Below are positions 1-64,000 of a stretch of 64,000 nt of DNA, one piece after another (the stretch's first letter is position 1; every line of letters begins with the position of its first letter). A program made the translations under genes and the position numbers. The notes below the pieces were generated by a model. It was not told the DNA's origin, ran no database searches, and worked only from the letters and a program-made list of their open reading frames with translations. The stretch covers positions 3,087,501-3,151,500 of the forward strand of contig NZ_CP066308.1 in NCBI RefSeq assembly GCF_016406105.1, read 5' to 3'. The stretch comes from Brevibacillus composti. GTDB lineage: Bacteria > Bacillota > Bacilli > Brevibacillales > Brevibacillaceae.

Positions 1-453
1 CGTTTCCGGGGAAACTTTTTTGGACAGCTTGATAAATTGCTCAAAGTGGCTAAGTACGGCGCGCATCAGCGCCTCCACTTCGTTTGGATGGGTATGCTGT
101 TCTTCCAGGTAGCTAATCTCGACCTGAAAATACTCTTCTTCTTGCAGATACTTCTCGATTCTGGCCCGCTGCAGGCCTTCCACCAGCACCCGAATCGTTC
201 CATTGGGGAGCTTCAGCATTTGTTTGACGCGTGCTACCGTCCCTACCGTGTAGATCTGGTCGGCCTCTGGTTCTTCTATATGGACTTCCTCCTGGGTCGC
301 AAGCAGGATCTTGTTGTCGTCCACCATGGCCTGCTCCAATGCGCGGACGGATTTTTCCCGTCCCACATCCAGATGCAGCACCATCGATGGATACACAAGC
401 AATCCGCGCAGCGGGAGGAGTGGAATCTCTCGTTTACCGGAACGATCGCCCAA
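1..453 (-). CDS. lon: ATP-dependent protease Lon (LonA), N-terminal fragment
   Basis: The left edge cuts this gene, leaving the first 151 codons in an intact frame. They encode the LON substrate-binding domain: the start reads like the conserved GKREIPLLPLRG motif and a VGTVAR segment follows. Lon is the cytoplasmic AAA+ protease that degrades misfolded and regulatory proteins; its ATPase and Ser-Lys protease domains lie outside the window. The start is taken as TTG at 451-453, because an AGGAG sequence sits 9-13 nt upstream and the family begins close to GDRSGKRE. It follows lonB on the same strand, the usual Bacillus order. Confidence 0.93.
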   Translation of the reverse strand, partial: MGDRSGKREIPLLPLRGLLVYPSMVLHLDVGREKSVRALEQAMVDDNKILLATQEEVHIEEPEADQIYTVGTVARVKQMLKLPNGTIRVLVEGLQRARIEKYLQEEEYFQVEISYLEEQHTHPNEVEALMRAVLSHFEQFIKLSKKVSPET

Positions 454-585
454 GCTTATGCACCTCTCCTTGATCTGAACAGTCTTTGCAGTCATTTTTT
501 TTAAAAGCGGGAACCGGTTCCCCTGCGCTGGGGAAAGCCGGATCCTGCCGCCTTTGCAAAAGAAATCTCATGCAATCGTACAAGC

Positions 586-611
586 AAAAACGGCCCAGGA
601 ACAGCCGTTTT
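586..611 (-). terminator. Rho-independent terminator after lonB
   Basis: A perfect 8-bp inverted repeat (587-594 with 604-611) ends in a T-rich tract on the minus strand. It lies 110 nt past the lonB stop, so lon, which starts at 453, probably has its own promoter in 454-586. Nothing else recognisable was seen in 454-720. Confidence 0.65.
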
Positions 612-720
612 GGGTCGCGCAGTGACACTCGGTCCCTCCCTGCTTTTGGGAGAGAGCCGAAGCTTCTTATCATTGTAGCGTAAACAGAATCCGATGTCTA
701 ATTTCTGCCTGCTGCACACC

Positions 721-2418
721 TTACAAGGAGAGGGGGGAGGAAGCCAGGTCCTCTGTGGGCAGCTGCAAGGTAAATCCGGTCGCCTCCACCTCCGGTTCGG
801 CGGCGCCGTGCATGGCCAGCTCCAGGACCTCCTGCACGGTCGAAACCGGGATAACTTCGATTCCTTCCATGTTGGCGAAAATCGACTGCCAGTTTTCCTC
901 CGGAATCAGCACACGCACAGCCCCGGCAGCCCGCGCGGCTTCCACCTTGGCGACCACGCCGCCCACCGGCTTTACTTTTCCGTGAATGCTTACCTCGCCG
1001 GTCATGGCGACCAGATTGTCGACGGGGATTTTGCGGATGGCCGAGTACACCGCTGTGGCGATGGCGATGCCGGCTGACGGACCGTCCACGGGAACCCCGC
1101 CCGGAAAATTGATGTGCAGATCGTAGTCAAAAGGCTGGACGCCCAAGTGATGGAGGACCGTCAGCACGTTGTCGATCGAACCCTTGGCCATGGATTTGCG
1201 CCGAATCGTCCGGCTGCGGCTGCCGATTTCCTCTTCCTCGGCCAGTCCCGTCGTGATCACCCGTCCGTTACCCGGCACGGCTGCCGGAATGGCCGTCACC
1301 TCCAGTTCCATGACACTGCCCATGTTGGGGCCGTAGACGGCAAGCCCGTTCACAAGACCGATCTGCGGAGCGGAGTGGACCTGCTTTTCCTGCCTCGGCG
1401 ATTTTTGGCTGCTGTGGACCACCCACTCCACGTCCGAGGACTGGATGAATTTTCTTTTTTCGGTCAAGGCGATGCCGGCTGCGATCTGCACGGTGTTGAT
1501 CGCTTCGCGCCCGTTGGTGGCGTAGCGCTCGATCACGCGCACGGCTTCCTCTTCCGCCGTCATGTCCATCTTGGCCACTGCCGTTCTGACGATGCTGCCC
1601 ACCTCCGCCGCCTTTAACGGGCGGAAAAAGATCTCCAGGCAGCGGGAGCGGAGGGCGGCCGGCAATTCCTCCGGCATTCGCGTAGTAGCCCCTACCAGGC
1701 GGAAATCTGCCGGCAGGCCGTACTTGAAAATTTCATGAATATGTGCAGGGATCTGCGTATTATCTTCGCTGTAATACGCACTTTCCAGGATCACTTTGCG
1801 GTCTTCCAGCACTTTGAGCAGCTTGTTCATTTGAACGGGGTGAAGCTCGCCGATCTCATCCAGAAACAGTACGCCCCCATGCGCTTTGGTGACCGCTCCC
1901 GGCTTTGGCTGCGGAACACCTGCCTGCCCCAGCGATCCCGCTCCTTGGTAAATGGGGTCGTGAACGGAGCCGATCAGCGGGTCTGCGATCCCCCGCTCGT
2001 CAAAACGGGCGATCGTCGCATCGATCTCCACGAATTTGGCGTCGCTCGAAAAGGGTGACAAGCTGTTCTTCTTTGCCTCTTCCAGTACGACCCTGGCGGC
2101 TGCGGTCTTGCCCACGCCCGGCGGGCCGTAGATGATCACATGCTGGGGATTGGGGCCGCACAAAGCGGCACGCAGCGCCCGCAATCCGTCCTCCTGTCCG
2201 ACGATCTCCTCCAGCGCGGCTGGCCGGGTCTTCTCCGACAAGGGCTCTGTCAAGGCGATCATGCGCATCCGCCGCAACTGGTCCATGTCTTTTCGCGATT
2301 CCTTGTCAGTGGACGTCTTGGTCGTCCGTTGAGCTCTCAGCAGCTTCCAGAAATAGGTCCCTATGATTATCGCTACAATGACTTCAATGCAGGCAATCAC
2401 CAATGTGGTATAGTTCAT
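721..2418 (-). CDS. lonB: ATP-dependent protease LonB
   Basis: A 565-residue membrane-anchored Lon-type protease. Residues 4-24 form one transmembrane helix. The AAA+ module has Walker A GPPGVGKT at 98-105 and a LFLDEIGEL Walker B. The C-terminal S16 protease domain carries the catalytic serine in GPSAG and the GKVKPVGG stretch just before the catalytic lysine. There is no N-terminal LON domain, which separates it from LonA. In Bacillus, LonB acts in the developing forespore. The start is ATG 2418, preceded by GGGAGGG 8 nt upstream; a longer reading frame to 2484 lacks a ribosome binding site. Length matches B. subtilis LonB (about 550 residues). Confidence 0.95.
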   Translation of the reverse strand: MNYTTLVIACIEVIVAIIIGTYFWKLLRAQRTTKTSTDKESRKDMDQLRRMRMIALTEPLSEKTRPAALEEIVGQEDGLRALRAALCGPNPQHVIIYGPPGVGKTAAARVVLEEAKKNSLSPFSSDAKFVEIDATIARFDERGIADPLIGSVHDPIYQGAGSLGQAGVPQPKPGAVTKAHGGVLFLDEIGELHPVQMNKLLKVLEDRKVILESAYYSEDNTQIPAHIHEIFKYGLPADFRLVGATTRMPEELPAALRSRCLEIFFRPLKAAEVGSIVRTAVAKMDMTAEEEAVRVIERYATNGREAINTVQIAAGIALTEKRKFIQSSDVEWVVHSSQKSPRQEKQVHSAPQIGLVNGLAVYGPNMGSVMELEVTAIPAAVPGNGRVITTGLAEEEEIGSRSRTIRRKSMAKGSIDNVLTVLHHLGVQPFDYDLHINFPGGVPVDGPSAGIAIATAVYSAIRKIPVDNLVAMTGEVSIHGKVKPVGGVVAKVEAARAAGAVRVLIPEENWQSIFANMEGIEVIPVSTVQEVLELAMHGAAEPEVEATGFTLQLPTEDLASSPLSL

Positions 2419-2652
2419 CCGCAGTCCCTCCCATGCGCACCGGCAGCTATTTTGAAGACTGTCTGTGGCGTGTGTGGCCACCAAAACAGGCTATCGTTGG
2501 CGTCTCTTGAACTATAGTCTGTAGTATTGCCTGCCATAGTTGGGAGTAAACTTGAAACCGGGTTCACCCTTGTTGATCGTGGCTGCGTGGCAGCTGGTTG
2601 GAATTCATCTTGGTTGCGTGGCCCGTGGCCTGAATTCATTGTGGCTACAATC

Positions 2653-2680
2653 AAAAAACCACCTCTCGAAAGAGGTGGTT
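2653..2680 (-). terminator. Rho-independent terminator after clpX
   Basis: A perfect 10-bp stem (2657-2666 with 2671-2680) with a CGAA/TTCG tetraloop is followed on the minus strand by a T6 run. It sits 20 nt past the clpX stop, so lonB is transcribed separately from a promoter somewhere in 2419-2650. Confidence 0.9.
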
Positions 2681-2699
2681 GATTTTTCAACGGAATCCC

Positions 2700-3965
2700 T
2701 TATGCACTTTCATGCTTGCGATCCTGACCTTCCTTGGTCAGCAGCTTTGGCTTTACTTTGTCGCGCACCGTTTCTTCCGTGATGACGCATTTGCTGACGT
2801 CCTCGCGAGACGGCAGTTCGTACATCATATCCAGCATGATCTGCTCGATGATGGCCCTCAGACCGCGGGCGCCTGTATTTCGCTTGATCGCTTCTTTGGC
2901 GATCTGGCTCAATGCACCAGCATCGAACTCAAGCTCGACGTTGTCGAGACTCATCAGCTTCTGGAATTGTTTGACCAGCGCGTTCTTTGGCTCCGTGAGG
3001 ATTTTGATCAGCGTCGCTTCGTCCAGCGGCTCCAGCGTAGCCAGAACAGGCAGACGGCCGACAAACTCCGGAATCAGACCGAACTTGAGCAGGTCTTCCG
3101 GCAACACGTATTTCAGGTATTCTCCTTGCTTCAGGTCGCCTTTGATTCCTTCATTCACTTCTGTACCGAATCCAATCACTTTTTTACCCAGACGGCGTTT
3201 GATGATCTGTTCGACGCCATCAAAAGCTCCGCCGCAGATAAACAAGATATTGGAGGTATCGATCTGGATAAATTCCTGGTGCGGATGCTTGCGTCCCCCT
3301 TGCGGCGGCACGCTGGCCACCGTTCCCTCGAGGATTTTCAGCAGCGCCTGCTGCACTCCTTCACCGGATACATCCCGCGTGATCGAAGGATTTTCCGACT
3401 TGCGGGCCACCTTGTCGATCTCGTCGATGTAGATGATGCCTTTTTCGGCTTTTTCCACGTCGTAGTCGGCGGCCTGGATCAGCTTCAAAAGGATGTTCTC
3501 GACGTCTTCTCCCACATACCCCGCTTCCGTCAGCGATGTGGCATCCGCGATGGCAAAGGGAACGTTGAGAATCCGCGCCAGCGTCTGGGCCAGCAGGGTC
3601 TTCCCGCTACCGGTCGGCCCGATCAGCAGGATGTTCGATTTTTGCAGCTCTACATCCTCGATCTTGGCTCCGGAATTGATCCGCTTATAGTGGTTGTATA
3701 CCGCTACAGCCAGGGATTTTTTCGCCAGGTCCTGACCAATCACATAATCGTCCAGAATCTGACGGATCTCCATCGGCTTGGGAATTTCTTTCATGTCGAT
3801 TTCTTCTTCGGTGCCCAGCTCTTCCTGCACGATCTCGTTGCAAAGCTCGATGCACTCGTCACAAATGTATACGCCGGGACCGGCAACCAGCTTTCTCACT
3901 TGCTCCTGCGATTTGCCGCAGAACGAGCATTTCAGCTGGCCTTTATCATCGTTAAATTTAAACAT
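2700..3965 (-). CDS. clpX: ATP-dependent Clp protease ATP-binding subunit ClpX
   Basis: A 421-residue AAA+ unfoldase that feeds tagged substrates to ClpP. The N-terminal zinc-binding domain has Cys13, Cys16, Cys35 and Cys38. Walker A GPTGSGKT is at 116-123, followed by the [10 protein letters not shown] segment, a [10 protein letters not shown] Walker B and an RNTGARGLR sensor-2 region. Full length for the family. The start ATG at 3965 has GAGGTGAT upstream. It lies 28 nt downstream of clpP on the same strand, with no terminator between them, so the two are co-transcribed. Confidence 0.97.
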
Positions 3966-3993
3966 GCGCGTATCACCTCACATCGGGTCAGTT

Positions 3994-4569
3994 TTACCGT
4001 TCAATAATGGCGTCGATCAAACCGTAGGCTTTGGCTTCCTCTGCGCTCATGAAATTGTCTCGATCGGTGTCTTGGGCCACTCGCTCGTATGACTGACCAG
4101 AGCGTTCAGCGAGGATCTGGTTCAGCTGCCGCTTGGTTTTCAAAATCCATTCGGTGTGAATGCGAATGTCTTCCGCCTGACCGCGGACGCCGCCCAGCGG
4201 CTGGTGAATCATCACTTCGCTGTTGGGCAGGGCAAAGCGCTTCCCTTTGGCGCCTGCGGCGAGGAGCACAGCCCCCATACTGGCCGCCATGCCGATGCAA
4301 ATCGTGGACACATCAGGCTTGATGAACTGCATCGTGTCATAGATGGCAAGGCCGGCGGTAACGGAGCCTCCTGGCGAGTTTATGTACAGATGAATATCTT
4401 TGTCCGCATCCTCAGCCTGCAAAAACAACAGTTGGGCGACGATGGCATTGGCCACTTCATCGTCAATTTCGCTTCCGAGAAAAATAATCCGGTCTTTCAA
4501 GAGCCGCGAATAGATATCGTATGCGCGCTCTCCGCGGTTGGTTTGTTCAATAACCATAGGGATTAACAT
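3994..4569 (-). CDS. clpP: ATP-dependent Clp protease proteolytic subunit ClpP
   Basis: A 191-residue serine peptidase of family S14 that forms the tetradecameric proteolytic chamber. The catalytic triad is visible as Ser97 (GMAASMGA), His122 (MIHQPLGG) and Asp171 ([10 protein letters not shown]). ATG 4569 is preceded by AGGAGGA about 8 nt upstream. Its place between tig and clpX is the arrangement seen in E. coli. In B. subtilis, clpP lies elsewhere and tig is followed by clpX alone. Confidence 0.97.
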
Positions 4570-4640
4570 ATGTATTTTCCTCCTCTGCGCTCAAAGAGGT
4601 AGTGGCAGGCATCGCCTGCTTGGTGAAAGACGCACGGTTG

Positions 4641-4672
4641 AAAAACAAGGCACGATGGAAATCGTGCCTTGT
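4641..4672 (-). terminator. Rho-independent terminator after tig
   Basis: A perfect 12-bp stem (4645-4656 with 4661-4672) with a GGAA/TTCC loop ends in a T5 run on the minus strand. It separates tig from clpP, so clpP-clpX should start from a promoter in 4570-4640. Confidence 0.9.
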
Positions 4673-4727
4673 ATTCCCTCTGTCCAGGAGCAAGATCGCT
4701 CTGAACCATCATACGGTCTTCCTAAGA

Positions 4728-6020
4728 TTATGCACTAACTTTGCTTTCTGCAACCAGGAAATCAACTGTTTTGCGAGTTTGAACGTCGCGGCGAAGTGCA
4801 GCCAATCCGTCTTGCGCCGTAAAGATTTTGCGCAGCTCATCCGCAGGACGACCGTATACGCCAGCCAGTTTTTCCAGTTCGGCGGTTACGTCTTCGTCGG
4901 CTACCTCGATGTTTTCCGCTTTGCCGATCGCTTCGAGCACCAGAGAGGTGCGCACGCGGGAGGTCGCGTCCGGACGAAGCTGGTCGCGGAGCTGGCTTTC
5001 ATCAATACCGGAGAATTGATAGTACAGGTCGAGAGTCAGGCCTTGGAATTGCAGGCGCTGACCGAACTCTTGCACCATTTGATCCAGTTCGTGCTCGATC
5101 ATGACAGCCGGGATGTCGATTTCTGCATTCTCAGCCGCTTTCAGCACCAGCTGCTCGCGAACGTACTGCTCTTTGTCCTGAGCGGCTTTTTCTTCCAGCT
5201 TTTTCTTGAGATCGGCTTTCAGCTCATCCAGCGTGTCGAACTCGCTTACGTCTTTGGCAAACTCGTCGTCCAACGCAGGCAGATTTTTGCGCTTGAGGCT
5301 GTTCAGCTTCACTTTGAAGACAGCTTCTTTGCCTGCGAGATTCGGAGAGTGGTACTCTTCCGGGAAGGTTACCTGAATCTCTTTTTCCTTGCCGATGTTC
5401 ATGCCGATTACTTGCTCTTCAAAACCGGCGATGAACGTGCCGGAGCCCAGTTCCAAAGAGTAGTCTTCCGCCTTGCCGCCTTCAAAGGCTACGCCGTCTT
5501 GGAAGCCTTCAAAGTCGATCATGACGATGTCGCCGCTTTGGGCAGCGCCTTCTTCGACCGCTACCAGCTCGGCATGGCGCTCTTGCATGCGCTTCAGTTC
5601 TGCCTCTACGTCTTCGTCAGATACCGCGAACTCTTTCGGTTCGATGGTCAGGTTTTTGTAATCGCCCAGCTTCACTTCCGGCTTCACGGTAACCGTCGCC
5701 TTGAAGATCAGGTTTTTGCCTTTTTCCATTTGCTCTACGTCCACTTCCGGACGGTCGACAGGCTCGATGCCCGCTTCACGAACAGCTTGTCCGTATGCGC
5801 TTGGGAGAATGATGTCCAAAGCATCCTGATAGAGCGATTCTACGCCAAAACGCGCTTCAAACATCTTGCGCGGAACTTTTCCCTTGCGGAAGCCCGGTAC
5901 ATTCACCTGTTTCGAAACTTTTTTGAAAGCCTGATCCAGTGCTGTATCTACTTGCGAAGCATCTACTTCAACCGTCAGGACTCCCTGGTTATTCTCTAAC
6001 TTTTCCCATTTTACTGCCAC
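4728..6020 (-). CDS. tig: Trigger factor (ribosome-associated chaperone/PPIase)
   Basis: A 430-residue three-domain chaperone that binds nascent chains at the ribosome exit. The N-terminal ribosome-docking signature GFRKGKVP is at 43-50. The central FKBP-type prolyl isomerase domain spans about 160-245, with a VMIDFEGF start. The C-terminal part is helical and chaperone-like. Translation starts at GTG 6018-6020, with AGGAGGGG 9 nt upstream. The 134-nt gap upstream (6021-6154) should hold its promoter. Confidence 0.96.
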
Positions 6021-6154
6021 GTAAACTTCCCCTCCTAGATTGGATCCACAGAAACATCGTCTGTCGTCTCAGGCAGGACTTGCTGGACAGAGCGATGCAA
6101 TTCTAGCCATTATAACCATTTAAGTATAGCATATATTCATCGTATTTCAAGAAG

Positions 6155-6679
6155 TCAGCTCCGCAGGAAAAAAGTTCCCCCGAGCCGCGGTGCCACGTTT
6201 CCGCGGTGGTCAAAATAGGTCACTTGAACGGTGACGCCCTCCTCTTTAGCCTCGGTCTGCTCCAAATAGACATACGTGGGCAGATCATAGCCGCGGGGAA
6301 GCTGCAAGCTCCCCGGGTTCAGGAACAGGATATTCCGCTCCACCGTACAACCGGGAACATGGGAATGGCCGAACAACACGACGTTGGCTCCCGTCTCTTC
6401 GGCACGGTAATGCAGGCGCAGCAGCGACTTTTTCACTCCGTAGAGATGGCCGTGCGTCTGCAGGATGCGCAGTCCCTTCCAGGCCGTCTGCCGCTCTGTG
6501 GGCACGTCGGAAGGAGAGTCGCAGTTGCCCGTCACCAGCAGCATCCGGGAAAAAGGGTCGCGCCCAGGGTCTACGCAGAAGTCTCCGCAGTGGAAAATCG
6601 CTTCTGCCCGATGCCGCTCGACTGCCTCTTTTACTTCGCCAACCAGTCCGTGGGAATCGCTCAGGATGAGAATGCCCAC
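6155..6679 (-). CDS. ysnB: YfcE/YsnB-type metallophosphoesterase
   Basis: A 174-residue calcineurin-like phosphoesterase. Metal-binding motifs appear in the expected order: LSDSHG (Asp8, His10), CGD, TGNCD, THGH and FGHSH. The family hydrolyses phosphodiesters in vitro and the physiological substrate is unknown. It is the last gene of racE-gerM-rph-rdgB-ysnB, the same order as in B. subtilis, and lies 36 nt after rdgB. Gene symbol assigned by motif and synteny. Confidence 0.88.
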   Translation of the reverse strand: MGILILSDSHGLVGEVKEAVERHRAEAIFHCGDFCVDPGRDPFSRMLLVTGNCDSPSDVPTERQTAWKGLRILQTHGHLYGVKKSLLRLHYRAEETGANVVLFGHSHVPGCTVERNILFLNPGSLQLPRGYDLPTYVYLEQTEAKEEGVTVQVTYFDHRGNVAPRLGGTFFLRS

Positions 6680-6715
6680 TATCCCTCACTCTCCTCTTAA
6701 AAAAGAAGCTATGTT

Positions 6716-7318
6716 TCAGCTGTTTGACTTCAGGGCAGAAAGCAGATTTTGCATCGCCATGGCCCGGTGACTGATCTGGTTCTTCTCCTCCGGCGAAAGC
6801 TCCGCCATGGACTTCCCCTGTTGCGGCAGATAGAAAACCGGATCGTAGCCGAAGCCGTTGGTTCCGCGCGGCTCCTCGGCGATCACGCCTTCGCAGAAGC
6901 CTGCCGCGATGATCGGATCGCGTCCCGGCTCTACCAGGGCAAGTACGCAGCGAAACCGGGCTGTGCGTTTTTCTGCCGGCACATCGGCCAGCTCTCCCAG
7001 CAATTTGCGCCAATTGGCTTCATCGGTTGCCCCTTCGCCGGCATAGCGGGCGGAGTAGACGCCGGGACGGCCGCCCAGCGCGTCTACCTCCAGTCCGGAA
7101 TCATCGCCTACGGCAGGCATTCCCAGGTATGTAGAAATTTCTCTTGCCTTTTTCACGGCATTGGCCTCGAATGTATCTCCGTCCTCTACGACTTCGGGAA
7201 CCCCCTCAAATTCATCGAGACTGATCCCTTCCCAGCCGAGCTGTGCAAAGAGCTTGTTAAACTCCTTTACTTTTCCCTTGTTTCGCGTAGCCAGCACAAC
7301 TTTTCTTTGTTCAGACAT
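6716..7318 (-). CDS. rdgB: dITP/XTP pyrophosphatase (RdgB/HAM1 family)
   Basis: A 200-residue house-cleaning nucleotide pyrophosphatase that removes dITP, ITP and XTP. Family landmarks are [11 protein letters not shown] at the N-terminus, [13 protein letters not shown], the GVYSARYAG loop, GFGYDPVF and SHRAMA near the C-terminus. The start overlaps the end of rph by 8 nt, indicating translational coupling. It corresponds to B. subtilis ysnA. Confidence 0.95.
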
Positions 7319-8087
7319 GGTTTTCCTCCGTCACTTGCACCTGCGGCTCGCTGCCGGCAAAGCTCAGCGTCACATCATGCAGGGAGTCTCTCTGGGCGGC
7401 AAATAACTGTTCCACGCCTTTTTTGGCGAGCGCGAGCATCTCTTGCAGCTGTTCCATCGAAAAAGGCGCCTCTTCGCCCGTCCCCTGCAGCTCGACGAAT
7501 TTGCCCTGTCCCGTCATCACGACATTCATATCTACCGTCGCGCTCGAATCTTCCTTGTAGTTGAGGTCGAGCAACGTCTCTCCCTCGATGATGCCGACCG
7601 AGGTAGCGGCGAGCATATCCGTCAGCGGCAGCTGTTTCCAGGTACCGTTCTTCACCAGTTTGTCCATCGCTTCCACCATCGCCACATACGCGCCGGTAAT
7701 CGAAGCCGTGCGTGTGCCGCCATCCGCCTGGATCACATCGCAGTCGATCCAGATCGTCCGCTCTCCCATCGCTTCCAGCTGGACGACGGAGCGCAGGGCA
7801 CGGCCGATCAGGCGTTGGATCTCCATCGTTCTGCCCGCTACCTTCCCTTTGGAAGACTCGCGAGGATTGCGCGACTCCGTAGCGCGAGGAAGCATGGCGT
7901 ACTCGGCTGTAATCCATCCCTTGCCGCCGCCGCGCATAAAGGGGGGCACGCGATCTTCCAGTGTCGCCGTGCATATGACCTTGGTGTCCCCTACTTCGAT
8001 CAGGCATGATCCTTCGGCGTGCTTGATGTAACCCCGCGTAATCTTGACCGGACGCAGTTGGTCATGGGTACGGCCATCATGTCTCAT
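7311..8087 (-). CDS. rph: Ribonuclease PH
   Basis: A 258-residue phosphorolytic 3'-5' exoribonuclease that trims tRNA 3' ends. It begins with the RHDGR and [10 protein letters not shown] elements, has the phosphate-binding [12 protein letters not shown] segment, and shows the NVVMTG motif near the C-terminus. Full length. The start ATG 8087 has AGGAGGAAC immediately upstream. It forms the front of a compact rph-rdgB-ysnB unit. Confidence 0.96.
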
Positions 8088-8235
8088 TCCATGTTCCTCC
8101 TAGTTTGCTTTCATCAACTCCGCCCATTATAACAGACCCGCCAAAGCAGTTGCCACTCTGCCAGCGGGCTTAAGGTGCACAGCGGACGAAACCGGGGGGC
8201 GGGTTATTGCTTGCGTGCCTAACTTTCGACCGTAA

Positions 8236-8266
8236 AATAAAACCACGCCGGATCACAAGGCGTGGG
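8236..8266 (-). terminator. Terminator after gerM
   Basis: A 7-bp GC-rich stem (8243-8249 with 8259-8265) is followed on the minus strand by a TTTTATTTT tract. It lies 20 nt past the gerM stop and separates gerM from rph. Confidence 0.75.
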
Positions 8267-8287
8267 TAGTCATCTGACAATGGGTCC

Positions 8288-9343
8288 TCAGAATTGCAGC
8301 GAGTTGATTTGCAGCGGGCGGCTGACCGGCTTGGTAAAATCATAGCTTCCGCTGGTGAGCGGCTTCCCTTCTACCAGCAGCTGGACATTCCTCGCCCCTG
8401 TGCTGTCCGCAAGTGACAGTACCAGCGACTCCAGCGCCTCCGGACTCGCCTCTCTGCCCTCGTCGTACTTCAGGATATCATCGCTCAGATTGACGGTCAC
8501 CAGGTCTTTCTCCTGCCGGACATCGAGAATTTTGGTCGTGCGCAGGAGAGAGCTGAACAGCGGCGAGCCCTCCTTCGGCCCTTTGATCAATTCCTCGACA
8601 GTCGCCTTGGCCACGTTGTCTGTTTCCGGCACCAGTCTCGTCACGGGAACGAAATAGGTTCGCTTGTCATCGAGCTGCCCCTGAAAATAGACCGTGACCG
8701 CGGTCGTATTGCCTGGCATGGCGCCTTGGGCGAGCTCCAGATTAATCCCCTGATTGCGGTCGAGCAAAGAGAGGGGCGTGCTGCTGGCCGGCATCTCCGA
8801 CAGCGGCGTGCCGTTTACCCAGATCTGAACGCTTTTGACGTTGCTAAACTCAGTGAGGGCCCGCGTGACGGCGTCGATGATCTTCTTTTCCTGCTTCTCG
8901 TCGTATTTGCGGAACTCCTTGGAGAAGTCAACCGTCGCTACTCCTTCTTTGATCACCAGTCCCTTTACCTCTGTCCCTTTCGGCAGCACGGCGGAAAAGC
9001 CGCTGGGCAGCATGCTTTCCACTGGGCCGCCCTTGACCATGTAGCTGAGTACCTGTTTGGCCACTCCTTCTTCCTTGGGCAACGTCAGCGATACCGGAAC
9101 GACATATCCATTGGCATCCAGGAGATAGACGGTTCGGTCCGCCGAACCCTGCGTCGCCGCTACAGGCTCTCCGGCCACAGCGTCAGAGGACGGGGCATCA
9201 GGGGTCTCTACTGCCACTTCGGATTGCGGCGGCGGATCGATGCTAGTCGCTTCCTTTTCCGGCCCAAACAGCCCGCAACCGGATAGCAGAAAGGCGCTGA
9301 ACCCGACCACTGCCGTCATTTTGCCGATGCCTCGTAATTTCAT
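8288..9343 (-). CDS. gerM: Germination/sporulation lipoprotein GerM
   Basis: A 351-residue secreted lipoprotein. The signal peptide ends in a lipobox LSGC about 20 residues in. Two consecutive GerMN-type repeats follow (about 95-205 and 220-340), each with the TVDFSKEF or TVNLSDDI strand pattern. In B. subtilis GerM supports engulfment and germination. ATG 9343 follows a GGAGG-rich leader; the reading frame is open to 9397 but has no better site. A sigma-E-like pair (GCATAAA and TATACATG, 15-nt spacer) lies about 50-90 nt upstream, a weak match. Confidence 0.88.
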   Translation of the reverse strand: MKLRGIGKMTAVVGFSAFLLSGCGLFGPEKEATSIDPPPQSEVAVETPDAPSSDAVAGEPVAATQGSADRTVYLLDANGYVVPVSLTLPKEEGVAKQVLSYMVKGGPVESMLPSGFSAVLPKGTEVKGLVIKEGVATVDFSKEFRKYDEKQEKKIIDAVTRALTEFSNVKSVQIWVNGTPLSEMPASSTPLSLLDRNQGINLELAQGAMPGNTTAVTVYFQGQLDDKRTYFVPVTRLVPETDNVAKATVEELIKGPKEGSPLFSSLLRTTKILDVRQEKDLVTVNLSDDILKYDEGREASPEALESLVLSLADSTGARNVQLLVEGKPLTSGSYDFTKPVSRPLQINSLQF

Positions 9344-9421
9344 GTTCTCCAGCCTCCTCCAGACACTTTGTACTATCATGTATACGAGCATGGCCACCGT
9401 TTATGCGTTGTTTGTCCGAAA

Positions 9422-9466
9422 AGAAAAAGGTTCCCTTTCGCAAGTGACCCCTGCGAAAAAGAACCT
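9422..9466 (-). terminator. Terminator after racE
   Basis: The stem has two parts: aggttc/gaacct outside (9428-9433 and 9461-9466) and ttcgca/tgcgaa inside. It is followed on the minus strand by a T-rich tract. It sits 13 nt past the racE stop. Confidence 0.8.
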
Positions 9467-9478
9467 GTTATTCGTCGT

Positions 9479-10291
9479 TTAGGATTGGAACTGACCTTCC
9501 AGCGATTGGGTTTCCACCCGGATCGAAGCTCCCAGCCACTCCTCGGCGATTTGCTGGAAATGCTCCGCATCGCCGCTGGTAAAAAACCGGTGCCGCGGCG
9601 ATGTCTGCTCCCCTGCAAGCGGGCTGCTTCCGATCAAGCCGGCCAATTCGCTTGCCGTCTCTTCCGCGGAGCTGATCAATTGCACCTCGGCCCCCATCGC
9701 CTCCTGAATGAGCGGTGCCAGCAGCGGGTAATGCGTACATCCCAAAATCAGCGTATCCAGCTGACAATCGCGCAAGACGGACAGCGTCCGGCTCACTTCC
9801 TGCCTCGCTTGCTCGGCATGCTGCCCATTTCTCTCGACGAGAGGGACGAAGGCAGGGCAAGCCAGCCCGACCACATCGGCTGCGGGGCTCAATCTCTTGA
9901 TCGCGGCTTCATAGGCTCCGGTTCGTATCGTCGTCTCGGTGCCTATTACCCCGATTCGCCCGTTTTTCGTCGCGGCCAGCGCTGCCCGCGCTCCCGGCTC
10001 GATCACCCCGATGACCGGATAGGGCAGGACGTTTTTCGCTTCTTCCAGAACGACAGCCGTGGCGGTATTGCAAGCGATGACCAAGGCTTGAAGCGGAAAT
10101 GCCGAGACAAATTCAATCATCTGAAAAGTACAGGCCCGTATCTCTTCGGGCGGCTTGGATCCATATGGACAGCGGGCATTGTCCCCAAAATACAAAATGG
10201 GCGCAAGCGGCAGTTTCCGCATCACTTCCCTGGCGACCGTCAGTCCGCCCACACCTGAATCGATAATGGCAATCGGCTCCATATTGTTCAT
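9479..10291 (-). CDS. racE: Glutamate racemase
   Basis: A 270-residue cofactor-independent racemase that makes D-glutamate for peptidoglycan. The two catalytic cysteines are Cys74 (ACNTAT) and Cys185 (LGCTHYP). The N-terminal IDSGVGGLTV motif and FGDNARCPYG substrate loop are intact. A GGGGAGAAA leader precedes ATG 10291. It lies upstream of gerM as in B. subtilis, where the housekeeping enzyme is called RacE. Confidence 0.95.
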   Translation of the reverse strand: MNNMEPIAIIDSGVGGLTVAREVMRKLPLAPILYFGDNARCPYGSKPPEEIRACTFQMIEFVSAFPLQALVIACNTATAVVLEEAKNVLPYPVIGVIEPGARAALAATKNGRIGVIGTETTIRTGAYEAAIKRLSPAADVVGLACPAFVPLVERNGQHAEQARQEVSRTLSVLRDCQLDTLILGCTHYPLLAPLIQEAMGAEVQLISSAEETASELAGLIGSSPLAGEQTSPRHRFFTSGDAEHFQQIAEEWLGASIRVETQSLEGQFQS

Positions 10292-10528
10292 CGTTGGTTT
10301 CTCCCCTGTTGGAATGTCCCTACGTTACAGGATACCACTTTCCCCGCACATCGTCCCCCCTTCTGCCGGGACCAACATGACGTCCATATTTTTATCAGGC
10401 ATTCACCAGGCTGGGTGTGCTACTACGATATGCAGGGCAGATTTGTCATGTACTCCGCGAATGCCGCACATCCTCTGGGCTGCTTTCATAGGCTGTAGAG
10501 GTAGATTGCAGGCAGAGGAGGAATCGCA

Positions 10529-11515
10529 TTGCAGGAATATACCCGCCACCTCTCCAACTGGAGTCAATGGGGAATTCAATGGATCGAAGAGCTTCGCCGC
10601 CAGCATCGTTTCAACCGCGAGCTGGAGAGCCATATGCACAAATTTGAGGAAGCCTTCATACAGATCGGCCGCAGCGCACAATCACTCAAAAAATCGCGGG
10701 ATGAAACGGCCATTCCGGCACTCGTGGCAAAAGCGGAGGCCATTCAGGAGCAGTTTCATCAGTTCTTGCGCCTGATTCAATACAGGGAGCAGGATGAGCA
10801 GAAGGCACAGGAGACAAAGGAGCCGATCGCTGTCCCCGCGCGCCAACCGGCGGCAGCATCGGCACCTGTGCCCGTCCCCGTCAGCCGCCCTGTTCCCATC
10901 GGGAAGCATACCCTGCCCCCGCTGCCCTACAGCTATGACGCCTTGCAGCCGCATATTGATGCGGAAACGATGCGCATCCATTACGAGAAGCTGCATCGCA
11001 AATACGTCGAAGACCTCAACCGTGCGGAGCAGAAGCTGGCAGAGGCGCGATCCACCGGCAACTTCGAACTGATCCGCCATTGGGAGCGGGAGCTGGCCTT
11101 TAACGGGGCTGGCCACTATTTGCACACGATATTCTGGCAGTCGATGAGTCCGAAGGGGGGCGGCGAGCCGTCCGGCGACATCGGCAGGCAGATCGCGCGG
11201 GATTATGGTTCGTTTGCTGCCTTTCAGGCCCATTTCTCCCAAGCGGCCGAGAAGGTGGAAGGACCCGGCTGGGCCATTCTGGTCTGGGCGCCGCGTGCGC
11301 AGCATCTGGAGATTTTGCAGGCCGAAAAACACCAGAATCTGTCACAGTGGGATGTGATCCCGCTGCTTGTCCTGGATGTATGGGAGCACGCCTATTTCCT
11401 CTCCTATCAAAACGACCGGGCCGCGTACGTCAAAAACTGGTGGGAGCTGGTCAACTGGCCGCATGTGGAGGAGCGTTTTCAGCAGGCCCGAAAACTGCGC
11501 TGGCAGCCGTATTAA
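10529..11515 (+). CDS. Superoxide dismutase-domain protein with N-terminal extension (SodF-like)
   Basis: A 328-residue protein. The N-terminal ~100 residues are helical and charged, then comes a Pro/Ala/Val linker (about 100-125), then an Fe/Mn superoxide dismutase domain. Probable metal ligands are His151, His199 (HTIFW), Asp283 and His287 (DVWEHAYF). The usual HH and NH pairs at the first two ligand sites are replaced by KLH and YLH, so activity is uncertain. The start is TTG 10529, with AGAGGAGG 7 nt upstream. It resembles the extended SodF-type proteins of Bacillus. The 237-nt gap before it holds only divergent upstream regions. Confidence 0.8.
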   Translation: MQEYTRHLSNWSQWGIQWIEELRRQHRFNRELESHMHKFEEAFIQIGRSAQSLKKSRDETAIPALVAKAEAIQEQFHQFLRLIQYREQDEQKAQETKEPIAVPARQPAAASAPVPVPVSRPVPIGKHTLPPLPYSYDALQPHIDAETMRIHYEKLHRKYVEDLNRAEQKLAEARSTGNFELIRHWERELAFNGAGHYLHTIFWQSMSPKGGGEPSGDIGRQIARDYGSFAAFQAHFSQAAEKVEGPGWAILVWAPRAQHLEILQAEKHQNLSQWDVIPLLVLDVWEHAYFLSYQNDRAAYVKNWWELVNWPHVEERFQQARKLRWQPY

Positions 11516-11671
11516 TTGCGGCCCGCCGTTGGCAACAGGCTCTATTTGCGGTACAGTCAGAGTAGAATCTATTCGCTCAGACAGCGAGAGTCTCGTTGCG
11601 GCTGGCACACCGGGAATCTAGTGCCGCACGCACAGCCTGTCTGCACCGGAACAAAGGACGTGGATCGCCCC

Positions 11672-12055
11672 ATGGGCATACGACTCGCATACATTCTCCT
11701 GGCTCCACTGCTTCTGGCGCTGGCCGCCTTCCTCCTGCTTCCTTCGCAGCTGCTCCTGGTGCTGATCAACCAAAGCTTTTTGATCGGGCTGTTTCTCCTT
11801 ATGCTGGGCAGCATCGCCCTGGTGCTGCGCTCCGGATTTTTCAGCGTCTTCGCTCAGGGCTTCAAACAGCTCAAGCAGATGCTGTTCAAAAGACCCCGTG
11901 CGATGGAGAGCGACTGGTTTCAGGAAAGTGACCCGGTCCTGAAAAAAAAGACAGAGACGCTGATCCGCTTGATCACGTCTCTGTCTCTCCGGACAGGAGC
12001 TGCCCTCTTGTTTTTTTCGTTGGCGCTAACCTGTCTCTATCTCGCTCAATCGTAA
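11672..12055 (+). CDS. Small membrane protein (possible DUF3899 family)
   Basis: A 127-residue protein with three hydrophobic segments: two near the N-terminus (about 4-22 and 28-50) and one at the C-terminus. A basic loop lies between them. The layout resembles DUF3899 proteins, a tentative match. The start is uncertain: ATG 11672 is chosen because the hydrophobic helix begins there, although AAAGGA is 13 nt away. Its last 10 nt overlap the end of the convergent ABC gene, and its 3' coding part contains that gene's terminator. Confidence 0.6.
11942..11986 (-). terminator. Terminator for the oligopeptide ABC operon, inside the convergent gene
   Basis: An 11-bp perfect stem (11949-11959 with 11976-11986) carries an inner 5-bp stem and is followed on the minus strand by T8. 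It lies 60 nt past the stop of the ABC ATPase gene, within the coding sequence of the small membrane protein on the plus strand. Confidence 0.88.
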
Positions 12056-12993
12056 AGGTGGCAGGCTACCCAGTGGCCTGCCTCCACTTCTTTCCACACC
12101 GGCTCTTCCAGCGCACATCGCTCTGTCGCCTTCGGACAGCGGGTGCGAAAGCCGCAGCCGCTCGGCTTGTTCGCCGGGCTCGGCAGGTCCCCCTGCAGGA
12201 TGATCCGCTCCCGCTGTGCGGTCGGATCGGGGACGGGAACGGACGAGAGGAGCGCTTGCGTATAGGGATGCAGCGGCTGTTTGTAGAGCTCGCTGCTCGC
12301 GGCCAATTCCACGAGCTTGCCGAGGTACATCACCCCGATGCGGGTCGAAATATGCTTGACCATGGACAAGTCATGAGCGATGAACAGGTAGGTCAAACCT
12401 CGCTCTGCCTGCAAGTCTTCCAGCAAATTGACGACTTGCGCCTGGATCGACACATCGAGAGCGGAAATCGGCTCGTCGGCAATAATAAATTCCGGCTCTA
12501 CCGCCAGAGCGCGGGCGATGCCGATCCGCTGCCGCTGCCCGCCGCTGAACTCATGGGGAAAACGCTGCGCGTGCTCCTTCCTGAGTCCGACCAGGTCGAG
12601 CAGCTCAGCGACGCGCTCGCGGCGGCTCCCTCTGCTAAGACCGTGTATGTCCAACCCTTCGGCGATGATGTCCTCCACGGTCAGGCGCGGATTCAAGCTG
12701 GCCTGCGGGTCCTGGAAAATCATCTGCACGTCGCGGTGAAACTGGTTGGAATCCTTTCCTTTCAGCCGGTGGACGTTCTTTCCCTTGAACAGCACTTCGC
12801 CATCCGTATTTTCGTACAAGCGAATGATCGTCCGTCCCAAGGTGGACTTCCCGCAGCCGCTCTCTCCTACCAGCCCCAGCGTCTCTCCTTTTTGAATGGA
12901 AAAAGTCACACCGTCGACCGCTTTTAAGACGAGGTCGCCCCCCAGTTGAAAATGCTTTTTCAGGTTCTTTACTTCGACCAAGCTCTCTCTCAT
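12046..12993 (-). CDS. Oligopeptide ABC transporter ATP-binding protein (OppF/DppF type)
   Basis: A 315-residue ATPase of the peptide/nickel class that energises peptide import at the inner face of the membrane. Walker A is GESGCGKST, the signature is SGGQRQR, and Walker B ends in IIADEP. The C-terminal oligo_HPY region carries the CGFRTRCP cysteine cluster typical of this subclass. Its start overlaps the stop of the preceding ATPase gene by 4 nt. Last gene of the operon. Confidence 0.92.
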
Positions 12994-14012
12994 GCTTCCT
13001 GCCTCCCAGCTGCAACCAGATCAGGTATGCGCGGCGCCCGCGAATCGTGCAGCCAGCAGGCTGCCTGATGGCCGTCCTCAAAAGCGTTGTTTTCCGGCAT
13101 CTGCTGGTTGCAGATCTCCATCGCCCAGTCGCAGCGCGCGGCAAAGGGACAGCCTTTGGGTGGATCAAAGAGATCCGGCGGCGCGCCGTCGATCGGCACG
13201 AGCCGCTGCTTCTCTTCACCGTCGATCCGGGGCAGAGAGCGCATCAGCCCCCAGGTGTACGGATGGCGGGGAGCTGCAAATACATCCTCGACCTTGCCCG
13301 TCTCCACAACCATCCCAGCGTACATGACCACCATGCGGTGAGCGATCTCCGCCACCACGCCCAGGTCATGGGTAATGATCACGACTGAGAGCTCCTGCTC
13401 TTCCTGCAACCGTTTCAGCAGGTCGAGGATTTGCGCCTGGATCGTAACGTCCAGCGCGGTCGTCGGCTCATCTGCGATCACCAGCTGCGGCTGGCATGCG
13501 AGTGCGATCGCAATGACGACGCGCTGCCGCATCCCGCCGCTGAATTGGTGCGGGTACTGATCCACCCGTTTTTCCGGATCGGGAATCCCCACCAGGCGGA
13601 GCATTTCGATCGCTCGTTTCTGCGCTTCCTCCCGGGTCACCTGGTGATTGCGGACGAAGCCCTCTATGATCTGGGCCCCCACCTTCATCGTCGGATTGAG
13701 AGCCGTCATCGGGTCCTGAAACACCATGCCGATCTTGGAGCCGCGGATCTGTCTCCACTCCTGTTTGCTCAAATGCGTGATTTCTCTCTCTTCGAACACG
13801 ATTTTGCCGTCTACGATCCGGCCGGGGGGATTGGGAATCAGGCCCATGATCGCCTGCGCCGTGACGCTCTTGCCGCAGCCGCTCTCGCCGACGATCGCCA
13901 GCGTCTCTCCCTTGTCCACATGAAAGGAGACGCCGCGCACAGCCTGGACTTCGCCGCCGTATGTCTTAAAGTTCACTTTCAAGTTGTCGATTGTAAGCAG
14001 ATGTTTTTCCAT
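12990..14012 (-). CDS. Oligopeptide ABC transporter ATP-binding protein (OppD/DppD type)
   Basis: A 340-residue partner ATPase. Walker A GESGCGKS is near residue 38, the signature is SGGMRQR, Walker [12 protein letters not shown] follows, then the switch histidine (IITHDLG). The C-terminal oligo_HPY segment has the [13 protein letters not shown] cysteines. It pairs with the downstream ATPase to form the nucleotide-binding heterodimer. A GGAGGAAA site precedes ATG 14012. Confidence 0.92.
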
Positions 14013-14032
14013 TGCGTTTTCCTCCTCCCAGG

Positions 14033-14977
14033 CTAGTCGCGCAGGCGCGGATCGAGTGCATCCTGCAACCCGTCGCCAAATACGTTAAAGGCAAACATCG
14101 TCAATGAGATCATCAGGCCCGGGAAAAAGAGGCGCCACCAGTCACCTGTCAAGATGACGCCCAGCGCATCGTTGGTCATCGTCCCCCAGCTCGCGGACGG
14201 CGCCTGTACCCCGAGGCCGAGAAAGCTGAGGAAGGATTCCGCGAAGATCGCTGACGGGATGGTAAAGGTAAGATTGACGATAATGACGCCGATCGTGTTG
14301 GGAATCAGGTGCTTGAACAGAATGCGGGAAAATTTGGCCCCCAGCACCTGCGAAGCCAGGATAAATTCCTGATTCTTCAACTGGAGAATCTGGCCGCGCA
14401 CCAGTCGGGCCATCCCCGTCCAGCCGGTGGCCGACAAGGCGATAATAATCGTCAGGATGCCCGGCTCCATCACGACCATCAACAGGATGACGACCAAAAG
14501 GTACGGCAAACCATACAGCACTTCGATCACGCGCATGATGATCGTGTCGATTCGCTCGCCGCGCTTGCCTTTGCCGGCCATGTAGCCGGCGATGCCGCCG
14601 ACGGTCACTCCGATGATCAGGTCGATGAGCGCAGCGACGACGCCGATGGTCAGGGAGATGCGCGCACCCGCCCAAGTGCGGGCGAACATGTCGCGTCCCA
14701 GCTCGTCCGTCCCGAACCAATGCTCCGATGAGATCGGCTTGTTTTTCGTCAGCAGGCTCTGGTCAGACGGACTGTACGGCACCAAATGGGGACCGATGAT
14801 CGCCATCGCAACCAAGAGCACGATGATGGCGAAGCCGAGCATCGCCAGCTTGTTTTTGATTAATTTCCGCAGCACCATTTGTCCGTTCGTCAGACTGGGA
14901 CGAACCGTTATGTTATGCGCCTCCGTCTGTTTTTGCAGCGGCCTGAACAGCGGATCGATGCGTTGTTCCATCTCCAT
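14033..14977 (-). CDS. Oligopeptide ABC transporter permease (OppC/DppC type)
   Basis: A 314-residue inner-membrane permease. The cytoplasmic N-terminus is about 40 residues, then come a first transmembrane helix and the HWFGTDELGRD segment typical of DppC proteins. The BPD_transp_1 core has about five helices and the EAA-like coupling loop ASQVLGAKFSRI. It lies 3 nt after the OppB-type gene. Confidence 0.92.
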   Translation of the reverse strand: MEMEQRIDPLFRPLQKQTEAHNITVRPSLTNGQMVLRKLIKNKLAMLGFAIIVLLVAMAIIGPHLVPYSPSDQSLLTKNKPISSEHWFGTDELGRDMFARTWAGARISLTIGVVAALIDLIIGVTVGGIAGYMAGKGKRGERIDTIIMRVIEVLYGLPYLLVVILLMVVMEPGILTIIIALSATGWTGMARLVRGQILQLKNQEFILASQVLGAKFSRILFKHLIPNTIGVIIVNLTFTIPSAIFAESFLSFLGLGVQAPSASWGTMTNDALGVILTGDWWRLFFPGLMISLTMFAFNVFGDGLQDALDPRLRD

Positions 14978-14980
14978 TGG

Positions 14981-15913
14981 CTATCCCTCCTTGTTCGTCA
15001 GCTTAATTCTCGGGTCGATCAGGGTGTAGGCGATGTCGATCAAGAAAATGGTGACGATCAAAATCGAGCTGTAAAAGATCGTAGTGCCTAAGATAACCGG
15101 ATAATCCCGGTTGAAGATGCCATCCACGAAGTATTTGCCGATCCCCGGAACAGCAAAGATCTTCTCCACCACGAAGGTGCCCGTGATGAGCGACGCGATC
15201 AACGGCCCGAGGAAAGTGACGACAGGCAGGATCGCATTGCGGATGCCGTGCTTCACGACCAGTTGGAAGGTCGGCACACCCTTTGCCTCCGCCGTGCGAA
15301 TGTAGTTTTGATTCATCACTTCAATCATGCTGGCGCGCATGTAGCGCGTGATGATCGCCAGCGGACCGAAAGCGAGGGCCAGCGAAGGCAGGACGGTGTG
15401 CATCCAGGTACCCCAGGTGGCGACCGGAAACAGCGGCAGCTTGATCGCAAAGAGATTGATCAAGAGCGGCGCCATGATAAAGCTGGGAATCGCGACGCCG
15501 AGAACAGCCATGGCCATGGCTATGTAATCCAGCCATTTATTGCGGTTCAGAGCGGCGATAATTCCAAAGAGAATGCCGAAGAACAGCGCGATCGCAATCG
15601 CTTGCAGCCCCAAGGTCGCGGAGGCGGAAAATCCGTCGGCGATCATATCGTTGACGCCGCGCGTATCGGACTTGATCGACGGTCCGAGGTCGAGCATGAT
15701 CAGGTTTTTCAAATAGAGCACGTACTGGATGGGCAAGGGCTCGTCCAGATTGTATTTGGCCCGCAAATTGGCGAGAATTTGCTCGGGCAGCTGATCCGAT
15801 TCAGAGGCAAACGGGTCGCCGGGAATCGAGTGCATAAGAGAAAAGGTCAGCGTCACAATGATCCAGAGGGTTAACAGCATCATCAGGACGCGCTTTACGA
15901 GGTAATGGGACAT
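14981..15913 (-). CDS. Oligopeptide ABC transporter permease (OppB/DppB type)
   Basis: A 310-residue permease that forms the channel heterodimer with the OppC-type subunit. The first transmembrane helix (about 9-30) is followed by a long external loop with the SIPGDPF motif usual for DppB proteins. The BPD_transp_1 domain includes an EAA-like loop (TAEAKGVPTFQLV). It starts 18 nt after the dipeptidase gene, which puts import and cytoplasmic cleavage in one transcript. Confidence 0.92.
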   Translation of the reverse strand: MSHYLVKRVLMMLLTLWIIVTLTFSLMHSIPGDPFASESDQLPEQILANLRAKYNLDEPLPIQYVLYLKNLIMLDLGPSIKSDTRGVNDMIADGFSASATLGLQAIAIALFFGILFGIIAALNRNKWLDYIAMAMAVLGVAIPSFIMAPLLINLFAIKLPLFPVATWGTWMHTVLPSLALAFGPLAIITRYMRASMIEVMNQNYIRTAEAKGVPTFQLVVKHGIRNAILPVVTFLGPLIASLITGTFVVEKIFAVPGIGKYFVDGIFNRDYPVILGTTIFYSSILIVTIFLIDIAYTLIDPRIKLTNKEG

Positions 15914-15931
15914 GGCTCAACCTCCGTGATG

Positions 15932-17365
15932 TTATTTCGCAAGTTCATACATGGCCTCTGCATAAATGGCCATCGCCCGGAGAAGGTCGTCAATCTCGGC
16001 GTACTCATCGGTCAGATGAGCTAGGGAGGGCTGCCCGGGAAAGAGTGGGCCGAAAGCGACGCCCGCCTTCAAGGTTTTCGCATAGGTGGCGCCTCCGGAC
16101 GAGAGCAGGACGGCCTCTTCGCCGGTATGCCGGGTGTAGACGCGGGACAGCGTCTGAATAACCGGATGATCCTCAGGTACATAGTGAGCGCGGGAAGTTC
16201 GAAGAGACGTGATCTCCAGCTTCCATTCTTCTGCTCGCCGCTGCAGCTTCTCTACGTACAATTCCGGCTCAATGGTGGCTGGATAGCGAATATTCAAGCG
16301 AACCGTACCGCCATTTTCGCGGTTATAGCTGAGGATGCCGGCATTGACGGTCAAACGGCCGGATACCTCGTCCTCGCAAGCAAGCCCCAGTTTTTCGCCC
16401 CAGTGATCCTCGTGCAGCACATCGGACAACAAAGAGAGAAAGCGCTGATCCGAACCCTGGAACGGGAACTGCCGGAGATAGCTTGCTGCGATCGTCCCTG
16501 CGTTTCGTCCCCGATACGGCTCCATCCCGTGCGCGGTCTTTCCTTTTACGGAAAAACGCAGCTCTCCGTCCGGCAAGCGGCTGATCTCCCCCGTCGCTTC
16601 GTGGCGGTCGAGATGCTCCTGCCAGCTTGGGCCCAGTTCGCGAAGCAGCTGTGCCCCATCCGCTGTCTGCGGAAGCGATACGATAGCCGTCGCCCTCTCA
16701 GGCACGCTGTTCCCCTGATCGCCCGCTTCAAACGAGAGCAGGCTCCAGTGGACCCCTGGCTCGCCGGCTTGCGCGTAAGGGATGGCCAGCGTCGGATTGA
16801 TCTGCCCTTTCTCCGCGTGAATCATCGGGAAGGACGCATCCGGCGAAAATCCGATTTCCGGCAGCTTCTCCACCTTTTCGTAATGGCGCATGCAGAGCCA
16901 GCCGCTCTCCTCATCCGTGCCGATAATCAGCCGGATCCGCTTGGAGACCGGCAGTCCCGACGCTTTCAACAGCTTCAGCGCGTAGTAGGCGGCCAGTGCC
17001 GGCCCCTTGTCGTCGATCGCGCCGCGCGCATAGATGCGGCCGTTTCGAATGTTCGGCTCAAACGGCGGCGTGGTCCAGCCCTCGCCCACGGTCACCACAT
17101 CGACGTGAACGAGGACGCCGATCTCCTCGGCTCCCTCGCCGTACTCGATGTAACCGGCATAGCCGTCCAGGTTTTTGGTCGCAAAACCGTCCGCAGCCCC
17201 CAGCTCCAGCATGTATGCCAGAGCTTGGGCCACACCTTCGCCGAAGGGCTTTCCCGCTGCGGCGGTACTCATATCTTCGATGCTGTTTATCCCCAAAAAG
17301 GGCACCAGCTTGGCCAAATAAGCCTCCCGCTGCGCATTTGCCCTCTCGCTCCAATTTACGCTCAT
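15932..17365 (-). CDS. pepV: M20 family dipeptidase (PepV-like)
   Basis: A 477-residue cytoplasmic zinc metallopeptidase. The metal-site motifs are HVDVV (His88, Asp90), GAIDDKGP (Asp119) and GTDEESGW. PepV-type enzymes cleave dipeptides, which suits a gene between a peptide transporter and its regulator. ATG 17365 is chosen because GGGAGGGG lies 7 nt upstream and the codon overlaps the activator's TGA stop as ATGA. The longer open frame to 17650 lies within the activator gene. Confidence 0.9.
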   Translation of the reverse strand: MSVNWSERANAQREAYLAKLVPFLGINSIEDMSTAAAGKPFGEGVAQALAYMLELGAADGFATKNLDGYAGYIEYGEGAEEIGVLVHVDVVTVGEGWTTPPFEPNIRNGRIYARGAIDDKGPALAAYYALKLLKASGLPVSKRIRLIIGTDEESGWLCMRHYEKVEKLPEIGFSPDASFPMIHAEKGQINPTLAIPYAQAGEPGVHWSLLSFEAGDQGNSVPERATAIVSLPQTADGAQLLRELGPSWQEHLDRHEATGEISRLPDGELRFSVKGKTAHGMEPYRGRNAGTIAASYLRQFPFQGSDQRFLSLLSDVLHEDHWGEKLGLACEDEVSGRLTVNAGILSYNRENGGTVRLNIRYPATIEPELYVEKLQRRAEEWKLEITSLRTSRAHYVPEDHPVIQTLSRVYTRHTGEEAVLLSSGGATYAKTLKAGVAFGPLFPGQPSLAHLTDEYAEIDDLLRAMAIYAEAMYELAK

Positions 17366-19440
17366 CTCTTCCCCTCCCTTGCCTTCGCATGATGACAATA
17401 GGCCAGGAACGCTTCCCCCTGCGGGGAGATCGCGCTGCCTTGCCGTCCTTTTCCGACGTAGATCAGTTCGTCTTGCTGCAGTAATTTGAAACGGTAGCGC
17501 AGCTGCTGTGTCGACAGGTTGAATCCCCGCGCGCGCAGCTGCTCCTGCAAGGCGTACCTGCCGCCGCCCGCGATGGACAGCTCTTGCAGGATGGCCGTCA
17601 TCTCCGGCAAAAAGCCGCGCCTTTCGTACTCTTGACAGAGCGCGATACAATCCTCGCGATACTCTTCAGCCGCCACTACCAGTTCCTGATTTTCCTGCAA
17701 AAATGGCAGATGATGCACATGCACCTCTTCCTCTACGACGTGCGCCAGGTACTCCACGACATTTTCCAGTTCGCGGATGTTTCCCGGCCAATCGTACTCC
17801 TGCATCGCCTTCAGGGCTTCGCCCGACAGGGTAAAGGGAGGGCGTCTCAAGTCCAGGCAGTAATGCCGGATAAATTCGTCTGCCAGCCAGGGGATGTCTT
17901 CCACCCGCTTTCGCAGCGGCGGCAAATGAATCGGCAAAATGTTCAGACGGTAGTAGAGGTCTGCCCGAAATTTTCCCTCTTTGACCATCTGCTGTAGGTC
18001 CTGATTGGTGGCGGCCACGACCCGGATGTCGACGGGGATGACCTTGTTGCCGCCTACGCGCATGATCTGCCTCTCTTGCAGAACACGCAGCAGCCGATTT
18101 TGTATCGCCCCGCTCGCGTCTCCAATCTCGTCGAGAAAGATCGTGCCTTTGTGGGCCAGCTCAAACCAGCCGATATGGCCGCCCTTTCTCGCGCCTGTAA
18201 AAGCGCCCTCTTCATAGCCAAACAGCTCGCTCTCCAGCAGCGATTCGGAGATGGCTGCGAAGTTCACCCCGACGAACGGCTCCCGCTTTCGCGGCGATGC
18301 GTTGTGAATCGCTTGGGCCAGGAGCTCTTTTCCCGTACCCGTTTCGCCGAGCAGGAGAATCGTCGAATTGCTTCGCGACATTTTTTTCGCGAGCTGGATC
18401 ACTTTTTGAAAAGAAGGGCTCTTGCCGTGGATGTCGTCAAAGCTGTACTTGGCGACCAATCCTTTGCTGTACAGGCGGATGCGGTAATCATGCTCCATCT
18501 TTTCGATCTCCGCCGCTTTCCGAAACAGCAGCAGGCTCCCGAGGTAGCGCCCCTCCATGATGATGTGCATCTTGCGGAAAAAGAAGGTCCGTCCTCCCCA
18601 ATCCACCAGCTGTTCTTCATTCTCGCCGCATTCCCGCACCGTTTCGATAAAGTCTTCGGGGAGGCACTCGGCAGCCTTCTCCCCCTGTACGCCGAGGCCG
18701 GGCAGATGAAGTGTATCGATCGCCTTCTGATTGATGAACCGGATCACCTCTTGCTCATCCAGGGCGATCACCGCGTCCTCAATCCGGTTGACGATCCCTT
18801 CCAGATACATTTGCAGCAGGCGGGCATGGATAATTTCATTGTTCAGTTCTTTCGTGATGTAGATGAGGGATTGCACGGCACGAGCGGTCACTTTGTGGAA
18901 ATGGTCATTGTCAAAGTGCGCATAAATCTCCAGCCACGTGGACAGATCGATGATCCGAAAGCCGATGTCCACTACCTTGCGTATCGACGAGGGCACATGC
19001 TCCGATTCTCCGGGGGTGACCGCGATCTCGATATCGGGCGGCAGATAAGCACCGGGGTAATAGGGATACAGCTCGAAGTCCATCCCGGAAGCAATCAGCA
19101 GTTGGATCGTCTCCTCCGCCGTTTCGGCGGTATCGCTCACCAGCAGCACCTTGACTCCGGGGGGAATCTCCAGCATCTCCCGCAAGCTGTGATAAGGGAG
19201 CATCCGCTTCGCCACGATCGTTTTCGAGCCCGGCGGCAAATACGGCTCCACCTGGCTGTAGATCCGCTTTGTCGAGAGGACGACCAACGAGCCTTCTGCG
19301 ATGGGGCGGTAGGGCAGTTGATCGACCCGTCTTCCCTCAATGTGAAAATCTTGCGAGACCCCGAGCTCATGGCACTGGCTGACCACGGATTGCAAAAATT
19401 CATCCATTTGCGCGACAAAGGTTACCGTCTTTTTTTCCAT
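17362..19440 (-). CDS. Sigma-54-dependent enhancer-binding transcriptional activator
   Basis: A 692-residue activator. Residues 1 to about 190 are an unassigned sensory region, perhaps PrpR_N-like. A PAS-type segment follows (about 225-330). The AAA+ domain has Walker A GETGTGKE, the sigma-54-contacting loop GAFTGA and Walker B GTIFLDEIGD. The C-terminus is not a recognisable FIS helix-turn-helix: after about residue 590 it reads as a winged-helix-like segment (LQEQLRARGF, STQQLRYRFKLL). The ATG at 19440 has GGAG about 10 nt upstream; an ATG five codons earlier lacks one. It is the likely activator for the -24/-12 promoter at 22317-22333. Confidence 0.92.
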   Translation of the reverse strand: MEKKTVTFVAQMDEFLQSVVSQCHELGVSQDFHIEGRRVDQLPYRPIAEGSLVVLSTKRIYSQVEPYLPPGSKTIVAKRMLPYHSLREMLEIPPGVKVLLVSDTAETAEETIQLLIASGMDFELYPYYPGAYLPPDIEIAVTPGESEHVPSSIRKVVDIGFRIIDLSTWLEIYAHFDNDHFHKVTARAVQSLIYITKELNNEIIHARLLQMYLEGIVNRIEDAVIALDEQEVIRFINQKAIDTLHLPGLGVQGEKAAECLPEDFIETVRECGENEEQLVDWGGRTFFFRKMHIIMEGRYLGSLLLFRKAAEIEKMEHDYRIRLYSKGLVAKYSFDDIHGKSPSFQKVIQLAKKMSRSNSTILLLGETGTGKELLAQAIHNASPRKREPFVGVNFAAISESLLESELFGYEEGAFTGARKGGHIGWFELAHKGTIFLDEIGDASGAIQNRLLRVLQERQIMRVGGNKVIPVDIRVVAATNQDLQQMVKEGKFRADLYYRLNILPIHLPPLRKRVEDIPWLADEFIRHYCLDLRRPPFTLSGEALKAMQEYDWPGNIRELENVVEYLAHVVEEEVHVHHLPFLQENQELVVAAEEYREDCIALCQEYERRGFLPEMTAILQELSIAGGGRYALQEQLRARGFNLSTQQLRYRFKLLQQDELIYVGKGRQGSAISPQGEAFLAYCHHAKAREGKR

Positions 19441-19465
19441 CGTTACCCGCTCCATGACGTATTAG

Positions 19466-19504
19466 AAAAGGGGGCTTCGCCACATTGCCTGGCGAAGCCT
19501 TTTC
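19466..19504 (-). terminator. Terminator/attenuator between the binding protein and activator genes
   Basis: A perfect 10-bp stem (19473-19482 with 19490-19499) is extended by A/T pairs and ends in TTTT on the minus strand. It should reduce read-through from the abundant binding-protein mRNA into the activator and transporter genes. No separate promoter is evident in the short gap that follows. Confidence 0.75.
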
Positions 19505-19511
19505 CGACTTC

Positions 19512-21170
19512 CTATTTTTTCAAAATCTCTGCCCATTTGAAGTCAAGCGTGCCTACCGGGTGACGGAGGATGCCCTTGACGTTCGGCTGGTCCATAAACA
19601 CTTTAGTATTGAAGTAGATCGGCACAAGCGGCATGTCGTCCATGAACATCTTCTCTGCGTCGTGCATCAGCTGGAAGCGCTCTTTTTCATCTGCCGTCTG
19701 GCGGATTTTCTCTACCAGCGCATCGTATTCTTTGTTGCTGTAGTTGATGCGGTTGCCCGGATGATCGGTGACGAACAGCTCGAGGTAGTTGAGCGGGTCG
19801 CCGTAGTCAGCAGGGATGGTGGAACGGGACATTTGCAGCTGGCGGCCGCGCTGCTCTTCCAGGAATACTTTCCATTCCTTGTTTTCCAGCTTGACATCGA
19901 CGCCGAGGTTTTTCTTGTACATCTCTTGCAGAACTTGCGCGATCTGCTTATGCGCATCGCTGGTGTTGTAAGTCAAGGTGACAGGCGGAAGCGTGGTGTA
20001 GCCTTCCTCTTCCATCCCTTTTTTCAGCAATTCCTTTGCGGTTTCCACATCATTGTCCTTGATGAAGTCGCCACCGACTTCACGGAAATCGCGTCCATCC
20101 GGTTCCGGGAAGCCGACCGGGATGTGCGCGAGCGCCGGCAGCTGGTTGCCTTGGGCGACGTTGTCGATCAGGGCTTTGCGGTCGATCGCCAGCGCGAACG
20201 CTTTGCGGATGTTGGCGTTTTGGAACGGCTCCATCTTCACGTTCATGCGATAGTAGTAGATGGCCGCTTCCGGCTCTACCTTGGCTTCGCCAGCATCGAT
20301 CAGTTGCTTCTTCATGTCATTCGGCACGGTTTGGATCATGTCGAGCTGACCTGTTTTGTACATCTGGTATTGGGTATTCTCGTCATTGACCATCACCCAA
20401 TGGATGCCCGCGTATTTAATCGAGTCTTTGTCCCAGTAGCCTTCGTTGACCTCGGCTTTGACGGATTGGTCATGCACCCATTCCGTGATTTTGAATGGCC
20501 CATTGCTGACCAGGGTAGCTGCTTCTGCGGCAAAATTGGGGTTGCTCTCCACCACTTTTTTGTTCACCGGGAAGAACGTCGGCTGGGTCAGGATGTGCAG
20601 GAAGAAGCCCGCAGGCGATCTCAGCTGAACTTCCAGGGTCTTGTCGTCAATCGCCTTTACCTTCACGTCATCAGCTGTGCCTTCGCCCTTGTTGAACTTT
20701 TCGGCGCCTTCGATGTAATAGGCGAGAAATGCGGACGGGAATGCGTTTTTGGGATCGACAATCCGCTTGAACGCGTATTCGAAGTCATGGGCAGTAACAG
20801 GGTCTCCATTCGACCATTTGCTGTCGCGGAGAGTAAATATATAGGTTTTGCCGTCTTCGCTGATCTCCCATTTTTCGGCCATGGCCGGCTGCGGCTTGTG
20901 GTCGCTGTCCAGTCGGGCCAAGCCTTCCATGGTCGCGTTCAGCACTTCGTTGGAGGTGCTGTCAAACCCTTTTGGCGGGTCGAGAGAAGGCGGTTCTGTT
21001 TTCAGATTCAAACGAAGCAGGGCCGTCGGATCCGCTTGGCCTTGTGTTTCTCCCGCCGACGGCTGCTGCCCTGGCTGAGAAGGTGTCGCAGACTGGCCGC
21101 AGCCAGCCAAGACGAGTGACAGCAAAAGCGCAGAAGTTCCCAGCACTTTCCATCCATTACGCAATTTCAT
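19512..21170 (-). CDS. Oligopeptide ABC transporter substrate-binding lipoprotein (OppA-like)
   Basis: A 552-residue extracellular solute-binding protein of family 5. The lipoprotein signal peptide ends at LVLAGC (Cys24), followed by a Gln/Ser/Gly-rich linker. Conserved family stretches include ATMEGLARLD, DSKWSNGDPVTAHDFEYAFKR and FALAIDRKALID. It captures peptides for the permease and ATPase subunits further down the operon. The length is typical of OppA. Confidence 0.92.
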   Translation of the reverse strand: MKLRNGWKVLGTSALLLSLVLAGCGQSATPSQPGQQPSAGETQGQADPTALLRLNLKTEPPSLDPPKGFDSTSNEVLNATMEGLARLDSDHKPQPAMAEKWEISEDGKTYIFTLRDSKWSNGDPVTAHDFEYAFKRIVDPKNAFPSAFLAYYIEGAEKFNKGEGTADDVKVKAIDDKTLEVQLRSPAGFFLHILTQPTFFPVNKKVVESNPNFAAEAATLVSNGPFKITEWVHDQSVKAEVNEGYWDKDSIKYAGIHWVMVNDENTQYQMYKTGQLDMIQTVPNDMKKQLIDAGEAKVEPEAAIYYYRMNVKMEPFQNANIRKAFALAIDRKALIDNVAQGNQLPALAHIPVGFPEPDGRDFREVGGDFIKDNDVETAKELLKKGMEEEGYTTLPPVTLTYNTSDAHKQIAQVLQEMYKKNLGVDVKLENKEWKVFLEEQRGRQLQMSRSTIPADYGDPLNYLELFVTDHPGNRINYSNKEYDALVEKIRQTADEKERFQLMHDAEKMFMDDMPLVPIYFNTKVFMDQPNVKGILRHPVGTLDFKWAEILKK

Positions 21171-21239
21171 TGGTACTTCCCCCTTTTTCTTTGAACAGTA
21201 TGTCTATTTGCATAAATGGCTTCATAGTCTATGAGCCTT

Positions 21240-22265
21240 TTACACACGCAGTGAAGCTTGTTGCCGCTCCAGGGCAAACCGTGTTTCAATCCGTCCGACC
21301 ACCGTACCGCTCATGTTTGTCACAACCGGATTGGTGTACTCCGCTAATTTCGCGAGCGGTCCCTCTGTACCGATGCCGAGCTGGCGCAGCACTTCATTGA
21401 CCACTGCGTAAATCGCCCGCGGACCGCCGTCCTCGATCTTGACAGCGATGCCGATCCCCGTCTGGCGATCGCCGAGACAGTAGACGGATTCCGCTCCCGC
21501 CTTGCCAAAAATTCGGCCTTCAAACGCGATCATCAGATCCGTACAGTAGCGTTTGTTTCCGCCAACCATCTCGGGATGGGCAATCATGGCGTCTGTGATT
21601 CGCACGACGGCCTCGCGGCGAAGCGGGTTATCGATCACTTCGGGTTTAGCCATCTTGGCGTACGCCCACGCGTAGTTGGCCAGCGGCAAGCGGTGTACCG
21701 GAACGCCGCATCCGTCCGTACCCAGCACGATCTCTTCTTTCGGATAGGAAGTCAGATCGCTGACGACTTCGAGAATGCGCTGTTGCACCGGGTGTTCCGG
21801 CAGATGATACGTGGCGACGTCCTCCCCCATGTGGACGGCTGTGGCGATCATCCCCGAGTGCTTGCCGGAGCAGTTGCTGTAGACGGGAGTGAGCGGCTTA
21901 CCCGCGCGGATCAATTCCTTGTAGCTCTCCTCGTCCCGGGGCACATGGGTTCCGCATTGCAGCGTTTCCTCCGGTTGTCCGGCGCGGATCAGCATCTCCA
22001 TCGCCCGGGAACGGTGCCGCGGCTCTCCGCTGTGGGAAGCGCAGCAGAGGGACAGGTCTGCCGGCTCCAGTCCGTACCGGTCCGCCGTCCCAGTCTCGAT
22101 GATCGGGATGGCCTGAAGCGGCTTCATACTGGAACGAGCAAAGGTCTGCCGTTGGGGATCGCCATAGGAATAAAGCAAGTTTCCGTTTGCGTCGACGACA
22201 GCTACATGACCGAGGTGCGTGCTTTCTACGGCATCCCCCCGGTATACGTTGGCTACCAGGTTCAT
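21240..22265 (-). CDS. Asparaginase II-type enzyme (Rhizobium etli ReAII/PF06089 family)
   Basis: A 341-residue protein of the asparaginase family unrelated to E. coli AnsA/AnsB. Characteristic segments are RSSMKPLQAIP (candidate catalytic Ser and Lys), CCASHSGE, NCSGKHSGM and GTDGCGVPV. It probably hydrolyses asparagine to aspartate and ammonia. ATG 22265 has AAGGAGA upstream; the open frame to 22343 runs back into the promoter. It is the first gene behind the -24/-12 promoter and is followed by the peptide-binding protein, which suggests a nitrogen-scavenging operon. Confidence 0.88.
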   Translation of the reverse strand: MNLVANVYRGDAVESTHLGHVAVVDANGNLLYSYGDPQRQTFARSSMKPLQAIPIIETGTADRYGLEPADLSLCCASHSGEPRHRSRAMEMLIRAGQPEETLQCGTHVPRDEESYKELIRAGKPLTPVYSNCSGKHSGMIATAVHMGEDVATYHLPEHPVQQRILEVVSDLTSYPKEEIVLGTDGCGVPVHRLPLANYAWAYAKMAKPEVIDNPLRREAVVRITDAMIAHPEMVGGNKRYCTDLMIAFEGRIFGKAGAESVYCLGDRQTGIGIAVKIEDGGPRAIYAVVNEVLRQLGIGTEGPLAKLAEYTNPVVTNMSGTVVGRIETRFALERQQASLRV

Positions 22266-22316
22266 AACGAATCTCCTTTTGGTGTAAGATGTGGACTTGC
22301 TATGCCTGAGTTCAAA

Positions 22317-22333
22317 AGCAACTTTCATGCCAA
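22317..22333 (-). promoter_or_regulatory. Sigma-54 (-24/-12) promoter
   Basis: Read on the minus strand the site is TTGGCATG-AAAG-TTGCT, with exactly 10 nt between the invariant GG and GC. One base differs from the TTGGCACG-N4-TTGCT consensus. It should start transcription near 22306, about 40 nt before the asparaginase-type gene. The enhancer-binding activator lies downstream on the same strand. Confidence 0.85.
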
Positions 22334-22334
22334 C

Positions 22335-22368
22335 TGTGGCCACATTTGCAAAAACGGCGAATTTTCGC
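22335..22368. promoter_or_regulatory. Candidate activator-binding repeats upstream of the sigma-54 promoter
   Basis: Two palindromes lie upstream of the -24 element: TGTGGCCACA at 22335-22344 and GCGAATTTTCGC at 22357-22368. Enhancer-binding proteins bind inverted repeats upstream of -24. These are close for a typical enhancer, so the assignment is tentative. Confidence 0.4.
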
Positions 22369-22488
22369 TATTTTCCCACCCATCCAGGCTTGTCCGTTCG
22401 ACATCTCTGTTTATGAATAGGTTATCCTAATATTACGAATAGGTGAACCCTTTTGTTTAAAATAACTAAAATAATATATTATAAACAA

Positions 22489-22527
22489 AAATCAACCCCC
22501 TTTTCCGTGACTGTACGGAAAGGGGGC
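22489..22527 (-). terminator. Terminator of the fixABCX operon
   Basis: A long stem, about 12 bp with one bulge, is built of C5T3/A4G5-rich arms and followed on the minus strand by TTGATTTTTG. It lies just past the 48-residue ORF that ends the fix operon. Confidence 0.85.
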
Positions 22528-22537
22528 ACCTATTCTT

Positions 22538-22684
22538 CTATTCTGCTCTTTTCAGGTTCTCCAGTTTTTCCCAACTGACAAACGTATCCTCCCACATGAC
22601 CTGGCATAGCTCGCCCTGTATTTCCATGATGATGCCCCGCGCACCGTCCCGCGCATAGACGACGATGTCTCCGACCCTATACAT
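22538..22684 (-). CDS. Small conserved-looking ORF after fixX
   Basis: A 48-residue ORF beginning MYRVGDIVVYARDG. The pattern suggests a small SH3/KOW-like beta barrel, as in the start of CarD-type domains, but no family can be assigned. It starts 13 nt after the fixX stop and ends 11 nt before the operon terminator, so it belongs to the fix transcript. The ribosome binding site is weak (GGCGATGG). Its function is unknown. Confidence 0.55.
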   Translation of the reverse strand: MYRVGDIVVYARDGARGIIMEIQGELCQVMWEDTFVSWEKLENLKRAE

Positions 22685-22697
22685 CTGCCATCGCCCG

Positions 22698-23006
22698 CTA
22701 CCCCAGTCTGAAGATGATGCCGTGTCCGCCTTTCGGGTATTCCCACTTGATGTTTTCATACGGGCAACCGATCCGGCAGCTTCCGCATTCGTGACATCCC
22801 TCGTATCCCACATGCATTCGCACCTCTTCCCACTTGTACACTTCGGCCGGGCAAAAGATCGTACACAGCTTGTCGGGGCATTTGGTCGCGCACACATCGG
22901 CATCCAGTACGTGCAGATGCGACTGCGTATCTGCCTTGAAGCGCACCAGATACTGCTTTTCCTCGATGGACTGGCCTTTTGGCAGTTCTTTGCGCAGCTC
23001 CTTCAT
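22698..23006 (-). CDS. fixX: Ferredoxin-like protein FixX
   Basis: A 102-residue ferredoxin-like subunit. It has an N-terminal cysteine set (CATKCPDKLCTIFCP) and a C-terminal CHECGSCRIGCP motif, ending in the GHGIIFRLG tail common in FixX and ETF-QO ferredoxin domains. It carries electrons between FixC and the quinone. The start is ATG 23006, overlapping the fixC stop in TGATG; in-frame ATGs further upstream lie within fixC. Confidence 0.92.
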   Translation of the reverse strand: MKELRKELPKGQSIEEKQYLVRFKADTQSHLHVLDADVCATKCPDKLCTIFCPAEVYKWEEVRMHVGYEGCHECGSCRIGCPYENIKWEYPKGGHGIIFRLG

Positions 23007-24301
23007 CACTTCATCACTCTCCATGCCTGCATCAGATCGCGGGCCATTTTCCACTTCTCTTTCGCTGAGCCGAGCTCGTTCCATATTTTCTTCTGCTTCT
23101 CCCACTTGGAGCTGCCATCCACCGTAAACATCTGGCTGGCTGCTCTGTTCATCAGCGGGATGTACTTTTCAAAGTAATGCGGGTATTTTTCGAAATGATG
23201 GGTCGCATCCTTGTACTTCTTCAGATCCTGGCCGACAAAGCCGTCCAGCAGCTTGCGGCGGTATGCGTCCAGCTGGGCGGCGGAAAAGTCTTCCGCTTCC
23301 CTGGCATCCAGGATCGCCTCCGCCGCCAGCACCCCGGAGGTCATCGCCATATTGGAGCCTTCGCGGTGAATGGCATTGACCAGCTGGGCCGCGTCGCCGA
23401 CGACGATCACGCCGTCGCCCACTACCTTTGGCATGGAGCGGTAGCCGCCCTCCGGGATCAGATGCGCCAGGTATTCCTGCTGCTCGGTCCCCTGGATATA
23501 CGGACGGATGATCGGGTGAGTCTTTACGTAGTCGAGGAGCTGATGCGGACGGATCTTGTTTTTGATCAGCCCCGACAGCATCGCCCCGACTCCGATGTTG
23601 AGGCTGTCCTTGTTGGTGTAGAGCCAAGCCGTTCCGAGGATGCCTTTGGTCGAATCTCCGAAAATTTCAAACGTACAGCCCTGATCTCCCTCCAGACTGA
23701 AGCGGTCCTCGATGATTTTCCGGTCCAGCTTCAGCACCTCCATCACCGCCAGCGCCACCTCGTCCGGGCGAAACTCTTTGTGGAAGCCGAGCGATTTGGC
23801 CAGAAGTGAGTTGACCCCGTCCGCCAGCACCACCACATCGGCAAACAAATCGCCGTCAGGACGATCCGTTCGCACGCCCACGACCTTTCCGTTTTCCACC
23901 AGGCATTCGGTGACGACGGTTTCATTCACCAAGAGCGCTCCGGCTTCTACCGCCTTGTCGGCGAACCACTGGTCGAATTTGGCCCGGAGGACGGTAAAGT
24001 TGTTGTAGGGCTCCTCGGCCCACTCCAGCCCCTTGTAGCTGAAGGTGACAGCCGACTGTTCGTCCAGCATCATGAACCGCTGTTCGACGATGTGCCGCTC
24101 GACCGGCGCTTCCTTGTAAAAGCCCGGGATGATATCCTCCAGCATCTTGCGGTAGAGGACGCCGCCCATCACGTTTTTGGAGCCCGGGTACTCACCCCGC
24201 TCCAGGAGCAGGACATTTACGCCCGCTTTTGCCAGGGTATAGGCGCAGGATGTCCCGGCCGGTCCCGCTCCCACGACGATTACGTCAAATGTTTCCGCCA
24301 T
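23006..24301 (-). CDS. fixC: FAD-dependent oxidoreductase FixC
   Basis: A 431-residue flavoprotein related to ETF:quinone oxidoreductase. The N-terminal dinucleotide-binding motif is VVGAGPAGTS (Gly11, Gly13, Gly16), and a second FAD motif VVGDAAQLVNAIHREG is near residue 310. With FixX it passes electrons to the quinone pool. It overlaps fixB by 17 nt and fixX by 1 nt, an unbroken translational chain. Confidence 0.94.
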   Translation of the reverse strand: MAETFDVIVVGAGPAGTSCAYTLAKAGVNVLLLERGEYPGSKNVMGGVLYRKMLEDIIPGFYKEAPVERHIVEQRFMMLDEQSAVTFSYKGLEWAEEPYNNFTVLRAKFDQWFADKAVEAGALLVNETVVTECLVENGKVVGVRTDRPDGDLFADVVVLADGVNSLLAKSLGFHKEFRPDEVALAVMEVLKLDRKIIEDRFSLEGDQGCTFEIFGDSTKGILGTAWLYTNKDSLNIGVGAMLSGLIKNKIRPHQLLDYVKTHPIIRPYIQGTEQQEYLAHLIPEGGYRSMPKVVGDGVIVVGDAAQLVNAIHREGSNMAMTSGVLAAEAILDAREAEDFSAAQLDAYRRKLLDGFVGQDLKKYKDATHHFEKYPHYFEKYIPLMNRAASQMFTVDGSSKWEKQKKIWNELGSAKEKWKMARDLMQAWRVMK

Positions 24302-25316
24302 ATTGTACCTCCTTGCCCACAGCCGACTGGAAGGCTTCGATCAGCAGGGGGACGATCTCGAATGCGTCGCCGACGATGCCGTAGTGGCAGGATTGGAAAA
24401 TAGGTGCCTGCGGGTCTTTGTTAATCGCGATAATCAGCCCGGAATTCTGCATGCCGACCAGATGCTGGATCGCCCCGGAGATGCCGATGGCAAAGTAAAT
24501 CTTCGGCGTCACGGTCACGCCGGTCTGCCCTACCTGGTGCGCGTGGTCGATCCAGCCCGCCTCGACCGCATCGCGGCTCGCGCCAACCGTGGCTCCGATC
24601 GCTTCCGCAAAGCGGTGCATCAGCTGAAAGCCTTCCTTGCTGCCCAGCCCTTTGCCGCCTGCGACGATGATGTCCGCTTCGTCCAAGCGGACCTTGGACT
24701 GGGTCTCCCGAATGATTTTCAGCACTTTGGTGCGGATGTCTTGTTCCCGCAGCGGCAGGGATTCGGCGATGATTTCGCCTCTTCTCTCCGGGTCGGGCGG
24801 CAGCGCTTTCATCACTTTTGGCCGCACGGTGGCCATTTGCGGCCGGTGCTTTTTACACAGAATCGTCGCCATGATATTGCCCCCGAAGGCTGGCCGGCTC
24901 GCCTGCAAAAGGCCCGTCTCCTGCTCGACATCCAGCATGGTCGTATCGGCGGTGAGGCCGGTTTCCAGGTCGGTCGCGACAGCGCTGGCCAGATCCTTGC
25001 CCGTGGAGGTGGCGCCGTAGAGAATGGTTTCCGGCTTGTGCTTTTGCACACAAGCGATGACGGCCCGCATGTACGATTCGGTCCGGTAGTCGGCAAATAT
25101 CGGATCGTCGTACAGGTAGACCTGATCCGCCCCGTACTGAAAGGCAGTCTCACAGAGAGGGCGGACGCGATCGCCAATCAGGATTCCGGCTAGCGGTACA
25201 CCTCTTTTGTCCGCGAGCTGGCGGCCCGCTCCCAACAGCTCCAGCGAGACCGGCACGATCTGTCCGTCCCGGTGCTCCAAAAATACCCATACTCCTTTGT
25301 ACTCCTCCAGACTCAT
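24285..25316 (-). CDS. fixB: Electron transfer flavoprotein alpha subunit FixB
   Basis: A 343-residue ETF alpha subunit. The C-terminal FAD domain shows the signature [28 protein letters not shown]-type region (about 265-295), which holds the FAD-binding arginine/threonine pattern of the family. It pairs with FixA. The start overlaps the fixA stop by 4 nt. Confidence 0.94.
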
Positions 25317-26143
25317 CTCTGTGCCTCCTTCCCGGCGAATAGCTCACGTCTCTTAAGCAGAATCTCCATCAGACGGTTTACCTGTTCGGCGGGAGAGCCC
25401 TGCAGCAGCTCGCCGCCCTTGGGTTTTTCCGGCGGCCATACCTTGGCGACGATCGTCGGTGAGCCTTTGAGCCCGAGCAGCGTCCGGTCGACATCCTCCA
25501 GATCGTTCACCGACCAGATCACCGGCTGAAAGCTGGCGGCCCGGATCATGTTGGGCAGCGGCGAATGGGGCACCTCATTGATCTCCTTTTCCACGGAGAA
25601 CAGGCAGGGCAGGGTGGACTGAATCACTTCGTAGCCGTCCTCCAGTTTGCGGTGGACGACGGTGTATCCCCTCTCCTTGTTTACCTCCACGACTTTTTTC
25701 ACGCTGGTCAGCGGAGGGATGTCCAGCCTCCGGGCGATTCCCGGTCCGACCTGACCCGTATCGCCGTCAATGGTCATCTTGCCGCAGATGATGAGGTCGA
25801 TCGGCTTTTCCTTGGCGATCTTCTCCAGCGCCTTGGTCAGCGCGTAGCTGGTGGCCAGCGTATCGGCACCGGCAAAGGCCCGGTCCGTAATCATATAGCC
25901 CTCGTCCGCGCCGATCTCGATGCATTTGCGGATCGCTTTGACAGCGGGCGGCGGTCCCATGGTCAGGACGGACACGGTGCCGCCGTACCTTTTCTTCAGA
26001 CGAACGGCTTCCTCGACAGCATGCGCATCGTATGGATTGAGGATGGCCGGCGCGCTGGAACGATCCATGGTATTGGTTCGCGGGTTCATCTTGATGATTT
26101 TGGTGTCCGGCACCTGTTTGATGCAGGCGACGATGTGCAGCAT
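25313..26143 (-). CDS. fixA: Electron transfer flavoprotein beta subunit FixA
   Basis: A 276-residue ETF beta subunit and the first gene of the fix operon. It has the N-terminal CIKQVPDT motif, LNPYDAHAVEEAVRLK and an adenine-nucleotide loop (KMTIDGDTGQVGP). In the Fix complex this subunit binds the flavin at which NADH oxidation is bifurcated between ferredoxin and quinone. A GGGGGGAT sequence precedes ATG 26143. The 200-nt divergent region upstream is shared with the glycine riboswitch transcript. Confidence 0.94.
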   Translation of the reverse strand: MLHIVACIKQVPDTKIIKMNPRTNTMDRSSAPAILNPYDAHAVEEAVRLKKRYGGTVSVLTMGPPPAVKAIRKCIEIGADEGYMITDRAFAGADTLATSYALTKALEKIAKEKPIDLIICGKMTIDGDTGQVGPGIARRLDIPPLTSVKKVVEVNKERGYTVVHRKLEDGYEVIQSTLPCLFSVEKEINEVPHSPLPNMIRAASFQPVIWSVNDLEDVDRTLLGLKGSPTIVAKVWPPEKPKGGELLQGSPAEQVNRLMEILLKRRELFAGKEAQR

Positions 26144-26321
26144 GGATAAAATCCCCCCTAAAAGCCCGGCGAGGTATCGTTATAACGGGGTCCCGCACAG
26201 GTTGTCTCACTTTGGCACGACACTTTCGGGCGACATGTTCCTCATTGATATAACGTATTGCACGGCCATGTCGAATAGACCAAGAAGAAATGCGGCCGCT
26301 TCGCCAGAGAAGAATTTTACA

Positions 26322-26349
26322 TTGACATGCCATTCACTATCCCTATAAT
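26322..26349 (+). promoter_or_regulatory. Sigma-A promoter of the glycine riboswitch transcript
   Basis: A perfect TTGACA (26322-26327) and a perfect TATAAT (26344-26349) are separated by 16 nt. Transcription should begin near 26356, just before the first glycine aptamer. Confidence 0.9.
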
Positions 26350-26372
26350 TGATTTATAAATCAGATACTGTT

Positions 26373-26600
26373 CGGATGAACCATTCAGGAGAAGACGAAA
26401 GTCTACCGACGGGGCAAGGGATTCCACCCGAAACTCTCAGGTCTTGGAAACAAGTAAAACTGCATGGGGACGAGCCTCTGGAGAGACTCCCTCTTTTTAG
26501 GAAAGAAGAGGAAACGGGCACCGAAGGAGCAAATTCGCATCTGCGAATAATCTCTCAGGTAAAAGGACAGAGTGGACGCAGCCTATTCACAAGGAGAGTT
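26373..26600 (+). ncRNA. Tandem glycine riboswitch
   Basis: Two glycine aptamers in series. The first contains GGAGAAG, ACCGACGGGGCAA and ACTCTCAGG. The second contains GGAGAGACT, CACCGAAGGAGCAA, the hallmark TCTCTCAGGTAAAAGGACAGAG and its closing strand. The layout matches known tandem glycine riboswitches that sense intracellular glycine. Boundaries are approximate. It precedes an Ala/Gly:cation symporter, so it should couple glycine level to transport. Confidence 0.93.
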
Positions 26601-26690
26601 CTATTTGTTTCACAAACAAATGGAATATCCGTCTCTTTGTGATTTTTGCGCATAGCATGCGGCCCTGCGACCCGTGACCCACTCCCAGAG

Positions 26691-26725
26691 AACATTTCAT
26701 CGCCGATGAGATGTTTTTCTTTTTA
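26691..26725 (+). terminator. Expression-platform terminator of the glycine riboswitch
   Basis: A 10-bp stem (26691-26700 with 26706-26715, one G-U pair) is followed by TTTTTCTTTTT, just 28 nt before the symporter start. It is positioned as the attenuator controlled by the aptamers. An alternative hairpin near 26600-26620 could act as antiterminator; this pairing was judged by eye. Confidence 0.8.
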
Positions 26726-26752
26726 TACCGAATCATCGAGGGGGAAACTGGA

Positions 26753-28102
26753 ATGGATTCGCTGATGGACTTGTTGCAAGTGGTGAATGACTTCGTGTGG
26801 GGATTGCCGACGTTAATCCTGCTCGTCGGCACCGGCGTGATGCTGACGATTCGCTTGCGCGGCCTGCAGTTTCGCAAGCTGTGGTACGCGCTGCGACTCG
26901 CGTTTTCCAAAAAGCAGGAACATTCAGAGGCAGGGGATATCAATCACTTTCAGGCGTTGATGACTGCTCTCGCGGCGACGATCGGGATGGGGAATATCGC
27001 AGGGGTGGCGACAGCCGTGGCCGTCGGCGGACCCGGCGCCTTGTTCTGGATGTGGATTACCGCTTTGTTTGGCATGGCGACTAAATATGCGGAAGCGATC
27101 CTCGCGGTGAAGTACCGGATTCGGCAGGCTGACGGCACCTTTGCGGGCGGGCCGATGTACTATCTGGAAAAAGGGCTGAAACAAAAGTGGCTGGCTGTGC
27201 TCTTCGCCCTGTTTGGCACGATGGCTTCGTTTGGGATCGGGAATATGGTGCAATCCCACTCTGTCGCGGAAGCCGTGCAGTTGAACTTTTCGATCCCTCC
27301 GCTGGCTACCGGTCTCATCCTGGCCGCGTTTACGGCTTTTGTCATTCTCGGCGGCGTGAAAAAAATCGGGCAGGTCACAGGCGTGATGGTGCCCTTCATG
27401 GCGCTCTTCTATATCGTTGCCGGAATCATTATCGTCTTTGTCCATATCGATCAGGTGCCGCACGCCCTGGCGCAGATTATCTCCGGCGCATTCACCGGCA
27501 CCTCGGCAGCGGGCGGCTTTTTGGGAGCGACTGTCGCGATGGCGATTCAAAAAGGGGTGGCCCGCGGAGTATTCTCCAATGAAGCGGGTCTCGGAAGCGC
27601 GCCGATCGCTGCCGCCGCCGCCAAAACCGATGAACCGGCCAAACAGGCGCTCGTGTCGATGACCGGGACATTTATCGATACGATCATCGTCTGCTCGATT
27701 ACCGGTCTCGCCCTGGTAACCACCGGCGCCTGGACGACCGGCATGTCTGGCGTGGAGGCGACGACCTACGCCTTCCAGAGCGTCTTCGGTCAGGCCGGCA
27801 GCTATATCCTGGCCGTGGCGATCATCTTGTTTGCCTATTCGACGATTCTTGGCTGGGCCTACTACGGCGAAAAATGCTTTGAATACCTCTTTGGCAAAGG
27901 GTCGGCCCGCTATTACCGATTCGTCTGGGTCGTCATGGTAGCGGTCGGGGCCACGCTCAAGCTGGATTTGGTCTGGACCCTGTCCGACATCATGAACGGC
28001 ATGATGGCGATCCCGAACCTGATCGGTCTGATCGGCCTCTCCGGCGTCGTCGTGGCGGAGACCAGACGCTACCTGGACAGCCGGGTGGAGCTGCAAAAAT
28101 AG
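26753..28102 (+). CDS. Sodium:alanine/glycine symporter (AGCS family)
   Basis: A 449-residue integral membrane transporter with about ten or eleven hydrophobic helices. AGCS signatures are [39 protein letters not shown]-like residues and [17 protein letters not shown]. It imports alanine or glycine with sodium or protons. ATG 26753 has GAGGGGG 8 nt upstream. The glycine riboswitch in its leader makes glycine the most likely substrate. Confidence 0.93.
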
Positions 28103-28299
28103 CAGCGGATGGCAAATTTGCCGGGGACGGGAAGATCGCTTTTTGATGGCAAAGATTGCCGCGTCATGCAAACATGCGACGGAACCGCGATCACGTTAGA
28201 AAAAGTGGCTGCACCAAGCCTCTTGGCGCTAGCATAGAGATACAAATCGCAGCTGTGGGGAGTGGAAGCATGTTGATGGTAGACTGTCCGCTCTCAAGA

Positions 28300-28339
28300 A
28301 AGGCGCTGGGACGAAAACCTCGTTCCCAGCGCCTTTTTT
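28300..28339 (+). terminator. Rho-independent terminator downstream of the symporter
   Basis: A 12-bp stem (28300-28311 with 28324-28335) is followed by a T6 run on the plus strand. It lies about 200 nt past the symporter stop. The intervening 28103-28299 contains no gene I can support and no riboswitch class I recognise. The hairpin may also help terminate the convergent gene ending at 28377. Confidence 0.8.
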
Positions 28340-28376
28340 GTTTTCCCGCCTTCCTGCCCGCGGGAGAATATCCCGT

Positions 28377-29438
28377 CTATTTCTGCGGGCTTCGCTTCAC
28401 GAGGACGAGCGCGTTGCTGAGCGGCCGCCCTGTTTTTGTCAGGTATTTGCCCTGGTAGTACAATCCCGATGAGGCGCCTCCGTCGAGGTTCATCGCTTCC
28501 ACCAGCCCCAGCTTTTGGGCAATCTCCGCCAGCTCATGCATGGTGACGCCAGGGACGGTGCCCATCACGACTGTCTGGTCCTGCTTTTTACCGATGAAGC
28601 TGCGCTGTCCCTTTTGGCTGGTGATTTTTGCTTCGCTGAATGCCTCCAGCCTCACGTCCAGCTTCCCCTCCGTCACCAGCTTGGGGCCGACGCTGATCAT
28701 ATGCTGGGAGCCCTGCAGCTCTGCCGGCCAATCCAGCGCATAGCTTGCCTGATCCCCCACTTTCACAACGCCAGTGCGAAACCGCGCCTGTGGCCCGGCC
28801 GCGACGACGAAGCCTTTGGCCGGAATCACCGCTTTGTCCCGGACGACCGCCGTTACCTTTCCCTGATCGACGATGACAAAGGAAAAGCCTGGCAGCTCCA
28901 GCGTCTGCGAGCGGAACAACGGCGTGAATACAACGGTTTCTTCCGGTGTCGTCGGCAGGTGATTCAAAAACCAGGCGGTCTGCGTCAACTTGTTTTGGTC
29001 GCTCTGCACAAAATGGAGCGTGATCGGCGTGCCGCTATTGGGTGTAAAGGCGATTTCGCCGTTCGGCTTGATCCCCAGCCATTCCGCTCCACCCCGGATG
29101 TGGGCCAGTGCGCCGTTGATCACGATTCCTCCCATCGGCTGCAGGTCTTTGGCATCATAGGGATTGAAATACGTCCCGTTGATTGCCGCCAGCGCCTGAT
29201 GCCTTTTCGCCATGGAGGCCAGCTCTTCGGTCATGCCGATCTTGTTCTGGGCGATGGCCGGTCTCAGCTCCACGCCTTCGGACGGGTGGTAGGAGATCCA
29301 TCGCACCGCTTTTTTGCCTGTCGAAATGGTAATCGTCTGCGCCTGTGTCTGCAGCGCTTCGCTTTCGGCAGGAAAGCTCAGCAGCGTGCATGCCAGCAGG
29401 ATCGTCAGCCATATGGGTTTCTTCGTCATTTTTCTCAT
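28377..29438 (-). CDS. Secreted phosphodiester glycosidase-like protein (NAGPA domain)
   Basis: A 353-residue exported protein with an N-terminal signal peptide (about residues 1-27). The NAGPA/phosphodiester glycosidase domain shows AAINGTYFNPYD, a central PMGGIVINGALAH strand, and the C-terminal NLDGGASSGLYYQGK motif. Bacterial members such as YOD-domain proteins act on cell-surface phosphodiester-linked sugars, though the substrate here is unknown. The start is ambiguous: ATG 29438 follows GGAGG at 13 nt, and ATG 29429 is also possible. Confidence 0.82.
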   Translation of the reverse strand: MRKMTKKPIWLTILLACTLLSFPAESEALQTQAQTITISTGKKAVRWISYHPSEGVELRPAIAQNKIGMTEELASMAKRHQALAAINGTYFNPYDAKDLQPMGGIVINGALAHIRGGAEWLGIKPNGEIAFTPNSGTPITLHFVQSDQNKLTQTAWFLNHLPTTPEETVVFTPLFRSQTLELPGFSFVIVDQGKVTAVVRDKAVIPAKGFVVAAGPQARFRTGVVKVGDQASYALDWPAELQGSQHMISVGPKLVTEGKLDVRLEAFSEAKITSQKGQRSFIGKKQDQTVVMGTVPGVTMHELAEIAQKLGLVEAMNLDGGASSGLYYQGKYLTKTGRPLSNALVLVKRSPQK

Positions 29439-29746
29439 CTTCCTGTCTCTGCCTCCGTTCGTCCTATCATTCATCGCATTTGCTCTATTACAGCATCTAC
29501 CCTATCCTGGCTATCTACGCTATCATCTCATCTGCACGATCACGGCACCCACTCTAGCCCGGCAGCATCTCGGTTCCCCCTATACTTAGCGCAACCATTT
29601 GGAAAATCCTGCTTGTCAAAAGGCTAACTCTTGCTCCCTTCGCCCGCATCAGACCGACAAACCGGCCGGAAACTGTGTATAATGAAAAAACAGACCAGCA
29701 AAGGACGGGCGCTTCTCACTACCAGGACTGTTGGAGGCTAAAACAC
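29439..29746. other. Divergent intergenic region
   Basis: This 308-nt gap lies between the divergent glycosidase-like and TrmB-type genes. A TATAAT at 29678-29683 with a weak -35 (CCGACA, 29654-29659) is a plausible promoter for the plus-strand regulator. No other feature was recognised. Confidence 0.4.
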
Positions 29747-30505
29747 ATGTTGGAAACTTTCGGATTCTCCTATTATGAAAGCAAAGTATACGAGACCTTG
29801 GCAGCCAGCGACGCCCCGATGGATGCCGCGATGGTCGTCAAGCATTCGGGCGTGCCCAAAGCAAAAATCTACGAAGTGCTTAGCCGCTTGGTGGACAAAG
29901 GACTGGTGCTCGATTCGGTCTCGGACAAGAAAAAATGGTACACGGCGCTCCCGTTGAACAGTTTGGTCGACAAGCTGACGGCCCAGTTTCAGCAGAATGT
30001 GGAGACGCTGAAATCATCGCTGGCCAGCAAAAAAGTGCGGGATGACCGGATCTGGAATTTGAAGATCGCGTCTTCGATCCAGGCGCAAAGCATGCAGTTA
30101 ATCCGGCATGCAGCGAGGTCGATCCGCATCTCCGCGTGGAATGACGATTTTCTGACTTATCTCCCGCTCCTGGAGGAAAGGGAACGGGAAGGCATAGAGG
30201 TGGAAGCGCTGGTCGTCGGGAAGCTGGAGAGCCAATTGTCCCGCGTCCATGAGATGCTCCCCGCCGAAGAGCATGAGGGTCTGGAACGCTACCTGCTCAT
30301 CGTCGCCGATCAGGAGGAGATCATTTTTGCCGGGGAGGAGGACGGCGATTGGCAGGCGATTCAGACGCGCGCTCAGCCCTTCGTCAAATTTTTCGCCGAC
30401 TTCTTTTATCACGATGTAGCCTTGGCCCGCATCACGCAAAAGCATTACGACCTCCTTTTGGGCGATGAGGAAGTACGGCAGATGCTGATCCGGCTGCGCT
30501 ACTAA
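29747..30505 (+). CDS. TrmB family transcriptional regulator
   Basis: A 252-residue regulator. The N-terminal TrmB winged helix (about 1-75) has the typical LETFGFSYYESKVYETL opening and a VPKAKIYEVLSRLVDKGL recognition segment. A helical linker and a phospholipase D-like effector domain (SIRISAWNDDFL) follow. Such proteins usually sense sugars or related ligands. The start ATG 29747 has GGAGG 9 nt upstream. It may control the neighbouring MFS gene or the divergent glycosidase; this is inferred from position only. Confidence 0.85.
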   Translation: MLETFGFSYYESKVYETLAASDAPMDAAMVVKHSGVPKAKIYEVLSRLVDKGLVLDSVSDKKKWYTALPLNSLVDKLTAQFQQNVETLKSSLASKKVRDDRIWNLKIASSIQAQSMQLIRHAARSIRISAWNDDFLTYLPLLEEREREGIEVEALVVGKLESQLSRVHEMLPAEEHEGLERYLLIVADQEEIIFAGEEDGDWQAIQTRAQPFVKFFADFFYHDVALARITQKHYDLLLGDEEVRQMLIRLRY

Positions 30506-30555
30506 CAAGGGCGGGGAAAGAGCAGGAGGCTGCATTTTTTTCTTGTTTGTGATGA

Positions 30556-30594
30556 CAAAAACGGTTACCATCGTAGTGGTAACCGTTTTGCTAT
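30556..30594 (+). terminator. Hairpin between the TrmB-type regulator and the MFS gene
   Basis: A perfect 13-bp inverted repeat (30558-30570 with 30577-30589) has a T-rich exit on the plus strand. It reads best as the regulator's terminator. Its length and its place directly before the MFS gene also allow an operator role. Confidence 0.7.
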
Positions 30595-30618
30595 TTTGCT
30601 GGAAAGGAGCTCCTTTTT

Positions 30619-31800
30619 GTGAATCCGCGCGTCTTTATTCTTGCAATTGCTACCTTTGTGGTCGGAACCGTGGAGCTGATTGTCGGCGGTACCCTGAATC
30701 TGATCACGGCCGACCTGGATATTCCCCTCAGTGCTGCCGGGCAGCTGATCACGGCGTTTTCCCTGTCGTTTTCGATCTCGGCACCCATCCTGATGCATTT
30801 CACGCGGCATATCGCCCGAAAACCTTTGTATCTGATGGCCCTGTTCGGCTTTTTTCTCAGCAATGTGCTGGCCGCTCTCAGTCCGTCTTACGCCGTCCTG
30901 ATGGTGGCGCGCATCCTCTCCGCTTCTTGCGGCGCCTTGCTGACCGTGTTGTCGATCTCGATCACCACGCAGCTGGTGGAGCCGGCCTACCGCGGCAGAG
31001 CCCTGGGAATCATCTACATGGGGATCAGCGGCTCCCTCGTGCTGGGTGTTCCGCTCGGCATGGCCCTGGGCAATGCGTACGGCTGGCGGGCACCGTTCTG
31101 GTTGATCGCCGGACTTAGCCTGCTGGCGATGCTCTGTCTTGGCAAATGGCTGCAGCCGGTGCAGACACCGCCCGTCATTCCCCTGCGCGTACAGCTCGCT
31201 TCGCTGAAAGACAGCAAAATCGTCAGTGCCCAATTGATCTCCATGTTCATGCTGACGGGCCATTTGACCCTGTACGCGTATTTCACTCCGTTTCTTCAAA
31301 CCACCATGCATCTGAATGCCGGCTGGCTCAGTTTCGTCTACCTGCTCTTTGGACTGGCGGCGGTGGCGGGAGGCGGAATCGGCGGCTGGATCGCGGATAA
31401 ATGGGGGCCGACGAGAGCGATGCTGCTGATCATCTCCAGCTTTGCCGTGATCATGGCTTCTCTCCCGTTCACGACCGCTTCCCTCTACGTGTTCCTCGTC
31501 GCGATGGTGCTGTGGAGCGGACTCAGCTGGGCCATTTCGCCCGCTCAGCAAAACTACCTGATTCAGTCGGCGCCGGGCACCTCGGACATCCAGCTCGGGC
31601 TAAACACCTCCGTCCTGCACATGGGGATCGCCATGGGCTCGGCCATCGGAGGGGTCGTGGTCGAGAAGGCATCCGTCCAGTACAATGCTTGGGTCGGCGC
31701 CGTCTTCATTCTGCTGTCGCTGGCTTGTGCCATCTACTCCATATCCCGTCCGGTGGGCGGAAAATCCGCAATCCAGGCTGGCACGCCGATTCAATCCTGA
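30619..31800 (+). CDS. MFS transporter, DHA1-type drug/sugar efflux
   Basis: A 393-residue major facilitator with about 12 hydrophobic helices. The loop 2-3 region ([13 protein letters not shown]) and the [14 protein letters not shown] motif C are typical of proton antiporters of the DHA1/AraJ-YdhP type. The substrate cannot be told. The start codon is GTG 30619, with AAAGGAG 9 nt upstream. Its 3' end overlaps the degenerate tail of the convergent moaA frame by 95 nt. Confidence 0.88.
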
Positions 31801-32674
31801 CAGAGAATACCCGGCCTCGGCATGCTTTTTGGCGAAGCCTTTTGTCGCTCAGATGCGGGCCGGAACCATTCGTTCCATTCCGAGCGACGGAACAAAACGC
31901 CTGCGTCACAGAAGAGATCAGACCGATTTCCTGCTCCGTACCGGCATAGCGGTAGCGGGAAGCGACCTCGCCGTAATAATTGGGATTCACTGGTTCCAGC
32001 GGCATCTCGGCGTGAATCATCCGGATGATTTCCCGCGACGGGACCACCTGATCCAGCTTCCAGCCGTTGCTGTTGCCCACATCCATGAATTCGATGAAGC
32101 GGAGGATATGCCCTTTTTCCCGAAAATAGCGGGCCATCGGCAGGATGTCCTGGTCGTTGACACCGCGCTGCACGACCATATTGATCTTGACGCCAAGTCC
32201 GGCGGCGGCGGCGGCTTCGATCCCCTCCAGGATCTGCTCCACCCGGTAGCCCCTGCCGTTGATCCGCCCGAAGCGCTCATCGTCCAAGCTGTCCAGGCTC
32301 ACGGTCACCCGGTCCAGTCCGGCCGCTTTCAGCTCTTCGGCGTGCCTCGCAAGCAGAGAGCCGTTCGTGGTCATCGCGATATCCCGGACGCCGTCCACTT
32401 GGCGAATCATGCGGATCAGGTCGGCCAGATTCCGCCGCATCAAAGGCTCGCCGCCGGTGATGCGGATTTTTTCCACGCCCAGCGAAGTAAAGATTCCGGT
32501 CAATCTCGTAATTTCTTCAAAGGAAAGCAGCTTGTGCTGCGGCAAAAACGGATAGTCCGGCCCGAATATTTCGGCGGGCATGCAATATTGGCAGCGAAAA
32601 TTGCATTTGTCTGTCACAGAGATGCGCAAATCACGGAGAGGACGTTTTTGTGAATCAAACACTTGCTTTTCCAT
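31706..32674 (-). CDS. moaA: GTP 3',8-cyclase MoaA with missing C-terminal Fe-S domain
   Basis: The first 261 of 322 residues are a standard MoaA, the radical-SAM enzyme that starts pterin cofactor synthesis. Visible parts are the CNFRCQYC cluster (Cys24, Cys28, Cys31), [16 protein letters not shown] and SSVTQAFC. Homology stops just after Cys261. The expected GDCxRxR stretch, the other two cysteines of the second cluster and the C-terminal Gly-Gly are absent, replaced by an unrelated tail running into the 3' end of the MFS gene. The start ATG 32674 has AAAGGAG 9 nt upstream. It is probably impaired or a pseudogene unless the tail is functional. Confidence 0.82.
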
Positions 32675-32719
32675 CGCTGACCACTCCTTTTTTCCCCGAT
32701 GCTTCCGCTGGCCAACCGA

Positions 32720-34642
32720 TCAAACCGGCCAGGGATGGGGCGACAAATATAGAATACTGCCTGAATCTCGACAATGATAGCCCCCCAGCCGCTCTACTTC
32801 CTGGGCAAACTGCGGGGAGCGGATGCATTCCAGCAGCTGCTCTCCTTCCCGGCTGCGGAAAAACGAGCCGCGCATCAACAGATCATACCGCTCTTCGGCG
32901 ACAGGAATGAAATCCAGATTCATCGCCTTGGCCGCGGAGTAGATGCCCAGTCCGACATCTGCCGTACCGCCTGCTACCGCGGCAGCGACGCTCAAATGAG
33001 AGACGGCCTCGCGTGTATAGCCGTAGATCGCTTCCCTGTCGATGCCCTCCTGCCCCAGCAGGTAATCGAGCAAAAGCCGGGTCCCTGCGCCCCGCTGCCG
33101 ATTGATGTAGGTGACGCCGGGCTGGGCCAAATCCGCAACCGTCCTGATCCCCAGCGGATTGCCTTTTTTCACGATCCAGCCCTGCTGGCGGTAGACCAGC
33201 TGCACGAGCGCCACATCCTGGCCGCGAAGGTATTTCTCCACAAACGGCTGATTGTAGGTGCCGCTGCTCTCATCAAACAGATGGATGCCGGCGATATGGG
33301 CCTCGCCTTTTTGAATCGCCATGATTCCGCCCATGCTCCCGACGTGGGAAGAGACGAGGAAGCGGTCGGGACGGGACTTACGGAGCAGCATATCCAGCAC
33401 GTCCATCGTCAGGTCATGGCTGCCGGTCGCCACGATCGTATGGTGAATCTGCTCCAGCGGGCGGTACAGTTCGATCTGAGCCGTCTCTCCCTGCTCGTAG
33501 CCCAGATGGCCGGGCGGGATGCGCAATAGGCCGTCCGCCCGAACCATCGACATCGTGACGCCCGCTGCGCGGGTCAGGGGATTGGCAATGTATTTTCCAT
33601 CAATGCAGCCGACGGTCATGCGGATAAAATCCTCTGCGCCCATGACGGAGACGATGCGCCTGCCGATGGTCGCTTCGATCCGCGGCCGCTCCGGCTCCAT
33701 GCTTCCATAATAATGGTGAATGAGCGAACGGGCAAACCATTCCAGATTTAAGTAGGCGGAGACTGGGTAGCCCGGCAGGCCGATCACCGGCTTGCCCTCG
33801 ACGATGCCGACGACCACCGGCTTGCCGGGGCGGGTCGCAACGCCGTGAGTGAGCACCTCTCCCAGCTCTTCCACCACGTGGACGGTAAAATCCTCCCGTC
33901 CCGCGGATGATCCGGCATTGAGGAGCACCAGGTCGGCCTCCTGCACGGCTTCCCGCAGCGCCTCGCGGATCAGGGCGTAGTCGTCCGCTACGATGCCGCG
34001 CAGGATCGGCTCTGCTCCCCACTCCCGCAAGTATGCGGCAAAGACGGTGCCGTTAAACTCGATAATCTCCCCTTCGGCCACATGCTCCGACGGCGGGATC
34101 AGCTCCGAACCGGTGGGAATGATGACGACCCTCGGCTTCCGGAAGACAGGCACGCTCACGATGCCTCCCGCCAGCAGCGCTCCCAGATCGACCGGACGCA
34201 GCTTGTGCCTCGCGGGGACGATGACCTCGCCGACGACGACATCCTCGCCGATCGGGCGAATATGCTGCCAGGGAGCTGCCGCCTCCAGGATTTCGATCGT
34301 CTCCTCGTCTACCTGATGCACATGCTCGATCATGATCACGGCGTCAAACCCATCCGGGATCGGATCGCCCGTGTCTACCTCTATATAATCCTCGCCCCGC
34401 TTCAGATGAACCGGATGCTGCTCATGGGCCGCGTAGGTTTTCTCCGCTTTGACAGCGATGCCGTCCATCGCGGAAGCGTGGTAGTTGGGCATGGAGACTT
34501 TGGCGTAGATCGGCTCAGCCGTGACCCGCCCCAGGGCCTCGGCTGTGGGAATCACTTCGGTTTTGGGTGAAAAATGAACCCGCTGTTTGATTTTCTCCTG
34601 CGCTTCTCCGAGCGGGGTATCTTCCAAGTAGATTTTCCGCAT
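32720..34642 (-). CDS. moeA: MoeA (molybdopterin molybdotransferase) fused to a PBP-like sensor domain
   Basis: A 640-residue fusion. Residues 1 to about 400 are MoeA, which inserts the metal into adenylylated pterin: SMPNYHASAMDGIAVKA, GDPIPDGFDAVIMIEHV, the NAGSSAGREDF substrate loop and GLPGYPVSAYLN. Residues 410 to the end form a periplasmic-binding-like domain (PF12727 type) with TGSHDLTMD, AGIHLFDE, NRQRGAGTRLLLDYLL and LGGYHC. Similar fusions are known in archaea and bacteria, and the domain may bind oxyanion or cofactor intermediates. Start ATG 34642 with AGGAGG upstream. It lies between canonical moeA and moaA on one strand. Confidence 0.92.
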   Translation of the reverse strand: MRKIYLEDTPLGEAQEKIKQRVHFSPKTEVIPTAEALGRVTAEPIYAKVSMPNYHASAMDGIAVKAEKTYAAHEQHPVHLKRGEDYIEVDTGDPIPDGFDAVIMIEHVHQVDEETIEILEAAAPWQHIRPIGEDVVVGEVIVPARHKLRPVDLGALLAGGIVSVPVFRKPRVVIIPTGSELIPPSEHVAEGEIIEFNGTVFAAYLREWGAEPILRGIVADDYALIREALREAVQEADLVLLNAGSSAGREDFTVHVVEELGEVLTHGVATRPGKPVVVGIVEGKPVIGLPGYPVSAYLNLEWFARSLIHHYYGSMEPERPRIEATIGRRIVSVMGAEDFIRMTVGCIDGKYIANPLTRAAGVTMSMVRADGLLRIPPGHLGYEQGETAQIELYRPLEQIHHTIVATGSHDLTMDVLDMLLRKSRPDRFLVSSHVGSMGGIMAIQKGEAHIAGIHLFDESSGTYNQPFVEKYLRGQDVALVQLVYRQQGWIVKKGNPLGIRTVADLAQPGVTYINRQRGAGTRLLLDYLLGQEGIDREAIYGYTREAVSHLSVAAAVAGGTADVGLGIYSAAKAMNLDFIPVAEERYDLLMRGSFFRSREGEQLLECIRSPQFAQEVERLGGYHCRDSGSILYLSPHPWPV

Positions 34643-34700
34643 GCTTTCCTCCTGCGAATGTTTTCTATCATGGGTGGTTGGACAGGGGATGGGATAGCGT

Positions 34701-35933
34701 TTATTGGATCAGGTATACCTTCACCGTCTCGCCTTCCAGCACACCCTCTTTATTCTCGGGGATCTCCGCGATTCCCTCGCTCTCCACCAGCGTAGAGATC
34801 AACCCCGACTTGCCGAAGACGGGGATCGCCCACAAGCCGTCTGCCCGCTCCTCCAGCTTGACCCGGATGTAGTCGGTCCGCCCTACTGCCGAAGCGACGT
34901 TGCGCGACAGCTTGGCAGACAGCCGCACATCCGTCTGACGGGCGCGGACTCCCTGCAATCTCTCCAATAGCGGAACTGCCAAAAGCTGAAACATGATCTG
35001 CGCGGATACGGGGTGGCCGGGCAAGCCCATCACCGGCTTATCTCCCGCCTTGGCGAGAATCGTCGGCTTGCCCGGCTTGGTAGCGACACCGTGCACGAGG
35101 ACGCCGGGCTCTCCCAGGGACTGCATCACTTGCACCGTAAAGTCCCTCGTGCCCACCGAACTGCCCCCGGACAGGATGAGAACATCCACTTGGGCAAACA
35201 GCTCCCGTGCCCTTGCGGCAAACAGCTCGTAATCATCCCGGACGATGCCCCCCTGGATGACGATGGCGCCGTGCTGCTGGGCGATGGCGCCGACAGTCAC
35301 GCTGTTGATATCCCGCACTTCACCGGGCGCCAGTTCTTTTTTCTCCGTCGGCACGACTTCATCGCCGGTGGAGAGGATCCCGATCGTGGGCCGGGGAAAT
35401 ACCTGCACCTCTGTTCTGCCGATGGCGGACAAGACGCCCAAATCCTGCGGACGCAGCCGGTGGCCGGCCGACATGACCAGCTCCCCGCGCTCCACATCAT
35501 CCCCGGCGCGGATGACATTCTCGCCGGGCGCGACCTGCCGGTACACATTTAACAGCTCGCCGATCTCTTCGACATGCTCAATCATCACCACGCTGTCCGC
35601 GCCTGCCGGAAGCATGCCGCCCGTGGGAATGGCCTGAGCCTGTCCCTCCTTCAGAAGCACCTGTGCCGCCCGCCCCATTTCGATCCGACTGGTAATGTCC
35701 AGAAAGGCGGGCAAGGAATCGGAGGCCCCGTAGGTATCCTGCGCCCTCACGGCAAAGCCGTCTACGGTCGAACGGGCAAAATGGGGAACCTGCTCGCCGG
35801 AGATCACGTCTTCCGCCAGCACCATGCCGCATGCCTCGGTGATCGGCAGCTTGATCGGAGGGCGGAAGGGATGGAATTGTTCGGCGATGATGGACAAGGT
35901 TTCAGAGACGGTTTTTACTTTGAAAAATTTCAT
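34701..35933 (-). CDS. moeA: Molybdopterin molybdotransferase MoeA (stand-alone)
   Basis: A 410-residue canonical MoeA. Landmarks are FARSTVDGFAVRAQDT, MIEHVEEIG, the catalytic-loop motif SGGSSVGTRDF and GLPGHPVSAQIMF. A second MoeA lies directly downstream, and paired MoeAs are thought to separate molybdenum from tungsten use. GGGAGG precedes ATG 35933. It is divergent from the moaD-like gene, so the 79-nt gap holds both promoters. Confidence 0.94.
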   Translation of the reverse strand: MKFFKVKTVSETLSIIAEQFHPFRPPIKLPITEACGMVLAEDVISGEQVPHFARSTVDGFAVRAQDTYGASDSLPAFLDITSRIEMGRAAQVLLKEGQAQAIPTGGMLPAGADSVVMIEHVEEIGELLNVYRQVAPGENVIRAGDDVERGELVMSAGHRLRPQDLGVLSAIGRTEVQVFPRPTIGILSTGDEVVPTEKKELAPGEVRDINSVTVGAIAQQHGAIVIQGGIVRDDYELFAARARELFAQVDVLILSGGSSVGTRDFTVQVMQSLGEPGVLVHGVATKPGKPTILAKAGDKPVMGLPGHPVSAQIMFQLLAVPLLERLQGVRARQTDVRLSAKLSRNVASAVGRTDYIRVKLEERADGLWAIPVFGKSGLISTLVESEGIAEIPENKEGVLEGETVKVYLIQ

Positions 35934-36012
35934 GTCTGCCTCCCTCTTTTTCAGTATGCAGCTTGCTCACTACTTCGACTATAATAAGTAAGAAAAAGGA
36001 GAAAATTCCGAT

Positions 36013-36288
36013 ATGAGAGTAAAGGTATTTGCCAATTTCCGTGAAATCTGCGATGCCAAGTCGGTGGAAGTGCCTACGGATAACGGAAATCGGGTCATCG
36101 ACATTCTTGAGACGCTGATCCGTATGTATCCTGCGTTGGAAGATGAGGTCTTCACACCGGAGCGAACACTCAAACCATTCGTACACGTCTTCCTCAACGG
36201 ACGCAACGTCATTCACGCTGAGGGGCTGGAGACAGAAGTGCAGGAAGATGATCAGTTTGCGCTGTTCCCTCCTGTGGCAGGAGGCTGA
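36013..36288 (+). CDS. moaD: MoaD/ThiS-family sulfur carrier
   Basis: A 91-residue ubiquitin-fold protein with an N-terminal MRVKVFANFRE strand and a C-terminal PPVAGG tail. The Gly-Gly tail is the site of adenylation and thiocarboxylation for pterin dithiolene formation. A TATAAT at 35980-35985 with a weak -35 could be its promoter, and AAAGGAG lies 11 nt before ATG. Next to an aldehyde oxidoreductase gene it is probably the carrier dedicated to that cofactor, with the ThiF-like enzyme at 42135 as its activator. Confidence 0.88.
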   Translation: MRVKVFANFREICDAKSVEVPTDNGNRVIDILETLIRMYPALEDEVFTPERTLKPFVHVFLNGRNVIHAEGLETEVQEDDQFALFPPVAGG

Positions 36289-36289
36289 C

Positions 36290-36598
36290 ATGATCGAAGA
36301 AACACTGGAGCTGCGCGGCATTCCCCTCTCCCATCTGGTCACGTATCTCATCGAGTGCGGCGGCGCGCCTCCTGGAGATGCTGCCGTAGATCGGGCCGGT
36401 AAAGCGCTCAGCGATACGCTCCCTCTCACCATCAGAGGCGAGGGCTGGGAGGCGGACGTGCTGCGGGAGGAGACAGTCAGCATCACCTCCCGCTTTCACG
36501 TCCAGGCTGTGTTTATCCGCTTTCGGGCGGAAGAAGAGGAGCGCCTGGCCCCCGTGCTCAAGCAATTTCGCGTAAAAGTGCTTCGCGTCGGAGGCTGA
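36290..36598 (+). CDS. Unassigned small protein ending in Gly-Gly, co-transcribed with moaD
   Basis: A 102-residue protein starting 1 nt after the moaD stop; its GGAGG ribosome binding site overlaps the end of moaD. No transmembrane segment is seen. The C-terminus reads VLRVGG, so like MoaD it ends in Gly-Gly. It might resemble the MoaD-related C-terminal domain described in Thermus proteins, but I cannot confirm that. The context makes a role in tungsten/molybdenum pterin assembly likely. Confidence 0.75.
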   Translation: MIEETLELRGIPLSHLVTYLIECGGAPPGDAAVDRAGKALSDTLPLTIRGEGWEADVLREETVSITSRFHVQAVFIRFRAEEEERLAPVLKQFRVKVLRVGG

Positions 36599-36654
36599 CC
36601 GCCCGCAGCCACTCTGCCGGTAAACGATCGAAACAAGAAGCAAAAGAGCGGGAA

Positions 36655-36683
36655 AAAGGTGGATGAGGTCTCCACCTTTTTTT
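36655..36683. terminator. Bidirectional terminator between the moaD operon and aor
   Basis: A perfect 10-bp stem (36655-36664 with 36671-36680) has T-runs on both strands. It serves the plus-strand moaD pair and the minus-strand aor gene, which converge here. Confidence 0.88.
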
Positions 36684-36692
36684 CGTTGGCAT

Positions 36693-38501
36693 TTACGCGA
36701 TGCCGAGCTCTTTCAGTTTTTCCTCCGGCACGACGCCATCTACCCAGCCGCGCACCTGGTAATATTCATCCAGCATGATATCCATCCGGCTGACGTGTCC
36801 AGCGCTGTTGCCGGTCGCCGCCTCTTCCGTAAAGCGCTTCGGCAGGTAGTCGTCTTCCCGCTTGTCAAAGCCAGCCAGATTGTTGTAGTGGCGCTCCAGA
36901 TTGTAGATGCGCTCGCCGATTTTCATGACGTCATCGGCTGTAACCGGCACGCCCGTCATGGCGGAATACTGCTCCGCGTAGTTCTCGGCGTTTTCCGAGA
37001 AGGAGGAGAATTTGCAGATATTCATCGAATCGGAGAACGCCAAGAGGTCTTGGAATACCTTCAGCAGCTCGCCTTTTCCTTCTGGCTGCAGGCGGTCGGT
37101 CGGCATCGGAATGCCCGCGATCTCGCTCGCGACCGTATAGCCGCGCAAATGGCAGGCTCCCCGGTTGCTGGTGGCATAGCCCAGCCCGATGCCTTGGATG
37201 CCGCGCGGATCGTAGGCCGGAATCGCTTGCCCCTTGACGACCATGGCCAGATTTTCGTCGCCGAAATACTTGGCCGCGCGCGCTGTTCCCTCGGCGAGAA
37301 CATCGCCGATGCCCCGGCGGAAGACGAGCATCTCGGTCAGTTCGATCATCCGGTCGGCATCGCCCCAATCGATCCGCTCCTCGGTCAAGCCGCGCTCATA
37401 GGCCTCCATCATACAGGAGAGCGTATTTCCGAGCTCGATCGTATCCATCCCGTGCTCGTTGCAGAGATTGATGATGTAGGAGATGGCCGCCGCATCACCC
37501 AGTCCGCAGTTTGCCCCGAGCGCCCAGCCGGACTCGTACTCAAAACTTTCGACGCGGGTCTTGTACTTGCCTTCCTTCACTTCCACTTCCTTTTTGCAGG
37601 CTACCGGACAAGCGTGGCAGGTGTTGTCCGCAACCAGCAGAGTGGCATTGACCGTCTCGCCGCTGTGGCCCTCGGCTCCCTCCCAGTGCGAGAACTTGGA
37701 GTTCATCGCGGGAAGTGCGCCCACTTCGTTGATGATATTGGTGAGGACGTTGGTGCCGTAGACAGAGAGGCCGCCTTTTTTCGGTGCCGTCAGGCCGCCT
37801 TCCATAATCGCCTTGAGCGCTTTCTGGTTGGCTTGTTTATACTCTTCATCCTGCGCTGGCGTCGGCATGTTCCCTTTTTGCGCCGCCTTGATTACGATCG
37901 CTTTCAGCTTTTTGCTGCCTGCGACCGCCCCAGTGCCGCCCCGGCCGGCAGCCCGGTCATTCTCGTTCATAAAGCCCGCGTAGCGAATCAGATTTTCTCC
38001 CGCTTGTCCGATGCAGATCACACTCAGGTCTTCTTTGCCGTAGCGCTCCTGCATGGCTTTGACCGTCGCGCGGGTACCCTGTCCCCAGAGGTCGCTGGCG
38101 TCACGCAACTCGCCCTGGCCGTTTTCGATGTAGAGGTAAACCGGGCGATCGCTCTTTCCTTTGATAATGACGTTGTCGATGCCGGCCCACTTCAGCCGCG
38201 CTGCCGACCATCCGCCCATGTGCGAGTCCGTCACGGTGTTGGTCAGCGGAGATTTGGTCACCATGCAGAGGCGGCCGCTCATCGCCGAACGGGAGCCCGT
38301 CACCGGTCCCGTCATGACACAGAGGATGTTCTCTTCGGAAAACGGTTCCACCTGCGGCCCGTTGTCGTAGACGTATTTCACTCCCAGCCCGCGGCCGCCG
38401 ATATACTTCTTGGCCAATTCCTCATTGATTTCCCGATAATCAACGGCTCCGGAGGAGAGATCGACCAAAATTTCGCGGTTTTTAAAACCTCCCAGGTTCA
38501 T
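36693..38501 (-). CDS. aor: Aldehyde:ferredoxin oxidoreductase (tungsten-pterin enzyme)
   Basis: A 602-residue AOR-family oxidoreductase. These enzymes oxidise aldehydes to acids with ferredoxin, using a tungsten bis-pterin and one 4Fe-4S cluster. The N-terminal domain has LVDLSSGAVDYREI and GGRGLGVKYVYD; GRGGTGAVAGSKKLKAIVIK contacts the pterin. The cluster ligands are CHACPVAC plus a late Cys in MNICKFSSF. The start ATG 38501 has GGGGG 9 nt upstream; earlier ATGs lack a site. A tungstate transporter and maturation genes flank it. Confidence 0.94.
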   Translation of the reverse strand: MNLGGFKNREILVDLSSGAVDYREINEELAKKYIGGRGLGVKYVYDNGPQVEPFSEENILCVMTGPVTGSRSAMSGRLCMVTKSPLTNTVTDSHMGGWSAARLKWAGIDNVIIKGKSDRPVYLYIENGQGELRDASDLWGQGTRATVKAMQERYGKEDLSVICIGQAGENLIRYAGFMNENDRAAGRGGTGAVAGSKKLKAIVIKAAQKGNMPTPAQDEEYKQANQKALKAIMEGGLTAPKKGGLSVYGTNVLTNIINEVGALPAMNSKFSHWEGAEGHSGETVNATLLVADNTCHACPVACKKEVEVKEGKYKTRVESFEYESGWALGANCGLGDAAAISYIINLCNEHGMDTIELGNTLSCMMEAYERGLTEERIDWGDADRMIELTEMLVFRRGIGDVLAEGTARAAKYFGDENLAMVVKGQAIPAYDPRGIQGIGLGYATSNRGACHLRGYTVASEIAGIPMPTDRLQPEGKGELLKVFQDLLAFSDSMNICKFSSFSENAENYAEQYSAMTGVPVTADDVMKIGERIYNLERHYNNLAGFDKREDDYLPKRFTEEAATGNSAGHVSRMDIMLDEYYQVRGWVDGVVPEEKLKELGIA

Positions 38502-38523
38502 CGCGTACGTCCCCCTTTTTCCC

Positions 38524-38546
38524 ATATTGTTGAATTCAAACAATAT
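38524..38546. promoter_or_regulatory. Palindrome in the aor leader
   Basis: ATATTGT and ACAATAT arms (38524-38530 and 38540-38546) flank a TGAATTCA core with one extra base. It lies 23 nt upstream of the aor start codon, so a bound protein could block expression. A TATAAT on the minus strand at 38607-38612 would put the palindrome in the leader. Confidence 0.5.
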
Positions 38547-38680
38547 TCACCTAGTTCGACTTTTATGTGGGATCTCCTCCCGCTAGACCTGCAATGCATC
38601 GGCAAAATTATAAATTTTTCGATTATTTTTTCGGTCGAATCTCTTGCCAATCGAATCCTTCCTCAAGTATGTTAGTTTTA

Positions 38681-38730
38681 ACCAAATCATGCCAAACGAT
38701 TCCCAACAAAACCAAACGAAACCAAATTAT
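38681..38730 (+). repeat. Five phased 10-bp repeats upstream of the HTH-sensor regulator
   Basis: Five consecutive decamers start at 38681, 38691, 38701, 38711 and 38721, with a loose consensus RCCAAAYBAT. The third is the most divergent. The 10-nt period matches one helical turn, which suggests cooperative binding on one face of DNA. They sit 22 nt before the regulator's start codon and between it and aor, so they could control either or both genes. Confidence 0.65.
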
Positions 38731-38752
38731 GCGGATGAAAAGGGGGGGTGTC

Positions 38753-39682
38753 ATGGAAAGGGCGTACCTGACACCGGAGGAGGTCGCTTCGGTATTAAAA
38801 CTGTCCAAGTACACGGTCTATGAAATGATCAAGCGAAAGGAGCTGCCCGCAGCTAAAATTGGACGAGCCCTCCGCATTCTTCGCGCCGATCTGGACCAAT
38901 TCATGCGCCAGCACAAATCGACGCAAGATGTTTCGGCTCCGATTCGCAGCGGCGCCGTCCCGCCTGACAGCGGGAAAACGCAGCTGGAAATCTACTTTGC
39001 CGGCAGCCATGATCTTTCGCTCGACCTGCTCAGCCGGGCCCTGGGAAAGCGGGGGATCACGCTGTTTCCGGCCTATTCCGGAAGCATGGACGGACTGATC
39101 GAGCTGTACAAGGGGCGGGTCGATATGGCGGGCTGTCATCTGCTGGATCAGATGACGGGCGAGTACAATCTGCCGTATATCCGTTCGATGCTGCCCAATG
39201 AGCAAGTGGCTGTCGTCAATCTGGTCAGCCGTTGGCAGGGCTTTATCGTGCCGACGGGCAATCCGCGGCTGATTACCAGCTGGGAGGAGTTCCTGTCGGG
39301 CCGGCATCGCATCGTCAATCGTCAGCGCGGCTCGGGGACGCGGGTCTTGCTCGACTTCAAGCTCCGGCAAGCGGGCCTCTCTGCCGAGAGCATTCCCGGC
39401 TACGAGCGAGAGGTGAGCACCCATTACGAGCTCGCCTCGGCCGTGCTGCGCGGAGAAGCCGACGCCGCGCTGGGGATCGAGAGCGCCGCCAGAGGGCTGG
39501 GGCTAGATTTTTACCCGGTGCAGGAGGAGCGCTACGATCTGGTGATCCCGGCCAGACTGCTAAACCAGGAGCGCTTTCGCGTATTTCTGGAGGTGCTCCG
39601 CGATCCGGCTTTCAAGCAGCAAGTAGTGGCTCTCGGCGGCTACGGGATCGCTTCCACCGGAAAAATCATCGACCGCACGTGA
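38753..39682 (+). CDS. Excisionase-type HTH regulator with PBP-like sensor domain
   Basis: A 309-residue one-component regulator. Residues 1 to about 55 are an excisionase/MerR-like helix-turn-helix (LTPEEVASVLKLSKYTVYEM, KIGRALRI). Residues about 80-309 are a PF12727-type binding domain with GSHDLSLD, AGCHLLDQ, NRQRGSGTRVLLDF, EERYDLV and LGGYGI. The same domain is fused to MoeA in this cluster. Probably it senses tungstate, molybdate or a cofactor precursor and controls aor and tup genes. ATG 38753 has a G-rich site directly upstream. Confidence 0.88.
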   Translation: MERAYLTPEEVASVLKLSKYTVYEMIKRKELPAAKIGRALRILRADLDQFMRQHKSTQDVSAPIRSGAVPPDSGKTQLEIYFAGSHDLSLDLLSRALGKRGITLFPAYSGSMDGLIELYKGRVDMAGCHLLDQMTGEYNLPYIRSMLPNEQVAVVNLVSRWQGFIVPTGNPRLITSWEEFLSGRHRIVNRQRGSGTRVLLDFKLRQAGLSAESIPGYEREVSTHYELASAVLRGEADAALGIESAARGLGLDFYPVQEERYDLVIPARLLNQERFRVFLEVLRDPAFKQQVVALGGYGIASTGKIIDRT

Positions 39683-39722
39683 GGATATTCTTTTCAAGCT
39701 GATTTCAAAGGAGATGAGTGAG

Positions 39723-40658
39723 ATGCATCGCAACCGTTCCCTGTTTACCTGTATGGTGATTCTCTTGAGCTTGTTTCTCGCCGCCTGTTCGACGGCATCG
39801 GTCGGCCCCGCAGCCACCTCCCCCTCCGCTCAGGGCAACGCACCCCAGTCTGCTGCTGCGGGAGAGGCGCCGCCGACAGGTGACGCCAATCCATCCGCGC
39901 AAACCGGCGCGAACGCATCATCAGCCGGCCAGGAGATCGTCCTGGCGACCACGACCAGCACGCAGGACTCCGGCTTGCTGGATGCCCTGCTGCCGCATTT
40001 TGAGCAAAGTACCGGGATCAAGGTAAAAGTGATTGCGGTCGGCACCGGCCAGGCAATCAAACTGGGAGAAGACGGCAATGCGGATGTCGTCCTCGTCCAT
40101 TCGCGCAAGGCGGAAGACGAATTCGTCTCCAAAGGCTTCGGGATCAATGCCCACGATGTCATGTACAACCAGTTTTACATCGTCGGTCCCGAGCAGGATC
40201 CGGCGGGAGTCAAATCCGCCAAAAAAGCTGCCGAGGCCTTCGCCGCCATCGCTCGGAGCCAGGCGCTGTTCATCTCTCGCGGCGACGATTCCGGCACGGA
40301 CAAAAAAGAGAAGAGCATCTGGAAAGAGGCGGGGATCACGCCTGAGGGCGACTGGTATCTCTCCTCGGGCCAGGGAATGGGCGCTACCCTGCAAATGGCG
40401 GATGAAAAAGGCGCCTATACCCTGACGGATGAAGCCACCTTTCTGTCGCGGAAAATGAATCTGCAGGTCCTCATGCAGGGGGACCAATCGCTTTTGAACC
40501 CGTACGGCATCATCCAGGTCAAATCGACGGCAAAGCCGGCAGAAGCGGAAAAGCTGATCCAGTTCTTCGTCGGAGCGGAGGGGCAGAAACGAATCGGCGA
40601 GTTTGGCGTGGACAAATACGGCAAAGGGCTGTTTGTCCCTGCGGCACAGAAGCGCTAG
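39723..40658 (+). CDS. tupA: Tungstate ABC transporter substrate-binding lipoprotein TupA
   Basis: A 311-residue lipoprotein. The signal peptide ends at LFLAAC (about Cys21), followed by a Ser/Ala/Pro/Gly-rich linker. The oxyanion pocket signature TTTSTQDSG is present, with GTGQAI, SRGDDSGTDKKE and the PYGIIQV segment of TupA proteins. Its motifs favour TupA over ModA. ATG 39723 is chosen because GGAG lies 9 nt upstream; an ATG at 39714 is too close to it. It starts 40 nt after the regulator. Confidence 0.92.
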   Translation: MHRNRSLFTCMVILLSLFLAACSTASVGPAATSPSAQGNAPQSAAAGEAPPTGDANPSAQTGANASSAGQEIVLATTTSTQDSGLLDALLPHFEQSTGIKVKVIAVGTGQAIKLGEDGNADVVLVHSRKAEDEFVSKGFGINAHDVMYNQFYIVGPEQDPAGVKSAKKAAEAFAAIARSQALFISRGDDSGTDKKEKSIWKEAGITPEGDWYLSSGQGMGATLQMADEKGAYTLTDEATFLSRKMNLQVLMQGDQSLLNPYGIIQVKSTAKPAEAEKLIQFFVGAEGQKRIGEFGVDKYGKGLFVPAAQKR

Positions 40659-40670
40659 GAGCCCCGCCGC

Positions 40671-41336
40671 ATGCATATGACTCCTGAGGTATGGGAGATC
40701 ATCTGGCTCTCCCTGAAGGTGACGACTACTGCCATCCTGCTCGGCGCGTGCGCGGGCATCCCTCTGGGTGCCTTTCTCGGCCTGTATTCTTTCCCGGGAA
40801 AACGTCTCGCCGTCATCCTGATCTACACCTGCATGGGACTGCCTCCGGTACTGGTAGGCGTACTCGTCTACCTGCTGCTCTCCCGCTACGGCCCGCTCGG
40901 CTCCCTCGGCCTTCTGTTCACCCCGGAGGCGATGGTCATCGCTCAGTTCGTGCTGGTCACTCCCATCCTCGCCGGCCTGACCATGTCGGCTGTCCATTCC
41001 AAGGAGCGAGCATACTGGGAAACAGCCAAGAGCCTCGGGGCCAGCCCCTGGCAGCTGGTCGCCACGATCATCCGCGAAGCGCGCAAAGGCATCTGGGCGG
41101 GAGTGGCGGCCGCCTATGGACGAGCGATCTCCGAAGTGGGCGCCGTGATGCTGGTGGGGGGAAATATCGAGCATCACACCCGCGTCATGACGACCGCGAT
41201 CATTCTGGAGACGAGAATGGGCAACTTCAGTGCCGGACTGCAGCTCGGCCTGGTGCTCTTGTTGATCAGCTTTTTGTTTAACAGCTTCCTCGTCTCGGGA
41301 GTGCTCCAACAATTAAAAAACAACGGGCGGAGATGA
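40671..41336 (+). CDS. tupB: Tungstate ABC transporter permease TupB
   Basis: A 221-residue membrane permease with about five helices. The EAA-like loop is present in its usual place (TAKSLGASPWQLVATIIREA), followed by GRAISEVGAVMLVGGNI. It starts 12 nt after tupA with AGGAG upstream. It couples TupA to the TupC ATPase. Confidence 0.93.
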   Translation: MHMTPEVWEIIWLSLKVTTTAILLGACAGIPLGAFLGLYSFPGKRLAVILIYTCMGLPPVLVGVLVYLLLSRYGPLGSLGLLFTPEAMVIAQFVLVTPILAGLTMSAVHSKERAYWETAKSLGASPWQLVATIIREARKGIWAGVAAAYGRAISEVGAVMLVGGNIEHHTRVMTTAIILETRMGNFSAGLQLGLVLLLISFLFNSFLVSGVLQQLKNNGRR

Positions 41337-41340
41337 CGAC

Positions 41341-42081
41341 ATGGCATACCTGGAGCTTGAGCACCTGCAAGTAGCCTTTGCAGGAAAAACAGTGCTGCAT
41401 GTAGAAAAGGCGTCTTTTAACCGCGGCAAAATCTACGGGATCGTCGGTCCCAGCGGCTCTGGAAAAAGCACGCTGCTGCGCGTGCTGAGCCTGTTGGAGA
41501 GACCGGCGGCCGGCTGGTTGAACGTTTTCGGCGAGAACATCCATCTGCCGTCCCTCACGCATGCCGGCGGCCTTTCGCTGCAGCGCAGAATCGGCTATGT
41601 GCAGCAAAAGCCGACGATGTTTGACGCCACCGTTTTTGACAATGTGGCGCTCGGCCTGCGCTACCGCGGCATGGCTCGCGAGGAGATCCAGACGCGGGTC
41701 GGCGAAGCGCTCCGTCTGGTAGAGCTGGAGCATACGGCTACCCAGCGGGCGCATACCCTGTCTGGAGGAGAGGCGCAGCGGATCGCTCTCGCCCGCGTGC
41801 TCGTCTATCAGCCCGACCTGCTTTTTCTCGACGAACCGACAGCCAACCTCGATCCATACCACATCGCCATTTTCGAGCGCGTGATTCAAGCGATTCATCA
41901 AGAGCGGCAAACCACCGTATTGATTGTGACGCATAATTTGCAGCAGGCCCGGCGTCTGACCGACCATTGTCTGTTTATCCATAAGGGAAGCATCGTGGAG
42001 CGCGGGGAGACGGAGGCTTTCTTCGCACAGCCGCAAACCAGCGAACTGGATGACTTCCTCTGCGGCCGGATGATTTACTGA
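41341..42081 (+). CDS. tupC: Tungstate ABC transporter ATP-binding protein TupC
   Basis: A 246-residue ATPase: Walker A GPSGSGKST, Q-loop QQKP, signature LSGGEAQR, Walker B LLFLDEPTANLD and switch histidine VTHN. No extra C-terminal MOP/TOBE domain is present, unlike ModC, which suits a tungstate importer. It starts 4 nt after tupB. Confidence 0.92.
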   Translation: MAYLELEHLQVAFAGKTVLHVEKASFNRGKIYGIVGPSGSGKSTLLRVLSLLERPAAGWLNVFGENIHLPSLTHAGGLSLQRRIGYVQQKPTMFDATVFDNVALGLRYRGMAREEIQTRVGEALRLVELEHTATQRAHTLSGGEAQRIALARVLVYQPDLLFLDEPTANLDPYHIAIFERVIQAIHQERQTTVLIVTHNLQQARRLTDHCLFIHKGSIVERGETEAFFAQPQTSELDDFLCGRMIY

Positions 42082-42134
42082 CAAGTGATTGGCCCGAGAT
42101 CAAATGCGATTGAAAGCGGAAAAGAGGGGAACCC

Positions 42135-43172
42135 ATGAATCCGGATCAAAAGCAACGCTATTCCCGGCAGATACGATTCGCCCCGATCGGCAGGGAGGGT
42201 CAGGAGCGGCTCGGACAAAAGAAAGCTGTCATCGTCGGCATGGGCGCACTCGGAACGGTGCTGGCCAATCACATGGTCCGCGCCGGAGTGGGACATGTGC
42301 GGTTGATCGACCGCGATTTTGTCGAGGAAAGCAATCTTCAGAGGCAGATGCTTTACGATGAGGAAGATGCCCGCCAGCATCTGCCGAAAGCCGTGGCCGC
42401 GACGCAAAAATTGCAGGCCGTCAATTCCGGCATCACGATCGAAGGCGTGATCGCCGACCTCGGGCCGGTCAATGCCGAGTCCTTGCTCGCCGACGCCGAC
42501 CTGATCCTCGACGGCACGGATAATTTCCAGGTCCGGTATCTGATCAACGACGTGGCCGTCAAGCATCAGATCCCCTGGGTCTATGGCGGCGTGGTCAGCG
42601 CGAGAGGCATGTTTGCCGTCATCCGGCCGGGCATCACCCCTTGCTTCCGCTGCCTCTTCCCTCACGCGCCGGCCGGCCGGGGCGAGACCTGCGACACGGT
42701 CGGCGTCATCGGCCCCGCCGTCCATCTCGTCGCCTCCTACCAGGCCACCGAAGGCTTGAAATTGCTTGTCGGTGCCGAAGACAGGCTGAATCCCCACCTG
42801 GAGCAGTTCGACATCTGGCACAATGATCAGCTGCAGATGGATATCCGCGAGGGAAAAAACCCCAACTGTCCCGCCTGCGCGAAGAGGAGCTTCAGCTACC
42901 TGGACAGCGGAGATGCGGAGACGGAGGATTTCGCTACGCTCTGCGGCAGGGACACGGTGCAAATCAGTCCGACACATCCGCGAACGGTCGATCTGGAGCA
43001 GCTGGCCGAGAGGTTTCAGCGCATCGGACGCGTGGAAAAAAATCCGTTTTTGCTCCGCTTTCACGCGGACGATTATACGCTTGTCTTTTTCAAAGATGGA
43101 CGGGTGCTCGTACAGGGAACGGATGACATCGGCGTGGCCCGGATCTTGTACGCCAGGTATGTGGGACATTAA
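42135..43172 (+). CDS. moeB: ThiF/MoeB-family adenylyltransferase
   Basis: A 345-residue E1-like enzyme that adenylates the C-terminal Gly-Gly of a sulfur carrier. The nucleotide motif is VGMGALGTVLA, the catalytic-site residues include DRDFVEESNLQRQ and ETCDTVGVIGP, and zinc ligands are the CFRC and CPAC pairs. About 90 C-terminal residues extend past the core and look like no rhodanese domain. It closes the tup operon, so its likely partners are the Gly-Gly proteins at 36013 and 36290. Confidence 0.9.
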   Translation: MNPDQKQRYSRQIRFAPIGREGQERLGQKKAVIVGMGALGTVLANHMVRAGVGHVRLIDRDFVEESNLQRQMLYDEEDARQHLPKAVAATQKLQAVNSGITIEGVIADLGPVNAESLLADADLILDGTDNFQVRYLINDVAVKHQIPWVYGGVVSARGMFAVIRPGITPCFRCLFPHAPAGRGETCDTVGVIGPAVHLVASYQATEGLKLLVGAEDRLNPHLEQFDIWHNDQLQMDIREGKNPNCPACAKRSFSYLDSGDAETEDFATLCGRDTVQISPTHPRTVDLEQLAERFQRIGRVEKNPFLLRFHADDYTLVFFKDGRVLVQGTDDIGVARILYARYVGH

Positions 43173-43218
43173 GCTCAGGAAAAACAGAGAAGTCCAATCA
43201 GGCGAAGCTGCAATCAAA

Positions 43219-43264
43219 AAAGGTGCTGTCCGGCTATTTGCGGACAGCACCTTTCTCTTTTTTT
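43219..43264 (+). terminator. Terminator of the tup-moeB operon
   Basis: A 14-bp stem (43219-43232 with 43241-43254) is followed by a T-rich tract up to 43264 on the plus strand. It separates the tungsten island from the convergent thrS. Confidence 0.92.
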
Positions 43265-43293
43265 GATCTAACACCCAAACGGAGTAACCCGTT

Positions 43294-45207
43294 TTATTTC
43301 ATCTCGGCAATCTCTTTTTGGATCTTGTCGAGGAAGGCCGCCACGGTCATGGCGCCTTCGTCACCCACACCGCGCTTGCGTACGGAGAGGGTGCCCTCTG
43401 CCACTTCGTTTTCCCCGATGACCAGCATGTACGGGATTTTTTGCACTTGCGCTTCGCGGATTTTGTAGCCGATTTTTTCGTTGCGCGCATCCAGTTCTAC
43501 GCGAATGCCCGCCTGCTCCATTTGTTCCTTCACTTTTTGCGCATACTCCACATGAACCTCGTTGATGGTCATCAGGCGCACCTGCACCGGCGTGAGCCAA
43601 ACCGGGAACGCGCCTGCGTAGTGCTCGATCAGGATGCCGATAAAGCGCTCCATCGAACCGTACATCGCGCGGTGCAGAACGACCGGGCGGTGCTTTTCGT
43701 TGTCCTGGCCGACATAGCTCAGGTCGAACTTCTCCGGCATCTGGAAGTCGAGCTGGATGGTGCCGCATTGGTGGCGGCGCTTCAGCGCGTCTGTGATCTG
43801 GAAGTCGATCTTCGGACCGTAGAAGGCGCCGTCTCCCTCCTTGATCTCATACGGCATGCCAGCCTGCTCCAACACGTTTTTCAGCGAGGTTTCGGCGATC
43901 TCCCACAGCTCGTCGGAACCCATCGAGTCTTCGGGACGCGTGGACAATGCGACACTGTACTCGAAGCCAAACACCTTGTAGATCCGGTCGATCAGTTGGA
44001 TCATGTTTTTGATTTCGCTCTCGATCTGGTCAGGACGCACGAAGACGTGGGCATCGTCCTGGCAGAAAGTGCGCACCCGGAGCAAGCCGTTCAGCGCGCC
44101 GGAGTATTCGTGGCGGTGCACCTGGCCGAATTCGGAATAGCGGATCGGCAGGTCCCGGTAAGAGTGCATTTTGTTTTTGTAAATCAGCATATGGCCCGGA
44201 CAGTTCATCGGCTTGAGCGCATACGTGGTGTCGTCCACCTCGGAGAAGTACATGTTTTCATGATAGTGATCCCAGTGGCCGGACTGGAGCCAGAGACGCT
44301 GATTCATGATAAACGGCGTGCGCACCTCTGTGTAATGGGCGAGCTGCTGCAAGCGGCGGGAGAACTGTTCCAGCTCGTTGCGGACAGTGAAGCCGTGCGG
44401 CAGGAAGAAAGGCATGCCGGGCGCTTCTTCGGAGAACATGAACAGCTCCAGCTCTTTGCCCAATTTGCGGTGATCCCGTTTTTTCGCTTCTTCGATGAAA
44501 TGCAGGTACTCGTCCAGCTCCGCTTTTTTCGGCCAGGCTGTGCCGTATACGCGCTGCAATACCTGGTTCTCCGACTTGCCGCGCCAGTATGCGCCGGCTA
44601 CGCTCATCAGCTTGAAGGCCTTGATATAGCCGGTAGACGGCAGATGCGGGCCGCGGCACAGGTCGAAAAATTCACCCTGCTCATAGATGGTGATGACTGC
44701 ATCCTCTGGCAGATCGCGGATCAGCTCCAGCTTCAGATGATCGTTCAGCTCGGAGAACATGGCCAGCGCTTCTTCGCGGCTTACCTCTTTGCGGCGGATC
44801 GGCAGGTCCTGCTTGATGATTTTTTCCATCTCGGCTTCGATTTTGGGGAGGTCGTCCGGCGTGAGTGCTGCCGGGATGTCCATATCGTAGTAGAAGCCGT
44901 CTTCGATGACAGGGCCGATTCCCAGTCTCACCTCTTTGCCGTACAGTCGCTTGACTGCCTGGGCCAGCAGGTGAGCGGTGCTGTGCCGATAGACTTCCAG
45001 ACCGTCGGCGGAGTCCAGCGTCACGATTTCGACAGCGGCATCCTCCTCGACTGGCGTATAGAGATCGACGACCTTGCCGTTTATTTTTCCGGCTACCGCC
45101 TTTTTCTTCAGGCTGGAGCTGATGGAGCCGGCGATTTCTTCGATGGAGACGCCTGCTTCATAGGGACGGACGGCGCCGTCGGGAAAAGTCACATGAATTT
45201 GTGCCAC
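43294..45207 (-). CDS. thrS: Threonyl-tRNA synthetase
   Basis: A 637-residue class II synthetase. It has TGS and editing domains (HSTAHLLAQAVKRLYG), motif 2 FGQVHRHEYSGALNGLLRVR, the zinc/active-site MNCPGHM region, and motif 3 HRAMYGSMERFIGILIEHYAGAFP followed by the anticodon domain. The GTG start at 45207 has AGGAAG 8 nt upstream; the longer open frame runs into the T-box terminator. Expression is set by the leader at 45245-45593. Confidence 0.97.
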   Translation of the reverse strand: MAQIHVTFPDGAVRPYEAGVSIEEIAGSISSSLKKKAVAGKINGKVVDLYTPVEEDAAVEIVTLDSADGLEVYRHSTAHLLAQAVKRLYGKEVRLGIGPVIEDGFYYDMDIPAALTPDDLPKIEAEMEKIIKQDLPIRRKEVSREEALAMFSELNDHLKLELIRDLPEDAVITIYEQGEFFDLCRGPHLPSTGYIKAFKLMSVAGAYWRGKSENQVLQRVYGTAWPKKAELDEYLHFIEEAKKRDHRKLGKELELFMFSEEAPGMPFFLPHGFTVRNELEQFSRRLQQLAHYTEVRTPFIMNQRLWLQSGHWDHYHENMYFSEVDDTTYALKPMNCPGHMLIYKNKMHSYRDLPIRYSEFGQVHRHEYSGALNGLLRVRTFCQDDAHVFVRPDQIESEIKNMIQLIDRIYKVFGFEYSVALSTRPEDSMGSDELWEIAETSLKNVLEQAGMPYEIKEGDGAFYGPKIDFQITDALKRRHQCGTIQLDFQMPEKFDLSYVGQDNEKHRPVVLHRAMYGSMERFIGILIEHYAGAFPVWLTPVQVRLMTINEVHVEYAQKVKEQMEQAGIRVELDARNEKIGYKIREAQVQKIPYMLVIGENEVAEGTLSVRKRGVGDEGAMTVAAFLDKIQKEIAEMK

Positions 45208-45244
45208 AAGCCATACTTCCTTTCCAGTTTCAGTTTTTTTCATT

Positions 45245-45593
45245 TCAGGGAAATCAAAAAAGCACTGCATCCCCAAAGGGACGAGTGCTTGTTACCCGCG
45301 GTACCACCCTTGTGAACTGCCTCTCTCCTCTGCTGCTGTGCGCCAGGCCATGCCGGGCCGCGGGCGGAGAAGAGATCAAGGCAGAACGCTTTGATCCAAA
45401 TAACGGTGTAAACCGGCTCGCCGATACTGCAGAGGGAAGAGACTCCGCTCTGTTCGTTCCCGGCGGCTACTCGAAGGGGGTAAAGCAATACCTGCATGCA
45501 GCGGGCTTCCAGCCTGTGACCCGCCTCTCTGAAGCTGCGACAGCATTCTTCATGTCCTTCTCATTGTATTTTCCGTGTGGAGTTGTTTTTCGT
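45245..45593 (-). ncRNA. T-box leader riboswitch of thrS
   Basis: Read on the minus strand, the leader contains a stem I apical part (AGAGAGGCGGG, GGAAGCCCGC), the invariant T-box AGGGTGGTACCGCG (complement near 45296-45309) and a terminator hairpin with a T6 run (45256-45289). Uncharged tRNA-Thr should stabilise the antiterminator. A specifier ACC can be proposed in the CTTTACC segment but is not proven. The 387-nt gap is fully explained by this element. Confidence 0.93.
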
Positions 45594-45623
45594 ATTATAA
45601 AGGAGTCGGTTTGTTCCCGTCAA
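45594..45623 (-). promoter_or_regulatory. Sigma-A promoter of the thrS T-box transcript
   Basis: On the minus strand: TTGACG (45618-45623), an 18-nt spacer and a perfect TATAAT (45594-45599). The promoter overlaps the last codons of ytxC. Confidence 0.8.
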
Positions 45624-46512
45624 GTATGCGTCTGCCCGACAGGCAAAGGGAGCAGGAATGACAGGTGACCGTCCGCGCTTCGAAAATGCTTCTCACGGTC
45701 TGGATCAACGGGAGCCTGTCCTCGCCCAGATGAAGGATGATCCGCTCCGGCGCCAGCGTGACCAGGGCACTGACCAGATAATCCTCTTCCCGGCAGCGCT
45801 GCTCCTCTACGCACAGGATCGCATCCAGCTGCTCCAGAAAGATTCGATTCCCCTGTTTGTCATAGAGATGGAAAGGTTTGTCCACACTAGGAACGACGTG
45901 CACCACTTCCTGCTTCGTCTCCTGATCCGCGACGAAGTAACGCAGGAGGTCCACGAATTCCTGGTACTGCTGATCCTCCAGATAGTCGTCCAGACCGGTC
46001 TCCACCAGTTCGAACAGGTCATTCCAGTGCTCCTGCAGCCGAAAGCGGACAAAACCGAGCACGTTTAACTGCCGCTCGTCTTCGAAGTAGTCAAAGACCT
46101 TTCGGTAGACCTTCGCTTTCCTCGTCGACATGTGCAGGGCACTTTCGGTGAAATCTTGTTCCAGACAGAGCCGATGGATAAACGGGAGGACAGACGGCCA
46201 CTCCTCTTCGAGCAGCTCCGCCTCCATCAAGTCGGCTGCCATCTCTTCCATGACTTCCGGCTCTTTGACGCGGAGGACCCACTCGGCCACTGCCAATGCG
46301 ATAAACGCCCGCGCCCAGTCGATCGTCTCCGCGTTGTACTCTTCGCGGCACCAGCTCTGGAAGCGGAACAATCTATAGTCACCCTGCTCGTATTCCTCAT
46401 ATGTAATGCATACCGGATCGGTCTTGACCCGCTCCGTCAAGTCCCCCAAAATGGAGCGAAACGCATCACAATGAGCAGGGATATTTTCAAATAACAGGGC
46501 GTACACTTGCAT
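45595..46512 (-). CDS. ytxC: Sporulation protein YtxC
   Basis: A 305-residue protein of the YtxC family, named as sporulation-associated. It is acidic, rich in Glu/Leu, has no signal peptide and ends with a cysteine pair (CHSCSLC). In B. subtilis ytxC is also just upstream of thrS, which supports the assignment. ATG 46512 has GGGGGGAT upstream; seven earlier in-frame codons lack a site. Confidence 0.82.
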   Translation of the reverse strand: MQVYALLFENIPAHCDAFRSILGDLTERVKTDPVCITYEEYEQGDYRLFRFQSWCREEYNAETIDWARAFIALAVAEWVLRVKEPEVMEEMAADLMEAELLEEEWPSVLPFIHRLCLEQDFTESALHMSTRKAKVYRKVFDYFEDERQLNVLGFVRFRLQEHWNDLFELVETGLDDYLEDQQYQEFVDLLRYFVADQETKQEVVHVVPSVDKPFHLYDKQGNRIFLEQLDAILCVEEQRCREEDYLVSALVTLAPERIILHLGEDRLPLIQTVRSIFEARTVTCHSCSLCLSGRRILDGNKPTPL

Positions 46513-46610
46513 CTTGATCCCCCCAATCCGCAATGTAGTTACAGTATATGTCCCACCAGGGGCGATATACTTTTAAACGGATGGAAAGAGCGGGAAGGTT
46601 GCAGGGCAAA

Positions 46611-46645
46611 TAAAAACACGACGCCTGCGAGCGGCGCCGTGTACG
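46611..46645 (-). terminator. Terminator after mqnC
   Basis: A stem of ACACG/CGTGT and CGCC/GGCG (46616-46642) with one mismatch is followed on the minus strand by TTTTTATTT. It lies 32 nt past the mqnC stop. Confidence 0.82.
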
Positions 46646-46676
46646 TTTTTCTTTTCTCTGGGCATGGTGCAACTGG

Positions 46677-47783
46677 TTAATTTTGCATCACAAAGTCCAC
46701 TTCGGCCTGCTCGCCTTCCTGGAAGACGCGCAGGATCTCGTACTTGGTGTTTCGCTGTGCCGGGATTTTCCCCGCCTCCCTGATCAATTGCAGGATCAGG
46801 TTGGTATTTACCTTATAGGCGCATTTGGCTGCCGACACGACATTTTCCTCCATCATCGTGGAGCCGAAGTCATTGGCCCCGTAGCTGAGCGACAGCTTCC
46901 CGATCTCCGGCCCCATGGTCACCCAGGAGGATTGGAAGTTGGGGATGTTGTCCAGCATCAGCCGGGCAATCGCCAGCGTTTTCAGATACTCCTCGGGCGT
47001 GTTGTTGACTGCTTTCATATTGGTGTTGTCCGGCTGGAACGTCCAGGTGATGAAGGCGGTAAAGCCGCCCGTCTCATCCTGCGCTTCGCGTATGCGCATG
47101 AGAGAGAGCACCCGCTCCTCCATCTCCTCGCCAAAGCCGATCACCATCGTCGCTGTTCCCGGCAAGCCGGCGCGGTGGGCCGCTTTTTGGATATCGATCC
47201 ACTCTTTCCAGGAGCCTTTCAGACGGGAAATTTTTCGCCGCGTCCGATCGTCGAGAATCTCTCCCCCTGCTCCCGGCAGGGAATCAAGGCCGGCCTGTTT
47301 CAACTGGCGCAGCACTTCCTCGATCGGAAGTCCGGAGACGTCCGCCATCTTTTTGACTTCCGCCGTGGAAAACGAGTGCATCGTGATCTGTGGAAACCGC
47401 TGCTTGATGCCGCGCAACAATTCGAGGTAATAGTCAAGCGGCAGATCCGGATTGGTCCCGCCCTGCATCAATATCTCCGTACCTCCGACGTCGACGGTCT
47501 CCTGAATTTTTTGGTAAATCTCTTCATTGGACAGGACGTAGCCCTCTTTCGATCCGGGCGGCCTGTAAAAAGCGCAGAATCGGCAATACGTATCGCATAC
47601 GTTGGTATAATTGACATTTCGCCCGATGACGAACGTCGTAATCGGCTCCGGATGCCATTTTTGCATGACGAGATTGGCGTAATGGCCCAGCTTTTCCAGT
47701 TCATTGCTGGCAAACAGCTCCAACCCGTCTTCCAGTCCCAGGCGTTCTCCCGCCAAGGCTCGTTCCAAAATATGATCGATCAA
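46677..47783 (-). CDS. mqnC: Dehypoxanthine futalosine cyclase (MqnC)
   Basis: A 368-residue radical-SAM enzyme of the futalosine pathway to menaquinone. The cluster motif CDTYCRFC gives Cys63, Cys67 and Cys70. GAGGEIL, TATMVIGFGE and TWTFQPDNTNM are conserved in MqnC. Its presence implies menaquinone is made through chorismate and futalosine rather than the classical men pathway used by B. subtilis. The start is taken as TTG 47783 with GAGGG 11 nt upstream, giving the usual length. Confidence 0.88.
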   Translation of the reverse strand: MIDHILERALAGERLGLEDGLELFASNELEKLGHYANLVMQKWHPEPITTFVIGRNVNYTNVCDTYCRFCAFYRPPGSKEGYVLSNEEIYQKIQETVDVGGTEILMQGGTNPDLPLDYYLELLRGIKQRFPQITMHSFSTAEVKKMADVSGLPIEEVLRQLKQAGLDSLPGAGGEILDDRTRRKISRLKGSWKEWIDIQKAAHRAGLPGTATMVIGFGEEMEERVLSLMRIREAQDETGGFTAFITWTFQPDNTNMKAVNNTPEEYLKTLAIARLMLDNIPNFQSSWVTMGPEIGKLSLSYGANDFGSTMMEENVVSAAKCAYKVNTNLILQLIREAGKIPAQRNTKYEILRVFQEGEQAEVDFVMQN

Positions 47784-47922
47784 AAGGATCACTTCCCTCG
47801 CAACATGTCGTCCACGCTTCATCGTATCATAAAAGCAGCCGGGATAGAACCCCTGCAGGCTCCCCGGGAAGCAGAAAGCAGCCCTGCCGGCGGCAAGACT
47901 GCTTTGCTCTCGCATCTCACGT

Positions 47923-48144
47923 TTATGCTTCGAAACCGATTTCCTCATAGACTTCCGGGTCCCAATAGATGACGGACTGCCCGAGCGGCAGATTCATCTC
48001 GCGGGCTCCGTTTGGTTTGCCGTTGAAGTAAATAATCTCCGTAACCGATACCCGATCTCCCCGCACGTCGATTTCCCCTTTGAACTCCAGCGCCGTACCA
48101 TTTGGCGCATAGAAGGTGACTTTCCCCGATCCCAGTGTTTTCAT
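47923..48144 (-). CDS. Small hypothetical protein
   Basis: A 73-residue protein with beta-strand-like alternation and no membrane segment. ATG 48144 is supported by a strong GGGGGAGG site 6 nt upstream; the frame is open for 15 more codons without one. It is followed by mqnC 139 nt later. No family was recognised. Confidence 0.6.
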   Translation of the reverse strand: MKTLGSGKVTFYAPNGTALEFKGEIDVRGDRVSVTEIIYFNGKPNGAREMNLPLGQSVIYWDPEVYEEIGFEA

Positions 48145-48222
48145 CCGGTACCTCCCCCATGTGGTCTGTACCTCTATAGTAGTAGACAATCTTTCCCAGC
48201 GTCAATGCACACGGCAGACTTT

Positions 48223-49287
48223 TTACCCGCTGGCAGGATCGGCTGCGCTCTTTTTGCGTCCGCCTTTCTGCTTGCTGTCACTCGCGGGCGGCACGCTGGC
48301 CGAGCCATAGGTCTCGGAGGCCATCGTCGCTTCCGGCTCGGCTGCCATCCCCAGCTCGTCCCCGCCCCCGTAGTGCTCCTGGCGGTACTGCGGCGAGGAA
48401 AAAATCTGGCTGGCATTGACCGGCGGCGGCTGCATCGATAGTGGGGATGCCTGCATCGGCTGCTGGGTCAGCTGCGCAGGCTGTTGGGTCAGCTGCGGCT
48501 GTTGGGTCAGCTGAGGCTGTTGGGTCAGCTGAGGCTGTTGAGTCAGCTGGGGCTGTTGGAGGGCTGCCCCCGGCACCGCCATCCCTGGAAGCATGGACGA
48601 ATGCCTGGCGAGCGGCCCCTCCGGCTCCACGGAATTGGTAAACAGCGTGCCGTTCTGCTGGACAGACGGAGTGACTGCTCCCGGAGCCATCTGCTGTATC
48701 GCCCCTGGTGCCATCCCAGCGGTGGGTTGATACCCTTTCAGCAGCTGGGCATTGACACTCTCCGGCATCGCTACCAGCGGGTAGTAGCCCTTGCGCTTCA
48801 TGTAATTCCACGTCTCATAGGCTTGATTTGCACAATTGACCGCGCTTTGCAGGAGCATGCTGCGTATCTGGGGATGAGCCGCTTCCAGTGCTGCCGCCAT
48901 TTTAAATACCGCTCCCGACTTATGCAGCCCCAGCATAGCGGAGGAGACGTCGCGATCATCCATCTGGTTCGGATGGGTATTGGGCTGCTGGGCGGATGGC
49001 GTCGGGTGGGCAGCTTGCGGGGCAGGCGGCATCGCTGACGCATTTGCTCCCGGCGAGCTGATCGGGCGATACGGCAAACCTTCACCGGCTCCCAGTCCGC
49101 GGATGGTCTGGACCATGCTGTTGTATTCCGTCTCCATAAATTGCAGTTGGTGGCGAAGAAGCTGCACCAATTCGGGATCCCGGGCATAAGGCGCGTACAA
49201 TTGCGCTGTATTGATCGCATCTACGGCCCCGTTCAAGATTTCGTGCAGCTCCATCACTTCGTGAGCGCCGTACACGTGGGGTTGCAT
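48223..49287 (-). CDS. Spore coat protein, CotF-like
   Basis: A 354-residue protein. The N-terminal third (about 1-70) and residues 130-180 read as the ferritin-like coat F fold (HEVMELHEILNGAVDAINT, AVNCANQAYETWNYMK). Between and after them are Pro/Gln/Met-rich linkers. Four near-identical QPQLTQ hexapeptides sit around residues 245-270. Coat F proteins are deposited in the outer spore layers. ATG 49287 has AAGGAGG 10 nt upstream; the longer open frame to 49530 lacks one. Confidence 0.82.
   Translation of the reverse strand: MQPHVYGAHEVMELHEILNGAVDAINTAQLYAPYARDPELVQLLRHQLQFMETEYNSMVQTIRGLGAGEGLPYRPISSPGANASAMPPAPQAAHPTPSAQQPNTHPNQMDDRDVSSAMLGLHKSGAVFKMAAALEAAHPQIRSMLLQSAVNCANQAYETWNYMKRKGYYPLVAMPESVNAQLLKGYQPTAGMAPGAIQQMAPGAVTPSVQQNGTLFTNSVEPEGPLARHSSMLPGMAVPGAALQQPQLTQQPQLTQQPQLTQQPQLTQQPAQLTQQPMQASPLSMQPPPVNASQIFSSPQYRQEHYGGGDELGMAAEPEATMASETYGSASVPPASDSKQKGGRKKSAADPASG
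48460..48558 (-). repeat. 18-bp tandem repeat in the coat gene
   Basis: Four 18-bp units at 48481-48498, 48499-48516, 48517-48534 and 48535-48552, with partial units on both sides. Units two and three are identical. Each encodes a QPQLTQ hexapeptide in the coat protein, so copy number changes keep the frame. Confidence 0.9.
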
Positions 49288-49513
49288 CGAATCGATTCCT
49301 CCTTTTTCAAAATCTCTAACAGTATGTCCCTTTTTTCTGGCAAATAGAAGCAAGCTCCCCTGCGAATTTGCCCGGAAGGCTGTAACTCTTTTCGCCGCCA
49401 AACGTAGTACCAGACATATCCCCTCGTACAAGGCATATATAGAACTACAGAAACCACCCGCTTTCCTGTATAATGGAAAGAAGGTCAAGGATAATTCAAT
49501 TGAGGAGACGCTC

Positions 49514-50083
49514 ATGTTTGAACAAATCACGCAAGCCTTTATGCAATACGGAATTTGGGGCCTGTTTGGACTTTCTTTTCTGGACTCGTTTATCGTCCCG
49601 GTTCCCCCGTTTTTCCTGCAGATCGCGATGAGCCTGATCGACCCCTCTTCCGCCCTGCGCTATGCGACCATAGCCTTTACCGGCTCGATTTTGGGAGCGC
49701 CGATGGGTTACATACTGGGAAAATGGCTGGGCAAACCGATTCTGAAAAAGATTCTTCCGGAAAAATGGACGGCGCTCGCGACGGAACAATTCGATAAAAA
49801 CGGGGATACGGCCGTCTTGATCGGCGCGTTCACCCCGATTCCGTTCAAGGTCTTTACCATCCTCAGCGGTGTCTTTAATTACTCGCTGACCAAGCTCATG
49901 CTGTTCGCCATTTTGGGCCGCGGAATCAAATTTTATCTGATCGGCGTCTTGTTTCATCTCTACGGCAAACACGCCAAAGTGCTGCTCGACGAGTACCTGG
50001 AGATCAGCGTTCTGGGTATCGGGGCAATCGTTGCAATTGCCTGGTTCATCTGGAATAAGCGAAAAAAGAAAAAGCTGGCATGA
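49514..50083 (+). CDS. DedA/VTT-domain membrane protein (YqaA-like)
   Basis: A 189-residue integral membrane protein of the SNARE-associated VTT family. Features are the early amphipathic helix, the PPFFLQIAMSL re-entrant segment, GYILGKWLGK and the FTPIPFKVFTILSG motif, with a basic C-terminus. DedA relatives help recycle undecaprenyl or other lipids. ATG 49514 has GAGGAG 6 nt upstream, and a TATAAT at 49469-49474 is a plausible -10. Confidence 0.86.
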   Translation: MFEQITQAFMQYGIWGLFGLSFLDSFIVPVPPFFLQIAMSLIDPSSALRYATIAFTGSILGAPMGYILGKWLGKPILKKILPEKWTALATEQFDKNGDTAVLIGAFTPIPFKVFTILSGVFNYSLTKLMLFAILGRGIKFYLIGVLFHLYGKHAKVLLDEYLEISVLGIGAIVAIAWFIWNKRKKKKLA

Positions 50084-50102
50084 CTGCGGAATAAAAGAGA
50101 GC

Positions 50103-50145
50103 AACGCGCCCGGGAGCGGATCACTTCTCCCGGGCGCGTTTTCTT
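50103..50145 (+). terminator. Terminator after the VTT-domain gene
   Basis: A perfect 14-bp GC-rich stem (50103-50116 with 50127-50140) is followed by TTTTCTTT on the plus strand. Confidence 0.93.
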
Positions 50146-50214
50146 TCGTGGACATTCACCTATTGCAGAACCCTCAATATATTGGAAGTGTGAGTTTTCG
50201 GAGGAGGTGAAGCG

Positions 50215-50637
50215 ATGGCCGTCATCAAGGCAAACTCCAGAGATGTCGACATGTTGGCCCGTTTAATCCGGGCGGAAGCGGAGGGAGAAGGAGATTTAGG
50301 CATGCTCATGGTGGGAAACGTCGGCGTCAACCGCATTCTGTCCAACTGTCTGGATTTTCGCGGGATTCGGACGATGCGGCAGATGGTGTTCCAATCCCCC
50401 GGCGGGTATGAAGCGGTGCATAAGTCGTACTTTTATCAGCGCGCAAGAGACAAAGAGCGGCGCCTGGCACGAAGGGTCATTAAAGGGGAAAGGCAGCATC
50501 CCGCCTCGAATGCGCTCTGGTTCTTCCGGCCGAGCGGCAACTGTCCCGCACAATGGTTCAACCAAAGAAACTCCGGACGATACAAGGCCCACTGCTTCTT
50601 CGTCCCCACTCCCCAGGATTGTCCCCGCGTCTACTGA
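50215..50637 (+). CDS. cwlJ: Spore cortex-lytic enzyme CwlJ
   Basis: A 140-residue cell wall hydrolase of the SleB/CwlJ catalytic family. It begins directly with the catalytic domain (MLARLIRAEAEGEG, with Glu21 the likely catalytic residue) and has no signal peptide, which marks CwlJ rather than SleB. CwlJ sits in the coat and degrades cortex when calcium-dipicolinate is released. GGAGGAGGT lies upstream of ATG 50215. It is followed by gerQ, its localisation partner. Confidence 0.92.
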   Translation: MAVIKANSRDVDMLARLIRAEAEGEGDLGMLMVGNVGVNRILSNCLDFRGIRTMRQMVFQSPGGYEAVHKSYFYQRARDKERRLARRVIKGERQHPASNALWFFRPSGNCPAQWFNQRNSGRYKAHCFFVPTPQDCPRVY

Positions 50638-50690
50638 TTGGCTTTGTTTGTTGATGGTGCTTGCAAGACAAAAAAAGGAGAGAGTTCATC

Positions 50691-51128
50691 ATGAGTCAGC
50701 AAATGCCTTATAATCCGTATACGGCCTACCCCTACACAGAGATGTATCCGTCCTCGACCTTTCCATTCCAGATGGGTCAGCCCGGAATGCCCGGCACGCA
50801 GCAAGTCACGCCGATGCAGCCGAGCGGCTCGATGATTCCCGGCACTCCCCTGGCGCCCGGACAGGTGGTAGAGGAGTCCTACATCGAGAACATCCTCCGC
50901 CTCAACCGCGGCAAAGTGATCACCGTCTACCAAACCTTCGAGAACAACACGCAGTGGAACGCGAAGATTTTCCGCGGCGTGCTGGAGACAGCGGGACGGG
51001 ACCACATCATCCTCAGTGACCCGCAGACGGGCAAGCGTTTTCTCTTGCTGATGGTCAATACGGATTACATCACCGCCGACGAAGAGCTGAATTACATTCC
51101 GCCTTCCTTGGCTTTCGGCACCCGCTAA
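50691..51128 (+). CDS. gerQ: Spore coat protein GerQ
   Basis: A 145-residue coat protein. A Tyr/Pro/Gln/Met-rich N-terminal half is followed by the conserved GerQ domain (SYIENILRLNRGKVITVYQTFE, FLLLMVNTDYITADEELNYI). GerQ is needed to retain CwlJ in the spore and is crosslinked by transglutaminase. The start is ATG 50691, with AAAGGAG upstream. It lies 53 nt after cwlJ. Confidence 0.93.
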   Translation: MSQQMPYNPYTAYPYTEMYPSSTFPFQMGQPGMPGTQQVTPMQPSGSMIPGTPLAPGQVVEESYIENILRLNRGKVITVYQTFENNTQWNAKIFRGVLETAGRDHIILSDPQTGKRFLLLMVNTDYITADEELNYIPPSLAFGTR

Positions 51129-51149
51129 GAACGCATCGGCGAAAACGAA

Positions 51150-51199
51150 AACACCTCCAGCAAATCGTTTGATCACACGATTCCGGGAGGTGTTTTTTC
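51150..51199 (+). terminator. Terminator after gerQ
   Basis: A long imperfect stem with AACACCTCC/GGAGGTGTT arms and an inner AATCGT/ACGATT stem is followed by T6 on the plus strand. Confidence 0.9.
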
Positions 51200-51211
51200 A
51201 TTCTATATAAG

Positions 51212-51240
51212 AAAACCCGGAGAGAAGCTCCGGGCCTTTT
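51212..51240 (-). terminator. Terminator-like hairpin at the end of the IS accessory gene
   Basis: CCCGGAG and CTCCGGG arms are separated by five bases, followed on the minus strand by TTTTCTT. It lies directly past the accessory ORF stop. It might be part of the element's end or a chromosomal terminator. Confidence 0.7.
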
Positions 51241-51244
51241 GGCG

Positions 51245-51535
51245 TTAGAGGATATCCGAAAGTTTGTATTCATATCCATGCAAGCCTTTATAATACTCAG
51301 GGTACATAGGATTTCCGCAATACTCACATCCAAATTGAGGTGGAACAGTCGGGTCGCCATCATCCATCGCATCGAAATCGCGAACTACGCTTAATGGAAT
51401 TTCCTCTGTCTCATGACACATTAAACAAACATATTTGACGACCTCGTTCCTCTCTTGTTTCCTTCGGAAACTTTCCAGGAGTGCTTTGCGATTTTTCTTT
51501 GCCTTTTTCTTTTTTGACACCTGTGAGATCTTCAA
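51245..51535 (-). CDS. IS-associated small protein with two CxxC pairs
   Basis: A 96-residue protein with a Lys/Arg-rich N-terminus, then CLMC and CEYC pairs that look like a zinc ribbon. It starts with TTG 51535, preceded by GGAAGG, inside the 3' end of the transposase and in another frame, with a 125-nt overlap. It is probably translated by coupling to the transposase. The function is unknown; it belongs to the mobile element by position and base composition. Confidence 0.65.
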   Translation of the reverse strand: MKISQVSKKKKAKKNRKALLESFRRKQERNEVVKYVCLMCHETEEIPLSVVRDFDAMDDGDPTVPPQFGCEYCGNPMYPEYYKGLHGYEYKLSDIL

Positions 51536-52715
51536 TCATCCCTTCCAGACACGCTCGTGATTGACGACAAAGAGCATGCTTAATAACAAGGGTTCCATCT
51601 TTTAGGCAGACTTCTCCCTTGTATTCATAGTAACACTGACAGCGAGAGCAGACGAGTGGGTCTTTTCCCGTTTGATCCTTTATCCGTTGATTCCACTTCC
51701 TACGCGTCAGGTACCGTTTAATTTGAACAATTTTTCTTTGCATCTCTTGTTGCCAAATAGATATCTTTTGTTTAGCAATTTTTTTACTTCTTCTTGCGTA
51801 GATCCCATAATGCCGTATCATTTTAAACTGCCCATCAGGTATATGGCTAATAAGACGTCCGATAAATTCCTCAACACTTACTGTTTCGCGCTTTTCTTGT
51901 CCATTTGTTTTGTCATGGTATCGGAAGGTTACGGTATTTCCATCGTACTGCTCAATACGATTTAGACCAATAGCTGGTCGACGAAAATATCGACCGATGT
52001 AACCAATTTGAACTTTCACATTACCTTTCTGTTTTGGGGCATGCACATAAAAGCCTTCTCCATTTGCGGAATAGGCTTTTTGAAGTAATGGCTGAACTTG
52101 TTTTAAGTCTTTTGCGTTCAATGATCTGCGAATGAGTTTAAGTACAACGGTTTGCCATTGCTTTCGTAACATCTCAAAAGGAATGTAATCGTAGGTTTTC
52201 CATTCCCCATTTTTCTTCATTCCACCCATGGTAACTAGCATGTGTACATGGGGGTTAAAGTTTAAACGCGAGCCAAATGTATGTAATCCAGCAATAATTC
52301 CTGGGGTAACTTTCAATTTCTCTTCAAACCATTTTTGAACTACTCGAACCGCTTCATCCATAAATTCTTTTAGCATCGCACGATGCCTTCGAAAAATATC
52401 CCGTAATCCTTCGTCAATTGTAAAAATGACATGACGATGATTTACTTGTAACACCTCTTCGCTCATGATTCGGCTCCATTCTTCGGTTTCACCGCAAGAG
52501 CAGGTTGTACAAAATCGTCCTTTGCAACGGAAAGGAATTCTTTTCGTTTTGTGGCAACCCTCACAAACTAGCAGCTTAAACCCTTTCTTCGGGTCACCGC
52601 AGTTCAAAAACTTCTCGACTTCCTTCAGAACCGAAGGTCGAATTCGCTTGTCATACTTTTTTACAAAAGGTTGCCAGTGTTCCATAAAAATTTGTTTAAG
52701 AATGTTCGTCTCCAT
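51411..52715 (-). CDS. IS91/IS801-family transposase
   Basis: A 434-residue transposase. The N-terminal zinc-binding domain has CEGC, CKGRFC and CSC motifs. The HUH-type Y2 domain shows HRHVIFTI and the metal-binding NFNPHVHMLV motif, with a YIGRYFRRPAI segment typical of the family; the catalytic tyrosines likely lie in the YGIYARRS region. The frame is uninterrupted, so it may be functional. The upstream ribosome binding site is poor. Confidence 0.9.
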   Translation of the reverse strand: METNILKQIFMEHWQPFVKKYDKRIRPSVLKEVEKFLNCGDPKKGFKLLVCEGCHKTKRIPFRCKGRFCTTCSCGETEEWSRIMSEEVLQVNHRHVIFTIDEGLRDIFRRHRAMLKEFMDEAVRVVQKWFEEKLKVTPGIIAGLHTFGSRLNFNPHVHMLVTMGGMKKNGEWKTYDYIPFEMLRKQWQTVVLKLIRRSLNAKDLKQVQPLLQKAYSANGEGFYVHAPKQKGNVKVQIGYIGRYFRRPAIGLNRIEQYDGNTVTFRYHDKTNGQEKRETVSVEEFIGRLISHIPDGQFKMIRHYGIYARRSKKIAKQKISIWQQEMQRKIVQIKRYLTRRKWNQRIKDQTGKDPLVCSRCQCYYEYKGEVCLKDGTLVIKHALCRQSRACLEGMIEDLTGVKKEKGKEKSQSTPGKFPKETREERGRQICLFNVS

Positions 52716-52734
52716 ATCTTAATTTTACCAAAAC

Positions 52735-52824
52735 AAATAAAGGGGCTCACGCCCTAAAATTATATACTTTCCGATATTAAAATAAAGGGGCTCACGCCCT
52801 AAAATTATATACTTTCCGATATTA
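52735..52824. repeat. Exact 45-bp tandem duplication at the IS edge
   Basis: Copy one is 52735-52779 and copy two is 52780-52824, identical. Each contains a small GGGC-TCAC-GCCC hairpin followed by an AT-rich stretch ending in CCGATATTA. It lies upstream of the transposase start. Confidence 0.95.
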
Positions 52825-52827
52825 CAA

Positions 52828-52857
52828 AAAAGCTCCGAGAGACGCTGTCTCCGGAGC
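52828..52857 (-). terminator. Terminator after the rocB-like gene
   Basis: AGCTCCG/CGGAGCT arms (about 52831-52858) are followed on the minus strand by T6. It lies about 20 nt past the gene's stop. Confidence 0.85.
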
Positions 52858-52876
52858 TCTTTCTCTTGAATCCCAT

Positions 52877-54532
52877 TTACCCGCCGATCAGCCGCTGAAT
52901 GACGTGGTTCGTCACCGTCGGCACAATTTCCGCCGAGAATTTGATTTCCATCCGCTCGTACTTTTTATGCGCATCGTAGCCATACGGGCCGATGTTGATC
53001 GCCGGGACATTCAGCTCGCGAATGTCCTGATAGTTGACGTAGTGCTTCGTCCCCCAGCCGGGGTTGTTATCGCTGACCGCGCGAATCGCCTCTTCATCGT
53101 CGCGAAGCGCCACCATGCTCATGTCGCAGATGTACGGGAAGAAGTTCTTCGTGACGATCGGATGCTCGTAGCTTGGCTGGACTGTCGCGACGGCTTCCTC
53201 CAGCGCTTCCAGAAGCTGCACCTCCCGCTCGTCTTTGCCGCTGATTTCGATCGCAGGCGAATAGAGAGAGGAGTAGAACAGAATCATGGCCGGACTTTTA
53301 TCCTTCATCCAGGTCCACTCTTCTTCGACCACGCGGGCAGCAAACATGCGCGTATCGAGGGATTTGTCCGACAGGAGCTTCTCTTTGAAAGCCTTCATAT
53401 GCTCCTCAAAACGCGCCCCATGCTCCTCGCGCAACTGGCGGTTCATCTCCTCGTAAATCATCACGCGCGGCTTCCAGGGCAGCGGCAGATACACCTCGCC
53501 GCAGCGCTCCCGATACGCGCGATAGCGGTCGTTGAGGCTTTGCAGAGCGTTCGCAAAGGCGATTTCCGCCTGCACCTTCAGCTTCTCCAGCACTTCTTTC
53601 GGCGACCAGGAGACGGTGAAAAAGTTGTAGTAGACATAGGCGGAGAGCGCTGTCTGCACGGTGTAGGACGGCTTCAAGTCGGTCTGCTTCAAGGATACGG
53701 GCGGAACCGGGATTTCGCCCATCGCTTCATCGCAGAGCTCGGGATTGTAGCTGATCTGCCGCGTCAGCTCGGCCGCGAGAAAATTGGGGTCGAGCCCTTC
53801 AAAGCAGGAGCCCACATGCGTCTCCGCGCCGGTAATATAGAAGGAAGGCAGCAGCTTGCCGATCGTCCCTTTGTAGATGTACCGATTTACATCCCCCTCA
53901 TAGAGCGGCGCGACGAAATCGGAATTGATCAGCGCGATGTACTCAAAGCCATGCTCCTCTCTCCAGCGCTTCAGATCCTTTAAGCCGGAGAGAACGCCGT
54001 GAGAGCTGTCCTCCTCGTCGCACTCCGCAAGCATGACCAGATTTCCCGCCAGCTCTTCGGGATGCTCGGCGTAATAGCTGAGCAGGTACACATGGCTGGC
54101 TACCCCGCTCTTCATGTCCAGCGCGCCCCGTCCAAAATGCCATTCCCCGGATTCAAGCTGCTCTTTGACCAGGGGCGGCAGCGGCTCATGCTGAAGCGCT
54201 TTCATCAGTTCCTGCGGGTGACAGGCTTTCTCCTTCAGATGGCCGTAATCCTCAATCCCTACCGTATCGATATGCCCCATCAAAATCACCGTGCGGTTGT
54301 TTGCGGGGTCCTTGGTTCCTTTGACAAAAGCCAGAACATTGTAGCGCTCGACTTCATCGTCGACAGTCCGGGACAAAAGCAGGCTCTCCGGATGCTTTTG
54401 AAAATACGGCAGCGCTGCCAAACGTTGATGCAAGGCGCGGGCGACATCAATCTCGCCCGGCGTATTGACGACACTTTCTACCTGAACCAGTTCATCCGTG
54501 ATGCGAAGTACGTCTTCTCGACAGGACAACAT
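52877..54532 (-). CDS. rocB: M20 family metallopeptidase, RocB-like
   Basis: A 551-residue protein matching the length and layout of B. subtilis RocB, an M20 peptidase homologue tied to arginine utilisation. Metal-site motifs are MGHIDTVG, GRGALDMKSG and AECDEEDSSHG. A long insert follows, then the C-terminal NIGPYGYDAHKKYERM segment with a late histidine. No roc genes are adjacent. ATG 54532 has GGGAGGAG 7 nt upstream; 29 in-frame upstream codons lack a site. Confidence 0.85.
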   Translation of the reverse strand: MLSCREDVLRITDELVQVESVVNTPGEIDVARALHQRLAALPYFQKHPESLLLSRTVDDEVERYNVLAFVKGTKDPANNRTVILMGHIDTVGIEDYGHLKEKACHPQELMKALQHEPLPPLVKEQLESGEWHFGRGALDMKSGVASHVYLLSYYAEHPEELAGNLVMLAECDEEDSSHGVLSGLKDLKRWREEHGFEYIALINSDFVAPLYEGDVNRYIYKGTIGKLLPSFYITGAETHVGSCFEGLDPNFLAAELTRQISYNPELCDEAMGEIPVPPVSLKQTDLKPSYTVQTALSAYVYYNFFTVSWSPKEVLEKLKVQAEIAFANALQSLNDRYRAYRERCGEVYLPLPWKPRVMIYEEMNRQLREEHGARFEEHMKAFKEKLLSDKSLDTRMFAARVVEEEWTWMKDKSPAMILFYSSLYSPAIEISGKDEREVQLLEALEEAVATVQPSYEHPIVTKNFFPYICDMSMVALRDDEEAIRAVSDNNPGWGTKHYVNYQDIRELNVPAINIGPYGYDAHKKYERMEIKFSAEIVPTVTNHVIQRLIGG

Positions 54533-54692
54533 CTGTATTCTCCTCCCAGGGTACGATCGGTCTTGGTACAGGGTCATCGCCCTTTGATCAATCTGGGCTA
54601 TTTCTCCCCCCTTACCCATTCGTCAGGCGCAAGCAGCCTCCTGCCCGGATGCGCATGTTTTTTCAATATTAATAAAATTCCCAGCAGAAACC

Positions 54693-54717
54693 TCCCCTGT
54701 CCCAACGGAGAGCGGGA
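54693..54717. terminator. Hairpin after cysK
   Basis: CCTCCC/GGGAGG arms with a T5 run on the plus strand and a weaker T tract on the minus strand. The neighbouring minus-strand cysK ends 22 nt away. The strong T-run faces the plus strand, where no gene is seen. Confidence 0.5.
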
Positions 54718-54738
54718 GGCTTTTTCGGCAAACTTGAC

Positions 54739-55653
54739 TCAGAAAAAATTCATGCTCAAATAGCGCTCGCCCGTGTCAGGCGCAATGCACACGACCCTTT
54801 TCCCCGTGCCCAGCTTCCGTGCGACCCGGATCGCAGCAAAAACAGCCGCACCGGAGGACGGACCGACCAGTATGCCTTCTTTGGCCGCCAGCGCGCGCAT
54901 GGTGGAGAGGGCTTCCTCGTCTTCAATCTGCATAATTTCATCGTAGATCCCTGTGTTCAGTATCGGCGGCACGAAGCCAGGACTGGTCCCGACCAGCTTA
55001 TGCGGGCCCGGCTTGCCCCCGGAGAGTACGGGAGAGCCCTTGGGCTCCACCACTCCGATGTACAGCCCCGGCAGTTTTTCCCGCAGGGCCTCTCCCGTAC
55101 CGGTAATGGTCCCGCCTGTACCCGCCGTTGCGATAAAAGCGTCCAGTTTGCCTTCCATCTGCTGCCATATCTCGCGAGCGGTCGTCACGCGATGAATACC
55201 GGGATTGGCGTGATTCTCAAATTGCTGCGGAATAAAACTGCCGGGAATCTCCTTTTGCAGCTCCACCGCTTTGGCGATGGCGCCCGGCATGCGCTGCTCG
55301 CTCGGCGTGAGCACGACTTCTGCCCCGTACGCCTTGAGCAGATTGATCCGTTCTTTGGACATGTTGTCCGGCATGACGAGAATGGCTCTGTATCCCTTGG
55401 CCGCCGCATTCATGGCCAGACCGATCCCCGTGTTGCCGCTGGTCGGCTCGATGATCGTGTCACCCGGCTTGATCAGCCCCTCTGCCTCAGCGGTCACGAT
55501 CATGTTATAGGCAGCGCGGTCTTTGACGCTGCGCGAAGGATTGTACATCTCCAACTTGACATAGACCTCCGCCGCTCCCTCAGGAACGATGCGGTTAAGC
55601 CGGACGATGGGCGTATTTCCGATGCATTCGGTGATGTGCTGGTAGACGTTCAT
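54739..55653 (-). CDS. cysK: Cysteine synthase A (O-acetylserine thiol-lyase)
   Basis: A 304-residue PLP enzyme that makes cysteine from O-acetylserine and sulfide. The PLP lysine is Lys44 (SVKDRAA). Other signatures are EPTSGNTGIGLAM, the GTGGTITGTGEAL phosphate loop and VGPSSGAAVFAA. Full length. An AT-rich inverted repeat (AGTATT/AATACT) lies about 30 nt upstream within the promoter region; whether it is a CymR site cannot be told. Confidence 0.93.
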   Translation of the reverse strand: MNVYQHITECIGNTPIVRLNRIVPEGAAEVYVKLEMYNPSRSVKDRAAYNMIVTAEAEGLIKPGDTIIEPTSGNTGIGLAMNAAAKGYRAILVMPDNMSKERINLLKAYGAEVVLTPSEQRMPGAIAKAVELQKEIPGSFIPQQFENHANPGIHRVTTAREIWQQMEGKLDAFIATAGTGGTITGTGEALREKLPGLYIGVVEPKGSPVLSGGKPGPHKLVGTSPGFVPPILNTGIYDEIMQIEDEEALSTMRALAAKEGILVGPSSGAAVFAAIRVARKLGTGKRVVCIAPDTGERYLSMNFF

Positions 55654-55823
55654 AGGCGCCTCCTCGGCAGGAATTAATGTTTAGTATTACACTAAGAATA
55701 CTACAGATTCAAATGGCAGACGAGCGGTTTTTTCAGGCCAATCACACTTTTCACGGGAAACGGAATACTTTTTTTACCACTTATGTTATTCTAAAGGTAT
55801 CAGCGGTCGAGAGGAGTGATCTC

Positions 55824-55991
55824 ATGCTGTACTTGCTTGGCGGCATTGTTTTATTGGTTGGCGTGGCCTGGTGCTTTACCGGAATGAACAGTCTTCGCCA
55901 AAAAGACGAGTTTGGAGCAAAGCAACCGATGGACGACGCGATCGCCCATCAGACATTGCATCAGATAGACCAGCACAATCATCATATCTAA
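55824..55991 (+). CDS. Small single-pass membrane protein
   Basis: A 55-residue protein with one N-terminal hydrophobic helix (LLGGIVLLVGVAWCFTG) and a hydrophilic His/Gln-rich tail ending HNHH-Ile. GAGAGGAG precedes ATG 55824, and a strong terminator follows 8 nt after the stop. It is a real gene by those signals, of unknown function. Confidence 0.7.
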   Translation: MLYLLGGIVLLVGVAWCFTGMNSLRQKDEFGAKQPMDDAIAHQTLHQIDQHNHHI

Positions 55992-55998
55992 AGACATG

Positions 55999-56020
55999 CG
56001 CGCTTCGGCGCGTTTTTTTT
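55999..56020 (+). terminator. Terminator after the 55-residue membrane protein gene
   Basis: A CGCGC-TTCG-GCGCG hairpin (55999-56012) is followed by T8. Confidence 0.92.
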
Positions 56021-56134
56021 GTCTGGAGTTACCCAGATGCGCATAACCCCCGTTCTACACCGGTTCTCTGTTTGCTATATCCCGGGTCGGGACAAACTAT
56101 TCGTGCAGCATATGTTGGCAGCGGGAGGTTGCAC

Positions 56135-56728
56135 ATGGATTGGACACTTGTCTGGAAGGCGGTCGGGATCATCCTGATTGGGACGCTGCTCCTGAGGATC
56201 GGAGGGAGAAAGTCCATCGCCCAGATGACGATCGCGCAAGTCATTGTGATGATCGGCATCGGCACGCTGCTGATTCAACCGATTAGCGGCCATGGCTACT
56301 GGACGACCCTTGTCTTGGCAGCCGTTCTCATCCTGATGATGATCCTCATGGAATACGCAGAAATGAAAGTGGATGGACTGGAAACATTGATCAGCGGCAA
56401 ATCAGTGGTCGTGATAGAGAATGGACAGTTGCACCACACCAACATGCGCAAGCTGCGTCTCACGGCGGACAAGCTGGAGATGAGACTGAGGCAGGCGGGA
56501 ATCGCCCGCATCGAGGATGTGGAATACGCGACCCTGGAGGCAAGCGGCAGCCTGGGCTACCAGCTGAAGCCGGAGAAGCAGCCCGCCACGAAGGAGGACA
56601 TTCAGCAGCTGATGAAGCTCCTCGAAACCAGGTTTCCCGAGCACGCAGCCAAACCAGGCGCAGCGGATGATCTGTTTACGGAGCTGGTCCGCGGCCACGC
56701 CGCACCGCCGCCCCAGAACCTGCAGTAA
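56135..56728 (+). CDS. DUF421 family membrane protein (YetF-like)
   Basis: A 197-residue protein with three N-terminal helices and a soluble C-terminal part of two short YetF-type domains (SGKSVVVIENGQLH, RLTADKLEMRLRQAGI, GYQLKPEKQPAT). The RIGGRKSIAQMT segment is characteristic. Related YetF and SpoVA-associated proteins occur in spore formers. ATG 56135 follows GGGAGG. Confidence 0.83.
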   Translation: MDWTLVWKAVGIILIGTLLLRIGGRKSIAQMTIAQVIVMIGIGTLLIQPISGHGYWTTLVLAAVLILMMILMEYAEMKVDGLETLISGKSVVVIENGQLHHTNMRKLRLTADKLEMRLRQAGIARIEDVEYATLEASGSLGYQLKPEKQPATKEDIQQLMKLLETRFPEHAAKPGAADDLFTELVRGHAAPPPQNLQ

Positions 56729-56768
56729 TTCCGCGGCCGAGCTCCTACGGAAAGGGGGGAACATTACA

Positions 56769-56978
56769 ATGGCATCATTTGACGTCGGCTTGGTTCACAG
56801 ATTGGCGGAACAGTTAGAAGGACTTGCACAGGGGATGAAACAACGGGTTAACTCCCCCGACGAGCTGCAAGATGACGTGAACCGAATGACCAGTATCCTG
56901 AACAGCCTGCAAACGCTGGCGAAGGAAGCCAAAAACAGCGGCTCGAATCCGATGGTACATGAAAATGATGTACGCTGA
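56769..56978 (+). CDS. Small hypothetical protein
   Basis: A 69-residue, probably all-helical soluble protein, with no cysteines. G6 lies 9 nt upstream of ATG 56769. It follows the DUF421 gene by 40 nt and may share its transcript. No family was recognised. Confidence 0.65.
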   Translation: MASFDVGLVHRLAEQLEGLAQGMKQRVNSPDELQDDVNRMTSILNSLQTLAKEAKNSGSNPMVHENDVR

Positions 56979-57020
56979 CAACGACGCGGGGGATCTTCCC
57001 CCAATCGCTCCCCCTTGCAC

Positions 57021-57054
57021 AAGGGCACCCTCTCAACGCAGATGGGTGCCCTTG
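57021..57054. terminator. Hairpin between convergent genes
   Basis: AAGGGCACCC/GGGTGCCCTT arms with a 14-nt loop lie between the 69-residue gene and the HD-GYP gene. Its T tracts are poor on both strands, and the minus-strand gene ends inside it. Confidence 0.5.
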
Positions 57055-58016
57055 TCTTGGTTCGGCAAACGAACCGTTTCCTCACGGCGGGAGAGGATAT
57101 CCTCCCCTTCCCTCTCGACGATTTGCAAAAATACATCGGCGATCACCGGATCAAATTGTGTCCCTTTGTTCTTCCGGATTTCCCTTACCGCATAATGGAT
57201 ATCCGTCTGCGCGCGATAGCCCCGCCTGGATGTCATCGCATCAAAGGAATCCGCGATCGCCATGATGCGCGCTACCTGGGGAATCTCCTCGCCAGCCAAG
57301 CCCTTGGGATACCCTTTTCCGTCATAGCGCTCATGATGGTAGAGGATGGCGTCGAGAACGCCGTTGTTCCGAAACAGTGAAATATGCTTGACCATCTCGT
57401 AGCCAATCGACGGATGTTGCTTGACGATCGCGTATTCCTCCTCCGTCAGCTTGGAAGGCTTGGTCAGGATCGATTCGGGGACCCCGATTTTTCCGATGTC
57501 GTGCAGGAGCCCTCCCAGGTAGATGCGTTCACAGCTTTTCTGGGAAAGCCCCATCTCTTTGGCGATGCGATAGGCGTACATCGCAACATTTTCCGAGTGA
57601 AACGCCGTGTACTTGTCCCGCGCATCCAGTGATTTGGCCAGTACGAGAGTCAGATTCAGGGTGTTTTCCTTTTCCCTTCTGTGATAGCGGATGGCATAGG
57701 AGATCGATAATGTCGCCAAAAGATACGTGAGCCCGTTAAAGAAAATGACGCTGATGTGCGGAGAGCGGAATGGCGCAAAATAATAGTAAAAGCAAGTCAG
57801 CAGGGCCGCGGAAATCATTTGCAGGGCCATGCTTCTCCAGAAAACAATGCCGGCCAGAACAAAATTCAGCAGATACAAACCGATCAAATTCGATCCGGGA
57901 TAAAGATACCCGTCGATCCATACCGTCGTGCAAAGAAGAAGGAAAAAAATGAGAGCAAGAGGCAAGCGATATTGCTGCAATTTTTGCCAATAGCTTTTTT
58001 TCTGAAATGGAACCAT
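57033..58016 (-). CDS. Membrane HD-GYP phosphodiesterase
   Basis: A 327-residue protein with four or five N-terminal transmembrane helices (about 15-120) and a cytoplasmic HD-GYP domain. Motifs are HSENVAMYAYRIA, LLHDIGKIGVPESIL, HHERYDGKGYPKGL and IADSFDAMTSRRGYR. These enzymes hydrolyse cyclic di-GMP. ATG 58016 has AAAGGAG 4 nt upstream. It follows the chemoreceptor gene by 50 nt, so the pair may link a sensory signal to cyclic di-GMP. Confidence 0.9.
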   Translation of the reverse strand: MVPFQKKSYWQKLQQYRLPLALIFFLLLCTTVWIDGYLYPGSNLIGLYLLNFVLAGIVFWRSMALQMISAALLTCFYYYFAPFRSPHISVIFFNGLTYLLATLSISYAIRYHRREKENTLNLTLVLAKSLDARDKYTAFHSENVAMYAYRIAKEMGLSQKSCERIYLGGLLHDIGKIGVPESILTKPSKLTEEEYAIVKQHPSIGYEMVKHISLFRNNGVLDAILYHHERYDGKGYPKGLAGEEIPQVARIMAIADSFDAMTSRRGYRAQTDIHYAVREIRKNKGTQFDPVIADVFLQIVEREGEDILSRREETVRLPNQDKGTHLR

Positions 58017-58066
58017 GGCGCTCCTTTTAGAAATAAGACATAGAAGCCAGTGAATCAAAGAAAACC

Positions 58067-59719
58067 TTAGGAAACTCTAAATTTCCCGACGACAAGTTGC
58101 AGCTCTTCGGCCATGCGGGAGAGGGAGGAAGCGGAAGCAGTGATTTCCTCCATCGATGCCAATTGCTCTTCGGTAAACGCAGCCACGTTCTGCGATTCGG
58201 CCGCCACCGTTTTAGCTCCTTCTTCAATCTCCTCGATTGAAAGCACGACCTGTCCTGTCCCGGCGGAAATCTGCTGGGAAGCGGCGGAGATTTCCTGAAC
58301 CTGTTGAGACACCTCGTCGATGTTGCGCCTGATATCATCGAACAGCTCGCCGGCGGTATGTACGACGCGGATCCCTGCGTCCACCTCGCTTACGCCTACC
58401 TCCATCGATTCCACGACAGTCTGCGTCCGATTTTTGATCGTGGACACCAATTGAGCGATCTGACCTGCCGATTCTGAAGATTGCTCCGCCAGTTTTCGCA
58501 CTTCATCCGCCACCACCGCGAAGCCCCGCCCCTGTTCGCCTGCCCGGGCCGCTTCGATGGCCGCATTGAGCGCCAGCAGATTGGTTTGCGAAGCGATCCC
58601 GGTGATCACTTCTGCGACGCGTTCGATTTCCTGCGATTGTTCTTCCATCTCGGCCACTGCCTGCGAGAGTTGATTCATCGTCTGGTGGATGGAATCCATC
58701 TGTTTCACCGTTTGCTGGATCGCTTGATTCCCCTCCGATGCTTTTTGCGATGCCTGGACGGACAGGGAAGAGGTCAATTGGGCGCTCATGGCGATTTGCT
58801 GTACACCCACCGACATCTCTTGGATCGTCTGTCCGCTCTCGCTAACGCTCCGGGACTGCATCTCGGCGTTTGCCGTCACTTCCTGGACCGTCTTCGCGAT
58901 AATTTCCGCTGCTTGGCTGGATTGTTCCGCACTCGCCGTCAACTCTTCGGAGGAAGCGGCTACCTGCTCGGAGGTGATCCGTATCTGTCCTACCAGGCTG
59001 CGCAGATTGTCCGTCATCTGATTAAACGATTTGACCAAATTGCCGATTTCATCTTTATTTTTCACCTGAAAGGGTTCTGAGGTCAGATCGCCCTGTGCGA
59101 TTTGCTCCGCGATGGCCGCCATTTTAACGATCGGCTTCGAGATCAGGCGCGAAATCACCAGTCCGATCAAAATTGCGAGGATCACGGCAATCACACTGAG
59201 GAAGGATACCGTGGAAATTGCGCTTCTGACCAATCCCGTATTTTTCTTGCTTTCTTCGTTCATGATCTGAAGCTGTTCCTCGGCCAGAGCTTCTACCGTC
59301 GCATCCAGTTGTTTGCCCAAGGGGAGTACCTCTGACCGGTAATAGTCGGTTATTTCCTGTGCGGGCTGTTGCGATTGAACCATATTCAAGAGATGGTCGG
59401 CTCTCAGTTTATATCGTTGGTTCAGCTCGTCCAGTTCGGTTAATTTGTTCTCAAATGCTTCGATTTGAGCCAGTTCCCGCGTGTCCGCCATCAAGTTGGC
59501 GATCAGATCATACGAAGACTGCAATTCGCTTAGGTATTCCTGCTCCTGGGCAAGCAAATATCCCCGCAGCTGCTCGCTTTCTTTCGCTATTTCCACTTGG
59601 ACCCGAAGAATATTCGTTAAGATAACCGTTCTTCTTTCAATCAGATCGGTGTCTGCCTCATTAATTTTAACGAGGTAAGAAGAAGAGACAAAACTCGTTA
59701 TTCCCAAAAGCACAGCCAT
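58067..59719 (-). CDS. Methyl-accepting chemotaxis protein
   Basis: A 550-residue chemoreceptor: one N-terminal helix, an extracellular helical-bundle sensor (about 20-170), a second helix (about 175-200), a HAMP linker ([24 protein letters not shown]), and a long cytoplasmic coiled coil with the hairpin tip around [20 protein letters not shown]. The start is ambiguous. ATG 59719 has AAGGGG 8 nt upstream but leaves a short first helix; TTG 59764 would add 15 residues and has AAGGGG 5 nt upstream. Confidence 0.9.
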
Positions 59720-60427
59720 GAAAAACACCCCTTCTCTTTCTCTATTTTCTTTTTCTGCAAACAAGAAATCCCCTTTTTAGACAAAAGGGGACCCGCGCAC
59801 AGAAAAAAACAAAGACAACTCTGTCGGCAACTGGCTGGCATCATGCAACGTAATTCGCATATTAGCCCCTCTAGCTTTGCGTCTCCATCTTTCAATGGAT
59901 TTGCCCTTTTTCGATATGAAATTGGTTGGAAAATAAACATATAAAATTCGACGTATTTACGACAATCATAATCGTTATTTGTCGAAAAAACAAGACGGTA
60001 TTCCCAGCATTGGAAACCCTTGGGCAACTGATATGAACCAAAATTGCTACAAGAATCTGATTTTGCTGATAAATTAGACCTACGATCCGATAATACGCGC
60101 GAATACCGGCATTCGACAATTCACGACAATCACCATACCTCATCTCCGTCACATACTTTGTGGATATGGATAACTTCCGCCTCTGTGCCCCTCCTCATTT
60201 TCCCCCGCTGTCTGCCGGAAACATACCCATTTGCATAACGGGAGAGAAGGGCGCACGACAAAAAGCGGCGAGACCCGCAATGCATCTGCCGCTATGTACA
60301 TTCGTTGATTCATTATGAAAAGAGTGTCGGATAGAAAGAGTGACGGACCGTATCGTCCATCCCCTTCATAAACTTGCTTTCCTGGTGGAAGAACTAAGCT
60401 GTAGTTCTTATGCCGAGGAGGTTCAAT
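59720..60427. other. Long AT-rich divergent region with Spo0A-box-like sites
   Basis: About 700 nt between the divergent chemoreceptor and globin genes. It contains a perfect Spo0A box TTTGTCGAA at 59978-59986 and a near match ATTGTCGAA on the minus strand at 60112-60120. Two ACGACAATCA-type direct repeats are also present (about 59959 and 60122). No gene or RNA class was recognised. Confidence 0.5.
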
Positions 60428-60784
60428 ATGGAGACATTCTACGAAAAATACGGCGGCGAAGAAACCATTTCAAAGGTGGTCGATTATTTTTACGAATTGG
60501 TTTTGGCAGATGAGACCGTGAATCATTTTTTTGCAAACACGGATATGGAAAAGCAGCGGAAGCATCAAACCAAATTCATCAGCTACGCCTTAGGGGGGCC
60601 CAATCAGTATTCGGGCCAGTCCATGGCCGCGGCCCATAAAGGGATGAATTTGCAGCCGGTTCACTTCGATGCGATTGTCGCACATTTGCAAGCAGCTCTC
60701 AGACACTTCGGCGTACAGGAGGAAGACATCCGCGATGCATTGGAGAAGGTAAACGCCTTGCGGAAAGATATTTTGTACAAGTAA
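60428..60784 (+). CDS. Group I truncated hemoglobin
   Basis: A 118-residue 2-over-2 globin. It has the family start FYEKYGGEETISKVVDYFYE, a FFANTD turn, and the proximal histidine His70 within MAAAHKGM. Such proteins bind oxygen or detoxify nitric oxide. The start ATG 60428 has GAGGAGG 6 nt upstream. Confidence 0.92.
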   Translation: METFYEKYGGEETISKVVDYFYELVLADETVNHFFANTDMEKQRKHQTKFISYALGGPNQYSGQSMAAAHKGMNLQPVHFDAIVAHLQAALRHFGVQEEDIRDALEKVNALRKDILYK

Positions 60785-60802
60785 ATCCGCTATCCCTCTT
60801 TA

Positions 60803-60832
60803 CAGGCCCCTTTCAGGGCTTTTTTTCTTTTT
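60803..60832 (+). terminator. Terminator after the globin gene
   Basis: GCCC/GGGC arms around a short loop, followed by T7CT6 on the plus strand. Confidence 0.8.
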
Positions 60833-60960
60833 TTACGACCGTTATTTTCGCAGCTTCTTGTTTTTGGAATGTTGTAGTACCATTTGGGTGTAGGCTCGAT
60901 TTTTTTATCCTCTCGCCGATGGGCGATGGCAGGAAGCCGTACGCGGTTGCCTGATCATAA

Positions 60961-61503
60961 TTGGAGGTGTGTGATCTGCACATTCTGCGGCTGCATGTAC
61001 CACGTCTTTTGTTGTCCCTCATTTTCCTGGGTGCCGGCTTTAACGGCTGGGTGGTCATCCTCGGCTATGAGCCTGTCTTTCCCACGAGCCCCAAGGCGAT
61101 GGAGTTGTTAACAGGCTATCTGCTGGTGCTGGAAAAATCGGTGGAACTCATCTGTGGGCTGTTGCTAGTAGCCAACCGCTATACCCCCGCTACCTTGGCG
61201 GTCTTGGCCCCGATCGTCGTCAATATTCTGTTTTTCCATCTGTTTGTGGACCCGTCCCTGCTGCCGCTGGCAGTCCTTGTCTTTCTGCTGGAAGCTTATC
61301 TGCTCTGGTTGTATCGAGATCGCTACAAGTGGGCCGCTTCCACAGGTGGCCTTTTTTTACGGCAAGGAACGCCGGTTCATTTTGCGATCCCCCTGGGGGC
61401 CTGGCACCTCTCTCGACGAAAAGAATGGGGGGCACCCTCGTTTTGCGAACAGGCGCCCCCATATTTGGACCAGTTAGACGTATGCAGTTGTCGCCGTTAT
61501 TGA
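60961..61503 (+). CDS. DoxX-like membrane protein
   Basis: A protein of up to 180 residues with four hydrophobic helices in the DoxX pattern, then a Trp/Arg-rich tail longer than usual. The start is unusual. A strong GGAGGTG (60963-60969) has no ATG, GTG or TTG at the right distance; the in-frame CTG at 60976 is 6 nt away and could be the start. The upstream TTG at 60961 is the alternative used for these coordinates. The function is unknown. Confidence 0.6.
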   Translation: MEVCDLHILRLHVPRLLLSLIFLGAGFNGWVVILGYEPVFPTSPKAMELLTGYLLVLEKSVELICGLLLVANRYTPATLAVLAPIVVNILFFHLFVDPSLLPLAVLVFLLEAYLLWLYRDRYKWAASTGGLFLRQGTPVHFAIPLGAWHLSRRKEWGAPSFCEQAPPYLDQLDVCSCRRY

Positions 61504-61510
61504 ATGGTGC

Positions 61511-61552
61511 AAAAAAAATCCTCCCTCCCATCGCAAGGGAAGACAAGGGAGG
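61511..61552 (-). terminator. Terminator after gerE
   Basis: CCTCCCT/AGGGAGG arms (61520-61526 and 61546-61552) are followed on the minus strand by T8. It lies 17 nt past the gerE stop. Confidence 0.88.
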
Positions 61553-61568
61553 GTTGTGTGGACTGGGT

Positions 61569-61790
61569 TCAAATCTCCAACTCACCAAGTCGAACGAGTT
61601 CGACTACTGCTTGAGATCGACCTTTTACACCTAATTTTTGCATGACGTTGCTAATGTGATTGCGTACGGTTTTTTCACTGATGAAGAGTTGTCCGGCAAT
61701 CTCTTTTGTTGTCTTATCCTGGACCAAGAGTTCAAACACTTCTCTTTCTCGATTTGTCAACAACGGCTTGGTTTGGTCGCTACCCTTCAA
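61569..61790 (-). CDS. gerE: Spore transcription factor GerE
   Basis: A 73-residue LuxR-type helix-turn-helix protein nearly identical in pattern to B. subtilis GerE: PLLTNREREVFELLVQ, TKEIAGQLFISEKTVRNHI, MQKLGVKGRSQAVVEL. It is the last mother-cell regulator, controlling coat genes with sigma-K. The start is taken as TTG 61790 with AAGGAGG 10 nt upstream, which also matches the homologue's N-terminus; a GTG three codons earlier is too close to the site. Confidence 0.95.
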   Translation of the reverse strand: MKGSDQTKPLLTNREREVFELLVQDKTTKEIAGQLFISEKTVRNHISNVMQKLGVKGRSQAVVELVRLGELEI

Positions 61791-61850
61791 TCGTGCCACC
61801 CCTCCTTGTGGGCTCTACAGGAACAAGGTTGAGGGATTACAGAGTCACCT

Positions 61851-61859
61851 TATCCTATG
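61851..61859 (-). promoter_or_regulatory. Sigma-K -10 element of gerE
   Basis: On the minus strand the sequence is CATAGGATA, an exact fit to CATANNNTA. The required AC dinucleotides occur about 16-17 nt upstream in an ACC-rich stretch. It lies about 60 nt before the gerE start, consistent with sigma-K control of gerE in Bacillus. Confidence 0.65.
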
Positions 61860-61965
61860 TAGGGGGGTGGGTGGTGGTGCCGGAATTACGGGGATTTTAG
61901 GCTTTTGCCATACATCCTATTCAATATTTGGGCGAGGGGTTCCGAGAGGGCAGCCCTCTTTTGCG

Positions 61966-62892
61966 TTAAATATAGGGTGTTCGGTTATACGTCTCCTGGA
62001 AGCGGTCGCGTAGACCCTTGGCGAGCAGCGAAAAGGAGCTGATCGCCAAGATGAAGGCGCCGAGCGGAATCAGAAAGATCCGGATGTTGTTGCTGAAGAC
62101 AAAGCCCCTGTACGATCCCAGCAGGCCCGCCCACTCGTTGGTGATGGAGTGAAAGATCACCGGATCAAACGTCATGATGGTGCCGCCGACGAACAGGTCA
62201 AACATCCCCAGGAGGCCCATTAGAGTCATGACGGACACCATCTCGGTGACGGCGATCAGGATGAACTGCTCTTTGAGCTGGGGCAAAATGTGGCGGAAGA
62301 TGATCTGTTCCCGCCCCGCCCCGAGGGAGGTGGCCGCCAGCACATACTGCGTCTCCTTAATCTGCTCGGTTTTTTGCCGGATGGAGGAAGCGACGCTCGG
62401 CGCCCCCAGAATGGCGACCAGCACGACGAACAGCGTCACCAGCTTGGAAATGGAGAGCTCCGGATTAATGCTGATCCCCACCAGCAAAAAATAGACCGGG
62501 ATAAAGATCGGCATGTATCCCCAGGCATTTTCAATCGACAGCCACCACTTCTGGGGCTTGTCCTGAATCCCGATATACAGTCCGATCACGCCGCCGATCA
62601 ACAGACGGCAGACCGCGGCTGCCATCGTGACGAAAATCGTATAGGGCGCTCCATACAGCAGCTTGCTCAGCATGTCGTAGCCCCACTTGTCCGTGCCCAG
62701 CCAATGCTCCGCAGAGGGGGGCAGCGGCGGGGAGATGATGACGCTTTTGCCATCCACTTCCACGGTCTTCAATTTTTCCTGAAAATCCGGTTCGTACGGT
62801 GCCACGAACGGGCCGATGATTCCCAGCACGATCAGGAACATGACCATCATGGCACCGAGCCAGAGGGACGGATTTCTGCGAAGTGTCTGCAT
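61966..62892 (-). CDS. Peptide-type ABC transporter permease (DppC-like)
   Basis: A 308-residue permease with an early helix, the HWLGTDKWGYD segment of DppC/OppC proteins, five core helices and an EAA-like loop (AATSLGAGREQIIF). The start ATG 62892 has GAGG 6 nt upstream; a GTG four codons earlier overlaps that site. It is the last gene of a unit whose earlier members lie beyond the window. The substrate is unknown. Confidence 0.87.
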   Translation of the reverse strand: MQTLRRNPSLWLGAMMVMFLIVLGIIGPFVAPYEPDFQEKLKTVEVDGKSVIISPPLPPSAEHWLGTDKWGYDMLSKLLYGAPYTIFVTMAAAVCRLLIGGVIGLYIGIQDKPQKWWLSIENAWGYMPIFIPVYFLLVGISINPELSISKLVTLFVVLVAILGAPSVASSIRQKTEQIKETQYVLAATSLGAGREQIIFRHILPQLKEQFILIAVTEMVSVMTLMGLLGMFDLFVGGTIMTFDPVIFHSITNEWAGLLGSYRGFVFSNNIRIFLIPLGAFILAISSFSLLAKGLRDRFQETYNRTPYI

Positions 62893-62928
62893 GGTAAACC
62901 TCACTCTTTTTTGCTTGCTTCGTGGTAC

Positions 62929-63792
62929 TTATTTATAGACCGCGATCCGTTCAAATACGGACAAGATCGCCCGGATGAGAGAATAGACCAAAATCGACAG
63001 CAGGATGATGCTGATCAGACCCATGACGGCCGCATTGAACTGGAAGGGGCCGTTCTTGGTGAAGACAAACCGGGTCAAGCCGACGACGTTCAGCAGATAT
63101 TCCACAACGAATAGATTGGCAACGGTGATGGCGACTGTTTTCTTCAGGTCCGCCACGAGAAAGGGCTTCACATTCTTGTAGACGTGGTGCACGAGAATAT
63201 GCCAGATGCCCATCCCTTTGGCCAATGCCGTCTTGATGTAGTCCTCCCCGCCGATCTGCTCGTACTTCAGACTGATCACTCTCATCAGAAAGATCGTCGG
63301 ACCGATCGCCAGCATCGTCAGCGGAAACCACAGATTGTTGGTATCGCTCGTAGGGGACAAGGTAATGATGCGGATGTCTGTCCACTTGTAAAACTGAATC
63401 GCGGCCATCACGGATAACATGATGAGGACAAAATCAGGAATGGTGGATAGCAGATTCAGCACGCGCTGGAACAGGCGGACAGCGGAAAAGCGCTGCAGGA
63501 ACAGCCCAAACAACAGGCTGGCCACGACGGCGATCAGGACACTCCAAAACATCAATTTAAAGGATTGTATGGCAAAGGGAACGATATCCTCAGCGATGCT
63601 CCGTTCACTGTTCCCCGAAAAATAAGTGCCGAGCGAGCCCTCACCGATCTGTGAGAGCAGATAAGCTGTGCGGGTTACCACGTTTTCGGGTGAAAAATGC
63701 ACCTCTTCTTTTACGGAGTACAGCATGAACGGACCGCCGCAGACAATCACGACGAGGAAAAACATCCCGATTAGCTGCTTGATATACGACAA
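62929..63792 (-). CDS. Peptide-type ABC transporter permease (DppB-like)
   Basis: A 287-residue permease with an N-terminal helix, extracellular loop and about five core helices. Its EAA-like loop (TALAKGMGIWHILVHHV) matches the DppB group. TTG 63792 is the start, preceded by G6 at 9 nt; the nearest ATG is out of frame. It is divergent in sequence from the oligopeptide permeases at 14-16 kb. Confidence 0.85.
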   Translation of the reverse strand: MSYIKQLIGMFFLVVIVCGGPFMLYSVKEEVHFSPENVVTRTAYLLSQIGEGSLGTYFSGNSERSIAEDIVPFAIQSFKLMFWSVLIAVVASLLFGLFLQRFSAVRLFQRVLNLLSTIPDFVLIMLSVMAAIQFYKWTDIRIITLSPTSDTNNLWFPLTMLAIGPTIFLMRVISLKYEQIGGEDYIKTALAKGMGIWHILVHHVYKNVKPFLVADLKKTVAITVANLFVVEYLLNVVGLTRFVFTKNGPFQFNAAVMGLISIILLSILVYSLIRAILSVFERIAVYK

Positions 63793-63918
63793 AGATTCAT
63801 TCCCCCCTTACTATCTCAAACAATACACGATCTGGAAAAAAACAGCCAGAACAATCAAAAAAATTTTATCTTTTTTTATAATTCGCACTTGTGTGCCAGC
63901 GCCAATCTATTCTGGAGA

Positions 63919-63953
63919 AAAAAGAAAAAAGCGTTCTGTCCATGCAGAGCGCT
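63919..63953 (-). terminator. Terminator of the gene beyond the right edge
   Basis: AGCGTTCTG/CAGAGCGCT arms (63930-63938 and 63945-63953, one G-U pair) are followed on the minus strand by TTTTTTCTTTTTT. Confidence 0.85.
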
Positions 63954-63956
63954 GTT

Positions 63957-64000
63957 TCATCCCTTGCGGCTGTTTTCCTGTTTGGCCATGATGGCTGTGC
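63957..64000 (-). CDS. Possible C-terminal end of a gene beyond the window
   Basis: A short minus-strand frame enters from the right edge and ends at TGA 63957-63959 with the residues AKQENSRKG. A strong terminator follows 4 nt later, which favours a real gene end. It is too short to identify. Confidence 0.4.
   Translation of the reverse strand, partial: TAIMAKQENSRKG

Follow-up and report, generated by a model that had tools for sequence, protein, structure and literature searches.

The window, a 64,000-nucleotide stretch of DNA from Brevibacillus composti analyzed here as a whole, carries a divergent pair of genes: one for an aldehyde ferredoxin oxidoreductase (aor), and one for a regulator that precedes genes resembling a tungstate uptake operon (tupABC). 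The gap between the two contains a row of five 10-base units. The features are listed below.

36693-38502, minus strand: divergent aldehyde ferredoxin oxidoreductase gene (tungsten oxidoreductase, aor), from a domain match
38681-38730, plus strand: array of five decamers, proposed operator, aligned in 13 Brevibacillus sequences and recurring in distant tup-class relatives
38753-39682, plus strand: regulator gene with HTH_17 and PBP_like domains (TaoR-type architecture), from domain matches and a predicted model
39714-40658, plus strand: tupA-like gene (tungstate-binding protein); best NCBIfam match TupA at 219.9 bits, under the cut-off of 400
40671-41336, plus strand: tupB-like permease gene; TupB at 169 bits, under the cut-off of 320; a general model for ABC permeases exceeded its threshold
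41341-42084, plus strand: tupC-like ATPase gene, named by position; general ABC ATPase matches only, below cut-off
42135-43172, plus strand: ThiF/MoeB-like gene that follows tupC and may belong to its operon

The first-pass annotation had reported five consecutive 10-bp units at exactly these coordinates, in the gap shared by divergent aor and the regulator gene, and this observation was confirmed. The aor reading frame as listed extends to a TTG at 38543, and we consider the ATG at 38502 the likelier start. A segment of about 19.3 kb that includes the array (31889-51215, from a moeA-PBP gene to past a thrS-like gene) has a second copy 116.8 kb downstream on the same contig (C1:3236159-3255485) with 99.8-99.98% identity, which is either a recent duplication or an assembly artifact; two probes nearer the window's ends (200-1400 and 62500-63800) were single copy. 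The moeA-PBP gene (32720-34642) encodes a MoeA-PBP_like fusion that shares a G-S-H-D stretch with the tungstate-class regulators described below, and a second, plain MoeA gene adjoins it (34701-35933). An 18-base tandem repeat lies at 48457-48559 and a 45-base one at 52735-52832.

The regulator and its known relatives

The regulator has 309 residues, with HTH_17 (PF12728) at residues 5-54 (E = 1.1e-17) and PBP_like (PF12727) at residues 100-283 (E = 5e-69). Its predicted structure (mean pLDDT 87, 14 sequences) consisted of a winged HTH, made up of two helices, a wing of two strands and a helix, followed by a disordered linker at residues 56-75 and a PBP fold. The best solved matches to this model were LysR-type regulators and ABC binding proteins, including a molybdenum-binding one. 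By sequence, no solved structure matched the whole regulator at E <= 0.1, and the HTH alone gave repeated weak matches to one chain only (CAP REPEAT). Named Brevibacillus orthologues were 68-80% identical to the regulator at the protein level.

An N-terminal HTH_17 and a C-terminal PBP_like domain in one protein is the architecture of TaoR, a named family of regulators of tungstoenzymes and of molybdate/tungstate transport (Rajeev et al. 2019, Environ Microbiol 21:784, as cited in passages of PMC11980592 and PMC10102598); the name tupR is used for such an HTH_17 plus PBP-like regulator in a passage of PMC10102598. The likeness extends to tungsten regulation and to the link with aor and tungstate uptake, and a divergent aor with downstream tupA/tupB-like genes was found at all 13 of the Brevibacillus tup-class loci. 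The characterized TaoR member, DVU3193, is from Desulfovibrio vulgaris, whereas the window regulator is from Brevibacillus. The window regulator is probably a member of this family, and since the family is already known, novelty is limited to that of a variant.

BldC of Streptomyces, like the window regulator, has a winged HTH of the HTH_17/MerR-like (excisionase-like) group and binds direct repeats, arranging itself head to tail on 9-base repeats of varying number (excerpts of PMC5859096). However, the BldC repeats read AATTXXXX(C) and BldC is a winged HTH without an effector domain, whereas here the spacing is 10, the core is CAAAY and a PBP_like sensor domain is present. RdfS and Xis, winged HTH proteins of the same kind as the window regulator, form filaments on DNA, with RdfS placed in HTH group 17, but they act in excision; the excerpts of PMC11963761 describe no sensor domain, and for RdfS no consensus motif. 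By analogy with these proteins, a row of 10-base units would fit a head-to-tail lining with one monomer per unit, and we class the window operator as a variation on the way BldC uses direct repeats. ModE resembles the window regulator, by analogy of function, in regulating molybdate transporter genes, but it has a different HTH type and TOBE sensor domains (passages of PMC11980592), and the window protein matched no TOBE domain and no LysR-type HTH. Among the titles and abstract openings surveyed, a set that lay outside the founding TaoR paper, we recognized no account of phased decamers or of two unit spellings for this family.

The decamer array and its recurrence among relatives

The five units read, in order and with no gaps between them, ACCAAATCAT GCCAAACGAT TCCCAACAAA ACCAAACGAA ACCAAATTAT. 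The consensus first proposed for them, RCCAAAYBAT, fits three units in full, the unit at 38711 with 1 mismatch and the unit at 38701 with 4. Adjoining units are identical at 6-7 of 10 positions, and the flanking decamers at 38671 and 38731 at 2-3. Tandem Repeats Finder reported a period of 10 at 38692-38726 (score 42). At lag 10, a 30-base window with 21 matches occurred nowhere else in the 64 kb but at the array; lags 9 and 12 likewise attained 21/30 somewhere within the 64 kb, so the array by itself is not extraordinary. Dinucleotide shuffling of the 200 bases upstream never reached the real value (0 of 500 shuffles; p = 0.002, the lowest value attainable with this number of shuffles). In the alignment of 13 Brevibacillus sequences, the array of three (L001-L003) has a 4-base gap relative to the rest. 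The weightier support for the array is its recurrence in relatives.

Relatives were collected by a protein search of 41 relatives and 398 genomes of the phylum, from which full-length matches were taken among the matches listed, 32 of these being extra stretches. Of 95 loci collected, 91 were kept (L057, L058, L063 and L081 were dropped), and subtraction of two duplicates left 89. Peptide patterns run on deposited genomes gave four loci, L063 by its HTH only. Over the 89 upstream regions, the best 30-base window averaged 19.7 matches at lag 10 and 17.2 at lag 20, compared to 13.1-15.9 for the remaining lags from 4 to 24, and in 50 of the 89 no other lag equaled lag 10. Among 24 representatives with less than 60% identity, lag 10 was significant at p <= 0.05 in 15 and at p <= 0.01 in 11; the nine without lag-10 significance were L016, L030, L034, L040, L059, L076, L078, L084 and L085. 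Tup-class relatives at approximately 38-48% protein identity had equal spacing and a similar unit. Nine named plasmid records supplied ten gaps, of which only four reached p <= 0.05 (Niallia, 0.002; Cereibacter, 0.008; Peptoclostridium, 0.012; S. meliloti, 0.022); outside Bacillota, 2 of 8 gaps did so. An array with exact 10-base spacing is present in the window and recurs before relatives of the regulator. Conservation in orthologous regions, on which the first-pass annotation had staked its reading, was therefore found.

Distances between good tup-class units were mainly 5, 10, 15, 20, 25 and 30 and hardly ever 21 or 31. These distances fall on multiples of 5, which indicates a period of 10.0 rather than 10.5, and the 5-base component shows each unit to be made of two similar halves. 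The description of one helical turn per unit is therefore nearly but not exactly right; with a unit of 10.0 bases on a B-DNA turn of 10.5, the bound face would drift by approximately 17 degrees at each unit. The view that such a period is rare in operators needs correcting, as short-period direct repeats are already known for this type of HTH from the 9-base repeats of BldC.

Two classes of regulator and of unit

We aligned 88 of the regulator sequences (L078 was excluded) and found two types of sensor pocket. The tup-class pocket, in 22 of the 88, has G-S-H at residues 84-86 and Q191, with P106 in 18 of these 22; the other type, in 66, has x-G-Q, R106 and E191 or D191. Nearly all of the G-S-H proteins (21/22) directly precede tupA/tupB-like genes. 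The exception, L085, had no tup genes in the stretch fetched and no detectable array (p = 0.36), and its pocket motif is of the tungstate class. Of the x-G-Q proteins, 38 of 66 have a divergent permease or ATPase gene that is 25-36% similar to tupB/tupC, a count for which many of the other stretches were too short to judge divergent genes. In the window genome itself, a paralogue of the regulator (C1:2623766) stands divergent from modA and modB, both recognized by models over their cut-offs, and from a modC-like ATPase gene; for other members of its class the label mod is applied by analogy. The sensor had been annotated as one for tungsten/molybdenum. This needs correcting to a sensor most likely of the tungstate class, because the window regulator heads a tupABC-like operon and carries the pocket signature of that class, while its paralogue is divergent from modABC.

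In a tree of 36 representatives, the tup and mod classes lay on opposite sides of one branch (support 99/99). One branch separates both classes, and the split is therefore a single historical event whose correlates are not independent evidence. Residue 34 in the wing was S, A, Q, F or another residue in the 21 tup-operon proteins, whereas 62 of the remaining 67 proteins had Y there; it was rejected as the recognition residue for the spellings because of that same single split.

A four-unit model with fixed spacing was learned for each class, with clusters weighted equally. The tup-class model (22 loci, 8 clusters) scored 25.3 bits per cluster at spacing 10, with a unit of n-C-a-A-A-C/T-n-A-A-A, and 15.4, 15.2, 13.1 and 12.8 bits at spacings 8, 9, 11 and 12, respectively. 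The mod-class model (66 loci, 12 clusters) scored 13.6 bits at spacing 10, with a unit resembling ATAACTAA, and 11.2, 11.0, 9.3 and 9.1 bits at the same four spacings. When each cluster was left out in turn, 7 of the 8 tup clusters beat their shuffles (p <= 0.007, taken as the median over at most four members), L085 being the failure, and the members shown of those same seven held-out clusters scored above spacings 7-9 and 11-13. For the mod class, only 3 of 12 clusters passed, and 9 of the 12 had a first displayed member whose score was higher at another spacing. Mod relatives have (T/C)ATAAC-type units and form the statistically weaker class; their spelling is mixed by eye, so a single model fits the class poorly. 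The best mod-class support came from the Brevibacillus cluster, L091, L094 and the named record of Niallia taxi. The class was correctly assigned from the units in 17 of 20 clusters. Unit spelling and pocket signature both track the tup and mod neighborhoods.

Arrays were also found in trans. We ran a three-unit mod-class pattern, with at most 3 mismatches, against 25 genomes. Among these, the 16 from Brevibacillus (G000-G015) had matches in the regulator gap in every case, at one second locus in 10 and nowhere else, compared to 2 matches for the backward control. Among the nine other genomes, G033 had one match and G027 one control match. At seven of the second loci (L112-L115 and L119-L121, near 3250-3700), the array lies just ahead of a small gene, with near-identical DNA behind it; in L112 this gene encodes 105 residues with an HD_3 match that is over the cut-off but partial. 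L118 has a homologue of the L112 protein, with an array too and no domain match. In L116 and L117 (near 3340-3500), from two other Brevibacillus genomes, the mod-class array precedes a different small gene, identified over the cut-off in L117 as DUF7660. No NCBIfam model matched the proteins behind the second mod-class arrays over its cut-off. The L112-type small gene is a candidate unknown gene of molybdenum metabolism.

A tup-class pattern tuned to the window matched in 11 of the 25 genomes. In the window genome it found the array only, as six overlapping matches across both copies of the duplicated segment. The orthologous array was matched in G001 and G008 and missed in G003, G007, G009 and G011, the remaining searched genomes with a tup-class orthologue; matches elsewhere occurred in G003, G005, G006, G008, G011, G012, G013 and G014. 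G027 had many simple-repeat matches, as did its control. A general tup-class pattern applied to ten genomes matched at the regulator in G036, G037 and G248 and gave no match in seven; control matches numbered 2 in G036, 2 in G037, 1 in G431 and 0 in G248. In G248 this pattern occurred at the regulator promoter, at one second array 6 kb away and at no other place.

G248:C55:93064-93112: second tup-class array (L136), preceding an operon of S-layer, FecCD, ABC ATPase and Peripla_BP_2 genes

The operon behind this array is possibly a second tungstate importer; from its families, it could be a second oxyanion importer of the MolBC-A type.

One further reading takes all of these features together, and we advance it tentatively, with somewhat more doubt than belief. 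Regulators of this kind in Bacillota might share an operator grammar of exact 10-base rows, in which spelling, pocket, array length and orphan arrays would be jointly meaningful. In such a grammar, CCAAAC versus CATAAC/TATAAC spelling would keep the tungstate and molybdate circuits of one cell apart, and the pocket split of G-S-H, mostly P106 and Q191 versus x-G-Q, R106 and E/D191 would match it; array length would set cooperativity, and orphan arrays would flag unknown genes of tungsten and molybdenum metabolism.

Position of the array and the proposed operator

Promoter-like elements were located on both sides of the gap, as listed here.

38644-38649, plus strand: -35-like box TTGCCA of the regulator-tup operon, spacer 18, from the Brevibacillus alignment
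38668-38673, plus strand: -10-like box TATGTT, with 7 bases from the box end to the array, from the Brevibacillus alignment
38622-38650, minus strand: possible aor promoter TTGGCA-N17-AATAAT, by eye kept in L001-L003 only

The combination TTGCY-N17/18-TATGTT was present upstream in 12 of the 13 Brevibacillus tup-class loci (with TATGGT in L009) and absent from L012; in L004, L007 and L010 this pair was ranked second by promoter score. With these boxes at 38644-38649 and 38668-38673, transcription is predicted to start at approximately 38680, in which case the array would cover the first 50 or so transcribed bases. The 22 bases from the end of the array to the regulator ATG (38753) are too short to hold a promoter. 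The array had been described as lying before the sensor gene; it does lie upstream of the regulator gene, and more precisely it is probably within the transcript. Its place after a conserved -10-like box is repeated in the other Brevibacillus loci, where the unit model put the array 8-24 bases past such a box.

Elsewhere the position varies. In L014, L045 and L079, the array stops 3-4 bases ahead of a TTGACA/T box (spacing 17), and in L077, L013 and L084 it stops 11-24 bases ahead of the -35 box; promoter scoring gave no clear promoter in L016 and L090. At the second G248 locus too, the array by eye leads straight into a TTGACA. Repression would be possible from either position, and activation hardly from downstream of the -10 box. 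BldC represses whiI while protecting -50 to -80 (an excerpt of PMC5859096). The variation counts against the repressor reading proposed below, as the six arrays upstream of -35 boxes would suit an activator too. On the aor side, the array would lie about 70 to 115 bases upstream of the candidate start site. Two blocks of the aor leader, TTCGAC (38555-38560) and TTTTTCGATTATTTTT (38616-38631), are strongly conserved in the 13 aligned Brevibacillus sequences and are either sites of another regulator or pieces of the aor promoter.

That distance would allow a dual switch, in which plentiful tungstate leads the array both to repress the tup operon and to activate aor. In Desulfovibrio vulgaris, TaoR reportedly switches aor on and tupABC off when tungsten is high. 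The gap is shared with divergent aor, the arrays that abut -35 boxes in L014, L045, L079 and, by eye, at the second G248 locus are compatible with an activator, and a passage of PMC11980592 credits TaoR, by citation, with control of tungsten aldehyde oxidoreductase. However, the proposed aor promoter is seemingly kept in three loci only, and tup loci that lack aor (L013, L014, L016, L045, L077, L079, L084 and L090) mostly have arrays. In B. massiliensis, which has a tungsten enzyme gene, regulator and tupABC in the same layout as the window, qPCR showed that tungstate lowers tupA mRNA and molybdate lowers modA mRNA, but mRNA of the tungsten enzyme gene (WOR) did not respond to tungsten or molybdenum (portions of PMC9424855). 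The array therefore need not serve aor, and we consider a dual switch unlikely.

The remaining alternatives dispense with the regulator or with DNA binding. Phased A-runs bend DNA, and A-rich units phased at 10 bases might tune the promoter through intrinsic curvature, or as DNA resembling an upstream element, with no dedicated protein. This is highly improbable, as the C/Y positions within the unit are conserved, unit type tracks regulator class in 17 of 20 clusters, and arrays in trans, as found with the mod-class and the general tup-class patterns, are restricted to one or two places per genome; moreover, A-runs mostly 3 long at every 5 bases should produce bends that largely cancel. The predicted leader position in Brevibacillus would equally permit the repeats to act in the 5' leader transcript, bound by a protein or forming a riboswitch, but the array lies upstream of the predicted -35 box in 6 of the 8 other array-bearing tup loci (L013, L014, L045, L077, L079 and L084), and we regard an RNA element as extremely improbable. 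A search for known RNA elements found no Rfam family at gathering score in 32000-44000. A functionless low-complexity repeat, made by chance or slippage, would agree with adjoining units that match at only 6-7 of 10 positions and with the similar maxima of other lags in the 64 kb; it is scarcely credible given the spacing and similar unit kept before tup-class relatives at 38-48% protein identity.

We conclude that the array is likely the operator of the downstream regulator, which on sequence grounds would be an autorepressor of the TaoR family that responds to tungstate and lines up head to tail on the DNA. The first-pass reading is thereby partly supported: its core, that the array serves the neighboring excisionase-type regulator as operator, has good support at the sequence level from recurrence before orthologues, kept spacing and arrays in trans, and four points around it were corrected. 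We infer binding by the regulator, its head-to-tail row, tungstate as the ligand and the repressive sign. Each decamer would bind one excisionase-type winged HTH, and the exact 10-base step would place the monomers head to tail on nearly one face of the DNA, where they would aid each other's binding. The likely signal would be tungstate bound by the PBP_like domain. At ample internal tungstate, a row of regulators over the first 50 or so transcribed bases would block the regulator-tupABC operon, giving autorepression and a shut-off of tungsten uptake; at low tungstate the row would disassemble and uptake would restart. By analogy, tungstate-dependent repression through the array would account for the tupA response of B. 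massiliensis.

If this reading is true, the array would be a signature by which tungstate and molybdate regulons could be read straight from genomes, which would be useful in bacteria whose tungsten biology is little known. The two unit spellings in one genome would permit tests of specificity and cooperativity, and the window regulator would enlarge, by a ligand-responsive member, the small set of regulators known to line up in a row on short direct repeats.
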